From Planosporangium mesophilum (GTDB taxonomy: Bacteria; Actinomycetota; Actinomycetes; Mycobacteriales; Micromonosporaceae), in assembly GCF_016863255.1 (NCBI RefSeq), contig NZ_BOON01000067.1, positions 1 through 41,457 on the forward strand: a DNA stretch of 41,457 nucleotides, given 5' to 3'. The notes beneath the pieces are model-generated. The model was not told where the DNA came from. It did no database searches and worked only from the letters and a program-made list of their open reading frames with translations. Every line of letters starts with the position of its first letter. Position 1 is the first letter of the stretch. The position numbers were made by a program, and so were the translations under genes. Of the stretch, positions 1 to 41,457 are shown piece after piece.

Positions 1-148
1 CTGGTACCGCCAGGAGCGCCTGTCCGGTTGTGAATCGGCCATATCGACGCCCCTGCTCGTAGGGCGGTGCATGGATGACGGGCGACCCCGAGCGAACGCG
101 GCGAACGTTACCGCCGTCGCGGGCGGCGCGCACCCGGGGAACGCGACG

Positions 149-172
149 GTTCACTGGATCTGTTCGGGGTAT
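149..172 (+). promoter_or_regulatory. SigB/SigF-like promoter of hldE-like gene
   Basis: GTTC (149-152), 14 nt, GGGTAT (167-172). This fits the actinobacterial stress-sigma consensus GTTT-N14-17-GGGTAT with one mismatch. A transcript starting about 8 nt downstream would leave a leader of roughly 25 nt carrying the ribosome-binding site of the next gene. In bases 1-148 I see no gene I can support; short open frames there could be the tail of an upstream gene. Confidence 0.6.
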
Positions 173-206
173 GCCCGGGTGGGACACCGACGACAGGAGG
201 GCGTCG

Positions 207-1739
207 ATGACGCTGACCGACCTACCCGACCGGTGGCGCGGCGCGACCGTACTCGTCGTGGGGGACGCGCTGCTCGACGGCTGGCTGACCGGGGTGCCGC
301 GCCGTCTCTGCCGGGAGGCGCCGGCGCCGGTACTCGAGGTGCAGCACACCGTGTACTCGGGCGGCGGAGCCGCCAACGCGGCGGTCAACGTGGCCGCGTT
401 GGGCGGGCGGGCCGTGTTGGTGGCCGCGACCGGCGAGGACCCCGACGGCGGCCGGTTACGCCGCCGCCTCGACGCCGCCGGGGTGGAGCACCGGCTGGTA
501 CCGGTACGGGGTAGGCGGACGTTGGCCAAGCGGCGGCTGGTCGCGGACGAGCAGATCATGCTGCGCTTCGACGAGGGCGACAGCGGCCCGCTGCCGGCGA
601 AGGCCGTGACCGCCCTGGTCGAGACGGCCGCCGCCGTCCTGGACGAGGGGGTCGACGCGGTCGTCGTGTGCGACTACGGCGGGGGCGGGGTGGACGATGC
701 CGTCCGTACCCTGCTGGTCCAGCGGCGTGACGACATCCCGCTGCTGGTCGTCGACGCGCACGACCCGAGGCCGTGGGCGGAGGTACGTCCGGACCTGGCC
801 ACGCCGAGCTTCGCGGAGGCGTGCCGGCTGCTGGAGTGCGACTCGGATGCGGTCGGCGCCCACCGGGCGGAGTGGGTCGCCGGCGCCGCCGACAAGCTCC
901 TCGAACTGGCCGGTGCCCCGACCGTGGCGGTGACCCTCGACGCCGACGGGGCGGTGGTGCTGACCGGCCAGTTGGAGCCGATCCGCACGTACGCCCAGCC
1001 GGCGCTCGCCAGCCACACGGCCGGCGCCGGCGACGCCTACGCGGCGGCGTTCACCCTCGCTCTCGCCGCGCGGGTGCCGCTCGCCGACGCCGCCGGGATG
1101 GCGCAGTCAGCCGCGACGGCCGCCACCCGGGGCCGCGCCCCGGGTACCGCGGTCTGCGACGTGCGCGGGCTGCTGGAGACGGCAGGGGAGGCCGAACAGG
1201 CGGCGCTGTCCGTGGCCGACCTGGTCGCCGCGGTGTCGGAGCACCGCAAGCAGGGCCGGCGGATCGTGTTCACCAACGGCTGCTTCGACGTGCTGCACCG
1301 GGGCCACGTCGGCTACCTCAACCAGGCCAGGCGCCTCGGCGACGTGCTGATCGTCGCGGTGAACTCCGACGAGTCGGTGCGCCGACTGAAGGGCCCGGAG
1401 CGCCCGGTCAACCCGGCCTCCGATCGGGTCGCGGTGCTCGCGGCGCTGGCCTGCGTCGACCATGTCGTGGTCTTCGAGGAGGACAACCCCGCCAACCTCA
1501 TCGCGCTGGTCCGGCCCGACCTGTACGTCAAGGGCGGTGACTACCGGCCGGAGATGATCCCGGAGGCGCCGCTGGTGCGCGAGCTGGGCGGTGAGGTGCT
1601 GACGCTGGACTACCTGCCCGACCGGTCGACCACGAAGCTGATCGGCCGCATCCGCTCCGGTGCGGCCCGCCCGGCCGCTCATCCGGCGAAGTCGGGTCAC
1701 CAGTTGGACACGGCGCGCGGCCGGCGTACCCGCCCCTGA
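207..1739 (+). CDS. hldE: Bifunctional heptose-7-phosphate kinase / heptose-1-phosphate adenylyltransferase (HldE/RfaE-like)
   Basis: 510 residues with the two-domain order of HldE. The N-terminal two thirds is a PfkB/ribokinase-type sugar kinase: GGAANAAVN substrate/glycine motif near residue 55 and the GAGD catalytic motif near residue 273. The C-terminal part (about 345-490) is a cytidylyltransferase-like nucleotidyltransferase with TNGCFD and the HRGH (HxGH) motif near residue 360. In the known pathway the enzyme makes ADP-D-glycero-beta-D-manno-heptose precursors; in a Gram-positive these would feed wall, capsule or secondary-metabolite glycans, which I infer. The ATG at 207 is chosen because AGGAGG lies 6-12 nt upstream; the frame is open to 75 without a good ribosome site. 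A rare TTA leucine codon is at 456-458. It is followed by a small gene and a glycosyltransferase on the same strand. Confidence 0.88.
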   Translation: MTLTDLPDRWRGATVLVVGDALLDGWLTGVPRRLCREAPAPVLEVQHTVYSGGGAANAAVNVAALGGRAVLVAATGEDPDGGRLRRRLDAAGVEHRLVPVRGRRTLAKRRLVADEQIMLRFDEGDSGPLPAKAVTALVETAAAVLDEGVDAVVVCDYGGGGVDDAVRTLLVQRRDDIPLLVVDAHDPRPWAEVRPDLATPSFAEACRLLECDSDAVGAHRAEWVAGAADKLLELAGAPTVAVTLDADGAVVLTGQLEPIRTYAQPALASHTAGAGDAYAAAFTLALAARVPLADAAGMAQSAATAATRGRAPGTAVCDVRGLLETAGEAEQAALSVADLVAAVSEHRKQGRRIVFTNGCFDVLHRGHVGYLNQARRLGDVLIVAVNSDESVRRLKGPERPVNPASDRVAVLAALACVDHVVVFEEDNPANLIALVRPDLYVKGGDYRPEMIPEAPLVRELGGEVLTLDYLPDRSTTKLIGRIRSGAARPAAHPAKSGHQLDTARGRRTRP

Positions 1740-1743
1740 CGAG

Positions 1744-1767
1744 GTTGCCCGGCACGACGGTGGGTAG
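1744..1767 (+). promoter_or_regulatory. Possible SigB-like promoter before the 56-residue gene
   Basis: GTTG (1744-1747), 14 nt, GGGTAG (1762-1767) resembles the GTTT-N14-17-GGGTAT stress promoter with two mismatches. It lies about 35 nt before the start at 1803. Confidence 0.35.
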
Positions 1768-1802
1768 GCGCTCCGGTAGATCCAGCTCAGCAAGGGGGAA
1801 CC

Positions 1803-1973
1803 ATGCCCAACGTCCAGCAGCCGGAGATGCGCCGCAGCGAGCATGACCCGCTGGTGACCGGCCACGCGGAGGAGACCGCACAGAGTTCGCTGCCGCAGAG
1901 CAGGGACGACCGGGCGCTGCACAAGGTGCCGGAGGACGAGCGGTCACCGTACGGTCCGCAGCCGACTAAGTGA
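1803..1973 (+). CDS. Small hydrophilic protein, 56 aa, function unknown
   Basis: ATG at 1803 is preceded by AAGGGGGAA, a strong ribosome-binding site. The product is short, highly charged and proline/glutamine-rich (begins MPNVQQPEMRRSEHD, ends SPYGPQPTK) with no hydrophobic segment, so it is probably a soluble, partly disordered protein. Its TGA overlaps the GTG of the following glycosyltransferase (GTGA at 1970-1973), indicating translational coupling. I do not recognise a family with certainty. A possible stress-type promoter lies just upstream. Confidence 0.7.
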   Translation: MPNVQQPEMRRSEHDPLVTGHAEETAQSSLPQSRDDRALHKVPEDERSPYGPQPTK

Positions 1974-2896
1974 GCGGACAGCACGGCACACCGGCCCACG
2001 GCCGGCGCTTACCCCTGCCGTCCGCCGGCTCGCGGGCACTGGACCCCGGCGACCCCGATGCGTTCGCCCGCCGCCGCGACCTGGACGTGCTGATCCCCAC
2101 GCGCAACCGCCCGGTCGAGCTGACCGCCACGCTCGCCGGGCTGGCCGCCCAGGCTGCGCCGTTCGGGATCGCGGTCAGCGACCAGTCGGACGGGGACCCG
2201 TCGTGGCGGCACCCCGCGGCCGCCGGGCTGGTACGGGCGCTGCGCCACGCCGGACACCCCGTACTGCTGGAGCAGCACCTGCCCCGGCGCGGGCTGGCCG
2301 AGCAGCGCGGGTACCTGCTGTCGAGGTCACGGGCCCGCTACGTGCTCTTCCTCGACGACGACATCTGGCTCGAGCCGGGCAGCGTCTCCCGGCTGATGAC
2401 CGCCATCCAGGAACTGGGCTGCGGATTCGTCGGCAACGCGCCGCACGGGCTGTCGTACGACCGCGAGCACCGGCCGCAGCAGGAGTCTTCGTTCGAGGAG
2501 TGGTCCGGCCCGGTGCTGCCGGAGCGGCTGACCGTACGGGGCCCGCAGTGGAACCGCCACACCGTGCACAACGCGGCCAACCTGCTGCACATCACCGACC
2601 GGCTGGGGCTGCGAGCGGGGGAGTGGCGGGCGTACAAGGTCGCGTGGATCGGCGCGTGCGTGCTGTACGACCGGGCGAAGCTGCTGGCCGCCGGCGGGTA
2701 CGACTTCTGGCCCCGGGTACCGGCGGCGCACGCGGGCGAGGACGTGGTGGTCCAGTTGCGCATCCAGGCGGCGTACGGGGGAGCCGGGATCGTGCCCAGC
2801 GGCGCGTACCACCTGGAGTCGCCGACCACCGTCCCCGACCGCGACGTCCAGTGCTTCGACGTGATCGGAGTTACTCCCGCGGTCTTGGACACCTAG
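1970..2896 (+). CDS. Family 2 (GT-A) glycosyltransferase
   Basis: 308 residues. A GT2 Rossmann start is seen at about residue 36 (LDVLIPTRNRP), and the nucleotide-sugar/metal site VLFLDDDIW is near residue 125, a DDD version of the DxD motif. A later AGEDVVVQLR segment (near residue 260) supplies the acidic ED typical of the GT2 catalytic base region. There are no membrane segments, so it is presumably cytosolic or peripheral. The acceptor and donor cannot be told. The GTG start is coupled to the preceding small gene, and hldE lies just before, so transfer of a heptose or related sugar is a reasonable guess only. Codon 14 (2009-2011) is a rare TTA. The stop codon sits inside a long inverted repeat (2878-2931). 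Confidence 0.8.
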   Translation: MSGQHGTPAHGRRLPLPSAGSRALDPGDPDAFARRRDLDVLIPTRNRPVELTATLAGLAAQAAPFGIAVSDQSDGDPSWRHPAAAGLVRALRHAGHPVLLEQHLPRRGLAEQRGYLLSRSRARYVLFLDDDIWLEPGSVSRLMTAIQELGCGFVGNAPHGLSYDREHRPQQESSFEEWSGPVLPERLTVRGPQWNRHTVHNAANLLHITDRLGLRAGEWRAYKVAWIGACVLYDRAKLLAAGGYDFWPRVPAAHAGEDVVVQLRIQAAYGGAGIVPSGAYHLESPTTVPDRDVQCFDVIGVTPAVLDT

Positions 2897-2931
2897 GCGA
2901 CCTACGGCTCGCCCAGGTGTCCAAGATCGCG
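2878..2931. terminator. Long inverted repeat / bidirectional terminator
   Basis: Arms 2878-2900 and 2909-2931 are complementary at 21 of 23 positions around an 8-nt loop. It lies between the converging ends of the glycosyltransferase and the Rv2629-like gene; the left arm includes the last codons and the stop of the glycosyltransferase. There is no long T run, as is usual in high-GC actinobacteria. Its length also allows it to be a dispersed palindromic repeat. Confidence 0.7.
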
Positions 2932-2954
2932 GAGACGTGAGCGGAGGACGCCGC

Positions 2955-4079
2955 TCAACGGTGCCTCGTGGAGGCGTCGGCGTATCGGAGCAACGCGCCC
3001 ACCCCGCCGTCGAGGTCGATCTCATCGGGCGTGACGAGCACCAGGTCCGCGTCGCTCGCGGCGAGCGCGCGCAGCAGGGCCGCGTCGGCGCGTACCTGCT
3101 TCGGCTCCCGCGTACCCATCTGCCTGAGCTGGTCGGAGGTGATGGCGATCTCGTGCGGCGCCTCGCCGACCCACAGCTTCTGGGTGGACGACAGGTCGTT
3201 GATGAGCAGGGCGGTGTCGACCTGTTCGCGCTGCAGCGCGGCGACCATCGCCCCGAGCCCGATTCCGGCGGCCGCGTCGTGCCCCCGCTGGATCTTGAAC
3301 TTCTCCAGTACGTCCTGGACGTGCTGGTCCGCCAGCCGCGCGATGGACTGGAGGGTGAAGTCGTCGAGCCGGTCCGGGTCGGCGCCGGGCGCGCGGGAGC
3401 CGGCTTCGCTCTCGACGTACCGCTTCTGCCACCATTCGGGCAGGTGGTCGATGAGCATGCGCCGGGCCTGTGGGTCACCCGCGATGATGAGGATCTCGGC
3501 GGCCATGGAGGTGGCCAGTTGGCCCACCGCCTCGGCGATCTCCTGGGCGTTGCGCTGCCAGGTCATCTGGGCCGAGCGCTGGAAGTGGTCCTGCGACCAG
3601 CCGCCCGCCTTGGCGCGGTGGAGCGGGTAGTCGTGGTGGCCGGCGATCTGGCCGTGCCGAGGGCTGCCGCCGATGGTCGCGCCCTCCAGGTCGGCGCCGA
3701 TGCGGTTGACGACGATCCGCAGCCAGGCGACCTGCTCGCCGTAGCCGGCGATCATCGGCATGGCGTGCGGCAGCGGCCCCCAGGCCGCGACGTGGTCCCG
3801 CGGCGTGGTGACGATCGGCAGGGTCAGCGCCACCTCGCCGCGCGTGGCGAAGGCGGCCAGCCAGTACCGGCCGGGTACGGGCTGATGGTTGAGGACGGTG
3901 TTCTCCAGGGCATTGAGCGTCGGTTCGTCGGCGCCCTGCTGCGCCAGCTCCTCGCGGGCGGCCCGCCAACGCAGTTCGATGGCCTTGGCGGCGTCCTCGG
4001 TTTCGTGGCTGGCGTCGATCACGACCGACGCCCATGGGCCGGGGCGTGTGGCCAGTGGACGGAGTACGGAAAGGTGCAT
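2955..4079 (-). CDS. Rv2629/baeRF-family protein, putative ribosome hibernation factor
   Basis: 374 residues. The sequence resembles the bacterial archaeo-eukaryotic release-factor-like family typified by mycobacterial Rv2629: an N-terminal domain with HLSVLRP and DASHETEDA, a central region with RWRAAREELA, and a C-terminal eRF1_3-like domain (about 235-370) with LQREQVDTALLI, LWVGEAP and an alternating-strand end. Relatives (Balon, and Rv2629/Msmeg1130-type proteins) bind the ribosomal A site during dormancy or cold shock. That role here is by family only. The start at 4079 is chosen because GGAGGT sits about 6 nt upstream; the frame is open to 4109 without such a site. It is divergent from the HAD gene, sharing a 77-bp region. 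Confidence 0.72.
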   Translation of the reverse strand: MHLSVLRPLATRPGPWASVVIDASHETEDAAKAIELRWRAAREELAQQGADEPTLNALENTVLNHQPVPGRYWLAAFATRGEVALTLPIVTTPRDHVAAWGPLPHAMPMIAGYGEQVAWLRIVVNRIGADLEGATIGGSPRHGQIAGHHDYPLHRAKAGGWSQDHFQRSAQMTWQRNAQEIAEAVGQLATSMAAEILIIAGDPQARRMLIDHLPEWWQKRYVESEAGSRAPGADPDRLDDFTLQSIARLADQHVQDVLEKFKIQRGHDAAAGIGLGAMVAALQREQVDTALLINDLSSTQKLWVGEAPHEIAITSDQLRQMGTREPKQVRADAALLRALAASDADLVLVTPDEIDLDGGVGALLRYADASTRHR

Positions 4080-4122
4080 GGTGTACCTCCTGGTCGAGGT
4101 TCTTCGCACTTACCCTGTGCTG

Positions 4123-4147
4123 GCTTGTTGTCACGTGATTCGGGTAT
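4123..4147 (+). promoter_or_regulatory. Possible SigB-like promoter with a TCACGTGA palindrome in its spacer
   Basis: GCTT (4123-4126), 15 nt, GGGTAT (4142-4147), ending 9 nt before the ATG of the HAD gene, which would make that gene leaderless. The spacer contains the perfect palindrome TCACGTGA (4131-4138), a possible operator. On the opposite strand a GGGTAA (about 4111-4116) could serve the Rv2629-like gene, but its -35 is poor. Confidence 0.45.
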
Positions 4148-4156
4148 CGCCGACGG

Positions 4157-4663
4157 ATGCCGGACACGGTCGGAGACGATGTGTCCGTGAAGCCGATAGC
4201 CGTATTCGATGTGGACGGCGTGGTGGCCGACGTCCGTCACCGCCTGCACCACGTGGCGCGCCGCCCGAAGAACTGGCGGCGGTTCTTCGCGGAGGCGGCC
4301 GGTGACACGCCGTTGGCGCCCGGGGTGGACCTCGCGAAGGAGTACGCCCGCGACCACCGCCTGGTCTGGTTGACCGGGCGGCCGGAGTATCTGCGTCCGG
4401 TCACTGAGCGGTGGCTGGCGCGGCAGGGTCTGCCGGTTGCCGAGCTGCGGATGCGGCCGACCGGAGATCACCGCCCGGCGCGCGAGTACAAGGCGGAGCA
4501 GTTGCGCCGCCTCGCGGAGACCGGTGAGGTCACGGTCGTGGTGGACGACGACCCCGCGGTCGTGTCCCGGCTGGAGCAGGACGGCTGGCCGGTGCGGCTG
4601 GCGGACTGGGTGCCGTACGCCGACTCGCTGCGGGAGGCGCAGGAGCGCGAGGGGCGTACGTGA
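4157..4663 (+). CDS. HAD-superfamily phosphatase (polynucleotide kinase 3'-phosphatase-like)
   Basis: 168 residues with the HAD motifs in order: FDVDGVV (motif I, DxD, near residue 18), LVWLTGRPE (motif II threonine, near 73), a conserved lysine in EYKAEQL (motif III) and VVVDDDP (motif IV). The cap is minimal, as in small nucleotide or polynucleotide 3'-phosphatases such as the phage PseT phosphatase domain. The substrate is not determinable. ATG 4157 has no ribosome-binding site but lies 9 nt after a GGGTAT -10-like hexamer, consistent with a leaderless message. GTG 4181, with GGAG 5 nt upstream, is the alternative start. It ends in a strong terminator shared with the converging DUF3140 gene. 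Confidence 0.78.
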   Translation: MPDTVGDDVSVKPIAVFDVDGVVADVRHRLHHVARRPKNWRRFFAEAAGDTPLAPGVDLAKEYARDHRLVWLTGRPEYLRPVTERWLARQGLPVAELRMRPTGDHRPAREYKAEQLRRLAETGEVTVVVDDDPAVVSRLEQDGWPVRLADWVPYADSLREAQEREGRT

Positions 4664-4669
4664 GGCCGT

Positions 4670-4722
4670 GCGGTCTTTCCGGCTCCGGCGTGCCGCCGGT
4701 CCGCCGGAGCCGGAAAGACCGC
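4670..4722. terminator. Bidirectional factor-independent terminator
   Basis: Perfect 20-bp arms (4670-4689 and 4703-4722) with a 13-nt loop, placed 7 nt after the HAD stop and 11 nt after the end of the converging DUF3140 gene. The arm ends contain CTTTCC/GGAAAG, giving short T or A runs on either strand. Confidence 0.85.
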
Positions 4723-4732
4723 GTACGTGGTG

Positions 4733-5131
4733 TCAGGGTGCGGTGGCGGTCGTGGCCGCGAGGATCACCTCGGCGTCGGGCCCGCGCGGTGAGTCCGGGC
4801 GCAGCGGGTCGTGGCCGAGGGTGAGCAGGGTGTCCCGCCACGGTTCGTTGACCGATTCTTCGGGTGGTGCGTTCACCAGCCGGCCCAGGACAAGCTCCGT
4901 GACGAGCTGCATGGTGGCCACGTCGTCGTCGGTGAGGTCGACGCGCCGCTTCTCCAGGATCCTCAGGACCCGCCCGCCCAGCTCGTGGACGTCGATGCCG
5001 GGCTCCGGCGCGTACGCGGCGGCTCCGTCCGGCGTCGACAGCAGCCAGTCGCGCAGCTCGGGGGACGGCATGTTGACCACTCGGTGGAAAACGTCCCACT
5101 TCTGATCGATCTCCGGGTTGCTACGAGTCAT
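4733..5131 (-). CDS. DUF3140 domain protein
   Basis: 132 residues from ATG 5131 (GGGGTGA 7 nt upstream). The pattern WDVFHRVVNMPSPELRDWL near the N-terminus, followed by GRVLRILEKR..DLTDDD..TMQLV, is the signature of the DUF3140 family, common in actinobacteria and of unknown function. It is soluble and helical. The C-terminal 35 residues beyond the domain are variable and alanine/proline-rich. It is divergent from cheA and preceded by a GTTC-N15-GGGTAA stress-type promoter, so it probably belongs with the flank rather than with the chemotaxis genes. Confidence 0.78.
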   Translation of the reverse strand: MTRSNPEIDQKWDVFHRVVNMPSPELRDWLLSTPDGAAAYAPEPGIDVHELGGRVLRILEKRRVDLTDDDVATMQLVTELVLGRLVNAPPEESVNEPWRDTLLTLGHDPLRPDSPRGPDAEVILAATTATAP

Positions 5132-5159
5132 CTTTCGATCACCCCCTAGGCCGTTCTCA

Positions 5160-5184
5160 TTACCCCGGGCCGTACCAGGTGAAC
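5160..5184 (-). promoter_or_regulatory. SigB-like promoter of the DUF3140 gene
   Basis: Read on the minus strand: GTTC (5184-5181), 15 nt, GGGTAA (5165-5160), which fits GTTT-N14-17-GGGTAT with two mismatches. The predicted transcript starts near 5150, about 20 nt before the ATG. Confidence 0.5.
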
Positions 5185-5276
5185 CGCACCAGACGGGTGC
5201 GGGACGGTTGCGGCGCCCGCCACGCGGCGGCGGGCCCGAGGTGTGCCCAAATGAGCCAAATTCCCAGCGGGTCGTT

Positions 5277-5302
5277 CTCAGCTGGGTCGCGACCCTGCCG
5301 AT
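5277..5302 (+). promoter_or_regulatory. Flagellar-type promoter of cheA-cheW
   Basis: CTCA (5277-5280), 16 nt, GCCGAT (5297-5302). It matches the CTCA(N15-17)GCCGAA motif reported for Actinoplanes missouriensis flagellar genes. Start of transcription is expected near 5312, giving a short leader with the ribosome site AGGGAGG before the TTG start at 5331. Confidence 0.8.
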
Positions 5303-5330
5303 GTGAGGGCTCGTAGAAAGGGAGGCGACC

Positions 5331-7652
5331 TTGGAGGAGCTCGGCGACATCGTCCAGGAATTCCTCGTGGAGAGCCACGAGAACCTGGATCAGTTGGACC
5401 GCGACCTGGTGGCGCTGGAGCAGGAGCCAGGGTCGCGGGAACTGCTGTCAAGCATTTTTCGCACCATTCACACGATCAAGGGTACGAGCGGGTTCCTGGC
5501 CTTCAACCGGCTGGAGCGCGTGACCCACGTGGGCGAGAACCTGCTCGCCCGGCTGCGTGACGGTACGCAGGTGATGACCCCGGAGACGACCAACACGCTG
5601 CTGCGCATGGTCGACGTCGTCCGGACCCTGCTGACGACGATCGAGGAGACCAGCGCCGAGGGCGAGGTGGACGTCGACGGCGTCATCGAGGCCGTCACGG
5701 CCTGCATCGAGGGCGGCAGCCCCGCTGCGCCGGCCGCGAAGGCGGAACCGGCCGCGAAGGCGGAATCGGCCGCGAAGGCGGAACCGGCCGCGAAGGCGGA
5801 GCCCGCCCCGGCGGCGAAGGCGGAGCCGGCCCCGGTGGCCGAGCCCGCCCCGGCCGTCGAGGTCGGGACGGTACCGGCGCCGGTCGCGCCGGCCGCGGCT
5901 GCGGAGGAGGACCACGCCGGCGCCGAGCCGGGCGTCGGCCAGACCCGCCGCAGCATCGCGGAGAGCTCGATCCGGGTCGACGTCGACCTGCTCGACAAGC
6001 TGATGAACCTCGTCGGCGAGCTGGTGCTCACCCGCAACCAGATGCTCCGCGCGGTGACGGCGTCGTCGGACCCGGCCCTCGCCCGGACCGGCCAGCGGCT
6101 CAACCTGATCACCAGTGAGTTGCAGGAGAGCGTCATGAAGACGCGGATGCAGGCGATCGACCATCTGTGGTCGAAGCTGCCCCGGGTCGTGCGTGACCTG
6201 TCGAGCTCGGTGGGTAAGCAGGTCCGGTTGGCGATGGAGGGTCGCGAGACCGAGTTGGACCGTAGCCTGTTGGAGGCGGTCAAGGACCCGTTGACGCACC
6301 TGGTGCGCAACGCCGTCGATCACGGTATCGAGTCTCCGGCCGACCGTCGGGCGGCGGGTAAGCCGGCCGAGGGTGTGTTGACGCTGCGCGCCTACCACGA
6401 GGGTGGGCACGTGATCGTCGAGGTAGCCGACGACGGCAAGGGTATCGACCCGGCCCGGATCGCCGAGGTGGCGATCAAGCGGGGGCTCCTGACCCGGGAC
6501 CAGGTGGCGCACATGGAGCGCCGGGAGATTTTGAACCTGGTGTTCAAGGCCGGGTTCTCGACCGCGGAGAAGGTCACCAACGTCTCCGGCCGTGGGGTCG
6601 GGATGGATGTGGTGAAGACCAACATCGAGCGCATCGGTGGCGCGGTCGACGTGGAGTCGACCCTGGGTGAGGGGACGACCTGGCGGCTGACCATTCCGTT
6701 GACGTTGGCGATCATCCAGGCGTTGACGGTGGAGTGCGGCACCGAGCGGTACGCGATCCCGCAGGTCGCGGTGCACGAACTGGTGTACCTCGACGGGCAG
6801 AACGGCCGGGTCATCGAGCACGCGATGGGTGCGCAGGTGTACCGGCTGCGGGGCAAGTTGCTGCCGCTGGTGCGTCTGGACGAGACCCTGGGGCTGCCGG
6901 ACTCCAGCGGTGACCGCGACGTCTATGTCGCGGTGCTGCAGGCCGAGGGCCGCAAGTTCGGCCTGGTGGTCGACCGGGTCTTGAACACCGAAGAGGTCGT
7001 GGTCAAGGCGTTGTCGTCGCGGTTCAAGGAGATCGGCATGTACGCCGGGGCGACCCTGCTCGGTGACGGTCGGGTCGCGTTGATCCTGGACGTGCCGTCG
7101 CTGGCGCGGCGCGCGCACCTCAACGTGGGCGCGGTCGACCGGGCGCAGGCCGAGATCGACGCCACCAAGGGCGGCAACGACAACGTCGACCGGCTGCTGA
7201 TCGCCGGCGTGGGCGAGCGGCGGGTCGCGATCCCGCTGGACATGGTCACCCGGCTCGAGGAGTTCCCGCTGGAGCGCTTCGAGCGGGTCGGTGCCCGTGA
7301 GGTCGTGCAGTACCGCGACCAGATCCTGCCGGTGCTGCGCCTGGCCCAACTGCTGGGCGTGTACTCCGACACCGAGCAGGCGGCGTCGGTACCGGTGGTC
7401 GTGTACACCGAACGCGGCCGCAGCGTGGCGCTGGCGGTGGACCGCATCGTCGACATCGTCGAAGACGTCGTCGGCGCCCAGCGTGACTTCGGTGACGACG
7501 GGCTCATGGGCTCGGCGGTCATCCAGGCGCGGGTCACCGAACTGCTCGACGTGCGCCGCGCGATCATGGCCGCCGACCCACGGTTCGACGCCGAGGGCGT
7601 CGACACCGACGGCGGGCTCGACCTCGATCCGACGATGATGGTGGGAGCGTAG
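5331..7652 (+). CDS. cheA: Chemotaxis histidine kinase CheA with two CheW-like domains
   Basis: 773 residues from TTG 5331 (GGAGG 6 nt upstream). Domains in order: P1/HPt (about 1-110) with phosphorylatable His47 in FRTIHTIKG; an Ala/Pro/Lys/Glu-rich linker (about 128-200) with AAKAEP repeats where a P2 response-regulator domain would sit; P3 dimerisation (about 205-270); P4 ATPase (about 275-460) with N box NAVDHGIE, DDGKGID and GRGVGMDVV; P5 CheW-like (about 465-605); and a second CheW-like domain (about 620-750) containing DQILPVLRLAQLLG. CheA phosphorylates CheY and CheB in response to receptors; the extra CheW-like domain could add a link in the receptor array (inference). cheW follows after 3 nt. 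Confidence 0.95.
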   Translation: MEELGDIVQEFLVESHENLDQLDRDLVALEQEPGSRELLSSIFRTIHTIKGTSGFLAFNRLERVTHVGENLLARLRDGTQVMTPETTNTLLRMVDVVRTLLTTIEETSAEGEVDVDGVIEAVTACIEGGSPAAPAAKAEPAAKAESAAKAEPAAKAEPAPAAKAEPAPVAEPAPAVEVGTVPAPVAPAAAAEEDHAGAEPGVGQTRRSIAESSIRVDVDLLDKLMNLVGELVLTRNQMLRAVTASSDPALARTGQRLNLITSELQESVMKTRMQAIDHLWSKLPRVVRDLSSSVGKQVRLAMEGRETELDRSLLEAVKDPLTHLVRNAVDHGIESPADRRAAGKPAEGVLTLRAYHEGGHVIVEVADDGKGIDPARIAEVAIKRGLLTRDQVAHMERREILNLVFKAGFSTAEKVTNVSGRGVGMDVVKTNIERIGGAVDVESTLGEGTTWRLTIPLTLAIIQALTVECGTERYAIPQVAVHELVYLDGQNGRVIEHAMGAQVYRLRGKLLPLVRLDETLGLPDSSGDRDVYVAVLQAEGRKFGLVVDRVLNTEEVVVKALSSRFKEIGMYAGATLLGDGRVALILDVPSLARRAHLNVGAVDRAQAEIDATKGGNDNVDRLLIAGVGERRVAIPLDMVTRLEEFPLERFERVGAREVVQYRDQILPVLRLAQLLGVYSDTEQAASVPVVVYTERGRSVALAVDRIVDIVEDVVGAQRDFGDDGLMGSAVIQARVTELLDVRRAIMAADPRFDAEGVDTDGGLDLDPTMMVGA
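5733..5804 (+). repeat. 18-bp tandem repeat in the CheA linker
   Basis: Four consecutive 18-bp units (start of unit GCCGCGAAGGCGGAACCG), nearly identical in DNA, each encoding AAKAEP-type hexapeptides. The near-identity at synonymous positions suggests recent slippage expansion of a flexible linker. Confidence 0.85.
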
Positions 7653-7655
7653 AAG

Positions 7656-8102
7656 ATGGCAAGTCGTCAGTACGCCACGTTCGAGGTGGCCGACCAGCTG
7701 TTCGGGCTGGAGGTGGCGATGGTCCAGGAGGTGCTGTCGTTTCACGAGTACACGCCGGTGCCGCTGGCGCCGCGGTCGGTGGGCGGGCTGTTCAACCTGC
7801 GCGGCCAGGTCATCGCCGCGGTCGACCTGCGTGTGCAGCTCGGGCTGCAGCCCCGTGACTTCGAGGGCCCGGCGATGAACGTGATCGTGCGGACCCCCGA
7901 CGAATCGGTCAGCCTGCTGGTGGACCGCATCGGCGAGGTCGTCGAACTCGACGACGAGACGTTCGAACCACCACCGGACACCCTCACCGGCCCCAGCCGG
8001 GAACTGATCACCGGTGCGTTCAAACTCGACGGTCGGCTCATGCTGGCCCTCGACACCGGGCGGGCGGTGCAGACCTCGATCGGGTCGGCCGTGGAGGACT
8101 GA
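7656..8102 (+). CDS. cheW: Chemotaxis coupling protein CheW
   Basis: 148 residues, a single CheW SH3-like domain of normal length. Typical features are FGLEVAMVQEVL near the N-terminus, GLFNLRGQVIAAVDLR at about 48-63 and LLVDRIGEVVEL at about 87-98. It couples chemoreceptors to CheA. It starts 3 nt after the cheA stop and is the last gene of the cheA operon, ending in a strong hairpin. No chemoreceptor gene is in the window, so its receptors are encoded elsewhere. Confidence 0.95.
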   Translation: MASRQYATFEVADQLFGLEVAMVQEVLSFHEYTPVPLAPRSVGGLFNLRGQVIAAVDLRVQLGLQPRDFEGPAMNVIVRTPDESVSLLVDRIGEVVELDDETFEPPPDTLTGPSRELITGAFKLDGRLMLALDTGRAVQTSIGSAVED

Positions 8103-8112
8103 CCTGGACTCT

Positions 8113-8156
8113 CCGGAGGGAGGGTGTCGTGCAACAACACGACACCCTCCCTCCGG
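8113..8156 (+). terminator. Factor-independent terminator after cheW
   Basis: Perfect 19-bp stem (8113-8131 / 8138-8156) with a 6-nt loop, followed by CGTTTTACGG. It begins 11 nt after the cheW stop and separates cheAW from the next gene. Confidence 0.9.
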
Positions 8157-8229
8157 CGTTTTACGGAGAGTCACCTTGGTGGCCGATCGGGGGACGCAGC
8201 CGGTAGTGCCTCGGTTGCAGACTGGGTGC

Positions 8230-9258
8230 ATGTACAGCCTCGTCAGCGCCCCGGTTCTCGGATTCGACCTGTCCCGCCTGCCTGGCGGATCGGCAACAGC
8301 CGATGTACTTCTCCGTGCGCTCTCGTTTACTGAGAGTGACATCGACGTCATCGCCAACTTCCGGATGGACGACTGGGACCGGCTCGGCCTGTGGCAGGAC
8401 GTCGACGAGGCGGCGCGCCGGCGCCAGACCGTACGCGATCTGTCGGTGGAGCCGGACGACGCGCCCCAGACGCTCGCCCTGCTCGAGCAGGCGCCCATCG
8501 GGACCGTCGACGGGCTGCTGCGATGCGTACGCAACGACCTCCTGGACTGGACCTGGCGACCCGTCGGCCCGGGGACCCCGCCGGGTCCGCTGGCGGCGCG
8601 GCGGCCGGCCGGCACGCCTGATCCGGCCGGCACGTCTGATCCGGCCGGCACGTCTGATCCGGCCGGCACGCCTGATCCGGCCGCGGTGCCGGGTGGGACC
8701 GGTGTGCCGGGCCCGGTCAAGGCGCAGAGCGAGGCCTCCGAATGGGCCACCTCGGTGATCTGCGACGCGGTCGTCGCGGCGTACCTGTCCGACCTGCTCC
8801 CCGCTCCGACCCGGCGCAGCCTCACGGCCGGCTGGCTCGCCGCGCTGCGGTGGCTGCCGGTACGGCCGATGAATCTCGGCCCGCAGCACGACGACATCAC
8901 CGCGTTGCTGGACCGGGTCCGCGCGCTGACCCCGGCCCAGCTCGTACGGCTCGGCGCCGCAGCCGAGGCGACCCGGCGCGCAGCGCCCGACTGGGCTCCG
9001 GCGGTACACGCGGCCTCCTGGGCGGTCTACGTCTCCGAGCGGGTACGGGCTGCCGCCGCCGCCCAGTTGATGCTCGTCCGGGCCGTCGACGACGCGGGGA
9101 TCCCGGTAGCCGAGCGCGCCGGCGGGGCCTGGAACCTCCTCAGCGGCGCCGTGCAGGCCATCGTGGTACAGGACATCCTGGCCGCCGAGACGGTGGAGCG
9201 GCTGGTGGACCCGCTGCTGGCGGCGCTCGGCTCGATCGAGGTGACCGGAACTGAGTGA
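8230..9258 (+). CDS. Unknown protein, 342 aa, with a hexapeptide-repeat linker
   Basis: I do not recognise the family. The start is taken at ATG 8230; no clear ribosome-binding site precedes it and no CTCA-GCCGAT promoter is seen. The product has an N-terminal region with several acidic/aromatic helices (about 20-115), a Pro-Ala-Gly-Thr-Asp repeat linker (about 125-155) and an alanine-rich helical C-terminal region (about 165-340) with VHAASWAVYVSERVRAAAAA. It has no signal peptide or membrane span. It lies between the cheAW and cheBRY operons on the same strand, so a chemotaxis-related role is possible but unproven. High third-position GC supports coding. Confidence 0.65.
   Translation: MYSLVSAPVLGFDLSRLPGGSATADVLLRALSFTESDIDVIANFRMDDWDRLGLWQDVDEAARRRQTVRDLSVEPDDAPQTLALLEQAPIGTVDGLLRCVRNDLLDWTWRPVGPGTPPGPLAARRPAGTPDPAGTSDPAGTSDPAGTPDPAAVPGGTGVPGPVKAQSEASEWATSVICDAVVAAYLSDLLPAPTRRSLTAGWLAALRWLPVRPMNLGPQHDDITALLDRVRALTPAQLVRLGAAAEATRRAAPDWAPAVHAASWAVYVSERVRAAAAAQLMLVRAVDDAGIPVAERAGGAWNLLSGAVQAIVVQDILAAETVERLVDPLLAALGSIEVTGTE
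8605..8683 (+). repeat. 18-bp tandem repeat inside the unknown gene
   Basis: Four 18-bp units at 8605, 8623, 8641 and 8659 (CCGGCCGGCACGYCTGAT) plus a partial fifth. They encode PAGTPD/PAGTSD hexapeptides forming a linker. Confidence 0.9.
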
Positions 9259-9330
9259 TCAATCAGAGCCTGCGACGCGCCTCGCATCGTGAACTCTTGG
9301 TGATCACGGAAATGTCCGGGATGTAGTTTT

Positions 9331-9356
9331 CTCATCCGGTACCCCCTCCCGCCGAT
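9331..9356 (+). promoter_or_regulatory. Flagellar-type promoter of the cheB operon
   Basis: CTCA (9331-9334), 16 nt, GCCGAT (9351-9356). It matches the A. missouriensis flagellar motif and gives a leader of about 48 nt before cheB. Confidence 0.8.
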
Positions 9357-9412
9357 ATGGGCGGGGAACGGATGGCCGGGCGGTGGCTGTCCCTGCGCGG
9401 GGAGGCCGCTTC

Positions 9413-10573
9413 GTGATCTCGGTCCTGGTTGTCGACGACTCGGTCGTCATCCGACGCCTGGTCACAGACGCCCTTGCCGAGGACCCGGAGATCCGGGTCG
9501 TCGGCACGGCTCCCAACGGCCGCGTCGCTCTTGCCAAGATTGAACAGCTCAAACCGGATCTCGTCACGCTCGACATCGAGATGCCGGTTCTGGACGGCCT
9601 CAGTACCCTCCGCGAGTTGCGGCCCCGCTTCCCGCGCCTGCCGGTGATCATGTTCAGTACGCTCACCGCTGCGGGGGCCAGCGCCACGCTGGACGCGCTC
9701 TCGGCCGGCGCCAGCGACTACGTCACCAAGCCGTCCAACGTCGGCAGCTTCGAGGAGTCCAAGCGCAGCGTCCGGGAGCAGATCATCCCCCGGATCCATG
9801 CCCTGTGCGAGCGGGGATCCGCGAGCCGGACGCGGCGCAAGACCGCGCCCCCGGCCGGTGGCTTCGCCTTCCCGCCCGCGCTGCCGGGCCTCGCCGGCGT
9901 ACCGCGCCCCACGACGAAGCCCGGCGCCGGCGCGCCGGCTCCCGCGACCACCCGCCCGCGTACCGACCGGGTCGAGGTCCTCGCCGTCGGCTGCTCGACC
10001 GGTGGGCCGGACGCCCTCGCCAAGGTCCTGCAGGCGCTCCCCGCCAGCCTGCCGGTACCGATCGTGGTGGTGCAGCACATGCCGCCGGTCTTCACCAAGA
10101 TGTTCGCCGAGCGGCTCAACCGCACCTGTGCCCTGGACGTGATCGAGGCGGCGGGGGAGGAGCAGGTGGTCCCCGGCAAGGTCTACATCGCGCCGGGCGA
10201 CTTCCACCTCGAGGTGGTCCGCTCCGGCACGTCCGTATTGACGAAGCTGACCAGCGCGCAGCCCGAGAACTTCTGCCGGCCCGCGGTCGACGTGCTGTTC
10301 CGATCCGTCGCGAAGGTCTACGGCGGCAAGGTTCTCGCGACCGTCCTGACCGGCATGGGCCAGGACGGCCGGCGCGGCGCCGAGGTGCTGCGCGCCGAGG
10401 GCGCCGAGATCGTCGCCCAGGACGAAGAGACGTCCGTGGTGTGGGGGATGCCGGGAGCGGTGACCCACGCCGGACTTGCCGACGCAGTACTTCCCCTACC
10501 CGAGATCGCCAACTATCTCATCTCGCGTACCGCCGGAGGGCGCAGCGCACGGTCCCTGGAGGTGACCCGATGA
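9413..10573 (+). CDS. cheB: Chemotaxis response regulator / protein-glutamate methylesterase CheB
   Basis: 386 residues from GTG 9413, with GGGGAGG 7 nt upstream. The receiver domain (about 1-120) has the DD pair, phospho-acceptor Asp53 (LDIEMP) and a conserved Lys in YVTKPS. An Ala/Pro linker (about 140-185) leads to the CheB methylesterase domain (about 190-375) with the catalytic serine in GCSTGGPDAL, histidine in VVQHMPP and aspartate in TGMGQDG. It demethylates or deamidates chemoreceptor glutamates once phosphorylated by CheA. It overlaps cheR by 4 nt and is first in a six-gene operon behind a flagellar-type promoter. Confidence 0.95.
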   Translation: MISVLVVDDSVVIRRLVTDALAEDPEIRVVGTAPNGRVALAKIEQLKPDLVTLDIEMPVLDGLSTLRELRPRFPRLPVIMFSTLTAAGASATLDALSAGASDYVTKPSNVGSFEESKRSVREQIIPRIHALCERGSASRTRRKTAPPAGGFAFPPALPGLAGVPRPTTKPGAGAPAPATTRPRTDRVEVLAVGCSTGGPDALAKVLQALPASLPVPIVVVQHMPPVFTKMFAERLNRTCALDVIEAAGEEQVVPGKVYIAPGDFHLEVVRSGTSVLTKLTSAQPENFCRPAVDVLFRSVAKVYGGKVLATVLTGMGQDGRRGAEVLRAEGAEIVAQDEETSVVWGMPGAVTHAGLADAVLPLPEIANYLISRTAGGRSARSLEVTR

Positions 10574-11424
10574 CTTTGAGTGCCCAGGAGTTCGCCTATG
10601 TCAGCGACCTGGTGCGGCGCAGTTCGGCCATTGTGCTGGAGAGCGGCAAGGAGTACCTGGTCGAGGCCAGGCTACTGCCGCTGGCCCGCCAGGCAGGCCT
10701 GCCGACCGTGTCCGAGTACGTGATGCGGGCCCAGCACCGGCCGGAGCCGGGCACCCACGAGAAGATCGTGGACGCGCTGACCACGAACGAGACGTCGTGG
10801 TTCCGCGACGGCGAGCCGTTCCAGGCGCTGACCGCCGGCGTGCTGCCCGACCTGATGCCGACGCGGTCGACCAACCGGACCATCCGGATCTGGTCGGCGG
10901 CCTGCTCCAGTGGGCAGGAGCCGTACAGCCTCGCGATGATCCTCGAGGAGAACCTGCCGGCGGGCTGGAGTTACGAGATCCTGGCCACCGACATCTCCCA
11001 GGAGATGCTGAGCCGCGCCGAGGCCGGGCGTTTCACCCAGCTCGAGGTCAACCGCGGGCTTCCGGCGAACATGCTGGTCCGCCACTTCGAGCGGGACGGG
11101 ACCCACTGGCGGGTGGCGGCGAGGCTGCGTAACCACATCACGTTCAAGCGCCTCAACCTGGCGGCCCCGCTGCCGCCGATGCCGCAGTTCGACATCGTCT
11201 TCCTGCGCAACGTGTTGATCTACTTCGACGTCGAGACCAAGCGTCAGGTGCTGGCTCGTACCAGTGGCGTGATGCGCCCGGACGGCTGGCTCTTCCTCGG
11301 TTCGGCGGAGACGACCATCGGTATCGATGACCGGTTCGAGCGCATAGCCGCCGGCCGCAGCTCCGCATACCGCCTGCGTGGCACCAACATCACGTCGCCG
11401 GCCGGCGCAATGGGAAAGGGGTGA
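10570..11424 (+). CDS. cheR: Chemotaxis protein methyltransferase CheR
   Basis: 284 residues. A helical N-terminal domain (about 1-75) precedes the SAM-dependent methyltransferase domain, with TTNETSWFRD near residue 76, WSAACSSGQEPYSLAM as the SAM motif I region near 110, and FLRNVLIYFD near 215. Length and motif order are normal for CheR. It methylates receptor glutamates using SAM, opposing CheB. ATGA overlap with cheB implies coupling; cheY follows after 6 nt. Confidence 0.95.
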   Translation: MTLSAQEFAYVSDLVRRSSAIVLESGKEYLVEARLLPLARQAGLPTVSEYVMRAQHRPEPGTHEKIVDALTTNETSWFRDGEPFQALTAGVLPDLMPTRSTNRTIRIWSAACSSGQEPYSLAMILEENLPAGWSYEILATDISQEMLSRAEAGRFTQLEVNRGLPANMLVRHFERDGTHWRVAARLRNHITFKRLNLAAPLPPMPQFDIVFLRNVLIYFDVETKRQVLARTSGVMRPDGWLFLGSAETTIGIDDRFERIAAGRSSAYRLRGTNITSPAGAMGKG

Positions 11425-11430
11425 TCACCA

Positions 11431-11817
11431 ATGATTGCCTTGGTGATCGATGATTCGCGAGCGATGCGGCTGATCCTCACCCGGATCACCGGCCAGCTCG
11501 GGTTCGAGGTGTGGCAGGCAGGCAACGGGCGAGAGGCCCTGGACCTGCTGGAGGCCAGCGACGTCGTCCCGGCGGTGGCGCTCGTGGACTGGAACATGCC
11601 GGAGATGAACGGGCTGGAGTTCGTAACTGCGGCTCGATCAAATCCGAAATATCGGACAATGACCATGATGATGGTGACGACCGAGGGCGAGCAGAGCCAG
11701 ATCGTACGAGCCCTGGCGGCCGGCGCCCACGAGTACGTAATCAAACCTTTTACCCCGGACGCCATCGAGGAGAAGTTGGCGCTGCTGGGCGTGTCAACGA
11801 ACGGAGCCACCGCATGA
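11431..11817 (+). CDS. cheY: CheY-type single-domain response regulator (first copy)
   Basis: 128 residues: a complete receiver with DD at 7-8, phospho-acceptor Asp53 (LVDWNMPEMNG), the Thr in MMVTTEG and Lys in VIKPFTP. There is no output domain, so it acts by binding a target such as the flagellar switch. It overlaps the cheX gene by 4 nt (ATGA), so regulator and presumed phosphatase are produced together. Which of the two CheY copies binds the motor cannot be told from sequence. Confidence 0.92.
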   Translation: MIALVIDDSRAMRLILTRITGQLGFEVWQAGNGREALDLLEASDVVPAVALVDWNMPEMNGLEFVTAARSNPKYRTMTMMMVTTEGEQSQIVRALAAGAHEYVIKPFTPDAIEEKLALLGVSTNGATA

Positions 11818-12281
11818 CCGGCAATGCACCCACGGACGAAGACCTGTTCGCGATCGCGGAGCAGGTGTGGTCGTCGTACCTGGACCTCGAGGGCACGAGC
11901 CCGCTGATCCAGATGCCTCGCACCAAGCCTTCGTCCGACGTTTCGGCCTCGGTGTCGGTCACCGGCGCATGGCGCGGGCACGTCGTGGTGAGCTGCACCA
12001 TGCCGGCCGCGCGCAGCGCCGCCGCCGCCCTGCTCGGCATCGAGCTGGACGAGGCCACCGAGGACGACGTCACGGACGCGCTCGGTGAGCTGGCCAACAT
12101 CATCGGGGGCAACGTCAAGAGCCTCATGCCGGAGCCGTCGGCGCTCTCGCTGCCGGTCGTCCTGGTCAACGGCAGCCCCGGCTGGCCGTCGGCCTCGGAG
12201 GTGTGCCAGCTCAACGGCGAGTGGCTGGGTGAGTCGGTCGCCGTCCAGGTCCTCGAGAGCACCAACGAGAAGGGCGCGTGA
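11814..12281 (+). CDS. cheX: CheX-like CheY-phosphate phosphatase
   Basis: 155 residues. The central helix DALGELANIIGGNVK carries the CheC/CheX/FliY phosphatase signature E..N (Glu92, Asn95), followed by the beta strands of the CheC-like fold. CheX dephosphorylates CheY-P in systems lacking CheZ, and no CheZ is seen here. A single phosphatase helix fits CheX rather than two-helix CheC. It is coupled by 4-nt overlaps to the cheY genes on both sides. Confidence 0.82.
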   Translation: MTGNAPTDEDLFAIAEQVWSSYLDLEGTSPLIQMPRTKPSSDVSASVSVTGAWRGHVVVSCTMPAARSAAAALLGIELDEATEDDVTDALGELANIIGGNVKSLMPEPSALSLPVVLVNGSPGWPSASEVCQLNGEWLGESVAVQVLESTNEKGA

Positions 12282-12652
12282 CGTTACCGATGAAGATCCT
12301 CATCGCGGATGACAGCCGGGTGATGCGGCAGATCGTTACCCGTACCCTCCGGCAGGCCGGCTTCGACGGCCACGACCTCGTCGAGGCGGCGGACGGCCAG
12401 CAGGCCTACGACGCCGTCACCAACGAGAAGCCGGACCTCGTCCTGTCGGACTGGAACATGCCCGAGATGACCGGCATCGAGGTGCTACGCATGCTGCGCG
12501 CCAACGGCGTCCAGGTGCCCTTCGGGTTCGTGACCTCGGAAGGCACCCCGGAGATGCGGGGCCAGGCCGAGGATGCCGGTGCCCTCTTCCTCATCACCAA
12601 ACCGTTCACCGCCGAGGCGTTTCGTGACGCTTTGGACCCGATCCTAGGATAA
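12278..12652 (+). CDS. cheY: CheY-type single-domain response regulator (second copy)
   Basis: 124 residues from GTG 12278 (GTGA overlap with cheX); ATG 12290 is an alternative start. The receiver is complete: DD at 11-12, Asp58 in LSDWNMPEMTG, Thr/Ser in FVTSEG and Lys in ITKPFT. It is about as close to canonical CheY as the first copy. If GTG 12278 is used, codon 3 is a rare TTA. Having two CheYs in one operon suggests one motor regulator and one phosphate sink or second target (inference). Confidence 0.92.
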   Translation: MTLPMKILIADDSRVMRQIVTRTLRQAGFDGHDLVEAADGQQAYDAVTNEKPDLVLSDWNMPEMTGIEVLRMLRANGVQVPFGFVTSEGTPEMRGQAEDAGALFLITKPFTAEAFRDALDPILG

Positions 12653-12660
12653 AGTGGGCT

Positions 12661-13146
12661 ATGTCGTCGTTTCAGCTGCCCGTACCCAAAGACGTCCGTG
12701 ACCTGTTCGAGGACCTCCTTGGGCGCCCGATCACCGTGGGCACAGCCAATCCGGTCCTCGCGGAGGATCTGAAGACGACCCTCGTGAGCCTGTACACCGA
12801 CAGCACCCAGAAGCTGTGGGCGGTGGCCGGCATGGATCTGCCGTTGACGGTGTACGCCGGCGCGGCGATCGGCCTGCTCCCTCCCGGAGGTGCGCAGGAC
12901 TGCGTCGACGACGGTGTCGTGACGCCGACCCAGGCGGAGAACGTCAAGGAGGTCTGCAACATTCTGACCTCCCTGCTCAACCGTGAGGGTGCTCCTCACC
13001 TCAAGCTCTACCAGGTCGTCCTGCCCGGCGAGCCGCTTCCTGGCGACGCGGCCGCGGTTCTGCAGGCGCTCGGCCGTCGTCTCGACCTGACGGTCGAGGT
13101 CGGCGGTTACGGCAGCGGCAGGCTGTCGATCACCCTGGCTGAGTGA
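12661..13146 (+). CDS. Divergent CheC/CheX-fold protein
   Basis: 161 residues, not annotatable by overall similarity. The segment NVKEVCNILTSLLNREG (about 94-110) has the shape of the CheC/CheX/FliY phosphatase helix (compare EIGNIL...N), with Glu97 and Asn100 in E..N spacing. The surrounding predicted strands also fit. I therefore read it as a second, divergent CheY-P phosphatase or a related CheC-fold binding protein; this is inference from one motif. It begins 8 nt after the second cheY and ends the cheB operon at a strong terminator. Confidence 0.6.
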   Translation: MSSFQLPVPKDVRDLFEDLLGRPITVGTANPVLAEDLKTTLVSLYTDSTQKLWAVAGMDLPLTVYAGAAIGLLPPGGAQDCVDDGVVTPTQAENVKEVCNILTSLLNREGAPHLKLYQVVLPGEPLPGDAAAVLQALGRRLDLTVEVGGYGSGRLSITLAE

Positions 13147-13162
13147 GCCTCCCCGAACAGGT

Positions 13163-13195
13163 AACTCCCCGTACGGCCTGGCCGTACGGGGAGTT
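13163..13195 (+). terminator. Terminator of the cheB operon
   Basis: Perfect 15-bp stem (13163-13177 / 13181-13195) with a 3-nt loop, followed by CCCTTG, 16 nt after the last stop codon. It may also stop minus-strand transcripts arriving from the flhA operon. Confidence 0.85.
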
Positions 13196-13260
13196 CCCTT
13201 GTGTTCGGACTGTTCGGTTCTTGCTCCTGCCGGTCCAGTGCCCTTGCTCGTCCAGGAGAA

Positions 13261-13470
13261 ATGGCGGCTGTGCCGGCTCGTGGTTCGACGCCACGCGCCA
13301 GGATTTTGACGACCGCGTCGGGTGAGGCGATCGAGCTGCTGCGCCGCCACGATGAGCAGTACCGGGTGGGGTTCCCGCAGCGGTGCCTGACCGGATTGAA
13401 CACCTACGACGGCGCCGTACCGGACACGTTGCTGCGAGCCTACGGCGGACGGGGCAGCGGCCGGGGGCGG
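13261..13470 (+). other. Possible orphan coding fragment in a gene-poor gap
   Basis: The 324 bp between 13147 and 13470 contain no firm gene. From ATG 13261 (AGGAGA just upstream) a plus-strand frame of about 70 codons has coding-like third-position GC and a non-repetitive composition (EAIELLRRHDEQYRVG..., GLNTYDGAV). It then runs on antisense through the small membrane-protein gene, where it is certainly not coding. It may be a remnant or chance. I recognise no family. Confidence 0.25.
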
Positions 13471-13818
13471 TTACTCCGCCTTCTCCTCGGCCGGGGTCTC
13501 CTCCGGCGGCACCACGTCGGTGCTGCGCCGGCCCTGGACCTGTGCCATCAGCGCGGGGTTGTTGCGCGCGACCTCGAGGGCGTCCATGGCGGCCTGCTGG
13601 GCGACCTCCCGGGCCTCCGTTCGGGCCAGGGCGTCGTTGCCGCGCTGGTACCCGTTCGCCAGGCCGTTGAGCATCGCCAGCATCAGGGCCGCGACCACGA
13701 CCGCGATCAGGTACCTGACGAGGGCCGTTGTGTAGTCCAGGTCGTGCAGGACGAACGCGTGGTAGAGCGCCGGGCTGTCCAGCAGCGCGGCGAGCAGGAG
13801 CGTCGACCACTTCGTCAT
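13471..13818 (-). CDS. Small membrane protein at the end of the flhA operon
   Basis: 115 residues from ATG 13818. There is an N-terminal hydrophobic stretch (about 5-14), one clear transmembrane helix (about 34-55, LVRYLIAVVVAALMLAML), then a charged helical region with probable coiled-coil character (about 58-95) and an acidic Pro/Glu/Lys tail. Family unknown. It is 17 nt downstream of the PilZ gene and co-directional with flhA, so it is probably co-transcribed; a motor- or c-di-GMP-related membrane role is a guess. Confidence 0.65.
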   Translation of the reverse strand: MTKWSTLLLAALLDSPALYHAFVLHDLDYTTALVRYLIAVVVAALMLAMLNGLANGYQRGNDALARTEAREVAQQAAMDALEVARNNPALMAQVQGRRSTDVVPPEETPAEEKAE

Positions 13819-13835
13819 GTCGGGACCGCCCCTCG

Positions 13836-14501
13836 TCAGTAGTCGTCGTCGGCGGCCGCGCGGCGGGCCAGCACCTGCTGGCGCATCACGTACCGGCGCA
13901 CCAGCTCCGCCTGGCGCTCAGTCAGCTCCAGGGTCACGATCATGTCGACGGTCTTCCCGATGCGGTCGTCGATGGTCCGCAGCACAGCGCCGTCGGCGTC
14001 GAGCATGTCGTCGCCCAGCTGCACGACCGTGGTCACCGGTACGCCGTCGTCGAGCATCACCCGGTCGGGGGCGTCGGGCTTGGCGCCGTTGATCCGGAAC
14101 CGTACGCCGCCCTCGCTGATGTCGCTGGCGGCGCCGGAGATCACGATGTCGTCGCGCTCCTTCGGGCGTACCCGTACCGCCTCACCACCGCCCGCGCGGA
14201 CGAACCGGCGGCGCTGGTTGAGTACGGGCTCCGACTCGACGGTCAGGGACCAGCACCGCATCGGTACGCCCTCGACCCGTGCGGTCGACGTCAGCCTGGC
14301 GTCGACGACGTACCGCCCACGCGGCCCGGCGACCCAGCTCAGCTTCAGGACGGCGCCCAGGTCGGGGATCTCGACCGTCTCGTTGAACGGTGCGGCGACG
14401 ACCACGGTCGCGCCGTTGATCATCTCCACCCGTGACTCGAGCTCGGTCCCCTCGTGAACAAGGCTGACCGGCGAGCTGACCTCGGGCATCGGCTCGCTCA
14501 T
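13836..14501 (-). CDS. YcgR-like PilZ-domain c-di-GMP receptor
   Basis: 221 residues from ATG 14501 (4-nt overlap with the upstream FlhF-like gene). An N-terminal YcgR-N-like beta domain (about 15-90) is followed by a PilZ domain with both c-di-GMP signatures: RRRFVR (RxxxR) near residue 96 and DISEGG (D/NxSxxG) near 127. YcgR-type proteins slow or bias flagellar rotation, or interact with MotA, when c-di-GMP is high. The gene shares an operon with flhA and lies close to an EAL-HDOD protein, so c-di-GMP control of zoospore motility is likely. Confidence 0.85.
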   Translation of the reverse strand: MSEPMPEVSSPVSLVHEGTELESRVEMINGATVVVAAPFNETVEIPDLGAVLKLSWVAGPRGRYVVDARLTSTARVEGVPMRCWSLTVESEPVLNQRRRFVRAGGGEAVRVRPKERDDIVISGAASDISEGGVRFRINGAKPDAPDRVMLDDGVPVTTVVQLGDDMLDADGAVLRTIDDRIGKTVDMIVTLELTERQAELVRRYVMRQQVLARRAAADDDY

Positions 14502-15943
14502 TCCACCACCTCTTCCAACCGCCGACACAGCAGGTCAGCCCAGACATGCGGGGTTGCGACGCGACCGTCGAGCAGCGCGACGGGCACCCCCAGTTGCAGG
14601 ACGGTAGCCGGGTCGCTCGTTGCCGCGCAGGCATACGCCGCGATAGCATCCACATGGCCGATATCGGCTAGTCGGCGCGCGCTATCCGCAGTCTTGCCTG
14701 TGGCGTTGACCACACCCCACACCGCGGCGGCGTCACAGCTCTCCACGATCGAGCGGGCCCATTCGGTACCGATGCCGCCGGCCGGCATGTCGACCACGAC
14801 GACGATCGGCGCGTCCGCGACGCGGCGCAGCTTGGCGATCCGCTTGACCGCGTGCTCCGGACCGGTCAGTCGCCGGCTCGGGTGGATACCGGTACCCGCG
14901 CAGCTGGCGGCGGCGAGCACGACGCGGGCCGGGGCCAGGCGCAGCGACTCGCTGACCGTACGGGCCACCGCCAGCGCGTCGCGCAGCTCACCGGCGATCA
15001 CGAGGACCTCACCGGCGCGTGACGGCGGCTTCGGCGCCTCGGGCAGGAGCTTGAGGACCTTGACGATCGCCCGGTACGAGTCGGCGCCGGTCACCCGTTC
15101 GCCCAGCTGCTCCGGCAGGCCCAGGTGGGACAGCACGGTCTTCAGCGGAGCGTCGGCGGGCAGCCGGACAGGCTGGTAGCGCGGGATCAGCGGGGCGTCC
15201 GGGGTGTCGGCCTCCTGGCCGGCGACGCTCGCGGTCGGAGCCACCGCAGCTTGAGCGGCGGCGTGGCCGGCGGCCGGCGGTGCCGGTGCGGCCTTCGGCG
15301 GCGTCGGTGTTGCGGCCGGGGGAGCGACGACCACGGGCGGCCGCTCCGCGGCCGTCGGCGTGGTGGGCGCGGGCATCACGGTGGTACCACCCGTCACGAC
15401 CGGGACCCTCCAGCCCGGCGCCCCGAAGCCGGACAGCACCTCGGCGAATGCGTTCGGGTTGGCGCTCGGCTCGGTCGTGGTGCCGGTCGGGCCGGCTGTG
15501 GTCGTGGTGCCGGTCGGGCCGGCTGTGGCCGTGGTGCCGGCCGGGCCGGCTGTGGCCGTGGTGCCGGCCGAGCCGGCTGTGGTCGTGGTGCCGGCCGAGC
15601 CGGCTGTGGCGGCGTCCGGGGTGCCCGACTCGTCCGCGCCGAGGTGCGGCAGCAGTTGGCGCTCCTGCGCCTCGACGAGGGCGATCAGCGCGTCGGCCGG
15701 GCTGCCGGCGGCACCGGCGGCGGCAGCCGGGGCGGCCTTGACCGCCGGAGCGGCCGTGCCGGTCTCCGCGGAGTCGGCCACCTCGATGGTCAGCTCGTAC
15801 CGTTCGCGGCTGAACAGGCCGGTCAGACCGGTCGGGCGAACCCGGTCGGCGGCGACGATGCGCGCCGCCGGACCGTGCTCGGCGCGGACCTGTGCCAGCA
15901 GTTCCTGGATGTCGCCACCCTCAAGCAGCAATCGAGTAGGCAC
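14498..15943 (-). CDS. FlhF-like protein lacking the P-loop
   Basis: 481 residues from GTG 15943, overlapping the end of flhA by 23 nt. Residues 1-55 (DIQELLAQVRAEHGPAARIV, then GLTGLFSRERYELTIEV) match the N-terminal B domain of the SRP-type GTPase FlhF. A long Ala/Thr/Pro linker (about 60-245) includes five 9-residue repeats. The C-terminal third (about 255-480) keeps the strand/helix pattern of the FlhF N-G domains, but where GxTGxGKTT should be it reads VLVIAGELRDALAVA, and the DTAGR-like motif is VVDMPAGG. GTP binding is therefore unlikely. It sits at the flhA-flhF position seen in other bacteria. No FlhG/MinD-like partner is present. Confidence 0.7.
   Translation of the reverse strand: MPTRLLLEGGDIQELLAQVRAEHGPAARIVAADRVRPTGLTGLFSRERYELTIEVADSAETGTAAPAVKAAPAAAAGAAGSPADALIALVEAQERQLLPHLGADESGTPDAATAGSAGTTTTAGSAGTTATAGPAGTTATAGPTGTTTTAGPTGTTTEPSANPNAFAEVLSGFGAPGWRVPVVTGGTTVMPAPTTPTAAERPPVVVAPPAATPTPPKAAPAPPAAGHAAAQAAVAPTASVAGQEADTPDAPLIPRYQPVRLPADAPLKTVLSHLGLPEQLGERVTGADSYRAIVKVLKLLPEAPKPPSRAGEVLVIAGELRDALAVARTVSESLRLAPARVVLAAASCAGTGIHPSRRLTGPEHAVKRIAKLRRVADAPIVVVVDMPAGGIGTEWARSIVESCDAAAVWGVVNATGKTADSARRLADIGHVDAIAAYACAATSDPATVLQLGVPVALLDGRVATPHVWADLLCRRLEEVVE
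15474..15608 (-). repeat. 27-bp tandem repeat inside the FlhF-like gene
   Basis: Five contiguous 27-bp units (15474, 15501, 15528, 15555, 15582), differing at a few bases, encoding Thr/Ala/Gly/Pro nonapeptides such as AGPTGTTTT on the minus strand. Confidence 0.9.
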
Positions 15944-17960
15944 CGTTCACCACTCCCACGGTTTCGACGCGCAGCGCGCTCTGGGCGATCTCGGAGTACG
16001 ACAGGACGGGCAGCCGGGGTACGGCCATCTGGAGCAGGCGCCGCAGCGCCAGGCGCAGTTGGGGCGAGCAGACGACCACCGGGCTGAGGCCCCGCTGCTC
16101 GGCGGTCTCGCACAGTTGGGTCAGCTCCGCCACCATGATCTCCGCCCGGCCGGTGTCGACCAGCAGTTGCAGGCCGGCCTCGGTGGGGCGCAGCGACTCG
16201 AGCAGCGACTGCTCCAGGCGCGGGTCCAGGGTGACGACGGTGAGCGCGCCGTCGGTGGCGTACCGGGCGGAGATGGCCGGGCCGAGGGCGGCGCGGGCCG
16301 CCTCCAGCAGCGAGTCGTGGTCGGTGGCGCTCTTCGCGGTCAGCGAGAGGGACTCGAAGATGCGTACCAGGTCGCGGACCGGTACGTCCTCGTCCAGCAG
16401 CCCCTGCAGCACCCGCTGTACCTGGCCGAGGCTGAGCAGGGCCGGGGTCAGCTCCTCGACGACGACCGGGTGGGTCTGCTTGACGACCTCGGTGAGCGCC
16501 CGCACGTCCTCGCGGCCGAGCAGGCGGCTGGCGTTGGCCCGTACCACCTCGGCCAGGTGCGTGATGATGACCGAGGCCCGGTCCACCACGGTCGCGCCGG
16601 ACAGGTCGGCCTGGTGGCGCAGTTCGGCCGGTACCCACTTGCCGGCAAGGCCGAAGACCGGCTCGACGCCGGCGCGGCCGGGCAGGAAGTCCAGGTTCTC
16701 GCCGATCGCGAGGACGGTGCCGGGTGGCGCCTGGCCCTGGGCGACGTCCACCCCGCTGATGCGGATGGCGTACGTCGACAGCGGCAGGTCCAGGTCGTCG
16801 CGGGTACGCACCGGCGGCATCACGATGCCCAGGTCGAGGGCGACCTTGCGGCGCAGTGACCGTACCCGGTCCAGGAGGTCGCCGCCGGCACCGTCGACGA
16901 GGTCGACGAGGTCGGGGGAGAGCGCCAGCTCGAGCGGGTCGACGCGCATCTCGCCCAGCAGCGACTCGGTCGGGTCGGCCGGCGCCGGGGCGTTCGCGTC
17001 CGCCTCGGCCGCCTCCCCGGCGGGCGAGGAGGGCATCCGCTGCGCGACGAACAGCGCGGCGCCGCCGATCAGCAGGAACGGGAGCTTGGGCAGGCCCGGG
17101 ATGAGGCACAGCACCAGGGCGGCACCGCCGGCGATCCGTAACGCGACCCGGTGCTGGCCGAGCTGCTTGATCACGCTCGAGCCCATGTCGCCCTCGGTGG
17201 CCGAGCGGGTCACGATGAGGCCGGTCGCCACCGACAGCAGCAGCGCCGGGATCTGCGAGACGAGGCCGTCGCCGACGCTCAGCAGGCTGTACTTCTGGAT
17301 GGCCTCGACGGGAGACATGCCCTTCTGGACCATGCCGACGACGAAGCCGCCGATGAGGTTGATCAGGGTAATGACGATGGCGGCGATCGCGTCGCCCTTG
17401 ACGAACTTGGAGGCGCCGTCCATCGCGCCGTAGAAGTCCGCCTCGGCGGCCACCTCGGCGCGGCGCCTGCGCGCCTCCACCTCGTCCATCAGGCCCGCGT
17501 TGAGGTCGGCGTCGATCGCCATCTGCTTACCCGGCATGGCGTCGAGGGTGAAGCGGGCGCCGACCTCGGCGACCCGCTCCGCGCCCTTCGTGATCACGAG
17601 GAACTGGATCACGATCAGGATGGTGAAGATGACCAGACCGATCACGAGCTGGCCGCCGACCACGAAGTGGCCGAACGCGTCGATGACGTTGCCTGCGAAG
17701 CCGTCCATGAGGACCAGGCGGGTGGCGCTGATGTTGAGCGCGAGCCGGAACAGCGTCATGACCAGCAGCAGCGAGGGGAACGTGGAGAAGTCCAGCGGAC
17801 GCTTCACGTACATGCTGGTCAGCACGACCACCAGCGCGCCGACGATGTTCAGGGCGATGAACAGGTCGATCAGGAAGGTGGGCAGCGGCACGACCATCAT
17901 CACGATGATCAGTACGACACCCAGGGGGACGGCGAACTGGCTCAACCGGCGACCGGACAC
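15921..17960 (-). CDS. flhA: Flagellar export gate protein FlhA
   Basis: 679 residues from GTG 17960 (AGAGGG upstream). The N-terminal half has about eight membrane helices and the FHIPEP-family signatures: LFRLALNISATRLVL near residue 70, and a cytoplasmic loop with VAEVGARFTLDAMPGKQMAIDADLNAG near 135-160. The C-terminal half is the cytoplasmic nonamer-ring domain that receives substrates and chaperones. Length is normal. It is the first gene of a four-gene minus operon starting at a flagellar-type promoter (18035-18060). Confidence 0.97.
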   Translation of the reverse strand: MSGRRLSQFAVPLGVVLIIVMMVVPLPTFLIDLFIALNIVGALVVVLTSMYVKRPLDFSTFPSLLLVMTLFRLALNISATRLVLMDGFAGNVIDAFGHFVVGGQLVIGLVIFTILIVIQFLVITKGAERVAEVGARFTLDAMPGKQMAIDADLNAGLMDEVEARRRRAEVAAEADFYGAMDGASKFVKGDAIAAIVITLINLIGGFVVGMVQKGMSPVEAIQKYSLLSVGDGLVSQIPALLLSVATGLIVTRSATEGDMGSSVIKQLGQHRVALRIAGGAALVLCLIPGLPKLPFLLIGGAALFVAQRMPSSPAGEAAEADANAPAPADPTESLLGEMRVDPLELALSPDLVDLVDGAGGDLLDRVRSLRRKVALDLGIVMPPVRTRDDLDLPLSTYAIRISGVDVAQGQAPPGTVLAIGENLDFLPGRAGVEPVFGLAGKWVPAELRHQADLSGATVVDRASVIITHLAEVVRANASRLLGREDVRALTEVVKQTHPVVVEELTPALLSLGQVQRVLQGLLDEDVPVRDLVRIFESLSLTAKSATDHDSLLEAARAALGPAISARYATDGALTVVTLDPRLEQSLLESLRPTEAGLQLLVDTGRAEIMVAELTQLCETAEQRGLSPVVVCSPQLRLALRRLLQMAVPRLPVLSYSEIAQSALRVETVGVVNGAYSIAA

Positions 17961-18034
17961 GAGACCCTCTACTGTCGGGGATAGCTATCAAGCCCGTTCC
18001 GTGGCCGTACCTTTGCCCTCCTGGCAGCCGACAC

Positions 18035-18060
18035 ATCGGCCCTGTGGTCCGTCGGGTGAG
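18035..18060 (-). promoter_or_regulatory. Flagellar-type promoter of the flhA operon
   Basis: On the minus strand: CTCA (18060-18057), 16 nt, GCCGAT (18040-18035). The leader to the flhA start is about 65 nt. Its -35 element faces that of the EAL-HDOD promoter 9 nt away. Confidence 0.8.
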
Positions 18061-18069
18061 GGTTTTTCC

Positions 18070-18095
18070 CTCAGTACCTGCCGGCGGATGCCGAT
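18070..18095 (+). promoter_or_regulatory. Flagellar-type promoter of the EAL-HDOD gene
   Basis: CTCA (18070-18073), 16 nt, GCCGAT (18090-18095), then 9 nt to the GTG start. This spacing would put the transcription start at or next to the GTG, i.e. a leaderless mRNA. Confidence 0.8.
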
Positions 18096-18104
18096 CGACG
18101 CTTC

Positions 18105-19385
18105 GTGTCAACGACATCGGAACCGCAGCCCGGACAGATCGTTCACGTCGGTCGTCAGCCGCTGTACAACCCCGCTGGCGACGTCGTCGGGTACGAGCTG
18201 CTCTTCCGCGGCGCCGGTACCGAGGTGGCGGCGTCGCGGCGCAACGCGTACGCCACCAGTCAGGTGATCGTGAACGCCTTCACCGAGTTCGGCCTGCCCG
18301 AACTGGTCGGCGACCACATGTGTTTCATCAACCTGACGCGCGAGTTCATCGTCGGTGAGTTGGCGCTGCCGTTCGAGCCCGGCCGGGTCGTCCTGGAGAT
18401 CCTCGAGTCGGTCGAGATGGACGACGAGGTGATCGCGGGGGTCTCCCGCCTGGTGGAGCAGGGGTACCCGATCGCGCTGGACGACTTCGTCTTCGGGCTC
18501 GGCCACGAGCGGCTGCTGGGCCTCGCCTCGTACGTGAAGATCGACGTGCTCGACGGCGACGAGGATCGCATCACCTCGGTCGTGCGGGCCTGCCGGAAGT
18601 ACCCGGACATCAAGCTGGTCGCCGAGAAGGTGGAGACCACCGAGCACATCATGCTGGCCCATGAGCTCGGGTTCGAGCTGCTCCAGGGGTACGCGCTGAG
18701 CCGCACCCAGGTGGTGTCGATCGCCACCCTGGCGCCGTCGCGGCTGCGCCGGCTGGAACTGCTGGGCGCGCTGACCGGGCCCGAGGCCGACGTCGACCAC
18801 ATCGTGTCGATCGTGACCAGCGACCCGGCGTTGACGTTCCGGGTACTGCGGGCGACGAACGCCGCCTCGGGCGGCCTGAACCGTCGCGTCTCGTCGGTGC
18901 ACCAGGCGGTCGTCATGCTCGGCGGCCAGCGAATCCGGGAGTGGGTGACGCTGATGCTGGTCTCGGACATCGCCGAGGCGAGCGACGCGCACCTGTCGAC
19001 CGCGATGGCCCGGGCGCGGCTGTGCCAGACGATCGCCAGCCGGCTCGACGCCTCCGCCGACTCGGCGTTCATCGCCGGCCTGCTCTGGGGCATCTCCGAC
19101 GTGCTCGGCGTCCCGGTGGTCGACCTGGTCGGCCGGTTACCGCTGGCCGACGACGTGACCGAGGCGCTGGTCAACGGGTCCGGCGGCCTCGGCGAGGTGC
19201 TGTCGCTGGTGCGGGCGTACGAGGGGGCGGACGCCACGGCGCTCAGCCAGCTCAAGGTGTCCCCGGCGGACCTGGCGAAGGCGTACCTGAGCGCGGTGGG
19301 CTGGTCGGTACGGACCGTGCAGGGCGTGCTCGGTCCGCCCGCGTCGCGCCCGGGCGCTTCCGACAACGTTCCGACGCCCGCCTGA
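18105..19385 (+). CDS. EAL-HDOD protein (YuxH/PdeH-type c-di-GMP phosphodiesterase)
   Basis: 426 residues. The N-terminal EAL-type domain (about 10-210) reads ELL instead of EAL, as in the YuxH family, but keeps the metal/catalytic positions: Glu31, Asn76 (FINLT), Glu98, Asp126-Asp127 (LDDF), Lys145 (VKID), Glu in AEKVET and Gln in LQGYAL. The HDOD domain (about 215-410) holds the usual helices, including QAVVMLGGQRIREWV. Family members hydrolyse c-di-GMP or act as signalling adaptors; the retained residues allow activity. GTG 18105 has no ribosome-binding site and lies 9 nt after the -10 hexamer. Codon 345 is a rare TTA. It is monocistronic, ending at the 19429 hairpin. Confidence 0.85.
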   Translation: MSTTSEPQPGQIVHVGRQPLYNPAGDVVGYELLFRGAGTEVAASRRNAYATSQVIVNAFTEFGLPELVGDHMCFINLTREFIVGELALPFEPGRVVLEILESVEMDDEVIAGVSRLVEQGYPIALDDFVFGLGHERLLGLASYVKIDVLDGDEDRITSVVRACRKYPDIKLVAEKVETTEHIMLAHELGFELLQGYALSRTQVVSIATLAPSRLRRLELLGALTGPEADVDHIVSIVTSDPALTFRVLRATNAASGGLNRRVSSVHQAVVMLGGQRIREWVTLMLVSDIAEASDAHLSTAMARARLCQTIASRLDASADSAFIAGLLWGISDVLGVPVVDLVGRLPLADDVTEALVNGSGGLGEVLSLVRAYEGADATALSQLKVSPADLAKAYLSAVGWSVRTVQGVLGPPASRPGASDNVPTPA

Positions 19386-19428
19386 CGCGGAGCCGGTACG
19401 AGGCGTCGCAGCGCGGCACGGAGTGGCG

Positions 19429-19459
19429 AAATGGGCAAAACAGCTCGTTTTGCCCATTT
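19429..19459 (+). terminator. AT-rich hairpin: terminator and/or operator
   Basis: Perfect 12-bp arms (19429-19440 AAATGGGCAAAA and 19448-19459) around a 7-nt loop, 43 nt after the EAL-HDOD stop and followed by ATATCTAGAAT. The base composition stands out from the surrounding GC-rich DNA. It can terminate the EAL-HDOD transcript. It also covers the -35 region of the next operon, so a repressor operator is equally possible. Confidence 0.6.
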
Positions 19460-19464
19460 ATATC

Positions 19465-19470
19465 TAGAAT
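19465..19470 (+). promoter_or_regulatory. -10 element of the sugar-nucleotide operon
   Basis: TAGAAT (19465-19470) is a good housekeeping-type -10. The GTG of the acetyltransferase follows after 7 nt, so transcription would begin at or beside it (leaderless). No convincing -35 is seen, because the inverted repeat occupies that region. No CTCA-GCCGAT motif is present. Confidence 0.5.
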
Positions 19471-19477
19471 AAGCAGC

Positions 19478-20074
19478 GTGACGGCGACAATTTCCCCCTC
19501 CTCCGACGTCGACGAGAGCGTCGAACTCGGAGACGGCACCCGGGTCTGGCACCTGGCACAGGTCCGGGAAGGCGCTCGGCTCGGGTCCGACTGCGTGGTC
19601 GGCCGGGGCGCCTACATCGGACCGGGCGTCGTCATCGGCGACAACGTGAAGATTCAGAACCACGCCCTCGTGTACGAGCCGGCCCGGCTGGCGTCGGGGG
19701 TGTTCGTGGGTCCGGCCGCGGTGCTGACCAACGACCTCCACCCGCGCGCGGTGAACCCGGACGGCAGGCTCAAGGGCGCCGACGACTGGACGTCGGTGGG
19801 AGTCACCGTCGAGTACGGCGCCTCGCTGGGCGCCCGCTCGGTCTGTGTGGCCCCGGTCCGGATCGGCCGCTGGGCCATGGTCGCGGCCGGGGCGGTGGTG
19901 ACCGCCGACGTACCCGACTTCGCGCTGGTCGCCGGCGTTCCCGCGCGCCAGCTGGGCTGGGTGGGGGAGGCGGGCGTCCGGCTGGAGCGCCTCGCCACCG
20001 GGCTTTGGCGGTGTCCCCGGACCGGGGCCACCTACACCGAGGAAGACGGCACGCTACGGGGAGATGCGCAATGA
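19478..20074 (+). CDS. Left-handed beta-helix acetyltransferase (WlbB/WbpD-like)
   Basis: 198 residues from GTG 19478; no ribosome-binding site, start chosen from the adjacent TAGAAT element. Hexapeptide-repeat (LbH) sequence runs from about 25 to 165, with GAYIGPGVVIGDNVKI, TNDLHPRA and MVAAGAVVTADVPD. It resembles the N-acetyltransferases that acetylate the 3-amino group of UDP-2-acetamido-3-amino-2,3-dideoxy-glucuronate. A C-terminal extension CPRTGATYTEEDG is typical of this group. Specificity is inferred from the two following genes. It overlaps the aminotransferase by 4 nt. Confidence 0.8.
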   Translation: MTATISPSSDVDESVELGDGTRVWHLAQVREGARLGSDCVVGRGAYIGPGVVIGDNVKIQNHALVYEPARLASGVFVGPAAVLTNDLHPRAVNPDGRLKGADDWTSVGVTVEYGASLGARSVCVAPVRIGRWAMVAAGAVVTADVPDFALVAGVPARQLGWVGEAGVRLERLATGLWRCPRTGATYTEEDGTLRGDAQ

Positions 20075-21162
20075 CGGCTGTTACTCCGATGATCCCGGCC
20101 GCGCGGCCCATGATCGGCGCCGAGGAGCGCGCCGCGGTGGACCGCGTGATGGCGACCGGGATGCTCGCGCAGGGGCCGGAGGTGGCCGCGTTCGAGACCG
20201 AGTTCTCCGCCGTGGTCGGTGACCGGAGCTGCGTTGCGGTCAACTCGGGTACCAGCGCCCTGCTGCTCGGCCTGCTCGCCGCCGGCATCGGCCCGGGCGA
20301 CGAGGTGATCGTGCCGTCGTTCACGTTCGCCGCCACCGCGAACGCCGTCGTGCTCGCAGGGGCGGAGCCGGTCTTCGTGGACATCGAGCCGGCGCACTTG
20401 TGCATCGACCCCGACGCGGTCCTCGCCGCGATCACGCCCCGCACGGCGGCGGTCATGCCGGTGCACCTGTACGGGCACCCGGCCGCGATGGACCGGCTGG
20501 CGGCGATCGCCGACCGGCACGGGTTGGCCGTGATCGAGGACGCGGCGCAGGCCCACCTGGCGACCTGGGCCGGCCGGCCGGTCGGCACGTTCGGCCAAGT
20601 CGCCGCGTTCAGCTTCTACCCGACGAAGAACATGACCAGCGGCGAGGGCGGCATGGTCGTCTGCGCCGACGAGGACACCGCGCGGCGGGTACGGCTGCTG
20701 CGTAACCAGGGCATGGAGCGCCGGTACCACAACGAGGTCGTCGGCTACAACGTGCGCATGACGGACCTGCACGCCGCCATCGGCCGGGTGCAGTTGCGGC
20801 GGCTGGCCGGCTGGACCGCGACGCGGCAACGCAACGCGGGCCACCTCTCGGCGGCGCTCGCCGAGGTGCCGGGCGTCGGCGTACCCGCGGTGGCGGACCG
20901 GGCGGAGCACGTCTGGCACCAGTACACGATCCGGGTGTCCGACCGGGACACCGTCGCGGACGGGCTGGCCGCCGCCGGCGTCGGCAGCGGGGTGTACTAC
21001 CCGACCCCGGTCCACGAGCTTCCCTCGTACGGGCTGTCGATCGACCTGCCCGAGACCCGGCGGGCCTGCGCCGAGGTGCTGTCCCTGCCGGTGCACCCGG
21101 CGCTGTCCGAAGGCGACCTCGCACACATCGGCGCCGCCGTGGCGAAGGTGATGGGTTCGTGA
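20071..21162 (+). CDS. DegT/DnrJ/EryC1/StrS sugar aminotransferase (WlbC/WbpE-like)
   Basis: 363 residues from ATG 20071. PLP-dependent sugar aminotransferase with SGTSALLLGL (phosphate-binding region), VIEDAAQAH (ring-contact Asp) and catalytic Lys186 in YPTKNMTSGEGG. The family transaminates 3- or 4-keto nucleotide sugars using glutamate. Between a dehydrogenase and an acetyltransferase the order fits the 3-keto step of the UDP-diacetamido-uronate pathway. Overlaps of 4 nt on both sides show one operon. Confidence 0.88.
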   Translation: MTAVTPMIPAARPMIGAEERAAVDRVMATGMLAQGPEVAAFETEFSAVVGDRSCVAVNSGTSALLLGLLAAGIGPGDEVIVPSFTFAATANAVVLAGAEPVFVDIEPAHLCIDPDAVLAAITPRTAAVMPVHLYGHPAAMDRLAAIADRHGLAVIEDAAQAHLATWAGRPVGTFGQVAAFSFYPTKNMTSGEGGMVVCADEDTARRVRLLRNQGMERRYHNEVVGYNVRMTDLHAAIGRVQLRRLAGWTATRQRNAGHLSAALAEVPGVGVPAVADRAEHVWHQYTIRVSDRDTVADGLAAAGVGSGVYYPTPVHELPSYGLSIDLPETRRACAEVLSLPVHPALSEGDLAHIGAAVAKVMGS

Positions 21163-22151
21163 CCGCGCCGCTGCGGGCCGGTCTGGTCGGTCTGGGGATG
21201 ATGGGCCGCCACCACGCCCGGGCACTTCGGGAACTGTCCGATGTGGAACTGGTCGGCGTGGTCGACCCGGGCGGCGACCGGTTCGGGGCCGTCGCCCCGG
21301 AACTGGTCGTGGCGGAGCTGGACGAACTGCTCGCGCGAGGCATCGACCTGTGTGTGGTCGCCACCCCCACCGTCACCCACGAGGCCATCGGTACCCGGTT
21401 GGCGCAGGCCGGGGTCGCGGCCCTCATCGAAAAGCCGCTCGCCCCGGACTCGGCCGCCGCGCAACGCCTGGTGGAGGTCTTCGAGCGGCACGGGGTGCTC
21501 GGCTGCGTGGGCCACATCGAGCGCTACAACCCCGCCCTGCAGAACCTGCGTGCCCGGCTGGCCAACGGTGAGCTCGGTGAGCTGTACCAGATCGTGACGC
21601 GCCGCCAGGGACCGTTCCCGGTGCGCATCGCCGACGTCGGCGTGATCTCCGACCTCGCCACCCACGACATCGACCTCACCGCGTGGGTGACCCGGTCGGC
21701 GTACCGGTCGCTGTCGGCCCGTACCGCCAACCGCAGCGGCCGTCCGCACGAGGACCTGGTCAGCGCGGTCGGCCTGCTCGGCATCGACGTGGTCGCCACC
21801 CACCTGGTGAACTGGCTGTCGCCGTTCAAGGAGCGGGTCACGATCGTCACCGGTGAGCGGGGCTGCTTCATCGCCGACACCCTCATGGCCGACCTGACCT
21901 TCTACGAGAACGGCTCGCAGCCCACGCAGTGGGACACGATCGCCAACTTCCGTGGCGTCTCCGAAGGCAACATGACCCGGTACGCCATCCCCAAGCCGGA
22001 GCCCCTGGCCACCGAGCTGGCCGCGTTCGCGGCCGCCGTACGCGGCGAGGACGCCGACGTGGTCACGCTGCGGGCCGGCCTGGGCACGGTCCGGGTCGCG
22101 GAGGCGATGAAGGAGTCCGCCCGTACCGGCGCGACGGTGGACATCACATAG
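21159..22151 (+). CDS. Gfo/Idh/MocA oxidoreductase (WlbA/WbpB-like)
   Basis: 330 residues from GTG 21159 (GTGA overlap). The NAD-binding start GLVGLGMMGRHHARAL, the family motif EKPLAP near residue 92, and GHIERYNPA near residue 117, the pattern typical of UDP-N-acetyl-glucosaminuronate 3-dehydrogenases, are all present. It would make the 3-keto sugar used by the aminotransferase. The C4 UDP-sugar 6-dehydrogenase and any epimerase are not in the window. It ends the operon, converging on flhB. Confidence 0.85.
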   Translation: MTAPLRAGLVGLGMMGRHHARALRELSDVELVGVVDPGGDRFGAVAPELVVAELDELLARGIDLCVVATPTVTHEAIGTRLAQAGVAALIEKPLAPDSAAAQRLVEVFERHGVLGCVGHIERYNPALQNLRARLANGELGELYQIVTRRQGPFPVRIADVGVISDLATHDIDLTAWVTRSAYRSLSARTANRSGRPHEDLVSAVGLLGIDVVATHLVNWLSPFKERVTIVTGERGCFIADTLMADLTFYENGSQPTQWDTIANFRGVSEGNMTRYAIPKPEPLATELAAFAAAVRGEDADVVTLRAGLGTVRVAEAMKESARTGATVDIT

Positions 22152-22152
22152 T

Positions 22153-22169
22153 CCCCGTCATCACCGGGG
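22153..22169. terminator. Weak hairpin between converging genes
   Basis: CCCCG/CGGGG 5-bp stem with a 7-nt loop, then GTTTG, directly after the oxidoreductase stop. It is a candidate terminator only; the gap to flhB is 53 bp. Confidence 0.3.
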
Positions 22170-22204
22170 GTTTGCGGCGTCACAGCCCCGTAGGCCCTCG
22201 GCGA

Positions 22205-23296
22205 TCACGAGCGAGCAGAGGTCAGCTCCGGGCTGCGGTGCACACCCGCCGCGGAGCCGCGCGCCTTGAGCGTCATGACGAACGCGAGCACCCGGGCGAC
22301 CGCGTTGTACAGCTCGGGCGGGACCTCGGCGCCCAGGTCACAGGCCTTGTACAGGGCCCGCGCCAGCGGTACGTCCTGCACCATCGGGATGCGTTTGTCG
22401 GTCGCCACCTGGCGGATGCGGGCCGCCACGGCCCCGGCGCCCTTGGCCACCACCCGCGGTGCGCCCCGGCTCGGGTCGTAGCGCAGCGCGACCGCGACGT
22501 GCGTGGGGTTGACCAGCACGACATCGGCCTTCACGAGGTCGCTCATCATCCGCTGGCGGCTCATCGCCATCTGCCGTGACCGGATGGCGCCCTTGAGCAG
22601 CGGGTCGCCCTCCTGCTGCTTGTGCTCCTGCTTTACCTCGTGCTTGCTCATCTTGATCTGCTTGCCGATGCGCCGGCGGGCCATCGCGTAGTCGGCGGCC
22701 GCCATGACCAGGCCGGCCACGGCGGCGGTCCGGACCAGGGTGAGGACGGTATCGGTGATCAGATCGAGCAGTGCCGGCAGCGGCATCGAGCCGGCGGTGA
22801 CCAGACCGGGCAGCATCACGCGCAGCTGCAGGTACAGGACGATACCCAGGATCGCGGTCTTGACCGTCGCCTTGACGGCCTCCCAGCCCGCCTGCGGGCC
22901 GAACGTCTTCTTCAGGCCCGAGAACGGGTTGAGCCGTTTGAAGTTGGGTTTGAGCAGCTTGGTGGCCGGGCGCAGGCCGCCCTGCGCCGCCGTGGCGGCG
23001 ATGCCGACCGCCAGCATGCCGAGCGCGAGCGGCGCGACCGTCATCGCCCCGTCCTTCAGGCCGGTGACCATGACCTTCATCGCCTTGCCCGGATCGGGAT
23101 CGCTGATCACGGCGGCGGAGAGGAAGAACAGCTTCTCGGCGGTCTTCATGGTGTTGCGGACCAGCATCGGCAGCAGCATGCTCGCGATCAGCAGCCCACC
23201 CCAGGAGCCCAGATCGGGGGTACGCGGGATCTGCCCTTCCTTGCGCGCTTCCCGCTTCCGCTTCTCGGTGGGCTTCTCGGTCTTCTCGCCGCTCAT
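22205..23296 (-). CDS. flhB: Flagellar export switch protein FlhB
   Basis: 363 residues. A charged N-terminus (EKTEKPTEKRKREARKEG, the FlhB hallmark), four membrane helices (about 30-205) and a cytoplasmic domain with the autocleavage motif NPTH at 263-266. After self-cleavage FlhB switches export from hook to filament substrates together with FliK. It is the last gene of the fliM-to-flhB operon and starts 82 nt after the fliR stop. Confidence 0.97.
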   Translation of the reverse strand: MSGEKTEKPTEKRKREARKEGQIPRTPDLGSWGGLLIASMLLPMLVRNTMKTAEKLFFLSAAVISDPDPGKAMKVMVTGLKDGAMTVAPLALGMLAVGIAATAAQGGLRPATKLLKPNFKRLNPFSGLKKTFGPQAGWEAVKATVKTAILGIVLYLQLRVMLPGLVTAGSMPLPALLDLITDTVLTLVRTAAVAGLVMAAADYAMARRRIGKQIKMSKHEVKQEHKQQEGDPLLKGAIRSRQMAMSRQRMMSDLVKADVVLVNPTHVAVALRYDPSRGAPRVVAKGAGAVAARIRQVATDKRIPMVQDVPLARALYKACDLGAEVPPELYNAVARVLAFVMTLKARGSAAGVHRSPELTSARS

Positions 23297-23378
23297 GTCA
23301 CCTCCCCGGGGTGCCGGACGCCGCGCGGATCGGGGCGGCGCAGCGGGCGTGACGGGGTCGACGGGCGCAGGTGCCGGT

Positions 23379-24155
23379 TCACGCTCCGATCGCCTCCAGG
23401 ACGGCCTTGACGGACTTGTCGACGAGGCTGCCGACGGCCTGCGGGAGCATGGTCATCGCCAGGCCCACCCCGCCCAGGGTCAACATGATCTTCACCGGGA
23501 AGCCGAGGGAGAACGCGTTCAGCGCCGGCGCCACCCGGGACAGCAGCCCGAGTCCGATGTCGGCGCAGAACAGCACGGCGATCAGCGGGCCGGCGATCTG
23601 GATGGCCGACAGGAACATCTCGGCGACGCCGGTGGTGACGAGGTGCTCGAGGTTGCGCAGGGACAGCGTGCCGTCCAGCGGGAGCACGTTGTACGAGGTG
23701 GTGAAGCCACGCAGGACGAGCTGGTGTCCGTCGGTCACGAACAGCAGCGTGACCGCGATGAGGTTGTAGAAGCGGCCGAAGATGCCGCTGCCGCCGTTGC
23801 CGGCCGAGCCCATCGGGTCGAACGCGAACGCCAGCGACATGCCGCCGAACAGGTCGATCAGGTTGCCGGCGGCCGAGACCGCGGCGAACAGCAGCGCGGT
23901 CAGGAAGCCCAGCGCGGTCCCCACGACCACCTGCTCGGCGACGCTGACGACCAGCCCGGCCGTGTCGTCCAGCGAGGGCACCTTGTTCACCAGGGACGGC
24001 ACCACCGGCAGCGCGATCGCGACCGAGAGCAGCGCCTTGACCTGGGCCGGCACCACGTTGGAGTTGAACGGCGGCGAGATGGTCAGCCAGGCGGCAGCCC
24101 GTACCGAGGCCAGCAGCAGCGCGGTGAACTCCGCGGCCGGAAAGGACAGGTTCAT
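23379..24155 (-). CDS. fliR: Flagellar export gate protein FliR
   Basis: 258 residues, about five to six hydrophobic helices, normal FliR length. Typical features are SPPFNSNVVPAQVKALLSVAIAL near residue 26-48 and, near the C-terminus, APALNAFSLGFPVKIMLTL. It is part of the FliPQR core of the export gate. It follows fliQ by 67 nt. Confidence 0.95.
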   Translation of the reverse strand: MNLSFPAAEFTALLLASVRAAAWLTISPPFNSNVVPAQVKALLSVAIALPVVPSLVNKVPSLDDTAGLVVSVAEQVVVGTALGFLTALLFAAVSAAGNLIDLFGGMSLAFAFDPMGSAGNGGSGIFGRFYNLIAVTLLFVTDGHQLVLRGFTTSYNVLPLDGTLSLRNLEHLVTTGVAEMFLSAIQIAGPLIAVLFCADIGLGLLSRVAPALNAFSLGFPVKIMLTLGGVGLAMTMLPQAVGSLVDKSVKAVLEAIGA

Positions 24156-24222
24156 GCCCCGGCCTCGTTCCGCTCGGCCGGGCCATGAGACCCGAGGATG
24201 CCGAGCTCTCTGATTCGCTTGC

Positions 24223-24498
24223 TCATGCGCTCTTGATCAGGTTGGGGATCTGGGCGAACAGCATCTCCGTGAACGTGACCATCTCGTGCAGCATCCAGTT
24301 GCCGGTCAGCAGCAGCGCCACCCCGATGCCGATCGCCTTCGGTACGAAGGACAGCGTCGCTTCCTGGATCTGGGTCACCGACTGGAACAGCGACACGGCG
24401 AAGCCGATCAGCAGCGCGGTGAGCAGTACCGGCGCGCCCAGCTTGGCGGCCACGGTCATGGTCTGCAGACCGATGTGGATGATCTGGTTGTCGGTCAT
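24223..24498 (-). CDS. fliQ: Flagellar export gate protein FliQ
   Basis: 91 residues with two membrane helices (about 16-38 and 54-74) and the FliQ patterns LLIGFAVSLFQSVTQIQEATLSFVPK. Normal length. It is placed between fliP and fliR as in most bacteria; the published A. missouriensis cluster is reported to have fliQ outside the main cluster. Confidence 0.96.
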   Translation of the reverse strand: MTDNQIIHIGLQTMTVAAKLGAPVLLTALLIGFAVSLFQSVTQIQEATLSFVPKAIGIGVALLLTGNWMLHEMVTFTEMLFAQIPNLIKSA

Positions 24499-24511
24499 GA
24501 GTGGTGGGCCC

Positions 24512-25384
24512 CTAGCGGTAGCTGGCGACCAGGGCGGTGACGACCAGCCCCCAGCCGTTGACGAGAACGAAGAGCAGCAACTTGAACGGCATTGACACGG
24601 TCACCGGGGGCAGCATCATCATGCCCAGACTCATCAGCGAGGCCGACACGATCATGTCGATGACCAGGAACGGGATGTAGATGACGAAGCCGATGATGAA
24701 CGCGGCCCGCAGCTCCGAAAGGGCGAAGGCCGGCACCAGCGTCGACAGTGGTACGTCGTCGCGGTTCTTCGGCAGCGGGCGGTCGGCGACCTTGGTGAAC
24801 AGTGCCAGCTCGTCCTTGCGGGTGTGGTTGAGCATGAACTCGCGCAGCGGCTTGACACCGTCGTTGAACGCCACGCTCTGGGTCTTCTCGCCCTTGAGGT
24901 AGGGCTGCACGCCCTGCGAGTTCATCTCCGACATGACCGGGCCCATGACGAAGAGGCTGATGAACAGCGCGAGCCCGGCGAGGACCTGGTTGGGCGGCAC
25001 GGTGGTCAGGCCGAGCGCGTTGCGGGTGATGCTCAGGACCACGAAGATCTTGGTGAAGCTGGTGCACAGCAGCAGCAGGGCGGGGGCGACCGACAGCACG
25101 GTCAGCGCGATCAGGACGACGATCGACTGGCTCGGCTTGCCGTTCGTACCGCCCACGTTGACGGTGACCGTGCCCTGCGGCTCGGCCGGTGCGCCTGGCG
25201 GGGTCGGCGGCGTCGGCGCCTGCGGGACGGTGCCGAAGGCCGGCGCCGTGACGAGGGCGGGCGCCGTGACGAGGGCGGGCGCCTTGACTGCCACCGGCGC
25301 TGCCGACGCCACCCCGGGCGTACCGAGCAGCAGTGCCGCGCCGACGCCGAGGGTGGCGAGGGCCAGGCGGATCGGGTGCCTCAC
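24512..25384 (-). CDS. fliP: Flagellar export gate protein FliP with extended N-terminus
   Basis: 290 residues from GTG 25384 (GTGA overlap with fliO). A signal peptide (about 1-29, ending GVASAAP) is followed by an Ala/Pro/Val-rich stretch with TAPALV repeats (about 33-85), then the FliP core (about 86-290) with SFTKIFVVLSITRNALG, the conserved loop and FIPFLVIDMIVSASLMSLGMMMLPP-like region near 235-260. The core length is normal; the 50-residue spacer is extra. It anchors the FliPQR pore. Confidence 0.95.
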   Translation of the reverse strand: MRHPIRLALATLGVGAALLLGTPGVASAAPVAVKAPALVTAPALVTAPAFGTVPQAPTPPTPPGAPAEPQGTVTVNVGGTNGKPSQSIVVLIALTVLSVAPALLLLCTSFTKIFVVLSITRNALGLTTVPPNQVLAGLALFISLFVMGPVMSEMNSQGVQPYLKGEKTQSVAFNDGVKPLREFMLNHTRKDELALFTKVADRPLPKNRDDVPLSTLVPAFALSELRAAFIIGFVIYIPFLVIDMIVSASLMSLGMMMLPPVTVSMPFKLLLFVLVNGWGLVVTALVASYR

Positions 25385-25800
25385 GACTTGCGTACCGTCC
25401 GTTCGCGCAGGAACTTCAACGTCTGCTTCCAGGTGTCGACGGAGAGCGCCGAGCCGGTGAGCGGCCCGGCCGTCCCGATCGGTGCGGGGGAGTCGAGCGA
25501 CTCCAGCGAGAGCGACTCCCGCTTGAGCGCCACCTCGGGCTGGTACTCCTCGATCACCGACAGCTCGGTCTCGGCGATCAGGCTCACCTGTCCGTCCGTG
25601 ACGCCCAGCACCATCGCCTTGTCGGCGATCCGGACCACCGCCACCGACGAGCCGCGGCTGAGCTGCTGCCGACCGAGTACCTCGATCAGGCCGCCGCCCT
25701 TGCGGATTCCGAGCGGTTTGCGGGCGAGCTTGGCCATGCCCCACATCAGGGCGACGACCACCAGTAGCGAGAAGATGATCCGGATCGTCAGCTCGATCAC
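25381..25800 (-). CDS. fliO: Flagellar assembly protein FliO
   Basis: 139 residues from GTG 25800. One N-terminal membrane helix (about 4-24) and a small cytoplasmic beta domain with GGGLIEVLGRQQLSRGSSVAVVRIADKAMVLGVT, the FliO pattern. FliO assists FliP assembly. It starts 12 nt after fliN and overlaps fliP. Confidence 0.9.
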   Translation of the reverse strand: MIELTIRIIFSLLVVVALMWGMAKLARKPLGIRKGGGLIEVLGRQQLSRGSSVAVVRIADKAMVLGVTDGQVSLIAETELSVIEEYQPEVALKRESLSLESLDSPAPIGTAGPLTGSALSVDTWKQTLKFLRERTVRKS

Positions 25801-25812
25801 GCGCGTACCCCG

Positions 25813-26562
25813 CTACGCCCGCTGCTCGGTGGGCGGAATGATCTCGGTGATCCGGATGCCGAAGTTCTCGTCGATCACGACGACCTCGCCGCGGGCGATG
25901 AGCTTGCCATTGACCAGCAGGTCGGCCGGCCCGCCGGCGGCCCGGTCGAGCTCGACGACGGTACCGGGGGTCAGCGCGAGCAGCTCGCGCACGCTCATGC
26001 GGGTACGCCCCAGCTCGGCGGTGACCTCCATCTCCACGTCGTGGAGCAGGTCGAGGCCGTTGCGCGTGGCGACGGGCCGCTGCGGCTCCGCCGGCGTGTC
26101 GGCCGCGCGGGCGGCGGCGGTCGCGTCGACCTTCACCAGCAGGCCCACCACCCCGTGCACCGCGGTGCCGTCGGTCAGCGGTACCAGCGCCCCACCGGCG
26201 GCGACCAGGGCGGCGAGCGCCTCGGCGGCGTCGGTGACGTTGCCCGGGTCGACGACGACCGGTCCGAGCGTGCCGGCGGCGGCCTCGATGGCCGGCCGTA
26301 CCGCCTGGGTGACGTCCAGCGAGCCGAGCGGGGTGTCGCCGAGGGCGTCGACCAGGTCCTGGGCGACCACGACGAGGATCTCGCCCTCGGCCGCGCCGGC
26401 GAAGCGGGCCCGGATGGCCTGCCCCTCCAGCGAGATGGCGGAGGCGTCCTGGGTGGGGGAGGCGGTCTGCAGCGGGCTGCTCGCCGGCAGCAGGGCCACC
26501 GCGGCTTCGGCCGCCGCGAGCGCTCGGCCCAGGTCCTGCGAGGTGTTGGTGGGGGCGGTCAT
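25813..26562 (-). CDS. fliN: Flagellar switch protein FliN with a long N-terminal domain
   Basis: 249 residues. The C-terminal SpoA/FliN domain (about 165-245) contains [35 protein letters not shown] and [15 protein letters not shown]. The first 150 residues form an extra alanine-rich alpha/beta domain (for example [17 protein letters not shown] and [14 protein letters not shown]). Its layout recalls the CheC-like part of Bacillus FliY, but I do not see a convincing E..N phosphatase helix. FliN/FliY forms the lower C-ring and may bind CheY-P. It overlaps fliM by 4 nt. Confidence 0.92.
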
Positions 26563-27515
26563 CGGCGGTCTTCCTCCTTGGCGGGTGCCACGACGAGGCA
26601 GGCCAGGCGGGAACCCTGGGTGCCCGGCACGGCGTGGGCGAACGTCAGGCCGGCGGTCGTGACCGCGAGCGGCTGCGTGGTCGGGTGGTTGAGCGTGACG
26701 ACGTCACCGGGGCGCAGGTTGATCAGGTCTTCGGGGCGCATGCGCATCTGCTGGAAGCGCACGGCCACGTCGAGCGGGACGCTCTCCATGCCGGCGACGA
26801 GGTTGCGGTGGGCCGCCTCGCGGGCGGCGCGCTGTGCGGGGCTGAGCTGGACGTCGTTGCGGTCGCCCTGCAGCTTCGGGAAGATCATGCCGAACGGCAG
26901 GCAGATCGTCATGACGCACTCCTCGGCACCGACGCGCATCTCGAACGAGGCGACGATGACCGGGTCGGAGGCGCCGCCGGCCTGGACGAACTGCGGGTTG
27001 TACTCGATGCCGGTCAGCTGTGGCCGGGTCGAGGCGATCCCCTCGAAGGCGTACCGAAGCTCACCGAGCATGCGGTCCATCAGGCCGTTGAGCAGCGGTG
27101 CCTCGATCTCGGTCAGCGGCCGCTCCGGCTGCGGTCCACCGGAGCCGCCGAGCATGTGGTCGATCGAGGTCATCGCGATGGCCAGGGAGAACTCGGCGAT
27201 CGCGGTGCCCGGCAGGGGCTCCATGCTGAGCTTGGCCACGATGGTCGGGCTCGACAGCGACGAGATGTACTCGTCGTACGTGAACTGCTCGATGGAGATC
27301 AGTGTGACCTGGGACACTGCCCGCAGGCTGGTCGTCAGGATGGTGGTGAACTGCCGCGCGAACGTCTCGTACGCGATCTGAAGCGTCCGGATGTGTTCAC
27401 GGGACAGGTTGGTCGGGCGTCGGAAGTCGTACGGCTCCGGCCCGGCGCTCTTGCTCCGGCGGTTGATGCGGCCGGCGGTGCGGGACGGGCCGGCCATGGA
27501 CGACGCTTTGGTCAC
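26559..27515 (-). CDS. fliM: Flagellar switch protein FliM without an obvious CheY-binding N-terminus
   Basis: 318 residues from GTG 27515. The CheC-like middle domain (about 40-220) has [18 protein letters not shown] and the C-terminal SpoA domain (about 235-315) has [24 protein letters not shown]. The N-terminal 34 residues are basic and serine-rich and do not contain LSQxEIDxLL, the peptide that binds CheY-P in other bacteria. The GTG lacks a ribosome site and lies 9 nt after the GCCGAT -10, so the message is probably leaderless. First gene of fliM-N-O-P-Q-R-flhB. Confidence 0.95.
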
Positions 27516-27524
27516 GTCGCCACC

Positions 27525-27550
27525 ATCGGCCGACCCGGGCCCGGCTTGAG
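27525..27550 (-). promoter_or_regulatory. Flagellar-type promoter of the fliM operon
   Basis: On the minus strand: CTCA (27550-27547), 16 nt, GCCGAT (27530-27525), then 9 nt to GTG 27515. It is identical in geometry to the EAL-HDOD promoter. Confidence 0.82.
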
Positions 27551-27622
27551 AAAACCGTGTCAGGTGATTGGGTGGTACCCGGTATCCGGTAGGTGGGCGT
27601 CACGCTAATCGCATGAAACGGG

Positions 27623-28060
27623 CTATTGCATCACAAATTCCGTAAAGTACACGTCCATGACATGACCCTCGTACGCCTCGTTGATCTTCTTGCGCAGCTC
27701 GGCCTTGGCCTTGTCGCGGGCCTCGTTGGAGGCCAGCTCGGCGAGCGGCCGGTTGCTGAACTGGGAGATGGCGATGTCCAGCGCCTTGCTGCCGTCCGGC
27801 TCCTCGGTGGCGTCCAGCGTCGCCTGCAGGGACAGCTTGAGCTTGAGGAAGTGCCCGTCGGCCAGGTTGAGCGTGATCGCTTCCAGGGCGACGACCTTGC
27901 CCGGCTCCGGTGCCTTGGGTGCGCTGGGTCCGCTGAAGAACGCGAAGTACCCGCCGGCACCGCCGCCGAGCAGCACCACCACCGCGGCCACGATGATGAT
28001 CAGCATCTTCTTCTTCGACTTCTTCGGCGCCTCTTCGGCGGCCTTCTCTTCCTTAGCCAT
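27623..28060 (-). CDS. fliL: Flagellar basal-body-associated protein FliL
   Basis: 145 residues. A Lys/Glu-rich cytoplasmic N-terminus, one membrane helix (about 20-43), then the periplasmic-side/external FliL domain with ITLNLADGHFLKLKLSLQ and RPLAELASNEARDKAKAELRKKIN. The C-terminus VYFTEFVMQ is the standard FliL ending. It supports stator function. Starts 30 nt after motB. Confidence 0.95.
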   Translation of the reverse strand: MAKEEKAAEEAPKKSKKKMLIIIVAAVVVLLGGGAGGYFAFFSGPSAPKAPEPGKVVALEAITLNLADGHFLKLKLSLQATLDATEEPDGSKALDIAISQFSNRPLAELASNEARDKAKAELRKKINEAYEGHVMDVYFTEFVMQ

Positions 28061-28090
28061 GATCTTTCCTTCGTTCGCGCGGGAGCGGGG

Positions 28091-28993
28091 TCAGTTGGGG
28101 CCGGCTGCCGACGGCAGCAGCGCGCGCTCCGCGGGTGGCAGCGTGGACAGGACGACGATGTCGACGCGCCGATTGAGCTGCGGTGCCCTGGGGTCGCTCG
28201 GGTCGTACAGCGGCCGTTCGCCCGCGAAGCCGGAGACCGACAGCCGCGAGGACGGCAGGTGGCCGTTGTTGATCAGGTACCGCGCCACCATGGAGGCGCG
28301 GGCCGACGACAGTTCCCAGGCGCTGGGGTAGTTCATCGTCGGTACCGGAAGCTGGTTGGTGTGCCCGTCCACTTCGATCTTGTTCGGGAGCGGGGTCAGC
28401 GCCGGTGCCACCGAGTCCAGGATCCGTCGGCCCGCCGCGAGCAGGTCGGCACGGTCACCGGCGAAGATCACCTCGCTGGTCACGATCGTGACGACCAGGC
28501 CGCGCTCGTCGATACCGAAGCGGATGGCCTCCTGCATGCCCTGCCGCTTCGCCGCCTCGAGAATCTGTTGCTTGATCTTCTCGAGGTTCGCGACCTCCTG
28601 CTGCGCGGATTGCTGCATCCGCTGCTGGCGGGCCCGGTCGGCGTCCTGGACGGCCTTCTGCAGCGCCGGGTCCTGAGCCTGCTGGGGCTCGGCCGGGATC
28701 TTGCCGACCCCGGCCGCGACATCGATGGCGCTGCTCGAACCGCCCGCGGTCTGCACGGAGTTGTTGGTGCCCGACATGATCGCCGGGGCGCCGAAGCCCT
28801 TGGCCAGGCCGTCGCGCAGCGCGGTGAACTTCTTGGCGTCGACCGAGCTCATCGCGAACAGTACGACGAAGAGCACCATCAGCAGCGTCAGCATGTCCGC
28901 GTACGTGACCAGCCACCGCTCGTGGTTCTCGTGCTCCTCCTCGTGCCCGCCGGACCTCTTGTGGTGACCCTTGGACGCCTTGTGGTTGCTCAT
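28091..28993 (-). CDS. motB: Flagellar stator protein MotB
   Basis: 300 residues. A charged His/Glu-rich N-terminus, one membrane helix with the proton-binding Asp33 (LVTYADMLTLLMVLF), a plug/linker and a long helical region (about 110-165), and an OmpA-type peptidoglycan-binding domain (about 185-290) ending NRRVDIVV. Asp33 suggests a proton-driven motor. Starts 34 nt after motA. Confidence 0.96.
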   Translation of the reverse strand: MSNHKASKGHHKRSGGHEEEHENHERWLVTYADMLTLLMVLFVVLFAMSSVDAKKFTALRDGLAKGFGAPAIMSGTNNSVQTAGGSSSAIDVAAGVGKIPAEPQQAQDPALQKAVQDADRARQQRMQQSAQQEVANLEKIKQQILEAAKRQGMQEAIRFGIDERGLVVTIVTSEVIFAGDRADLLAAGRRILDSVAPALTPLPNKIEVDGHTNQLPVPTMNYPSAWELSSARASMVARYLINNGHLPSSRLSVSGFAGERPLYDPSDPRAPQLNRRVDIVVLSTLPPAERALLPSAAGPN

Positions 28994-29027
28994 GCCGGCG
29001 CCTCACGCGGGGTGCGGCCGGCGCGCA

Positions 29028-29801
29028 TCAGGCGGCCTTCTTCTTGGGCTCGGCCGAGCCCGGCGGCAGCAGGCTGCGCAGCTTCTGGGCGACGAGACGC
29101 GGGTTGGCGCCGGCCTGGATGTTGATGATGCCGGCGATCACCAGCTCCATCTGGTTGCACTCGACCTCGGATACCCGCTTGAGCCGGTTGCCGATCGGCA
29201 GCCACATCACGTTGGCGGCCAGGATGCCCCACAGGGTGGCGACGAACGCCGCCGCGATCATGTGGCCGAGCTGTTCGGGCTGGCTGAGGTTGGACAGCAC
29301 GTGGACCAGGCCGATGACGGTACCGATGATGCCGATGGTGGGCGCGAAGCCGCCCATGTCGGTGAAGATCTTCGCGCCGGCCTTGTCGGCCTTGCGCTTC
29401 GCGTCGACCTCGCCCTCCAGGATCTCGCGCAGCTCCTCGGAGTCGGTACCGTCGATGGCGAGTTGCAGGCCGCGCTTGAGGAACGGGTCTTCGACGTCCT
29501 TCATCGCGTCCTCGAGAGCCAGCAGACCCTCGCGGCGGGCCTTCTCGGCCAGCTTGACCATCGTCTCGACCAGCTCGTCGGGCTTGCCGGGCTTGGCGAC
29601 GAACGCCTTCTTCAGCTGGTTGATGAAGCCGGTGGTGTCGCGCATGATGCCGCTGGCCATGCCGACGCCGAAGGTGCCGACGAACACCAGGATCAGCGGT
29701 GCCGGCAGCATGATGTGCGAGATCGGCGTGCCCTCGAGGGTCATCGCCATGAAGATGGCGGCGAACGCGACGCCGACACCGATGAGGCTTGCCGGATCCA
29801 T
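29028..29801 (-). CDS. motA: Flagellar stator protein MotA
   Basis: 257 residues with four membrane helices and a cytoplasmic loop (about 70-150). Family features are GFAPTIGIIGTVIGLVHVLSNL near residue 150-172 (with the conserved prolines) and FVATLWGILAANVMWLPIGNRL. ATGA overlap with flbD. Its C-terminus ends in a KKK tail. Confidence 0.96.
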   Translation of the reverse strand: MDPASLIGVGVAFAAIFMAMTLEGTPISHIMLPAPLILVFVGTFGVGMASGIMRDTTGFINQLKKAFVAKPGKPDELVETMVKLAEKARREGLLALEDAMKDVEDPFLKRGLQLAIDGTDSEELREILEGEVDAKRKADKAGAKIFTDMGGFAPTIGIIGTVIGLVHVLSNLSQPEQLGHMIAAAFVATLWGILAANVMWLPIGNRLKRVSEVECNQMELVIAGIINIQAGANPRLVAQKLRSLLPPGSAEPKKKAA

Positions 29802-30097
29802 CAGCGCTCCCTGCGGTGAAGCTGGACGACGTTGGTTGGGTCTTCGCCCTCGGCGCCCTCGTCGGGTACGGGCTCGCGGTGCGCCTCCGCGGGCTGGCCG
29901 ACCATCTGCTGGGCGTCGGCGACCACGGACGCGCGGTACCGTCGGATCAGCGCGACCAGTTCGGCCAGCGACTCACTCACGACGTACTTCGTGCCGTCCA
30001 CCAGCGTGATGACCGTGTCGGGCGTGGAGTCGGCGCGTTCGACCAGGTCGGGGTTGAGCGCGAAGACGGGGCCGTTCAGGCGCGTCAGGAGTATCAC
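29801..30097 (-). CDS. flbD: FlbD-family flagellar protein
   Basis: 98 residues from GTG 30097 (AAGGA 9 nt upstream). The N-terminal 60 residues (VILLTRLNGPVFALNPDLVE, TPDTVITLVDGTKYVVSES) match the small FlbD/SwrD family found just before motA in Gram-positive bacteria; SwrD raises motor torque in Bacillus. The C-terminal 35 residues are a variable tail. It is the first gene of flbD-motA-motB-fliL. Confidence 0.9.
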   Translation of the reverse strand: MILLTRLNGPVFALNPDLVERADSTPDTVITLVDGTKYVVSESLAELVALIRRYRASVVADAQQMVGQPAEAHREPVPDEGAEGEDPTNVVQLHRRER

Positions 30098-30198
30098 GGT
30101 GGTCCGTCCTTGGAGCGGGTGGTCGGGCGGCGGCCCCGCCGCGGCTCGTGGCCGGCGGCGCGACAGTCTGGGGACCCATCCTTGGGTCTGCCGGTAAC

Positions 30199-30224
30199 AT
30201 CGGCGGATTTGGGGACGGGCTGAG
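30199..30224 (-). promoter_or_regulatory. Flagellar-type promoter of flbD-motAB-fliL
   Basis: On the minus strand: CTCA (30224-30221), 16 nt, GCCGAT (30204-30199). The leader to flbD is about 95 nt and includes a GC-rich inverted repeat near 30127-30157. Confidence 0.78.
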
Positions 30225-30245
30225 GGATTGTCGGCCGATACGGAC

Positions 30246-30292
30246 GCGGGGGCGGCGAACCGGCTGACGGGCAACCGGCTCACCACCCCCGC
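30246..30292 (-). terminator. Possible terminator after flgE
   Basis: Arms 30246-30255 and 30283-30292 pair at 9 of 10 positions, with a 27-nt loop that contains the direct repeat AACCGGCT twice. It is located 22 nt after the flgE stop and just upstream of the flbD promoter. Confidence 0.35.
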
Positions 30293-30313
30293 AGGCGTGG
30301 CGGCCCGAGGCGA

Positions 30314-31519
30314 CTAGCGCTTGAGGTTCACCAGGTCGTTGAGCAGTTCGTCGGAGGTGCTGATGACCTTCGAGTTGGCCTGGAAACCGCGCTGGGCGAT
30401 GATCAGGTTGGTGAACTCCTGGGCGAGGTCCACGTTGGACATTTCCAGGGAGCCGCCCTGCAGGTCGCCCCGGCCGCCGCTGCCGGCCGTGCCGAGCTGC
30501 GGCGCGCCCGAGTTGACGGACGTGCGGTACATCGAGCCGCCGGCCTTCTCCAGACCGGGCGCGTTGTTGAACGTCGCCAGGGCGATCTGCGCGAGCGGCT
30601 GCTTGAGTCCGTTGGAGAACACCCCGACAAGGGTGCCGTCCGGCGAGATCGTGAACGACTGGAGCGAGCCCATCGCCGAGCCGTTCTGGCTCAGCGCGGC
30701 CACCGTCGACGAACCGGCGTAGTTGGTGACACCGGACAGGTCGACGGTGACGGCGCCGAAGCCGACGCTGGTCGGGCTGGTGCCCGTCCGCTTGCCGGCG
30801 CTGTCGAACTCGAGGGTCGTCGTGCTGGGCGTCCCCACCCCGTCGCTCACCGACACGTCCCAGCCGGCCACGGCCGGGGGCGTCATCGTGGCCGTGCTCC
30901 TGGTGAACGTCACGGTCAGGTTGACCTTGTTGCCCTGCTGGTCGTACGTGGTCATCGACATGGCGATGGGCGTGGTGCTCGTGGTGTCGCCCGGCAGGTT
31001 GCCGCCGACCTCCATGCCGGTCGTGGCGACCGGCGGGAGCAGGGTGCCCATCGGCAGCGTCACGTCTTCCATCGGCTTGTTGGTGTCGACGACGCCGTTG
31101 GTCGCGGTCCAGCCCTGCACGACGCCGCCGCCCGGGCCGACCAGGGTGCCGTTGCCGTCGAAGGAGAACGCGCCCGAGCGGGTGTACAGGTTCTCGGCGC
31201 CATTGCGGACGACGAAGAAGCCGTCACCGCTGATCATCAGGTCGGTGCTGCGCCCGGTGTTCTGCGCGGCGCCCTGGCTGAAGTTGGTGGCGATGCCGGC
31301 CACCCGTACGCCCAGGCCGACCTGGGCCGGGTTGGTGCCGCCGACGCCGCCCTGCGGCGCACCGGCGGCGCGCAGCATCTGGCTCAGCGTGTCCTCGAAC
31401 ACGCTCTGCGAGGTCTTGTACCCCGCGGTGTTGACGTTGGCGATGTTGTTGCCGGTCACGTCCATCATCGTCTGGTGGGCGCGCAGGCCGGTGATACCAC
31501 TGAACAGGGAACGGAGCAT
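30314..31519 (-). CDS. flgE: Flagellar hook protein FlgE
   Basis: 401 residues. The N-terminal rod/hook signature (LFSGITGLRAHQTMMDVTGNNIANVNTAGYK) and the C-terminal one (QEFTNLIIAQRGFQANSKVISTSDELLNDLVNLKR) form the coiled core; the middle is the variable exposed D1/D2 region rich in Thr/Ser/Gly. Length is close to E. coli FlgE. It is last in the long flgB operon, behind flgD. Confidence 0.94.
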   Translation of the reverse strand: MLRSLFSGITGLRAHQTMMDVTGNNIANVNTAGYKTSQSVFEDTLSQMLRAAGAPQGGVGGTNPAQVGLGVRVAGIATNFSQGAAQNTGRSTDLMISGDGFFVVRNGAENLYTRSGAFSFDGNGTLVGPGGGVVQGWTATNGVVDTNKPMEDVTLPMGTLLPPVATTGMEVGGNLPGDTTSTTPIAMSMTTYDQQGNKVNLTVTFTRSTATMTPPAVAGWDVSVSDGVGTPSTTTLEFDSAGKRTGTSPTSVGFGAVTVDLSGVTNYAGSSTVAALSQNGSAMGSLQSFTISPDGTLVGVFSNGLKQPLAQIALATFNNAPGLEKAGGSMYRTSVNSGAPQLGTAGSGGRGDLQGGSLEMSNVDLAQEFTNLIIAQRGFQANSKVISTSDELLNDLVNLKR

Positions 31520-31547
31520 GGTGCCTTCCTCGGTAAGGGGATGCCGG

Positions 31548-31979
31548 TCAGCCGGCGGTGCTGCTGCTGCGGACTTCCTTGACGGAGGACAGCGGTACGT
31601 CCGTGTCCCCGACCCTGACGGTCGGGTTGCTGCCCGTGAACGTTGCGGCGGTGACGACCCCGGTCGTCTCCGTGCCGTCGGCGCCGACGTAGCTGACGGT
31701 CTTGCCGACCAGATTGCTCGCTCCGAACTGGAGCTGTGCGGCCACCAGCTGCTGCTGGGCGTCGGCCAGGTTGGTGAGCTTCTCGAGCATGGTGAACTGC
31801 GCGGTCTGAGCCATGAACGCGCTCGGGTCGCTCGGGCTGCTCGGGTCCTGGTAGCGCAGCTGCGCGACGAGCAGCTTCATGAAGTCGTCCTTGCCCAGTT
31901 CGCCCCCCGTCTTACGGGTGGACGTGGGCGTCAGCGCACCACTGGTGATGTCGCTGATCGGGCTGATGGGACTGCTCAC
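31548..31979 (-). CDS. flgD: Flagellar hook-capping protein FlgD
   Basis: 143 residues from GTG 31979. N-terminal FlgD motif LGKDDFMKLLVAQLRYQDPSSPSDPSAFMAQTAQFTMLEKL, followed by a short tudor-like end. It lacks the longer FnIII-like insert of enteric FlgD, as is usual in Gram-positives. It scaffolds hook assembly. Confidence 0.93.
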   Translation of the reverse strand: MSSPISPISDITSGALTPTSTRKTGGELGKDDFMKLLVAQLRYQDPSSPSDPSAFMAQTAQFTMLEKLTNLADAQQQLVAAQLQFGASNLVGKTVSYVGADGTETTGVVTAATFTGSNPTVRVGDTDVPLSSVKEVRSSSTAG

Positions 31980-31993
31980 GGGACTCCTTCGGT

Positions 31994-33517
31994 CTACACG
32001 TGCAGGTCGAGGCCGGCGCCTCGATGGCGGGGGGCGTTGTCGGCGACCGGGCGGGAATGCCGCTCGGTACGCTCGTCGCCCCCCGGCCCGGTGCGGGTAC
32101 CCGGCTGGTCGTCGCGGGTGTGCCGGCCCGGCGTACCGCCGTGGCCGGGTGTGTCCCGCGACACGTCCAGCGAGCTCGAACCGAACCCGGAGGCCTGCAA
32201 CTCCTTACGCAGCTCGGGAAGTGCCGCGCGCAGCGCGTCCCGGGCGGCGTCCGTCGCGCCGGCGAAGTGGACATGGATGTCCCCGCCGCGGACTTCCGCC
32301 GTAACCCTGATCGGCCCGAGATCGCCCGGGTTGAGGTGGATCGTCAACCGATGTACGCCGTCCGGACCCTTCTGCAGCGGAGCCAGGCGCTCGGCGAGCT
32401 GGGTCGCGTGCGTCGGCGGGGTGGCCGGCGCGGCGGCCGGCGGCAGGGTCGGGGTGACGGCCGAGGTGGGCGCGGGCGCGGCGGTGGGCATGGCGCCCGA
32501 GGCGGCGGCCAACGCATCGGTCGCGGTGGCGCCGGCCGTCGGCGTCGCGGCCGGGTCGTCGCCGTCGCGGCTACGGCCGTCCCGCTCGCCGCTCGCCGGT
32601 CCGGCCTGGGGGGCGGGTCCGACCGGCGTCGGGGTACCGGTGACGGCCGGCCCGGCCGGCTGGGCCGGTGCCGTGTCCGCGGCGACGGGCCGGGTGGGCT
32701 GGGTGCCCGTCGCAGCCGGCGATCGGCCGTCCGTCGCCTGGGCGGCCGACGCCTGAGCGTCCGTCGTGGGTGCGGCGGTCGGTCCGCCCGACGCCACCGA
32801 CCCGGCCGGGGTCGTGGGCGCGGCCGGCGTGGCGACCGTTGCCGCCGTACCGGTAGCCGCTGCCGCCGGGGTCGTCCCGACGCCCGCGGCCATGCCGAAG
32901 GCAGGGGCAGGTACACCGGCTGTGCCGGCTGCATCGGCCGCGCCGGCGGCCGGCACCTCGCCGGCACCCGGCCAGCCCGCGGTGGCTCCGGCCGTGGCCG
33001 GGCCGCCGCCGGCGGCCACCCCGCCGACGCCGGTAACGCCGGCAGCACCGGCGGCCTCCACCGAGGCGCCGCCCTGTACGCCCGCCATCACCAGCCAGGC
33101 GACGGTCGCCGCCGTAGCGGCGGTCGCCGCGGTCGCGGCCGTGGCGGCGTCCGCGTCCGTCCGGTCACCCGGCAGCCTGTGGCCGGCCCGGTCGCCGGGG
33201 ACGGTGCCGCCGACAGTCGGGTCTCCGGGGCCCGGGGCCGTACCGTCGGCGTCGGGTGCGTCGGCGTCGGCTCGCCCGCTGCGGCGGGCGTCACCGGCCG
33301 GGTCAGCCTTCGACCGCCCGTCCGCCGCAGGCCGCGGGTCAGCCGCGGACCGTGGGTCCGCCTTCGGCCGCGGCTCCGCCTTCGGCCGCGGCTCCGCGGC
33401 GGCGCCGCCGACCAGCGCCGAGAGAACCGAGTTGAACGCGTCGTCCCTGGCCGGCGCGGCCTTGCCTGGCGTCGGCGTACGGGTGGCCGGCGCGTTGACC
33501 GGAAGTACCGTCACCAC
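31994..33517 (-). CDS. fliK: Flagellar hook-length control protein FliK
   Basis: 507 residues. The first 370 are low-complexity Ala/Pro/Thr/Gly-rich sequence, including Pro-Lys-Ala-Asp/Glu repeats near residue 45-75, suitable as a molecular ruler. The C-terminal Flg_hook domain (about 380-470) has LTIHLNPGDLGPIRVTAEVRGGDIHVHF, the region that acts on FlhB. It overlaps lytA; the start is GTG 33517 or 33514. Position before flgD and flgE supports the call. Confidence 0.88.
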   Translation of the reverse strand: MVTVLPVNAPATRTPTPGKAAPARDDAFNSVLSALVGGAAAEPRPKAEPRPKADPRSAADPRPAADGRSKADPAGDARRSGRADADAPDADGTAPGPGDPTVGGTVPGDRAGHRLPGDRTDADAATAATAATAATAATVAWLVMAGVQGGASVEAAGAAGVTGVGGVAAGGGPATAGATAGWPGAGEVPAAGAADAAGTAGVPAPAFGMAAGVGTTPAAAATGTAATVATPAAPTTPAGSVASGGPTAAPTTDAQASAAQATDGRSPAATGTQPTRPVAADTAPAQPAGPAVTGTPTPVGPAPQAGPASGERDGRSRDGDDPAATPTAGATATDALAAASGAMPTAAPAPTSAVTPTLPPAAAPATPPTHATQLAERLAPLQKGPDGVHRLTIHLNPGDLGPIRVTAEVRGGDIHVHFAGATDAARDALRAALPELRKELQASGFGSSSLDVSRDTPGHGGTPGRHTRDDQPGTRTGPGGDERTERHSRPVADNAPRHRGAGLDLHV

Positions 33518-34473
33518 TGTCCCTTCCCTCCCAGGGCGGCCATCGCGGCCTGGACCTTGGGTACGTATGCCTGGGTCTCCGCGAACGGCGGGATGCCGCC
33601 GTACTTGCGCACCGCCCCGCCGCCGGCGTTGTAGGCGGCCAGCGCCAGCGGCAGCGAGCCGAACTCGCGGATGTTCTTCTGCAACAGCCGGGCCGCGCCG
33701 TCGATGGCCTGCGCCGGGTCGAGCGGGTTCACGCCGAGGCCACGGGCGGTGGCGGGCATGATCTGCATCAGGCCCTGCGCGCCGGCCGGGCTGACCGCGC
33801 GCTGGTTGTAGCCGGACTCGACCTTCGCCACGGCGGCGAGCAGGGTCGGCGGCAGGCCGTACTTCGCGGAGGCGCCGGCGAACAGGTCGGCGTACGGTAC
33901 GTCGGCCGCGCCGGCCGTGCCGGACAGCGAGGACGGGCGCAGCGCCGGCAGGACGGACGGGGCGGCGTCCGGCAGGACGCGCCGGATCGCCGTCGGCGTC
34001 GCGTACACGTTCTGGATCTTCACCACGTCGCCGGGCTTCGGCGCGGCGATCATCTTGCCGTCGCCGATGTAGATCGCGATGTGGTCGACGGGGGAGTTGA
34101 ACGCCAGCAGGTCGCCGGGCTTGGCCTGGGCCAGGCTCGCCACCGGCTGACCCTCGCGCGCCTGGTCGGCAGCGATACGCGGCAGCTTGATGCCGAGGTC
34201 GCCGTAGGCGCGCTGGACCAGTGAAGAGCAGTCCAGCCCCTTCGCCGGGTCGTTGCCGCCGAACACGTACGGGACACCGAGGTACTTGCGGGCGGAGGCG
34301 ACGACGGCGTCACCGGTCACCCCACCGGCCGAGGCGGAGCCGTCGGCGCCCTGGACGGCGCCGAGGGCCTCGGCGAAGGCGACTCCGCTGGTGGCGGTGG
34401 TAGCGGCGGTCCGGTCCAGGCCGAGCTGCGACCGGATCTGCTGGATGCGCGTCGTGACGTCGACAAGCGTCAT
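33511..34473 (-). CDS. lytA: LytA-like bifunctional wall hydrolase (NlpC/P60 + lytic transglycosylase)
   Basis: 320 residues. An NlpC/P60 endopeptidase domain (about 55-170) has Cys82 in GLDCSSLV and His131 in PVDHIAIYIGDG. An SLT domain (about 195-310) has catalytic Glu219 in AKVESGYNQ, GLMQIMPATA and AAYNAGGG. There is no signal peptide, so it may be exported through the flagellar system to open the wall for the rod, as FlgJ does in Gram-negatives. The published A. missouriensis flagellar cluster also has a lytA. It overlaps fliJ and fliK. Confidence 0.88.
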   Translation of the reverse strand: MTLVDVTTRIQQIRSQLGLDRTAATTATSGVAFAEALGAVQGADGSASAGGVTGDAVVASARKYLGVPYVFGGNDPAKGLDCSSLVQRAYGDLGIKLPRIAADQAREGQPVASLAQAKPGDLLAFNSPVDHIAIYIGDGKMIAAPKPGDVVKIQNVYATPTAIRRVLPDAAPSVLPALRPSSLSGTAGAADVPYADLFAGASAKYGLPPTLLAAVAKVESGYNQRAVSPAGAQGLMQIMPATARGLGVNPLDPAQAIDGAARLLQKNIREFGSLPLALAAYNAGGGAVRKYGGIPPFAETQAYVPKVQAAMAALGGKGQW

Positions 34474-34895
34474 CGCGTACGGTTCCCCCCTCGGTCGCGG
34501 CTACTGGTCAGGTCGTCGGCCTCGAGCTGCGCGGCGGCCTCCTCGGCGGCCCGTTCGGCCTCGGCGTGGCGCTCACCGAGCTTCTCGACGACGCGCCGGC
34601 GGGTGGCGGCGTCGGTCAGCTCCGCGGCGCGCTCGTCCACGGCGCCCGCGGCAACGGCCACAGCCGCCACAGCGATGGCGAGTTCGCCCGCCATCGCCTG
34701 GTTGGCCCACATGGTGGCGGCGAACGCGAGGCCGTTCGGGGAGTCGGGGCGGGGACGCGCGCCGATCGCGGCGTCCATCCGGCGTACCCGCTCCGCGGCC
34801 TCGGCGGCCTCCTGGCGGGCGTGCAGCAGCCGGCCGCGCGCCGAGTTCTCCTGGGCGTGCCGGGCTCGCAGCACGCTGCTCAGCCGGAATTTCAT
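34470..34895 (-). CDS. fliJ: Flagellar export chaperone FliJ
   Basis: 141 residues from ATG 34895, coupled to fliI (ATGA). The start MKFRLSSVLRARHAQENSARGRL is FliJ-like, and the whole protein is predicted as two long alanine/arginine/glutamate-rich helices forming a coiled coil. FliJ sits in the ATPase ring and recycles chaperones. The call rests on position and fold rather than strong motifs. Confidence 0.82.
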   Translation of the reverse strand: MKFRLSSVLRARHAQENSARGRLLHARQEAAEAAERVRRMDAAIGARPRPDSPNGLAFAATMWANQAMAGELAIAVAAVAVAAGAVDERAAELTDAATRRRVVEKLGERHAEAERAAEEAAAQLEADDLTSSRDRGGNRTR

Positions 34896-36205
34896 AGTCC
34901 CGCCTGAAGGATCATGGCCAGGGCGTTCCACGCCTCGGCAGCCGTGGTGGGTTCTTCCAGGTCCTGCCGCAGGAACGTGTTGATCGCCGGCATGAGCGCC
35001 GAGGCCCGGTCGGCGTCCGGGTTGGTACCCGTCACGTATGCGCCGATCTCGACCAGCTCGCGGACGTCGCGGTACGCCGCCAGCATCCGGCGCAGCTCCA
35101 TGGCGGCGGCGCGCTGCTCGCGGCTGGTGACCGCGTTCGCCACCCGGGAAACCGACTCCAGCACGTCGATGCTGGGGAAGTGGCCGGAGGTGGCGAGCTT
35201 GCGGGTCAGTACGACGTGGCCGTCCAGGATGGACCGCGCCGCGTCGGCGATCGGCTCGTTGTGGTCGTCACCGTCGACCAGCACGGTGTACAGGCCGGTG
35301 ATGGTGCCGACCGCGCCCGGCCCGGCCCGCTCCAGCAGGCGGGGGAGCAGGGCGAAGACCGACGGTGGGTACCCGCGGGTGGCCGGCGGCTCGCCGGCGG
35401 ACAGCCCGACCTCGCGCTGGGCCATCGCGGCCCGGGTGAGGCTGTCCATCATCAGCAGGACGTCGCGGCCCTGGTCGCGGAACCACTCGGCGATGCGGGT
35501 GGCCACGAAGCAGGCGCGCAGGCGTACCAGCGGGGGCTGGTCGGAGGTGGCGACCACCACCACCGAACGCGCGAGCCCCTCCGGGCCCAGGTCGTTCTCC
35601 AGGAACTCGCGTACCTCGCGACCACGCTCGCCGACCAGCGCGATCACGCTGATCTCGGCCTCGGTACCGCGGGTGATCATCGACAGCAGGCTCGACTTCC
35701 CGACGCCGGAGCCGGCGAAGATGCCCATCCGCTGGCCGCGGCCGGCCGGGATCAGGGTGTCCATCGCCCGGACGCCCAGCGACAGCGGCTCGCAGACCCG
35801 GCCGCGGGCCAGGGCGTTCGGGGCCGGCAGGTCCACGCCGACACGCTCGCCGCCGAAGAGCGGCGGGCCGCCGTCCATCGGCCGGCCGAGCCCGTCGAGT
35901 ACCCGTCCACGCAGGTGATCGCCGACGGTGACCTGCAGCGGGCCGCCGCTCGACACGACCGGGTTGCCGGCGCCGATGCCGTCCAGCGGGCCCAGCGGCA
36001 GGCAGGTGAGCCGGTCGCTGTCGAGTGCCACCACCTCCGCCGGCACCTGGGCGCCGCCGGTCGTGATGGAGACGAGGTCCCCGACGCTGCCGGAGATGCC
36101 GCGGACGGTCACCGACAGGCCCAGTACGCTCTCGACCCGTCCGGCGGCGAGCGGCTTGGCGGCGGTGGTGGCGGCGTGCAGCCGCTGCTCCAGGAGCGCC
36201 GTCAC
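34892..36205 (-). CDS. fliI: Flagellum-specific ATPase FliI
   Basis: 437 residues from GTG 36205 (GTGA overlap with fliH). Walker A GSGVGKSS near residue 163, Walker B VLLMMDSLTR near 250, and the FliI/F1-like signature PPATRGYPPSVFALLPRLLERAG near 280-300. It powers or assists export with FliH and FliJ. Normal length. Confidence 0.97.
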   Translation of the reverse strand: MTALLEQRLHAATTAAKPLAAGRVESVLGLSVTVRGISGSVGDLVSITTGGAQVPAEVVALDSDRLTCLPLGPLDGIGAGNPVVSSGGPLQVTVGDHLRGRVLDGLGRPMDGGPPLFGGERVGVDLPAPNALARGRVCEPLSLGVRAMDTLIPAGRGQRMGIFAGSGVGKSSLLSMITRGTEAEISVIALVGERGREVREFLENDLGPEGLARSVVVVATSDQPPLVRLRACFVATRIAEWFRDQGRDVLLMMDSLTRAAMAQREVGLSAGEPPATRGYPPSVFALLPRLLERAGPGAVGTITGLYTVLVDGDDHNEPIADAARSILDGHVVLTRKLATSGHFPSIDVLESVSRVANAVTSREQRAAAMELRRMLAAYRDVRELVEIGAYVTGTNPDADRASALMPAINTFLRQDLEEPTTAAEAWNALAMILQAGL

Positions 36206-36864
36206 AGTCCCAGTACCTCCCGTACCCGGGCCAACGCGGGCGCGATCCGGGCGTCGATCGTGGTGGCGTCGCACTCGGCGACCGCGTCCCCCGACTGGAG
36301 GGTGGGATCGGCGACGAGCGTGACCGTGCGTCCGTCCATCTGAACGGACCCGAACTGCCCTCCGGTCACCGTCGCGTGATCGCTCGGGTGCAGCCGTACC
36401 GTGATCGGCCGCCCGGCCGGGGCGAGCGCGAGGGCCCGCGCGACGGCGTCGCGGCCGGGGTCGGTCGCCATCGCCAGTTCGCGTCCGAGGATCGCCTCGG
36501 CGAGGGTGAACGCCGCGCCGACGATGAGGTCCTCGAACTCGGCGGCGGCCGGCACCATCTGCCGCTCCAGGCCGGCTGCGGCCCGGGTGACGGCGGCGAT
36601 CGCCTGCTCGACCCGGAGGGCCTGCATCTCGGCCTGCTCGCGTACCTGTGCCGCGGTCCGTTCCCGGCCGACCCGGGCGGCGACCTCTGCCTCCCGGCGG
36701 CCCTGCGCCCAGCCGGTGGCGTACCCGGAGGCCTGCGCCTCGGCGCGCAGCCGGTCGGCCACCTCGTTCGGCAGGGTGGGCTGCTCGCGCAGGTCGACGT
36801 CGAAGCGGGCGGCAGTCACCGCCCGCTCGCCGCGGACGACCGTACTAGGCCACGAATTCGTCAT
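36202..36864 (-). CDS. fliH: Flagellar export ATPase regulator FliH
   Basis: 220 residues from ATG 36864 (GGGG 5 nt upstream; a GTG 6 nt earlier is possible). A charged, helical middle with GYATGWAQGRREAEVAARVGRER (G-rich helix repeats typical of FliH) leads to a C-terminal domain with AILGRELAMATDPGRDAVARALAL, GRPITVRLHPSDHATV and DATTIDARI. It binds FliI and links it to the C-ring. The 3' end of fliG overlaps its start. Confidence 0.9.
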   Translation of the reverse strand: MTNSWPSTVVRGERAVTAARFDVDLREQPTLPNEVADRLRAEAQASGYATGWAQGRREAEVAARVGRERTAAQVREQAEMQALRVEQAIAAVTRAAAGLERQMVPAAAEFEDLIVGAAFTLAEAILGRELAMATDPGRDAVARALALAPAGRPITVRLHPSDHATVTGGQFGSVQMDGRTVTLVADPTLQSGDAVAECDATTIDARIAPALARVREVLGL

Positions 36865-37861
36865 CGTCACCCCGCCTGATCATGATCTGGCCCGACTCCT
36901 CGAGCGTGCGGATGACCTGGACGATCTTCGCTTGGGACTCCTCGACCTGCCGCAGCCGTACCGCGCCGAGCATCTCGATCTCGTCGAGCAGGTTTTCGGC
37001 GGCGCGCTCGGACAGGTTGCGGGTGACCTTGTCGCGGACGTCCTCGCGGACACCCTTGAGCGCGGTCGCCAGGTCGTTCGTCTCGACCTGCCGCAGGACG
37101 AGCTGGACCGCGCGGTCGTCGAGGCTGGTGATGTCCTCGAACATGAACATCTTCGAGCGGACCTCGTCGGCCAGCTCGGGGTCCCGGGCTGCGAGGCCCT
37201 CCAGGATCAGCCGCTCGGTGGCGCGGTCGGCGCGGTTGATGATGTCGACCAGCGGCTGCAGGCCGCCGACGGCGGACAGGTCGCTGGGCTGGAGCACCGA
37301 GGAGAGCTTGCGCTCCAGGGTCGCCTCGACCTGCCGGATGATGTCCGGCGAGGTCCGGTCCATGACCGCGATGCGGTGGGCGACGTCGGCCTGCAGCTCG
37401 CCGGCGAGGCCGGACAGGATCTGCGAGGCCATCACGGCCGGCATGTGGGCCAGGACCAGCGCGATGGTCTGCGGGTGCTCCTCCTGTACGAACGACAGCA
37501 CCTGGCGCGGGTCGGCCTTCTGGAGGAAGCCGAACGGCATCTCCACGAACGCCGCGGAGAGTCGGTTGACCACCGCCTCGGCCGCCTCCCGGCCGAGCGA
37601 CGCCTCCAGCAGCTCCTTGGCGTAGTCCATACCGCCCTGGTGGGCGTACTTGTTGGCCACGGCCATGTTGTGGAACTCGTCCATCACGGACCCGGCGGTC
37701 GCGGCGTCGATCGTCCCCAGCCGCATGATCTCGGCGGTGATCTCCTCGACCTCGGCCTCGCGCATCTGCGCCAGGACCTTCGCCGACTGCTCCTTGCCCA
37801 TCTGGACGAGCATGATCGCGGCCTTGCGGACCCCGGAGATCTGAGCGGTCTCGGTTGTCAT
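36845..37861 (-). CDS. fliG: Flagellar switch/rotor protein FliG
   Basis: 338 residues. N-terminal GVRKAAIMLVQMGKEQSAKVLAQM, middle domain with EEHPQTIALVLAHM near residue 127, and the C-terminal torque domain (about 230-325) with MFMFEDITSLDDRAVQLVLRQVE, carrying the charged helix that contacts MotA. Starts 2 nt after the fliF stop. Normal length. Confidence 0.97.
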   Translation of the reverse strand: MTTETAQISGVRKAAIMLVQMGKEQSAKVLAQMREAEVEEITAEIMRLGTIDAATAGSVMDEFHNMAVANKYAHQGGMDYAKELLEASLGREAAEAVVNRLSAAFVEMPFGFLQKADPRQVLSFVQEEHPQTIALVLAHMPAVMASQILSGLAGELQADVAHRIAVMDRTSPDIIRQVEATLERKLSSVLQPSDLSAVGGLQPLVDIINRADRATERLILEGLAARDPELADEVRSKMFMFEDITSLDDRAVQLVLRQVETNDLATALKGVREDVRDKVTRNLSERAAENLLDEIEMLGAVRLRQVEESQAKIVQVIRTLEESGQIMIRRGDDDEFVA

Positions 37862-37863
37862 CG

Positions 37864-39486
37864 TCAGCTCCTCCGGTCCGCGAGCCAGCCGCGCAGCACC
37901 TGGGCGACCTCGTCAGGCTGCTGCTCGACCAGGCTGCTGATCTCCCGCTGTCGCAGCTCGCGCTCGGCGGCGGCTTCCTCGTCGTTGGGGCCGCCGCCCG
38001 GTGTGATCGCCAGCCGCGCGGTCTCGCCGCCCTCGGCCTCCAGCGCCGCGCGGGCGTTGGCCAGCTCGAGCTGCAGCCGCTCCTCGTTGGCCGAGGCGAT
38101 CTCGGCCTGCAGGCGGCGGAGCCGCTTGTTGCGACGCCGGGACCGCAGCCAGGCGAAGAACATCAGGAGGAGGATCGCGGCGACGATCCCGCCGGTCTTG
38201 GCCAGCGAGTACAGCCGGTCCTGCTCCTCGGCCTTCTTGGCGTCGGCCAGCGCCTTGGCGTTGGCGTCGGACGCGGACTTGTCGAACGGGACCGTGCTCA
38301 GCGCGATCGTGTCACCGCGGGCCGCGTCCAGCCCGACCGCCGACGACACCAACTGCTGGAGCTGGGCCTCGTTCGCGCCCTTGGCGGTGGCGCTGTCGAG
38401 CATGACCGCCACCGACAGCTTCCGTACCGAACCGGGCGCGGACTTGCGGGTCTCGGTGACCATGCCGACCGCGTTGTTGCGGGTCTCCGACTGCGCGTTG
38501 TACCCGTTGTTGGCGCCGCCGGTCCCGCCGGGCACCTGGATGTTGTCCGGGCCGAGGACGCCGGCGCCCATCGTGCCGTTGCCGGTGTACGTCTCGGTCT
38601 TCTTGGTCTCGGCCAGCGGCGGCGTGTTCGGGTCGGCGACGTACTTCTGGGTCTTGGTCTCGGTCTGGTCGAAGTCGAGGTCGGCGGTGACCTGCACGGC
38701 CGCGTGGCCGGGACCCACCACCTGGTCGAGCATCTGCTGCAGCGAGCTGCCCATGCGCTGCTCGAACGCCTGGGTCTGCTGGGTGCGGGCGTCCGCCGCA
38801 CCGCTGGCGCCGGCGGCGTCGTCGGTGGAGAGCACCTTGCCGTCCGCGCCGACCAGGGTCACCTTGGACGGCTCCAGGCCGGGCACGCTCGACGAGACGA
38901 GGTGGACGATCGCCTGCGCCTGCGGCGACGACAGCTTCCCGCTCGGCCCGGTCTGGACGAGGACCGAGGCGGTCGGCTTCTGCTGGTTGTCGGCGAACAC
39001 GTCCTTGGTCGGGATGGCCAGGTGGACGGCGGCCGACTGGACCCCGGCGATCGACTTGATCGTCTTGTTCAGCTCGCCCTCGAGCGCCCGTTGGTAGCCG
39101 ACCTGCTGCATGAAGTCGCTGGTCATGACGCCCTGCTTGTCGAGCAGTGCGTACCCGGTGTCGGCCTGCGCCGGCAGTCCGGCGCCACTGAGCTTGATCC
39201 GCTGGGCGTACACCTGGTCCTGCGGCACCGTGATCGTCTGGCCGCCGTTGGTGAGCTGGTAGGGCACCCCGTCGGCGTTCAGCTTGTCGACGATCGCGCT
39301 GGCGTCGGCCGGTGCGAGGTTGTTGAACAGCGGAGCGTACGTGGGCTGCGCGGCCCAGGTGGAGAAGAAGTAACCACCGACGGCGAGCGCGACGACCGCG
39401 AAGATGGAGATCGCCCGCTGGCCGGGGGTGAACGACTGGAAGGTCTCGACGACGCGACGGAGTACGGCGGTAACGCGATCACGCAT
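37864..39486 (-). CDS. fliF: Flagellar MS-ring protein FliF
   Basis: 540 residues. Membrane helix 1 (about 25-45), secretin-like ring-building motifs with SDFMQQVGYQRALEGELNKTI near 125-145 and VHLAIPT, the DLDFDQTETK region near 268, and membrane helix 2 (about 437-455) followed by a charged cytoplasmic tail whose end (REISSLVEQQPDEVAQVLRGWL) binds FliG. Overlaps the fliE stop (TGATG). Confidence 0.97.
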   Translation of the reverse strand: MRDRVTAVLRRVVETFQSFTPGQRAISIFAVVALAVGGYFFSTWAAQPTYAPLFNNLAPADASAIVDKLNADGVPYQLTNGGQTITVPQDQVYAQRIKLSGAGLPAQADTGYALLDKQGVMTSDFMQQVGYQRALEGELNKTIKSIAGVQSAAVHLAIPTKDVFADNQQKPTASVLVQTGPSGKLSSPQAQAIVHLVSSSVPGLEPSKVTLVGADGKVLSTDDAAGASGAADARTQQTQAFEQRMGSSLQQMLDQVVGPGHAAVQVTADLDFDQTETKTQKYVADPNTPPLAETKKTETYTGNGTMGAGVLGPDNIQVPGGTGGANNGYNAQSETRNNAVGMVTETRKSAPGSVRKLSVAVMLDSATAKGANEAQLQQLVSSAVGLDAARGDTIALSTVPFDKSASDANAKALADAKKAEEQDRLYSLAKTGGIVAAILLLMFFAWLRSRRRNKRLRRLQAEIASANEERLQLELANARAALEAEGGETARLAITPGGGPNDEEAAAERELRQREISSLVEQQPDEVAQVLRGWLADRRS

Positions 39487-39797
39487 CAGGCCTGCATCCT
39501 CATGATCTCGTTGAACGCCTCGAGCGCCTTGTTACGGACGGCCACGGTGAGCTGGGTGGCCAGGGACGCCTCGGTACTGGCGATCATGTACTGGGCCGGA
39601 TCGGCGAGCGTGCCCGTCGCCGCCTGGACGGCGAGGTCGTCGGCCTTGCTCTGTACCTGCTGGAGGTTTTCGAGGCCGCGGCCGAGCGCGGCGGCGAAGT
39701 CGGAACCGGACGCGGCCGCCGGTGCGGCCGCGGCGGTACCCGACAGTGGCAGGGCGGGAGTGATGGCGCCGATCGCGTCGATGCCTGGAATGCTCAT
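39486..39797 (-). CDS. fliE: Flagellar MS-ring/rod adapter FliE
   Basis: 103 residues from ATG 39797 (GGGGAAG upstream). The C-terminal 60 residues (FAAALGRGLENLQQVQSKADDLAVQ and STEASLATQLTVAVRNKALEAFNEIMRMQ) are characteristic of FliE. Coupled to flgC and fliF by overlaps. Confidence 0.94.
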   Translation of the reverse strand: MSIPGIDAIGAITPALPLSGTAAAAPAAASGSDFAAALGRGLENLQQVQSKADDLAVQAATGTLADPAQYMIASTEASLATQLTVAVRNKALEAFNEIMRMQA

Positions 39798-40216
39798 GAG
39801 TTCTTCCCCAACTGGAGAGCGGCCTCGTACGCGGTCTTCGCGCGGTCGACCACGCTGAGATTCGCCTGGTAGCCGCGCTGGGCCATCATCATCTGGGCCA
39901 TCTGGCTGCCGAGGTCGATGTCCGGGTAGCGGACGTAGCCGTTGGCGTCGGCGAGCGGGTGCTCCGGCTCGTACACGAGCCGGCCCTCGGCGTTGCCGCT
40001 CAGGACCGTGCCGCCGACCGCGACGCCGGCGCCCTGGCCGGTCGTGGAGTCGGCCTGGGCCTGCGCGATGACGTAGCGCGCCTGGAACGCGGAGCCGCTG
40101 GTCGGGCTCGCGTTGTTCATGTTCGAGAGGTTGTCGGAGACCGCGTCGAGCCACTTGCGGTACACGGTGAGGCCGGTACCGGCGATGCCGATCGCGCCGA
40201 AGGTGGGCAGGCTCAT
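39794..40216 (-). CDS. flgC: Flagellar proximal rod protein FlgC
   Basis: 140 residues. N-terminal GIAGTGLTVYRKWLDAVSDNLSNMNN and C-terminal MAQMMMAQRGYQANLSVVDRAKTAYEAALQLGK are the rod-protein core helices; the PEHPLADANGYVRYPDID motif is diagnostic for FlgC. Starts 1 nt after the flgB stop. Confidence 0.96.
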   Translation of the reverse strand: MSLPTFGAIGIAGTGLTVYRKWLDAVSDNLSNMNNASPTSGSAFQARYVIAQAQADSTTGQGAGVAVGGTVLSGNAEGRLVYEPEHPLADANGYVRYPDIDLGSQMAQMMMAQRGYQANLSVVDRAKTAYEAALQLGKNS

Positions 40217-40217
40217 C

Positions 40218-40568
40218 TCACGCCGCTCCCTTGATCACGCTGGTCAGCAGCCCGAACTTGCTGTTCATCGCGTTCAGCGCGAGCTGGTACCGCAGGCCGG
40301 TGTCGATGCCGGAGATCGTCTCCTCGTCGAGGTTGACGTTGTTGCCGTCCAGCCGGGTCGGCTCCAGCGAGCGAGCGATGGAGGGCGCCACGCCGGCGGG
40401 GTCGTCGCCGTTGGAGACGGCGGCACCCAGGGCCTGCTCGAAGGAGACCTTGCGGGCGTGGAAGTTGGGCGTCTCGATGTTCGCGATGTTGTCCGCGATG
40501 ACGCGCTGGCGCAGGCTGAGCGCGGAAAGCGCGGTGCGCAGGGTGACGGACGTGACGTCGTCCAGCAT
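40218..40568 (-). CDS. flgB: Flagellar proximal rod protein FlgB
   Basis: 116 residues. The N-terminus LRTALSALSLRQRVIADNIANIETPNFHARKVSFE is the FlgB signature; RLDGNNVNLDEE and LNAMNSKFGLLTSVIKG follow in the C-terminal half. It is the first gene of a twelve-gene operon running to flgE. ATG 40568 is preceded by AAGGGAGCAG. Confidence 0.96.
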   Translation of the reverse strand: MLDDVTSVTLRTALSALSLRQRVIADNIANIETPNFHARKVSFEQALGAAVSNGDDPAGVAPSIARSLEPTRLDGNNVNLDEETISGIDTGLRYQLALNAMNSKFGLLTSVIKGAA

Positions 40569-40648
40569 CGGAGGCTGCTCCCTTCGGCGACGGGGAATGG
40601 GTCGCCGGTCCGTGGCGAGAAGTTGAGCGCTCCGTGCTCGGACATCTC

Positions 40649-40673
40649 ATCGGCAGGGAGCGCAGGGCTTGAA
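40649..40673 (-). promoter_or_regulatory. Probable flagellar-type promoter of the flgB operon
   Basis: On the minus strand: TTCA (40673-40670), 15 nt, GCCGAT (40654-40649). One mismatch in the -35 and one base shorter than the other promoters, but within the N15-17 range and in the expected place, about 75 nt before flgB. Confidence 0.55.
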
Positions 40674-40679
40674 AGGCTT

Positions 40680-40735
40680 CCCGGTTGCCAACCGGGTGCG
40701 GTGACGCCGCCGACGTCTCATCCGACGTCGGCGGC
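40680..40735 (-). terminator. Tandem hairpins ending the upstream unknown gene
   Basis: First a perfect 12-bp stem (40706-40717 / 40724-40735) whose 6-nt loop holds the stop codon of the unknown gene. Then a 7-bp stem (40680-40686 / 40690-40696). Together they separate this gene from the flgB promoter. Confidence 0.7.
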
Positions 40736-41071
40736 CCACCGGGTCAGGGCGAGCACGGCGGCCGCGGATCCGGCCGCCGCGACGCGCAGCTCCGCGGGCA
40801 GAGCGACGGCGTCCCGTTCGCCGTAGAGCACGATCTCGGGTAGGGCGGTGGGTGGCGCGACCGTCGCGACGATGCCCGACAGCGCTTCGCTGAGCTTGGG
40901 AGTGATCTTGTCGACCCCGCGTACGACGAGCGCGAGTTCGGCACCGTCAGCGGCGCCCACGATCTCCAGCGCGGTGGTGAGCACGACCGCGCCGGACCGG
41001 GTGAACCGCTCCGGGTCGATCTCGACGACAACGCGTGCCACGTCGGCCGATGTCCGCTGGTCGTTGTTCAC
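40718..41071 (-). CDS. Unknown protein, 117 aa, with its own flagellar-type promoter
   Basis: I do not recognise the family. GTG 41071 is chosen because it lies 9 nt after the GCCGAC -10 hexamer (leaderless geometry); the frame is open to 41101. The protein starts VNNDQRTSADVARVVVEID and looks like a compact alpha/beta domain: a first strand, a helix TTALEIVGAADG, strand LALVVRGVD, then LPEIVLYGERDAVALP and an alanine-rich C-terminal helix. There is no signal peptide or membrane span. It is monocistronic, bounded by hairpins, and immediately upstream of flgB, so a flagellar regulon role is likely. Confidence 0.65.
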   Translation of the reverse strand: MNNDQRTSADVARVVVEIDPERFTRSGAVVLTTALEIVGAADGAELALVVRGVDKITPKLSEALSGIVATVAPPTALPEIVLYGERDAVALPAELRVAAAGSAAAVLALTRWAADVG

Positions 41072-41080
41072 GCCTGTCCT

Positions 41081-41106
41081 GTCGGCTGGCGAAAAGGGCA
41101 CCTGAG
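41081..41106 (-). promoter_or_regulatory. Flagellar-type promoter of the unknown gene
   Basis: On the minus strand: CTCA (41106-41103), 16 nt, GCCGAC (41086-41081), then 9 nt to GTG 41071. The last -10 base is C instead of T. Confidence 0.65.
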
Positions 41107-41166
41107 GACTTCGGTGGGTGGTGTGTCCCCTGGCGTCCGGCTCGCGCCCCGAGCGCCGGCGTCGGG

Positions 41167-41457
41167 TCAGGCCACGCCGGCGGGCTCGATGGCTGCTGCG
41201 ATGGTGGGGGCCAGCTGCCGCAGCTCCTGGAGCACCCGGTCGTTCTCGTCGTCGGGTACGGCGCCGAGCGCGTCCTCCAGAAGGGGCATCGCGCGCTCGT
41301 CGGAGAACAGCTCGAACGCCATCGCGGCCGCCAGGACGCGCTCACGGGGGGACCGGCCGGGATTGCCGGCCAGTGCCAGCAGCGCGCAGTCCGTCGCGAA
41401 GCCGTGCTCGCGCAGGCGTACCGCCCACTCCATGGCGCGCATGAGCGGCAGGCGCCC
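41167..41457 (-). CDS. Unknown protein, C-terminal part (cut by window end)
   Basis: The frame is open through the right edge of the window, so the start is not seen; an internal ATG is at 41442. The visible 96 residues are helical and leucine/alanine-rich (RAMEWAVRLREHGFATDCALLALAGNPGRSP, AFELFSDERAMPLLEDALG, NDRVLQELRQLAPTIAAAIE), recalling helical-repeat (TPR/HEAT-like) sequence. Family unknown. It ends 60 nt before the promoter of the next gene. Confidence 0.55.
   Translation of the reverse strand, partial: GRLPLMRAMEWAVRLREHGFATDCALLALAGNPGRSPRERVLAAAMAFELFSDERAMPLLEDALGAVPDDENDRVLQELRQLAPTIAAAIEPAGVA

Follow-up and report, generated by a model that had tools for sequence, protein, structure and literature searches.

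We found that the gene directly behind flhA in a 41,457-nucleotide stretch of Planosporangium mesophilum DNA (contig NZ_BOON01000067.1; the whole stretch is referred to below as the window) encodes a protein that, by sequence and structure prediction, has kept both the FlhF B domain, or FliG-interacting domain (FID), and the NG fold of the SRP GTPases and has lost the nucleotide-binding motifs G1, G3, and G4. We consider it probable that this is a widespread FlhF pseudo-GTPase which tethers FliG without a GTP/FlhG cycle, a function that we infer from sequence, from models, and by analogy with characterized FlhF proteins. The features on which the argument draws are as follows.

14498..15943, minus strand: FlhF-derived putative pseudo-GTPase, 481 aa (ORF, motif, profile, and structure evidence)
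15764..15943, minus strand: B domain, aa 1-60, predicted equivalent of the FlhF FID (TIGR03499, profile, and model)
15185..15763, minus strand: linker, variable, of low complexity, and rich in Ala, Pro, and Thr (sequence; the fastest-evolving part in most pairs compared)
14501..15184, minus strand: predicted pseudo-NG domain of 228 aa that has the SRP-GTPase fold but none of the G1, G3, and G4 motifs (profile, model, and motif counts)
15921..17960, minus strand: flhA, the upstream gene (PF00771 match in the genome search)
13836..14528, minus strand: gene for a PilZ-domain protein, downstream and overlapping (PF07238, E value 2.6e-6)
13471..13818, minus strand: small protein encoded downstream of pilZ, with a seemingly hydrophobic segment (no family)

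The FlhF-derived ORF starts with a GTG at 15943, has its stop codon at 14498-14500, and overlaps flhA by 23 bases; its limits, strand, and position directly behind flhA had been read correctly in a first-pass annotation of the window. The rest of the window is flagellar or chemotactic, with genes for a CheA-type kinase, CheR, CheX, a response regulator, FlhB, FliP, FliM, and MotB, as well as for a hook-type protein and a FliI-type ATPase.

By sequence and model, the N-terminal domain is an FlhF-derived B domain and the equivalent of the FID, and FliG binding would follow by analogy. The window protein matches TIGR03499 with an E value of 1.4e-6, although over aa 9-83 only and with a score of 28.5 bits, far under the cut-off of 174.15. 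A profile of 40 B domains from behind flhA matches one of 16 FlhF B domains from other classes of the phylum at an E value of 6e-14, and the FlhF-like character that the first-pass annotation had given to this domain is thereby borne out. The model of the domain is of low confidence (pLDDT 65.5) and contains three strands and one helix; its first Foldseek match is the crystal structure of the Shewanella FlhF FID (9en1, probability 0.99), chains of which make up 8 of the first 11 rows, with a best E value of only 0.13. The FID is described in PMC11236974 as three antiparallel strands and one helix, the first 60 residues being necessary and sufficient for FliG binding.

The predicted structure of the C-terminal domain (C-domain) contains the SRP-GTPase NG fold, on which the identification of the protein as an FlhF relative had been made to hang. 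VIA-align gave a Z of 17.4 with FlhF, tied with the values for FtsY and Ffh, so that structural Z cannot separate the three. In profile-profile alignment, 37 C-domains matched 16 P-loop-bearing NG domains at an E value of 4.4e-6 (probability 86.7), compared with 0.22 for a reversed profile and 0.5-0.89 for five column shuffles. The match to Ffh/FtsY-type rows was weaker (E value 0.0015), and we therefore prefer the FlhF NG domain as the nearest relative. Ffh and FtsY share the NG fold, but they have a different N-terminal part, and their nucleotide motifs are absent from the FlhF-derived protein.

Loss of nucleotide binding is suggested by the motifs. These were counted in 94 distinct C-domain cores, the set obtained after merging 12 pairs with an identical core between sources or loci and leaving out two entries: L166, which is truncated (39.8 bits) and is among the 70 loci with a C-domain score above 30, and L103, the second contig of genome G062. 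The G1 P-loop (GxxxxGK[ST]) occurs in none of the 94 cores, nor in the window protein (two cores have GK[ST] elsewhere in the domain); G4 ([TN]KxD) likewise occurs in none, and G3 (D[TS][AP]G) in a single core (L172). A still-active GTPase was rejected because neither G1 nor G4 was present. The aspartate at the Walker B place is kept in 50 of the 94 cores, and the first P-loop glycine in all of them. The profile-profile alignment pairs GELRDAL with GPTGGGK and DMPAG with DTAGR, which are the same replacements that had been proposed at first reading (AGELRDAL for the P-loop and VVDMPAGG for the DTAGR-like motif). The most conserved stretch of the C-domain, VW-VVDATRKTAD, is aligned with ATTKxxD of FlhF, and its residues Trp156, Asp160, Ala161, Lys164, and Asp167 are found in 91, 85, 92, 79, and 85 of the 94 cores, respectively. 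The window protein itself deviates in this loop, with Asn160 in place of the common Asp and with Gly163 where 70 of the 94 cores have Arg.

An intact flhF elsewhere in the genome, which would have made the gene behind flhA an unrelated protein, was rejected, as the assembly (98.55% complete) showed none. The other SRP GTPases of this genome consist of two strong SRP54 matches (239.6 and 237.2 bits), which we read as Ffh and FtsY, and one weak match (24.4 bits). The absence of FlhG, noted for the window at the outset, holds much more broadly: none adjoins 141 class, relative, and chosen loci (19 of them without an FlhF-derived gene), and none was found in 14 class genomes searched whole. The best MinD-type match had an E value of 2.4e-14, compared with 1.3e-67 to 3.8e-194 for three genomes that have a GTPase-type FlhF. 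Compared with FlhF itself (TIGR03499; structures 8r9r and 2px0/2px3, and 9en1 for the FID), the FlhF-derived protein has the FID-like B domain, the flexible linker, the NG fold, and the place of the gene behind flhA, but it lacks G1, G3, G4, and FlhG, its NG domain is shorter, and it scores far under the TIGR03499 cut-off.

GTPase-type FlhF does occur in the phylum. In a sample of 396 genomes, FlhF was found above the TIGR03499 cut-off in 15, and these, together with one weaker FlhF (L129), keep the P-loop. The GTPase-type proteins of other Actinomycetota classes (loci L113-L127, L223, and L224) are alike in phylum, in their place behind flhA, and in their homologous B and NG domains; in contrast to the FlhF-derived protein, which has neither, they have an intact P-loop and, in 14 of 17 loci, an adjoining FlhG with the DQAxxLR motif. 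L223 and L224 (genomes G501 and G620, from other families) keep the P-loop, DTAGR or DTPG, and TKxDE, and one FlhG query found no FlhG in their genomes; this combination is possibly an intermediate state.

The FlhF-derived protein is tied to flagella. Of 394 genomes sampled from the class, 30 had a C-domain match, all of them among the 51 that bear FlhA and none among the 343 without it; the profile search in other actinobacteria that had been proposed as a check on the family thus returned it, and only in FlhA-bearing genomes. All four genomes examined from the genus of the window have the gene, as do 11 of 41 relatives. One C-domain match far from flhA (genome G102, E value 7e-4) was taken as chance, and a single-sequence contig scan with the window protein found no relative, there being too few conserved stretches. 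We also examined the best 80 of 151 relatives obtained with a 14-row B-domain set, a choice biased to window-like B domains. They come from Actinoplanes, Planomonospora, Planobispora, Micromonospora, Cellulomonas, Cellulosimicrobium, Actinotalea, Sanguibacter, Motilibacter, and Kineococcus, among other sources. All 80 are preceded by a same-strand flhA, which in 79 cases ends no more than 20 bases from the start of the B domain (in L196 the flhA match ends 420 bases before the ORF). A C-domain is present in 70 of the 80 and a P-loop in none. Of the 10 ORFs without a C-domain, eight run into the end of their contig, L155 is complete at 287 aa, and L196 stops at 71 aa; in the two Kineococcus loci the sequence ends before any C-domain could show.

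What is kept in this family is what a tether would need, and what is lost belongs to the switch, from which we infer that the protein would serve as a constant tether for FliG or as an assembly factor. The N-terminal domain would bind FliG and gather the first FliF-FliG ring precursors, as the FlhF FID does in Shewanella. The long flexible linker would connect it to the pseudo-NG domain, which may dock on some positional or membrane partner in the way that the NG domain of FlhF does on HubP; according to PMC11236974, FID binding to FliG and NG binding to HubP apparently do not need nucleotide. Without GTP and FlhG, there would be no cycle of assembly and release of the NG homodimer, and flagellar number and timing would be set by other means, such as expression or partner proteins. 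The VW-VVDATRKTAD loop is the best candidate for a retained docking surface. In Pseudomonas aeruginosa FlhF, the B and N domains are reported to support flagella, with the G domain restricting these to the pole (PMC12713375). Mutants in the GTPase motifs of Vibrio FlhF are reported to lose both polar localization and flagella (PMC6092412), and a working nucleotide-free FlhF would therefore need compensation. BcsE, a degenerate REC-GGDEF tandem of cellulose secretion, is unrelated in fold and system, but it offers a likeness in principle, namely, a fold without its substrate site that acts as an assembly factor (PMC7439463). The role of GTP in FlhF is described as an open question, with the importance of binding and hydrolysis varying by species (PMC12826062). 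A natural lineage with both FlhF folds and without the GTP site or FlhG separates tether from switch function.

Alternatively, the pseudo-NG domain may have come to sense a different ligand, or to act on it as an enzyme, through Gly65, Trp156, and the DATRKTAD loop, in which case the protein would still be a ligand-driven switch. We regard this as unlikely. Where the active site once was, a polar loop is conserved and one glycine is invariant, yet no known ligand motif was found in the C-domain, and a protein docking surface reads equally well. A PilZ gene, potentially linked to c-di-GMP, adjoins in some lineages, and in the window an EAL-HDOD gene (18105-19385, plus strand) lies divergent from flhA and beside a PilZ gene, making c-di-GMP input at this locus possible. 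However, PilZ is absent beside most of the B-domain-chosen loci: the gene lies directly behind the FlhF-derived gene in 20 of 39 closed class and relative loci and in 12 of 71 closed loci of the B-domain-chosen set. The first-pass annotation had treated PilZ as a co-transcribed partner; these counts argue against a general partnership, and co-transcription would be read from the gene overlap only. PilZ may adjoin because the arrangement is old, and need not point to repurposing: the three FlhG-bearing loci examined run flhA-flhF-flhG, and a PilZ gene comes after flhG. In L223, the gene directly behind flhF is a PilZ gene.

The same annotation had suggested a repurposed scaffold for placing flagella on zoospores. 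A scaffold is indeed the most likely function. The restriction to zoospores is too narrow, because the same protein occurs in Cellulomonas, Cellulosimicrobium, Actinotalea, Sanguibacter, and Kineococcus, none of which, to our knowledge, forms zoospores, as well as in Actinoplanes, Planomonospora, and Planobispora.

Another alternative is decay, with a remnant C-domain drifting to loss beside a B domain that alone matters. In 15 pairwise comparisons, dN/dS was 0.04-0.61 for the C-domain, below 1 in every pair and 0.04-0.27 in six; the values were 0-0.91 for the B domain (0.91 coming from one pair with a dS of 0.07) and 0.13-1.30 for the linker. The C-domain is thus under constraint, which is weaker than that on the B domain in most pairs. 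Decay might be read from this difference, from the C-domain values of up to 0.61, and from the ORFs behind flhA in the 51 FlhA-bearing class genomes. There, B and C domains are found together in 28 and split over two contigs in one; two genomes of family f27 (L055 and L056) have a B domain only (86-87 bits, in ORFs of 249 and 277 aa, with no C-domain match above threshold), one case is unclear, and 19 genomes have no such gene. Against this stand C-domain dN/dS values below 1 throughout, the near invariance of Trp156 and Ala161, and the retention of the C-domain over a class-wide FlhA tree, and we consider decay distinctly improbable. L092 (genome G061) is unclear, with 8.7 bits for the B domain.

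The gene is nevertheless dispensable in some lineages, given those 19 flagellated class genomes without it, which belong to families f41 and f48 and part of f51. It is missing in three separate groups, and its absence requires at least two to three changes on the FlhA tree. The 19 loci without an FlhF-like gene include L059, L061, L064, L072, L093, L098, and L100, and several of the 19 have a short hydrophobic-looking or CsrA-like ORF instead.

A fusion of an unrelated Rossmann-like domain to an FlhF B domain, as might be supposed from the lack of any above-chance match of the window sequence to SRP GTPases in Pfam (no PF00448 match) or among PDB sequences, is scarcely credible beside the predicted fold and the profile match to FlhF. 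For the pseudo-GTPase reading, too, sequence searches by themselves are weak: in a Pfam scan of 37 members, SRP54 was matched in one (E value 0.28) and TsiV in seven (best E value 7.3e-5), and the A3 profile placed an actin-family protein first among PDB sequences (E value 0.0013), followed by SRP54 (E value 0.02).

A fully supported branch of the FlhA tree separates off the 60 class rows. The simplest reading is therefore that the GTP site was lost once, early in the class, and this is provisional given that only five rows of the tree come from outside. Because the tree is midpoint rooted and has long branches flagged, it does not fix which of FlhG and the GTP site was lost first. Tentatively, and with somewhat less than even confidence, we propose that flagellar assembly across the class Actinomycetes (Actinomycetia) relies on a nucleotide-free FlhF from which the GTP/FlhG switch was removed once and early, that the FliG tether and NG scaffold are still selected, and that, on what was once the catalytic face, the conserved VW-VVDATRKTAD loop has turned into a new site of docking or signal input, joined in some lineages by a neighboring PilZ (c-di-GMP) protein.

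In the open-access literature that we searched, we found no description of a GTPase-dead FlhF, and an earlier mention is possible, for example, for the flagellar cluster of A. missouriensis. A survey (PMC10746217) lists FlhF among the components absent from the non-FlgFG classes, which according to its Fig. 6 legend are Acidimicrobiia, Nitriliruptoria, and Actinomycetia; its criterion was a BLAST E value below 1e-5 with follow-up checks. By sequence, the FlhF-derived proteins fall under such thresholds, and the family amends the survey insofar as its text and legend score FlhF as lacking.

Two smaller ORFs of the window may be mentioned. One, of 161 aa (12661-13146, plus strand), lies amid the chemotaxis genes and has no Pfam match at an E value of 0.001. 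The other is the small protein at 13471-13818; similar ORFs lie downstream in many, though not all, loci of the Micromonosporaceae and Streptosporangiaceae type.

What the first reader, a model, noticed from the sequence alone, without database searches (positions are those of the whole stretch)
14498..15943. FlhF relative that has lost its nucleotide-binding motifs
The N-terminal B domain is clearly FlhF-like, and the gene sits directly after flhA, but the P-loop is replaced by AGELRDAL and the DTAGR-like motif by VVDMPAGG. No FlhG is present. In polar flagellates GTP-dependent FlhF sets flagellar number and place; a GTPase-dead version co-transcribed with a PilZ protein suggests a repurposed scaffold for placing flagella on zoospores.
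Basis: partly seen in the sequence, partly recalled or inferred. Interest (0 to 1): 0.72.

Follow-up and report, generated by a model that had tools for sequence, protein, structure and literature searches.

The report
FlhF homologue without its GTPase motifs
In this actinobacterium and many of its flagellated relatives, the protein that in other bacteria uses GTP to place flagella survives with its presumed flagellum-binding end and its overall fold but without the parts that bind GTP, so flagella here are probably built without that molecular switch.

Summary
The minus-strand gene 14498-15943 overlaps flhA and encodes an FlhF B domain (FliG-interaction domain), a probably disordered linker and a C-terminal domain confidently predicted to have the SRP-GTPase NG fold (top VIA match: S. 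putrefaciens FlhF, tied with other SRP GTPases). No intact FlhF or FlhG was found in the host genome. The zoospore reading is not supported: after flhA, 0 of 50 same-class loci carry a P-loop FlhF; 29 carry a P-loop-free one, 2 are cut by the contig, 19 have none. Of 56 loci from other classes, 30 have P-loop FlhF and 18 a P-loop-free one. P-loop-free and gene-less genomes form one side of a 100/100 branch in the FlhA tree. Of 40 genomes searched, only the 12 with canonical FlhF have FlhG, so FlhG was apparently lost before the P-loop. A 2023 survey states that the later actinobacterial classes lack FlhF; a divergent one is there. Best mechanism (inferred): a nucleotide-independent tether that holds FliG, and through it FliF, during basal-body nucleation. 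The PilZ neighbour also accompanies intact FlhF.

The parts
14498..15943 (-). P-loop-free FlhF homologue, 481 aa, GTG start
   Evidence: TIGR03499 to residues 9-83; 64 homologues at E <= 0.001
15773..15943 (-). B domain, residues 1-57, strand-helix-strand-strand; its family profile matches the solved FlhF chain 9en1 (53 residues; taken to be the FliG-interaction domain of PMC11236974)
15209..15766 (-). low-confidence, probably disordered linker, residues 60-245
   Evidence: pLDDT mostly under 60 except the helix 82-97
15653..15700 (-). helix in the linker, residues 82-97
   Evidence: pLDDT about 70-78
15473..15609 (-). 27-bp tandem repeat, 5.1 copies, coding Thr/Ala/Gly/Pro-rich repeats in the linker
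15428..15457 (-). linker helix with FAxVL motif, residues 163-172; FAx[VML]L occurs in the linker of 28 of 58 P-loop-free proteins and in 0 of 32 P-loop FlhFs over residues 61-200
   Evidence: pLDDT about 55
15053..15145 (-). short N-domain-like helices, residues 267-297
14504..15013 (-). G-domain-like alpha/beta fold, residues 311-480
14972..14995 (-). former P-loop (G1): AGELRDAL, residues 317-324
14774..14797 (-). former G3 (DTAGR): VVDMPAGG, residues 383-390
14684..14719 (-). well kept motif W-x-VV(D/N)AT-x-K-x-x-D, residues 409-420; aligns with the xxttK.sD stretch of canonical FlhF
14609..14635 (-). former G4 (TKLDE) region: YACAATSDP, residues 437-445
15921..17960 (-). flhA, upstream and overlapping by 23 nt
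13836..14501 (-). PilZ-domain protein; its ATG overlaps the flhF-like stop (ATGA)
36845..37861 (-). fliG with N, M and C domains, the expected partner of the B domain
37864..39486 (-). fliF

Best explanation
It is the inherited FlhF of this lineage turned into a pseudo-GTPase. Shown by sequence and model: B domain kept, NG fold kept, nucleotide motifs G1, G3 and G4 lost, FlhG not found, operon position kept. Inferred: the B domain binds FliG and so captures FliF-FliG while the basal body is nucleated; the nucleotide-free NG-like domain serves as a constant anchor or dimerisation surface, replacing the GTP-timed hold-and-release cycle; release of FliG to FliM/FliN must then happen by competition or another signal. 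It would promote or bias the site of assembly but not count flagella as the FlhF/FlhG pair does.
Against: I found no binding experiment for any member. The window's B domain alone does not find 9en1; only profiles do, and modestly without canonical FlhFs. In 19 of 50 same-class flhA loci no FlhF-like gene was found beside flhA, with canonical or P-loop-free profiles, so flagella can probably be built without it. In a marine Vibrio, GTPase-motif mutants lost polar localisation and flagellar formation (PMC6092412, start of abstract), and in P. aeruginosa FlhF bound FliG with a GTP analogue but not after GDP: a nucleotide-free FlhF need not bind FliG at all.
Confidence: 0.6

Rival explanations
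1. A decaying remnant: only the B domain matters (FliG chaperone or assembly factor), and the NG-like part is a passive fold on its way out.
For: No FlhF-like gene beside flhA in 19 of 50 same-class loci. Some copies are short: L090 249 aa, L091 277, L129 287. The G region diverges faster than B in 55 of 57 comparisons.
Against: Across 46 aligned proteins the C-terminal part keeps P454 invariant and W409, K417, D420, W468 in 90% or more, and the fold is predicted at pLDDT 94. A passive remnant would hardly keep this across many families.
Confidence: 0.2
2. The domain still binds a nucleotide or another small ligand (for example c-di-GMP or ppGpp) through a remodelled site and stays a switch.
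For: Conserved residues remain at the end of the first strand (G318) and in the K417/D420 motif. ppGpp-bound Ffh and FtsY are among the structural matches. A PilZ gene overlaps the gene.
Against: No lysine in ten aligned P-loop columns in 55 of 58 proteins, none of 58 with GxxxxGK[ST]. G3 and G4 are lost. PilZ neighbours also accompany canonical FlhF.
Confidence: 0.12
3. An unrelated flagellar protein that merely resembles FlhF at the N-terminus.
For: TIGR03499 covers only residues 9-83 and is far under its cut-off; phmmer finds no convincing PDB relative of the whole protein (best E 1.3); the C-terminal profile finds SRP54 chains only at E 0.08 behind unrelated chains.
Against: Position after flhA, register-true profile alignment over the G domain with shuffled controls, SRP-GTPase fold, FlhFs with P-loop but altered other motifs in sister lineages.
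Confidence: 0.03
4. A zoospore-specific placement factor.
For: The nearest named FlhA relatives, Dactylosporangium and Pseudosporangium, belong to a family with zoospore formers (recalled).
Against: Same gene in Cellulomonas, Arthrobacter, Cryobacterium and other lineages not known for zoospores.
Confidence: 0.05

Closest known systems
FlhF (SRP-type GTPase; solved chains 8r9r, 9en1, 2px0)
   Same: B domain plus linker plus NG fold, gene directly after flhA, FliG encoded in the same cluster
   Different: No P-loop, no DTAGR, no TKLD; no FlhG found; under the family cut-off; short N-like part
FlhF of other actinobacterial lineages (families f21, f22, f28, f42, f46, f56, f59)
   Same: No FlhG in the 15 genomes with visible P-loop that were searched; several have altered G3 (DTPG, DTPP)
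   Different: P-loop still present: they look like an intermediate stage
FtsY and Ffh NG domains
   Different: Active GTPases of protein targeting (recalled); profile match to the host's own Ffh/FtsY pair is weaker (E 0.02, a two-sequence profile) than to FlhF (E 4.3e-7)
Pseudo-GTPases in general (recalled)
   Same: GTPase fold kept without nucleotide-binding motifs, often a scaffold role
   Different: No FlhF of this kind was found in print: FlhF + pseudoGTPase, 0 papers; FlhF + GTPase + P-loop + degenerate, 2 listed, neither title nor abstract start about this

Membership tests
FlhF | N-terminal B domain / FliG-interaction domain | tested here: met
   TIGR03499 residues 9-83 at 1.4e-6; 9en1 top PDB match for the P-loop-free profile, E 0.0087. 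Binding to FliG itself not tested
FlhF | SRP-type NG fold | tested here: met
FlhF | G1 P-loop GxxGxGKT | tested here: not met
FlhF | G3 DTAGR and G4 TKLD motifs | tested here: not met
FlhF | Score over the NCBIfam equivalog cut-off (174.15 bits) | tested here: not met
   28.5 bits
FlhF | Gene next to flhA in the flagellar cluster | tested here: met
   23-nt overlap
FlhF | Partner FlhG (MinD-type ATPase with DQAxxLR helix) | tested here: not met
   best 50.8 bits in the genome, match starts at query residue 26, after the helix
FlhF | GTP-dependent homodimer and GTPase activity | not testable with these tools
   needs biochemistry

The most novel reading that the evidence does not exclude
Many Actinobacteria build flagella with an FlhF that works as a nucleotide-free tether. 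The switch was dismantled in order: FlhG first, then the GTPase motifs, together with loss of the distal rod proteins FlgF/FlgG, then in some families the whole gene. This would be a natural separation-of-function experiment showing that FliG capture does not need GTP and that the GTP cycle serves counting and release.
Probability: 0.35. Interest if true: 0.75.

Novelty: new variant of a known kind. Interest (0 to 1): 0.62.

Why it matters
FlhF is known as a GTP-dependent dimerising GTPase, and what GTP does for it is still argued. A group of bacteria on one side of a single tree branch that keeps the presumed FliG-binding end and the fold but has lost the nucleotide site makes that question directly testable. 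It also amends a published statement that the later actinobacterial classes lack FlhF (PMC10746217), and it ties loss of the GTPase motifs to loss of FlhG and of the distal rod; in B. subtilis, rod mutants phenocopy flhF patterning defects (PMC12153297, passages).

Tried and rejected
Zoospore-specific role: rejected on distribution. PilZ coupling as a sign of repurposing: rejected. 'Lost' loci hiding an FlhF: with the canonical profile 2 of 19 gave a hit (L109, L112), as did named locus L012; all three look like ABC transporters by their sequence. With profiles of P-loop-free B domains and C-termini 0 of 19 gave a hit, while 44 of 44 P-loop-free loci did (these built the profiles). Whole-protein phmmer against PDB gave nothing convincing, and the C-terminal profile found SRP54 only at E 0.08 behind unrelated chains: ordinary sequence search would not have placed this domain; the predicted fold and the profile-profile comparison did. 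Pfam has no model over its cut-off for the window protein or 10 relatives scanned. With only 9 Micromonosporaceae-like sequences the profile-profile match falls to probability 56.7. The joint MAFFT alignment splits the P-loop and was not used for register there.

Limits of the counts. A first FlhA tree (66 rows) had four rows translated on the wrong strand (L207, L208, L224, L229), and there the P-loop-free rows needed 4 changes; redone with strands fixed (59 rows; L009, L013, L022, L027, L031, L050, L058 left out). In one search, G292 was labelled intact although its contig ends before the P-loop, four rows (G047, G295, L044, L072) were undetermined, and G279, G118 and L024 were first labelled P-loop-free by eye (their B domains were confirmed and no P-loop seen). 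The set of 58 P-loop-free proteins is 44 fetched loci chosen for lacking GxxxxGK[ST], the window protein and 13 of the 64 proteins; none of the 58 has the motif. hhalign E-values are for one comparison. The FlgG counts are my tally of the rows listed, whose list was cut at its weak end.

Full report
What is there. The frame 14498-15943 lies on the minus strand. Its GTG start lies inside the end of flhA (23-nt overlap) and its stop overlaps the start of a PilZ gene as ATGA, so the three genes are probably translated in series (inference). The window carries a flagellar cluster on the minus strand: FliE, FliF, FliG, FliH, a FliI-type ATPase, a transglycosylase/NlpC protein, FliK, FlgE, MotA, MotB, FliM, FliN, FliP, FliR, FlhB, FlhA. 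Its FlhA is nearest to Dactylosporangium fulvum (79% over 653 columns) and falls with Micromonosporaceae.

Nucleotide motifs. Of 58 aligned P-loop-free proteins, 3 have any lysine in the ten aligned P-loop columns and none has GxxxxGK[ST] (44 of them were chosen for that absence). What is kept instead is W-x-VVDAT-x-K-x-x-D, the end of the first strand (VG) and a C-terminal DGRxAT...W.

Distribution. PF00771 found FlhA in 63 of 396 genomes drawn from the phylum and 51 of 394 from the class, 110 different genomes with the window's own. The stretch after flhA was fetched for 106 loci: all 50 others of the window's class and 56 of 59 of other classes (three had flhA at the contig end). Same class, 50 loci: P-loop FlhF 0; P-loop-free FlhF 29 (28 by the canonical profile, L088 by the P-loop-free profile); B domain seen but gene cut by the contig 2 (L125, L127); no FlhF-like gene found 19. 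Other classes, 56 loci: P-loop 30 (29 next to flhA, L144 a little further on); P-loop-free 18 (16 by the canonical profile, L181 and L183 by the P-loop-free profile; the L181 frame is short); B domain seen, cut, no P-loop in what is seen 1 (L192); cut before the P-loop 2 (L139, L193); undetermined 5 (L148, L159, L166, L171, L191). Named loci with a P-loop-free FlhF after flhA: by canonical profile Dactylosporangium, Pseudosporangium, Cellulomonas, Arthrobacter (L015, L020), Naasia, Cryobacterium suzukii, L009 and L028; by the P-loop-free profile Modestobacter, Blastococcus, Klenkia, Geodermatophilus, Occultella, a third Arthrobacter (L026) and an Acidimicrobiia bin. No such ORF was seen after flhA in Nocardioides, Microbacterium sp. 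MYb62 and Aeromicrobium, and the P-loop-free profiles find none in those three loci.

Order of events. In the FlhA tree the 34 P-loop-free or gene-less rows lie on one side of a 100/100 branch. In 80 of the 110 genomes searched, TIGR03499 passes its cut-off in 12, in none of the 24 of the window's class. FlhG scores 241.9-271.5 bits in exactly those 12 of 40 genomes searched, and at most 55.5 bits in the other 28: 15 with a P-loop FlhF, 1 cut before the P-loop, 12 P-loop-free. In the fetched stretches FlhG lies near 13 of 29 P-loop genes, 0 of 44 P-loop-free genes and 0 of 19 gene-less loci. Several P-loop FlhFs without FlhG have altered G3 or G4. The simplest reading is FlhG loss first, then motif erosion, then P-loop loss, then gene loss in some families. 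FlgG (TIGR02488): two or more one-piece matches in 25 of 27 P-loop genomes (one counted with a contig-cut match; the two misses, G148 and G351, had no match at all) and in 0 of 33 P-loop-free genomes among the rows listed (my count). This agrees with the 2023 survey, which reports that the later classes lack FlgF/FlgG.

What is known. PMC10746217 (section 7 and passages read) states that the classes without FlgF/FlgG 'also lack ... FlhF'; its search used BLASTP and PSI-BLAST with S. Typhimurium or B. subtilis queries. The 2025 review of FlhF/FlhG (PMC12826062, term counts and passages) does not contain 'actino' in its main text. Searches listed no paper whose title or abstract start concerns a P-loop-free FlhF, in the open-licence library held here; subscription papers are not covered. 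In S. putrefaciens the B domain binds FliG, NG binds HubP without regard to nucleotide, and FlhF-bound FliG cannot bind FliM/FliN (PMC11236974, passages). In P. aeruginosa B and N suffice to build but not place flagella, while FliG binding was seen with a GTP analogue and disturbed by GDP (PMC12713375, abstract and passages). In B. subtilis FlhF and FlhG pattern flagella without being needed for motility, and rod mutants phenocopy flhF (PMC12153297, passages).

Mechanism. The kept B domain, kept position and lost switch fit a constant tether between FliG and an unknown anchor. GTP-timed release would be replaced by competition with FliM/FliN. Counting of flagella would be lost or done otherwise. 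I found no test of this in an actinobacterium. The identity claim (FlhF homologue without nucleotide motifs) I hold at about 0.95, the tether mechanism at about 0.6.

Uncertain. Absence beside flhA is not absence from the genome for the 19 gene-less loci; for 6 of them (G433, G085, G448, G316, G629, G731) whole genomes were searched with TIGR03499 and no hit passed the cut-off, but a P-loop-free copy elsewhere would also fail it.

Noticed in passing
window 18105-22151 (+): Four plus-strand genes sit between flhA and flhB of the minus-strand flagellar cluster: an EAL-HDOD protein, a hexapeptide-repeat transferase, a DegT-type aminotransferase and a GFO/IDH oxidoreductase. The last three look like a sugar-modification set, possibly for flagellin glycosylation (inference).
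   Followed up: no
window 15473-15609: In-frame 27-bp repeat (5.1 copies, 96% match) codes a Thr/Ala/Gly/Pro-rich, collagen-like stretch in the FlhF linker.
   Followed up: partly
window 14609-14719 and homologues: The motif WxVVDATxKxxD is among the best kept parts of the former G domain; its role is unexplained.
   Followed up: partly
window 15428-15457: FAx[VML]L helix in the linker: 28 of 58 P-loop-free proteins, 0 of 32 P-loop FlhFs; may be a short binding motif.
   Followed up: no
window 5331-12652 (+): Chemotaxis genes on the opposite strand: CheA-like with CheW domains, CheR, CheX and a response regulator.
   Followed up: no
L154, L156, L157, L160, L163, L168, L190: Actinobacterial FlhFs with a P-loop, no FlhG in their genomes, and a DTPP sequence where DTAGR is expected: a likely intermediate stage.
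   Followed up: partly
window 33511-34473 (-): A protein with a transglycosylase (SLT) and an NlpC/P60 domain lies in the flagellar cluster; perhaps it opens peptidoglycan for the rod (inference).
   Followed up: no
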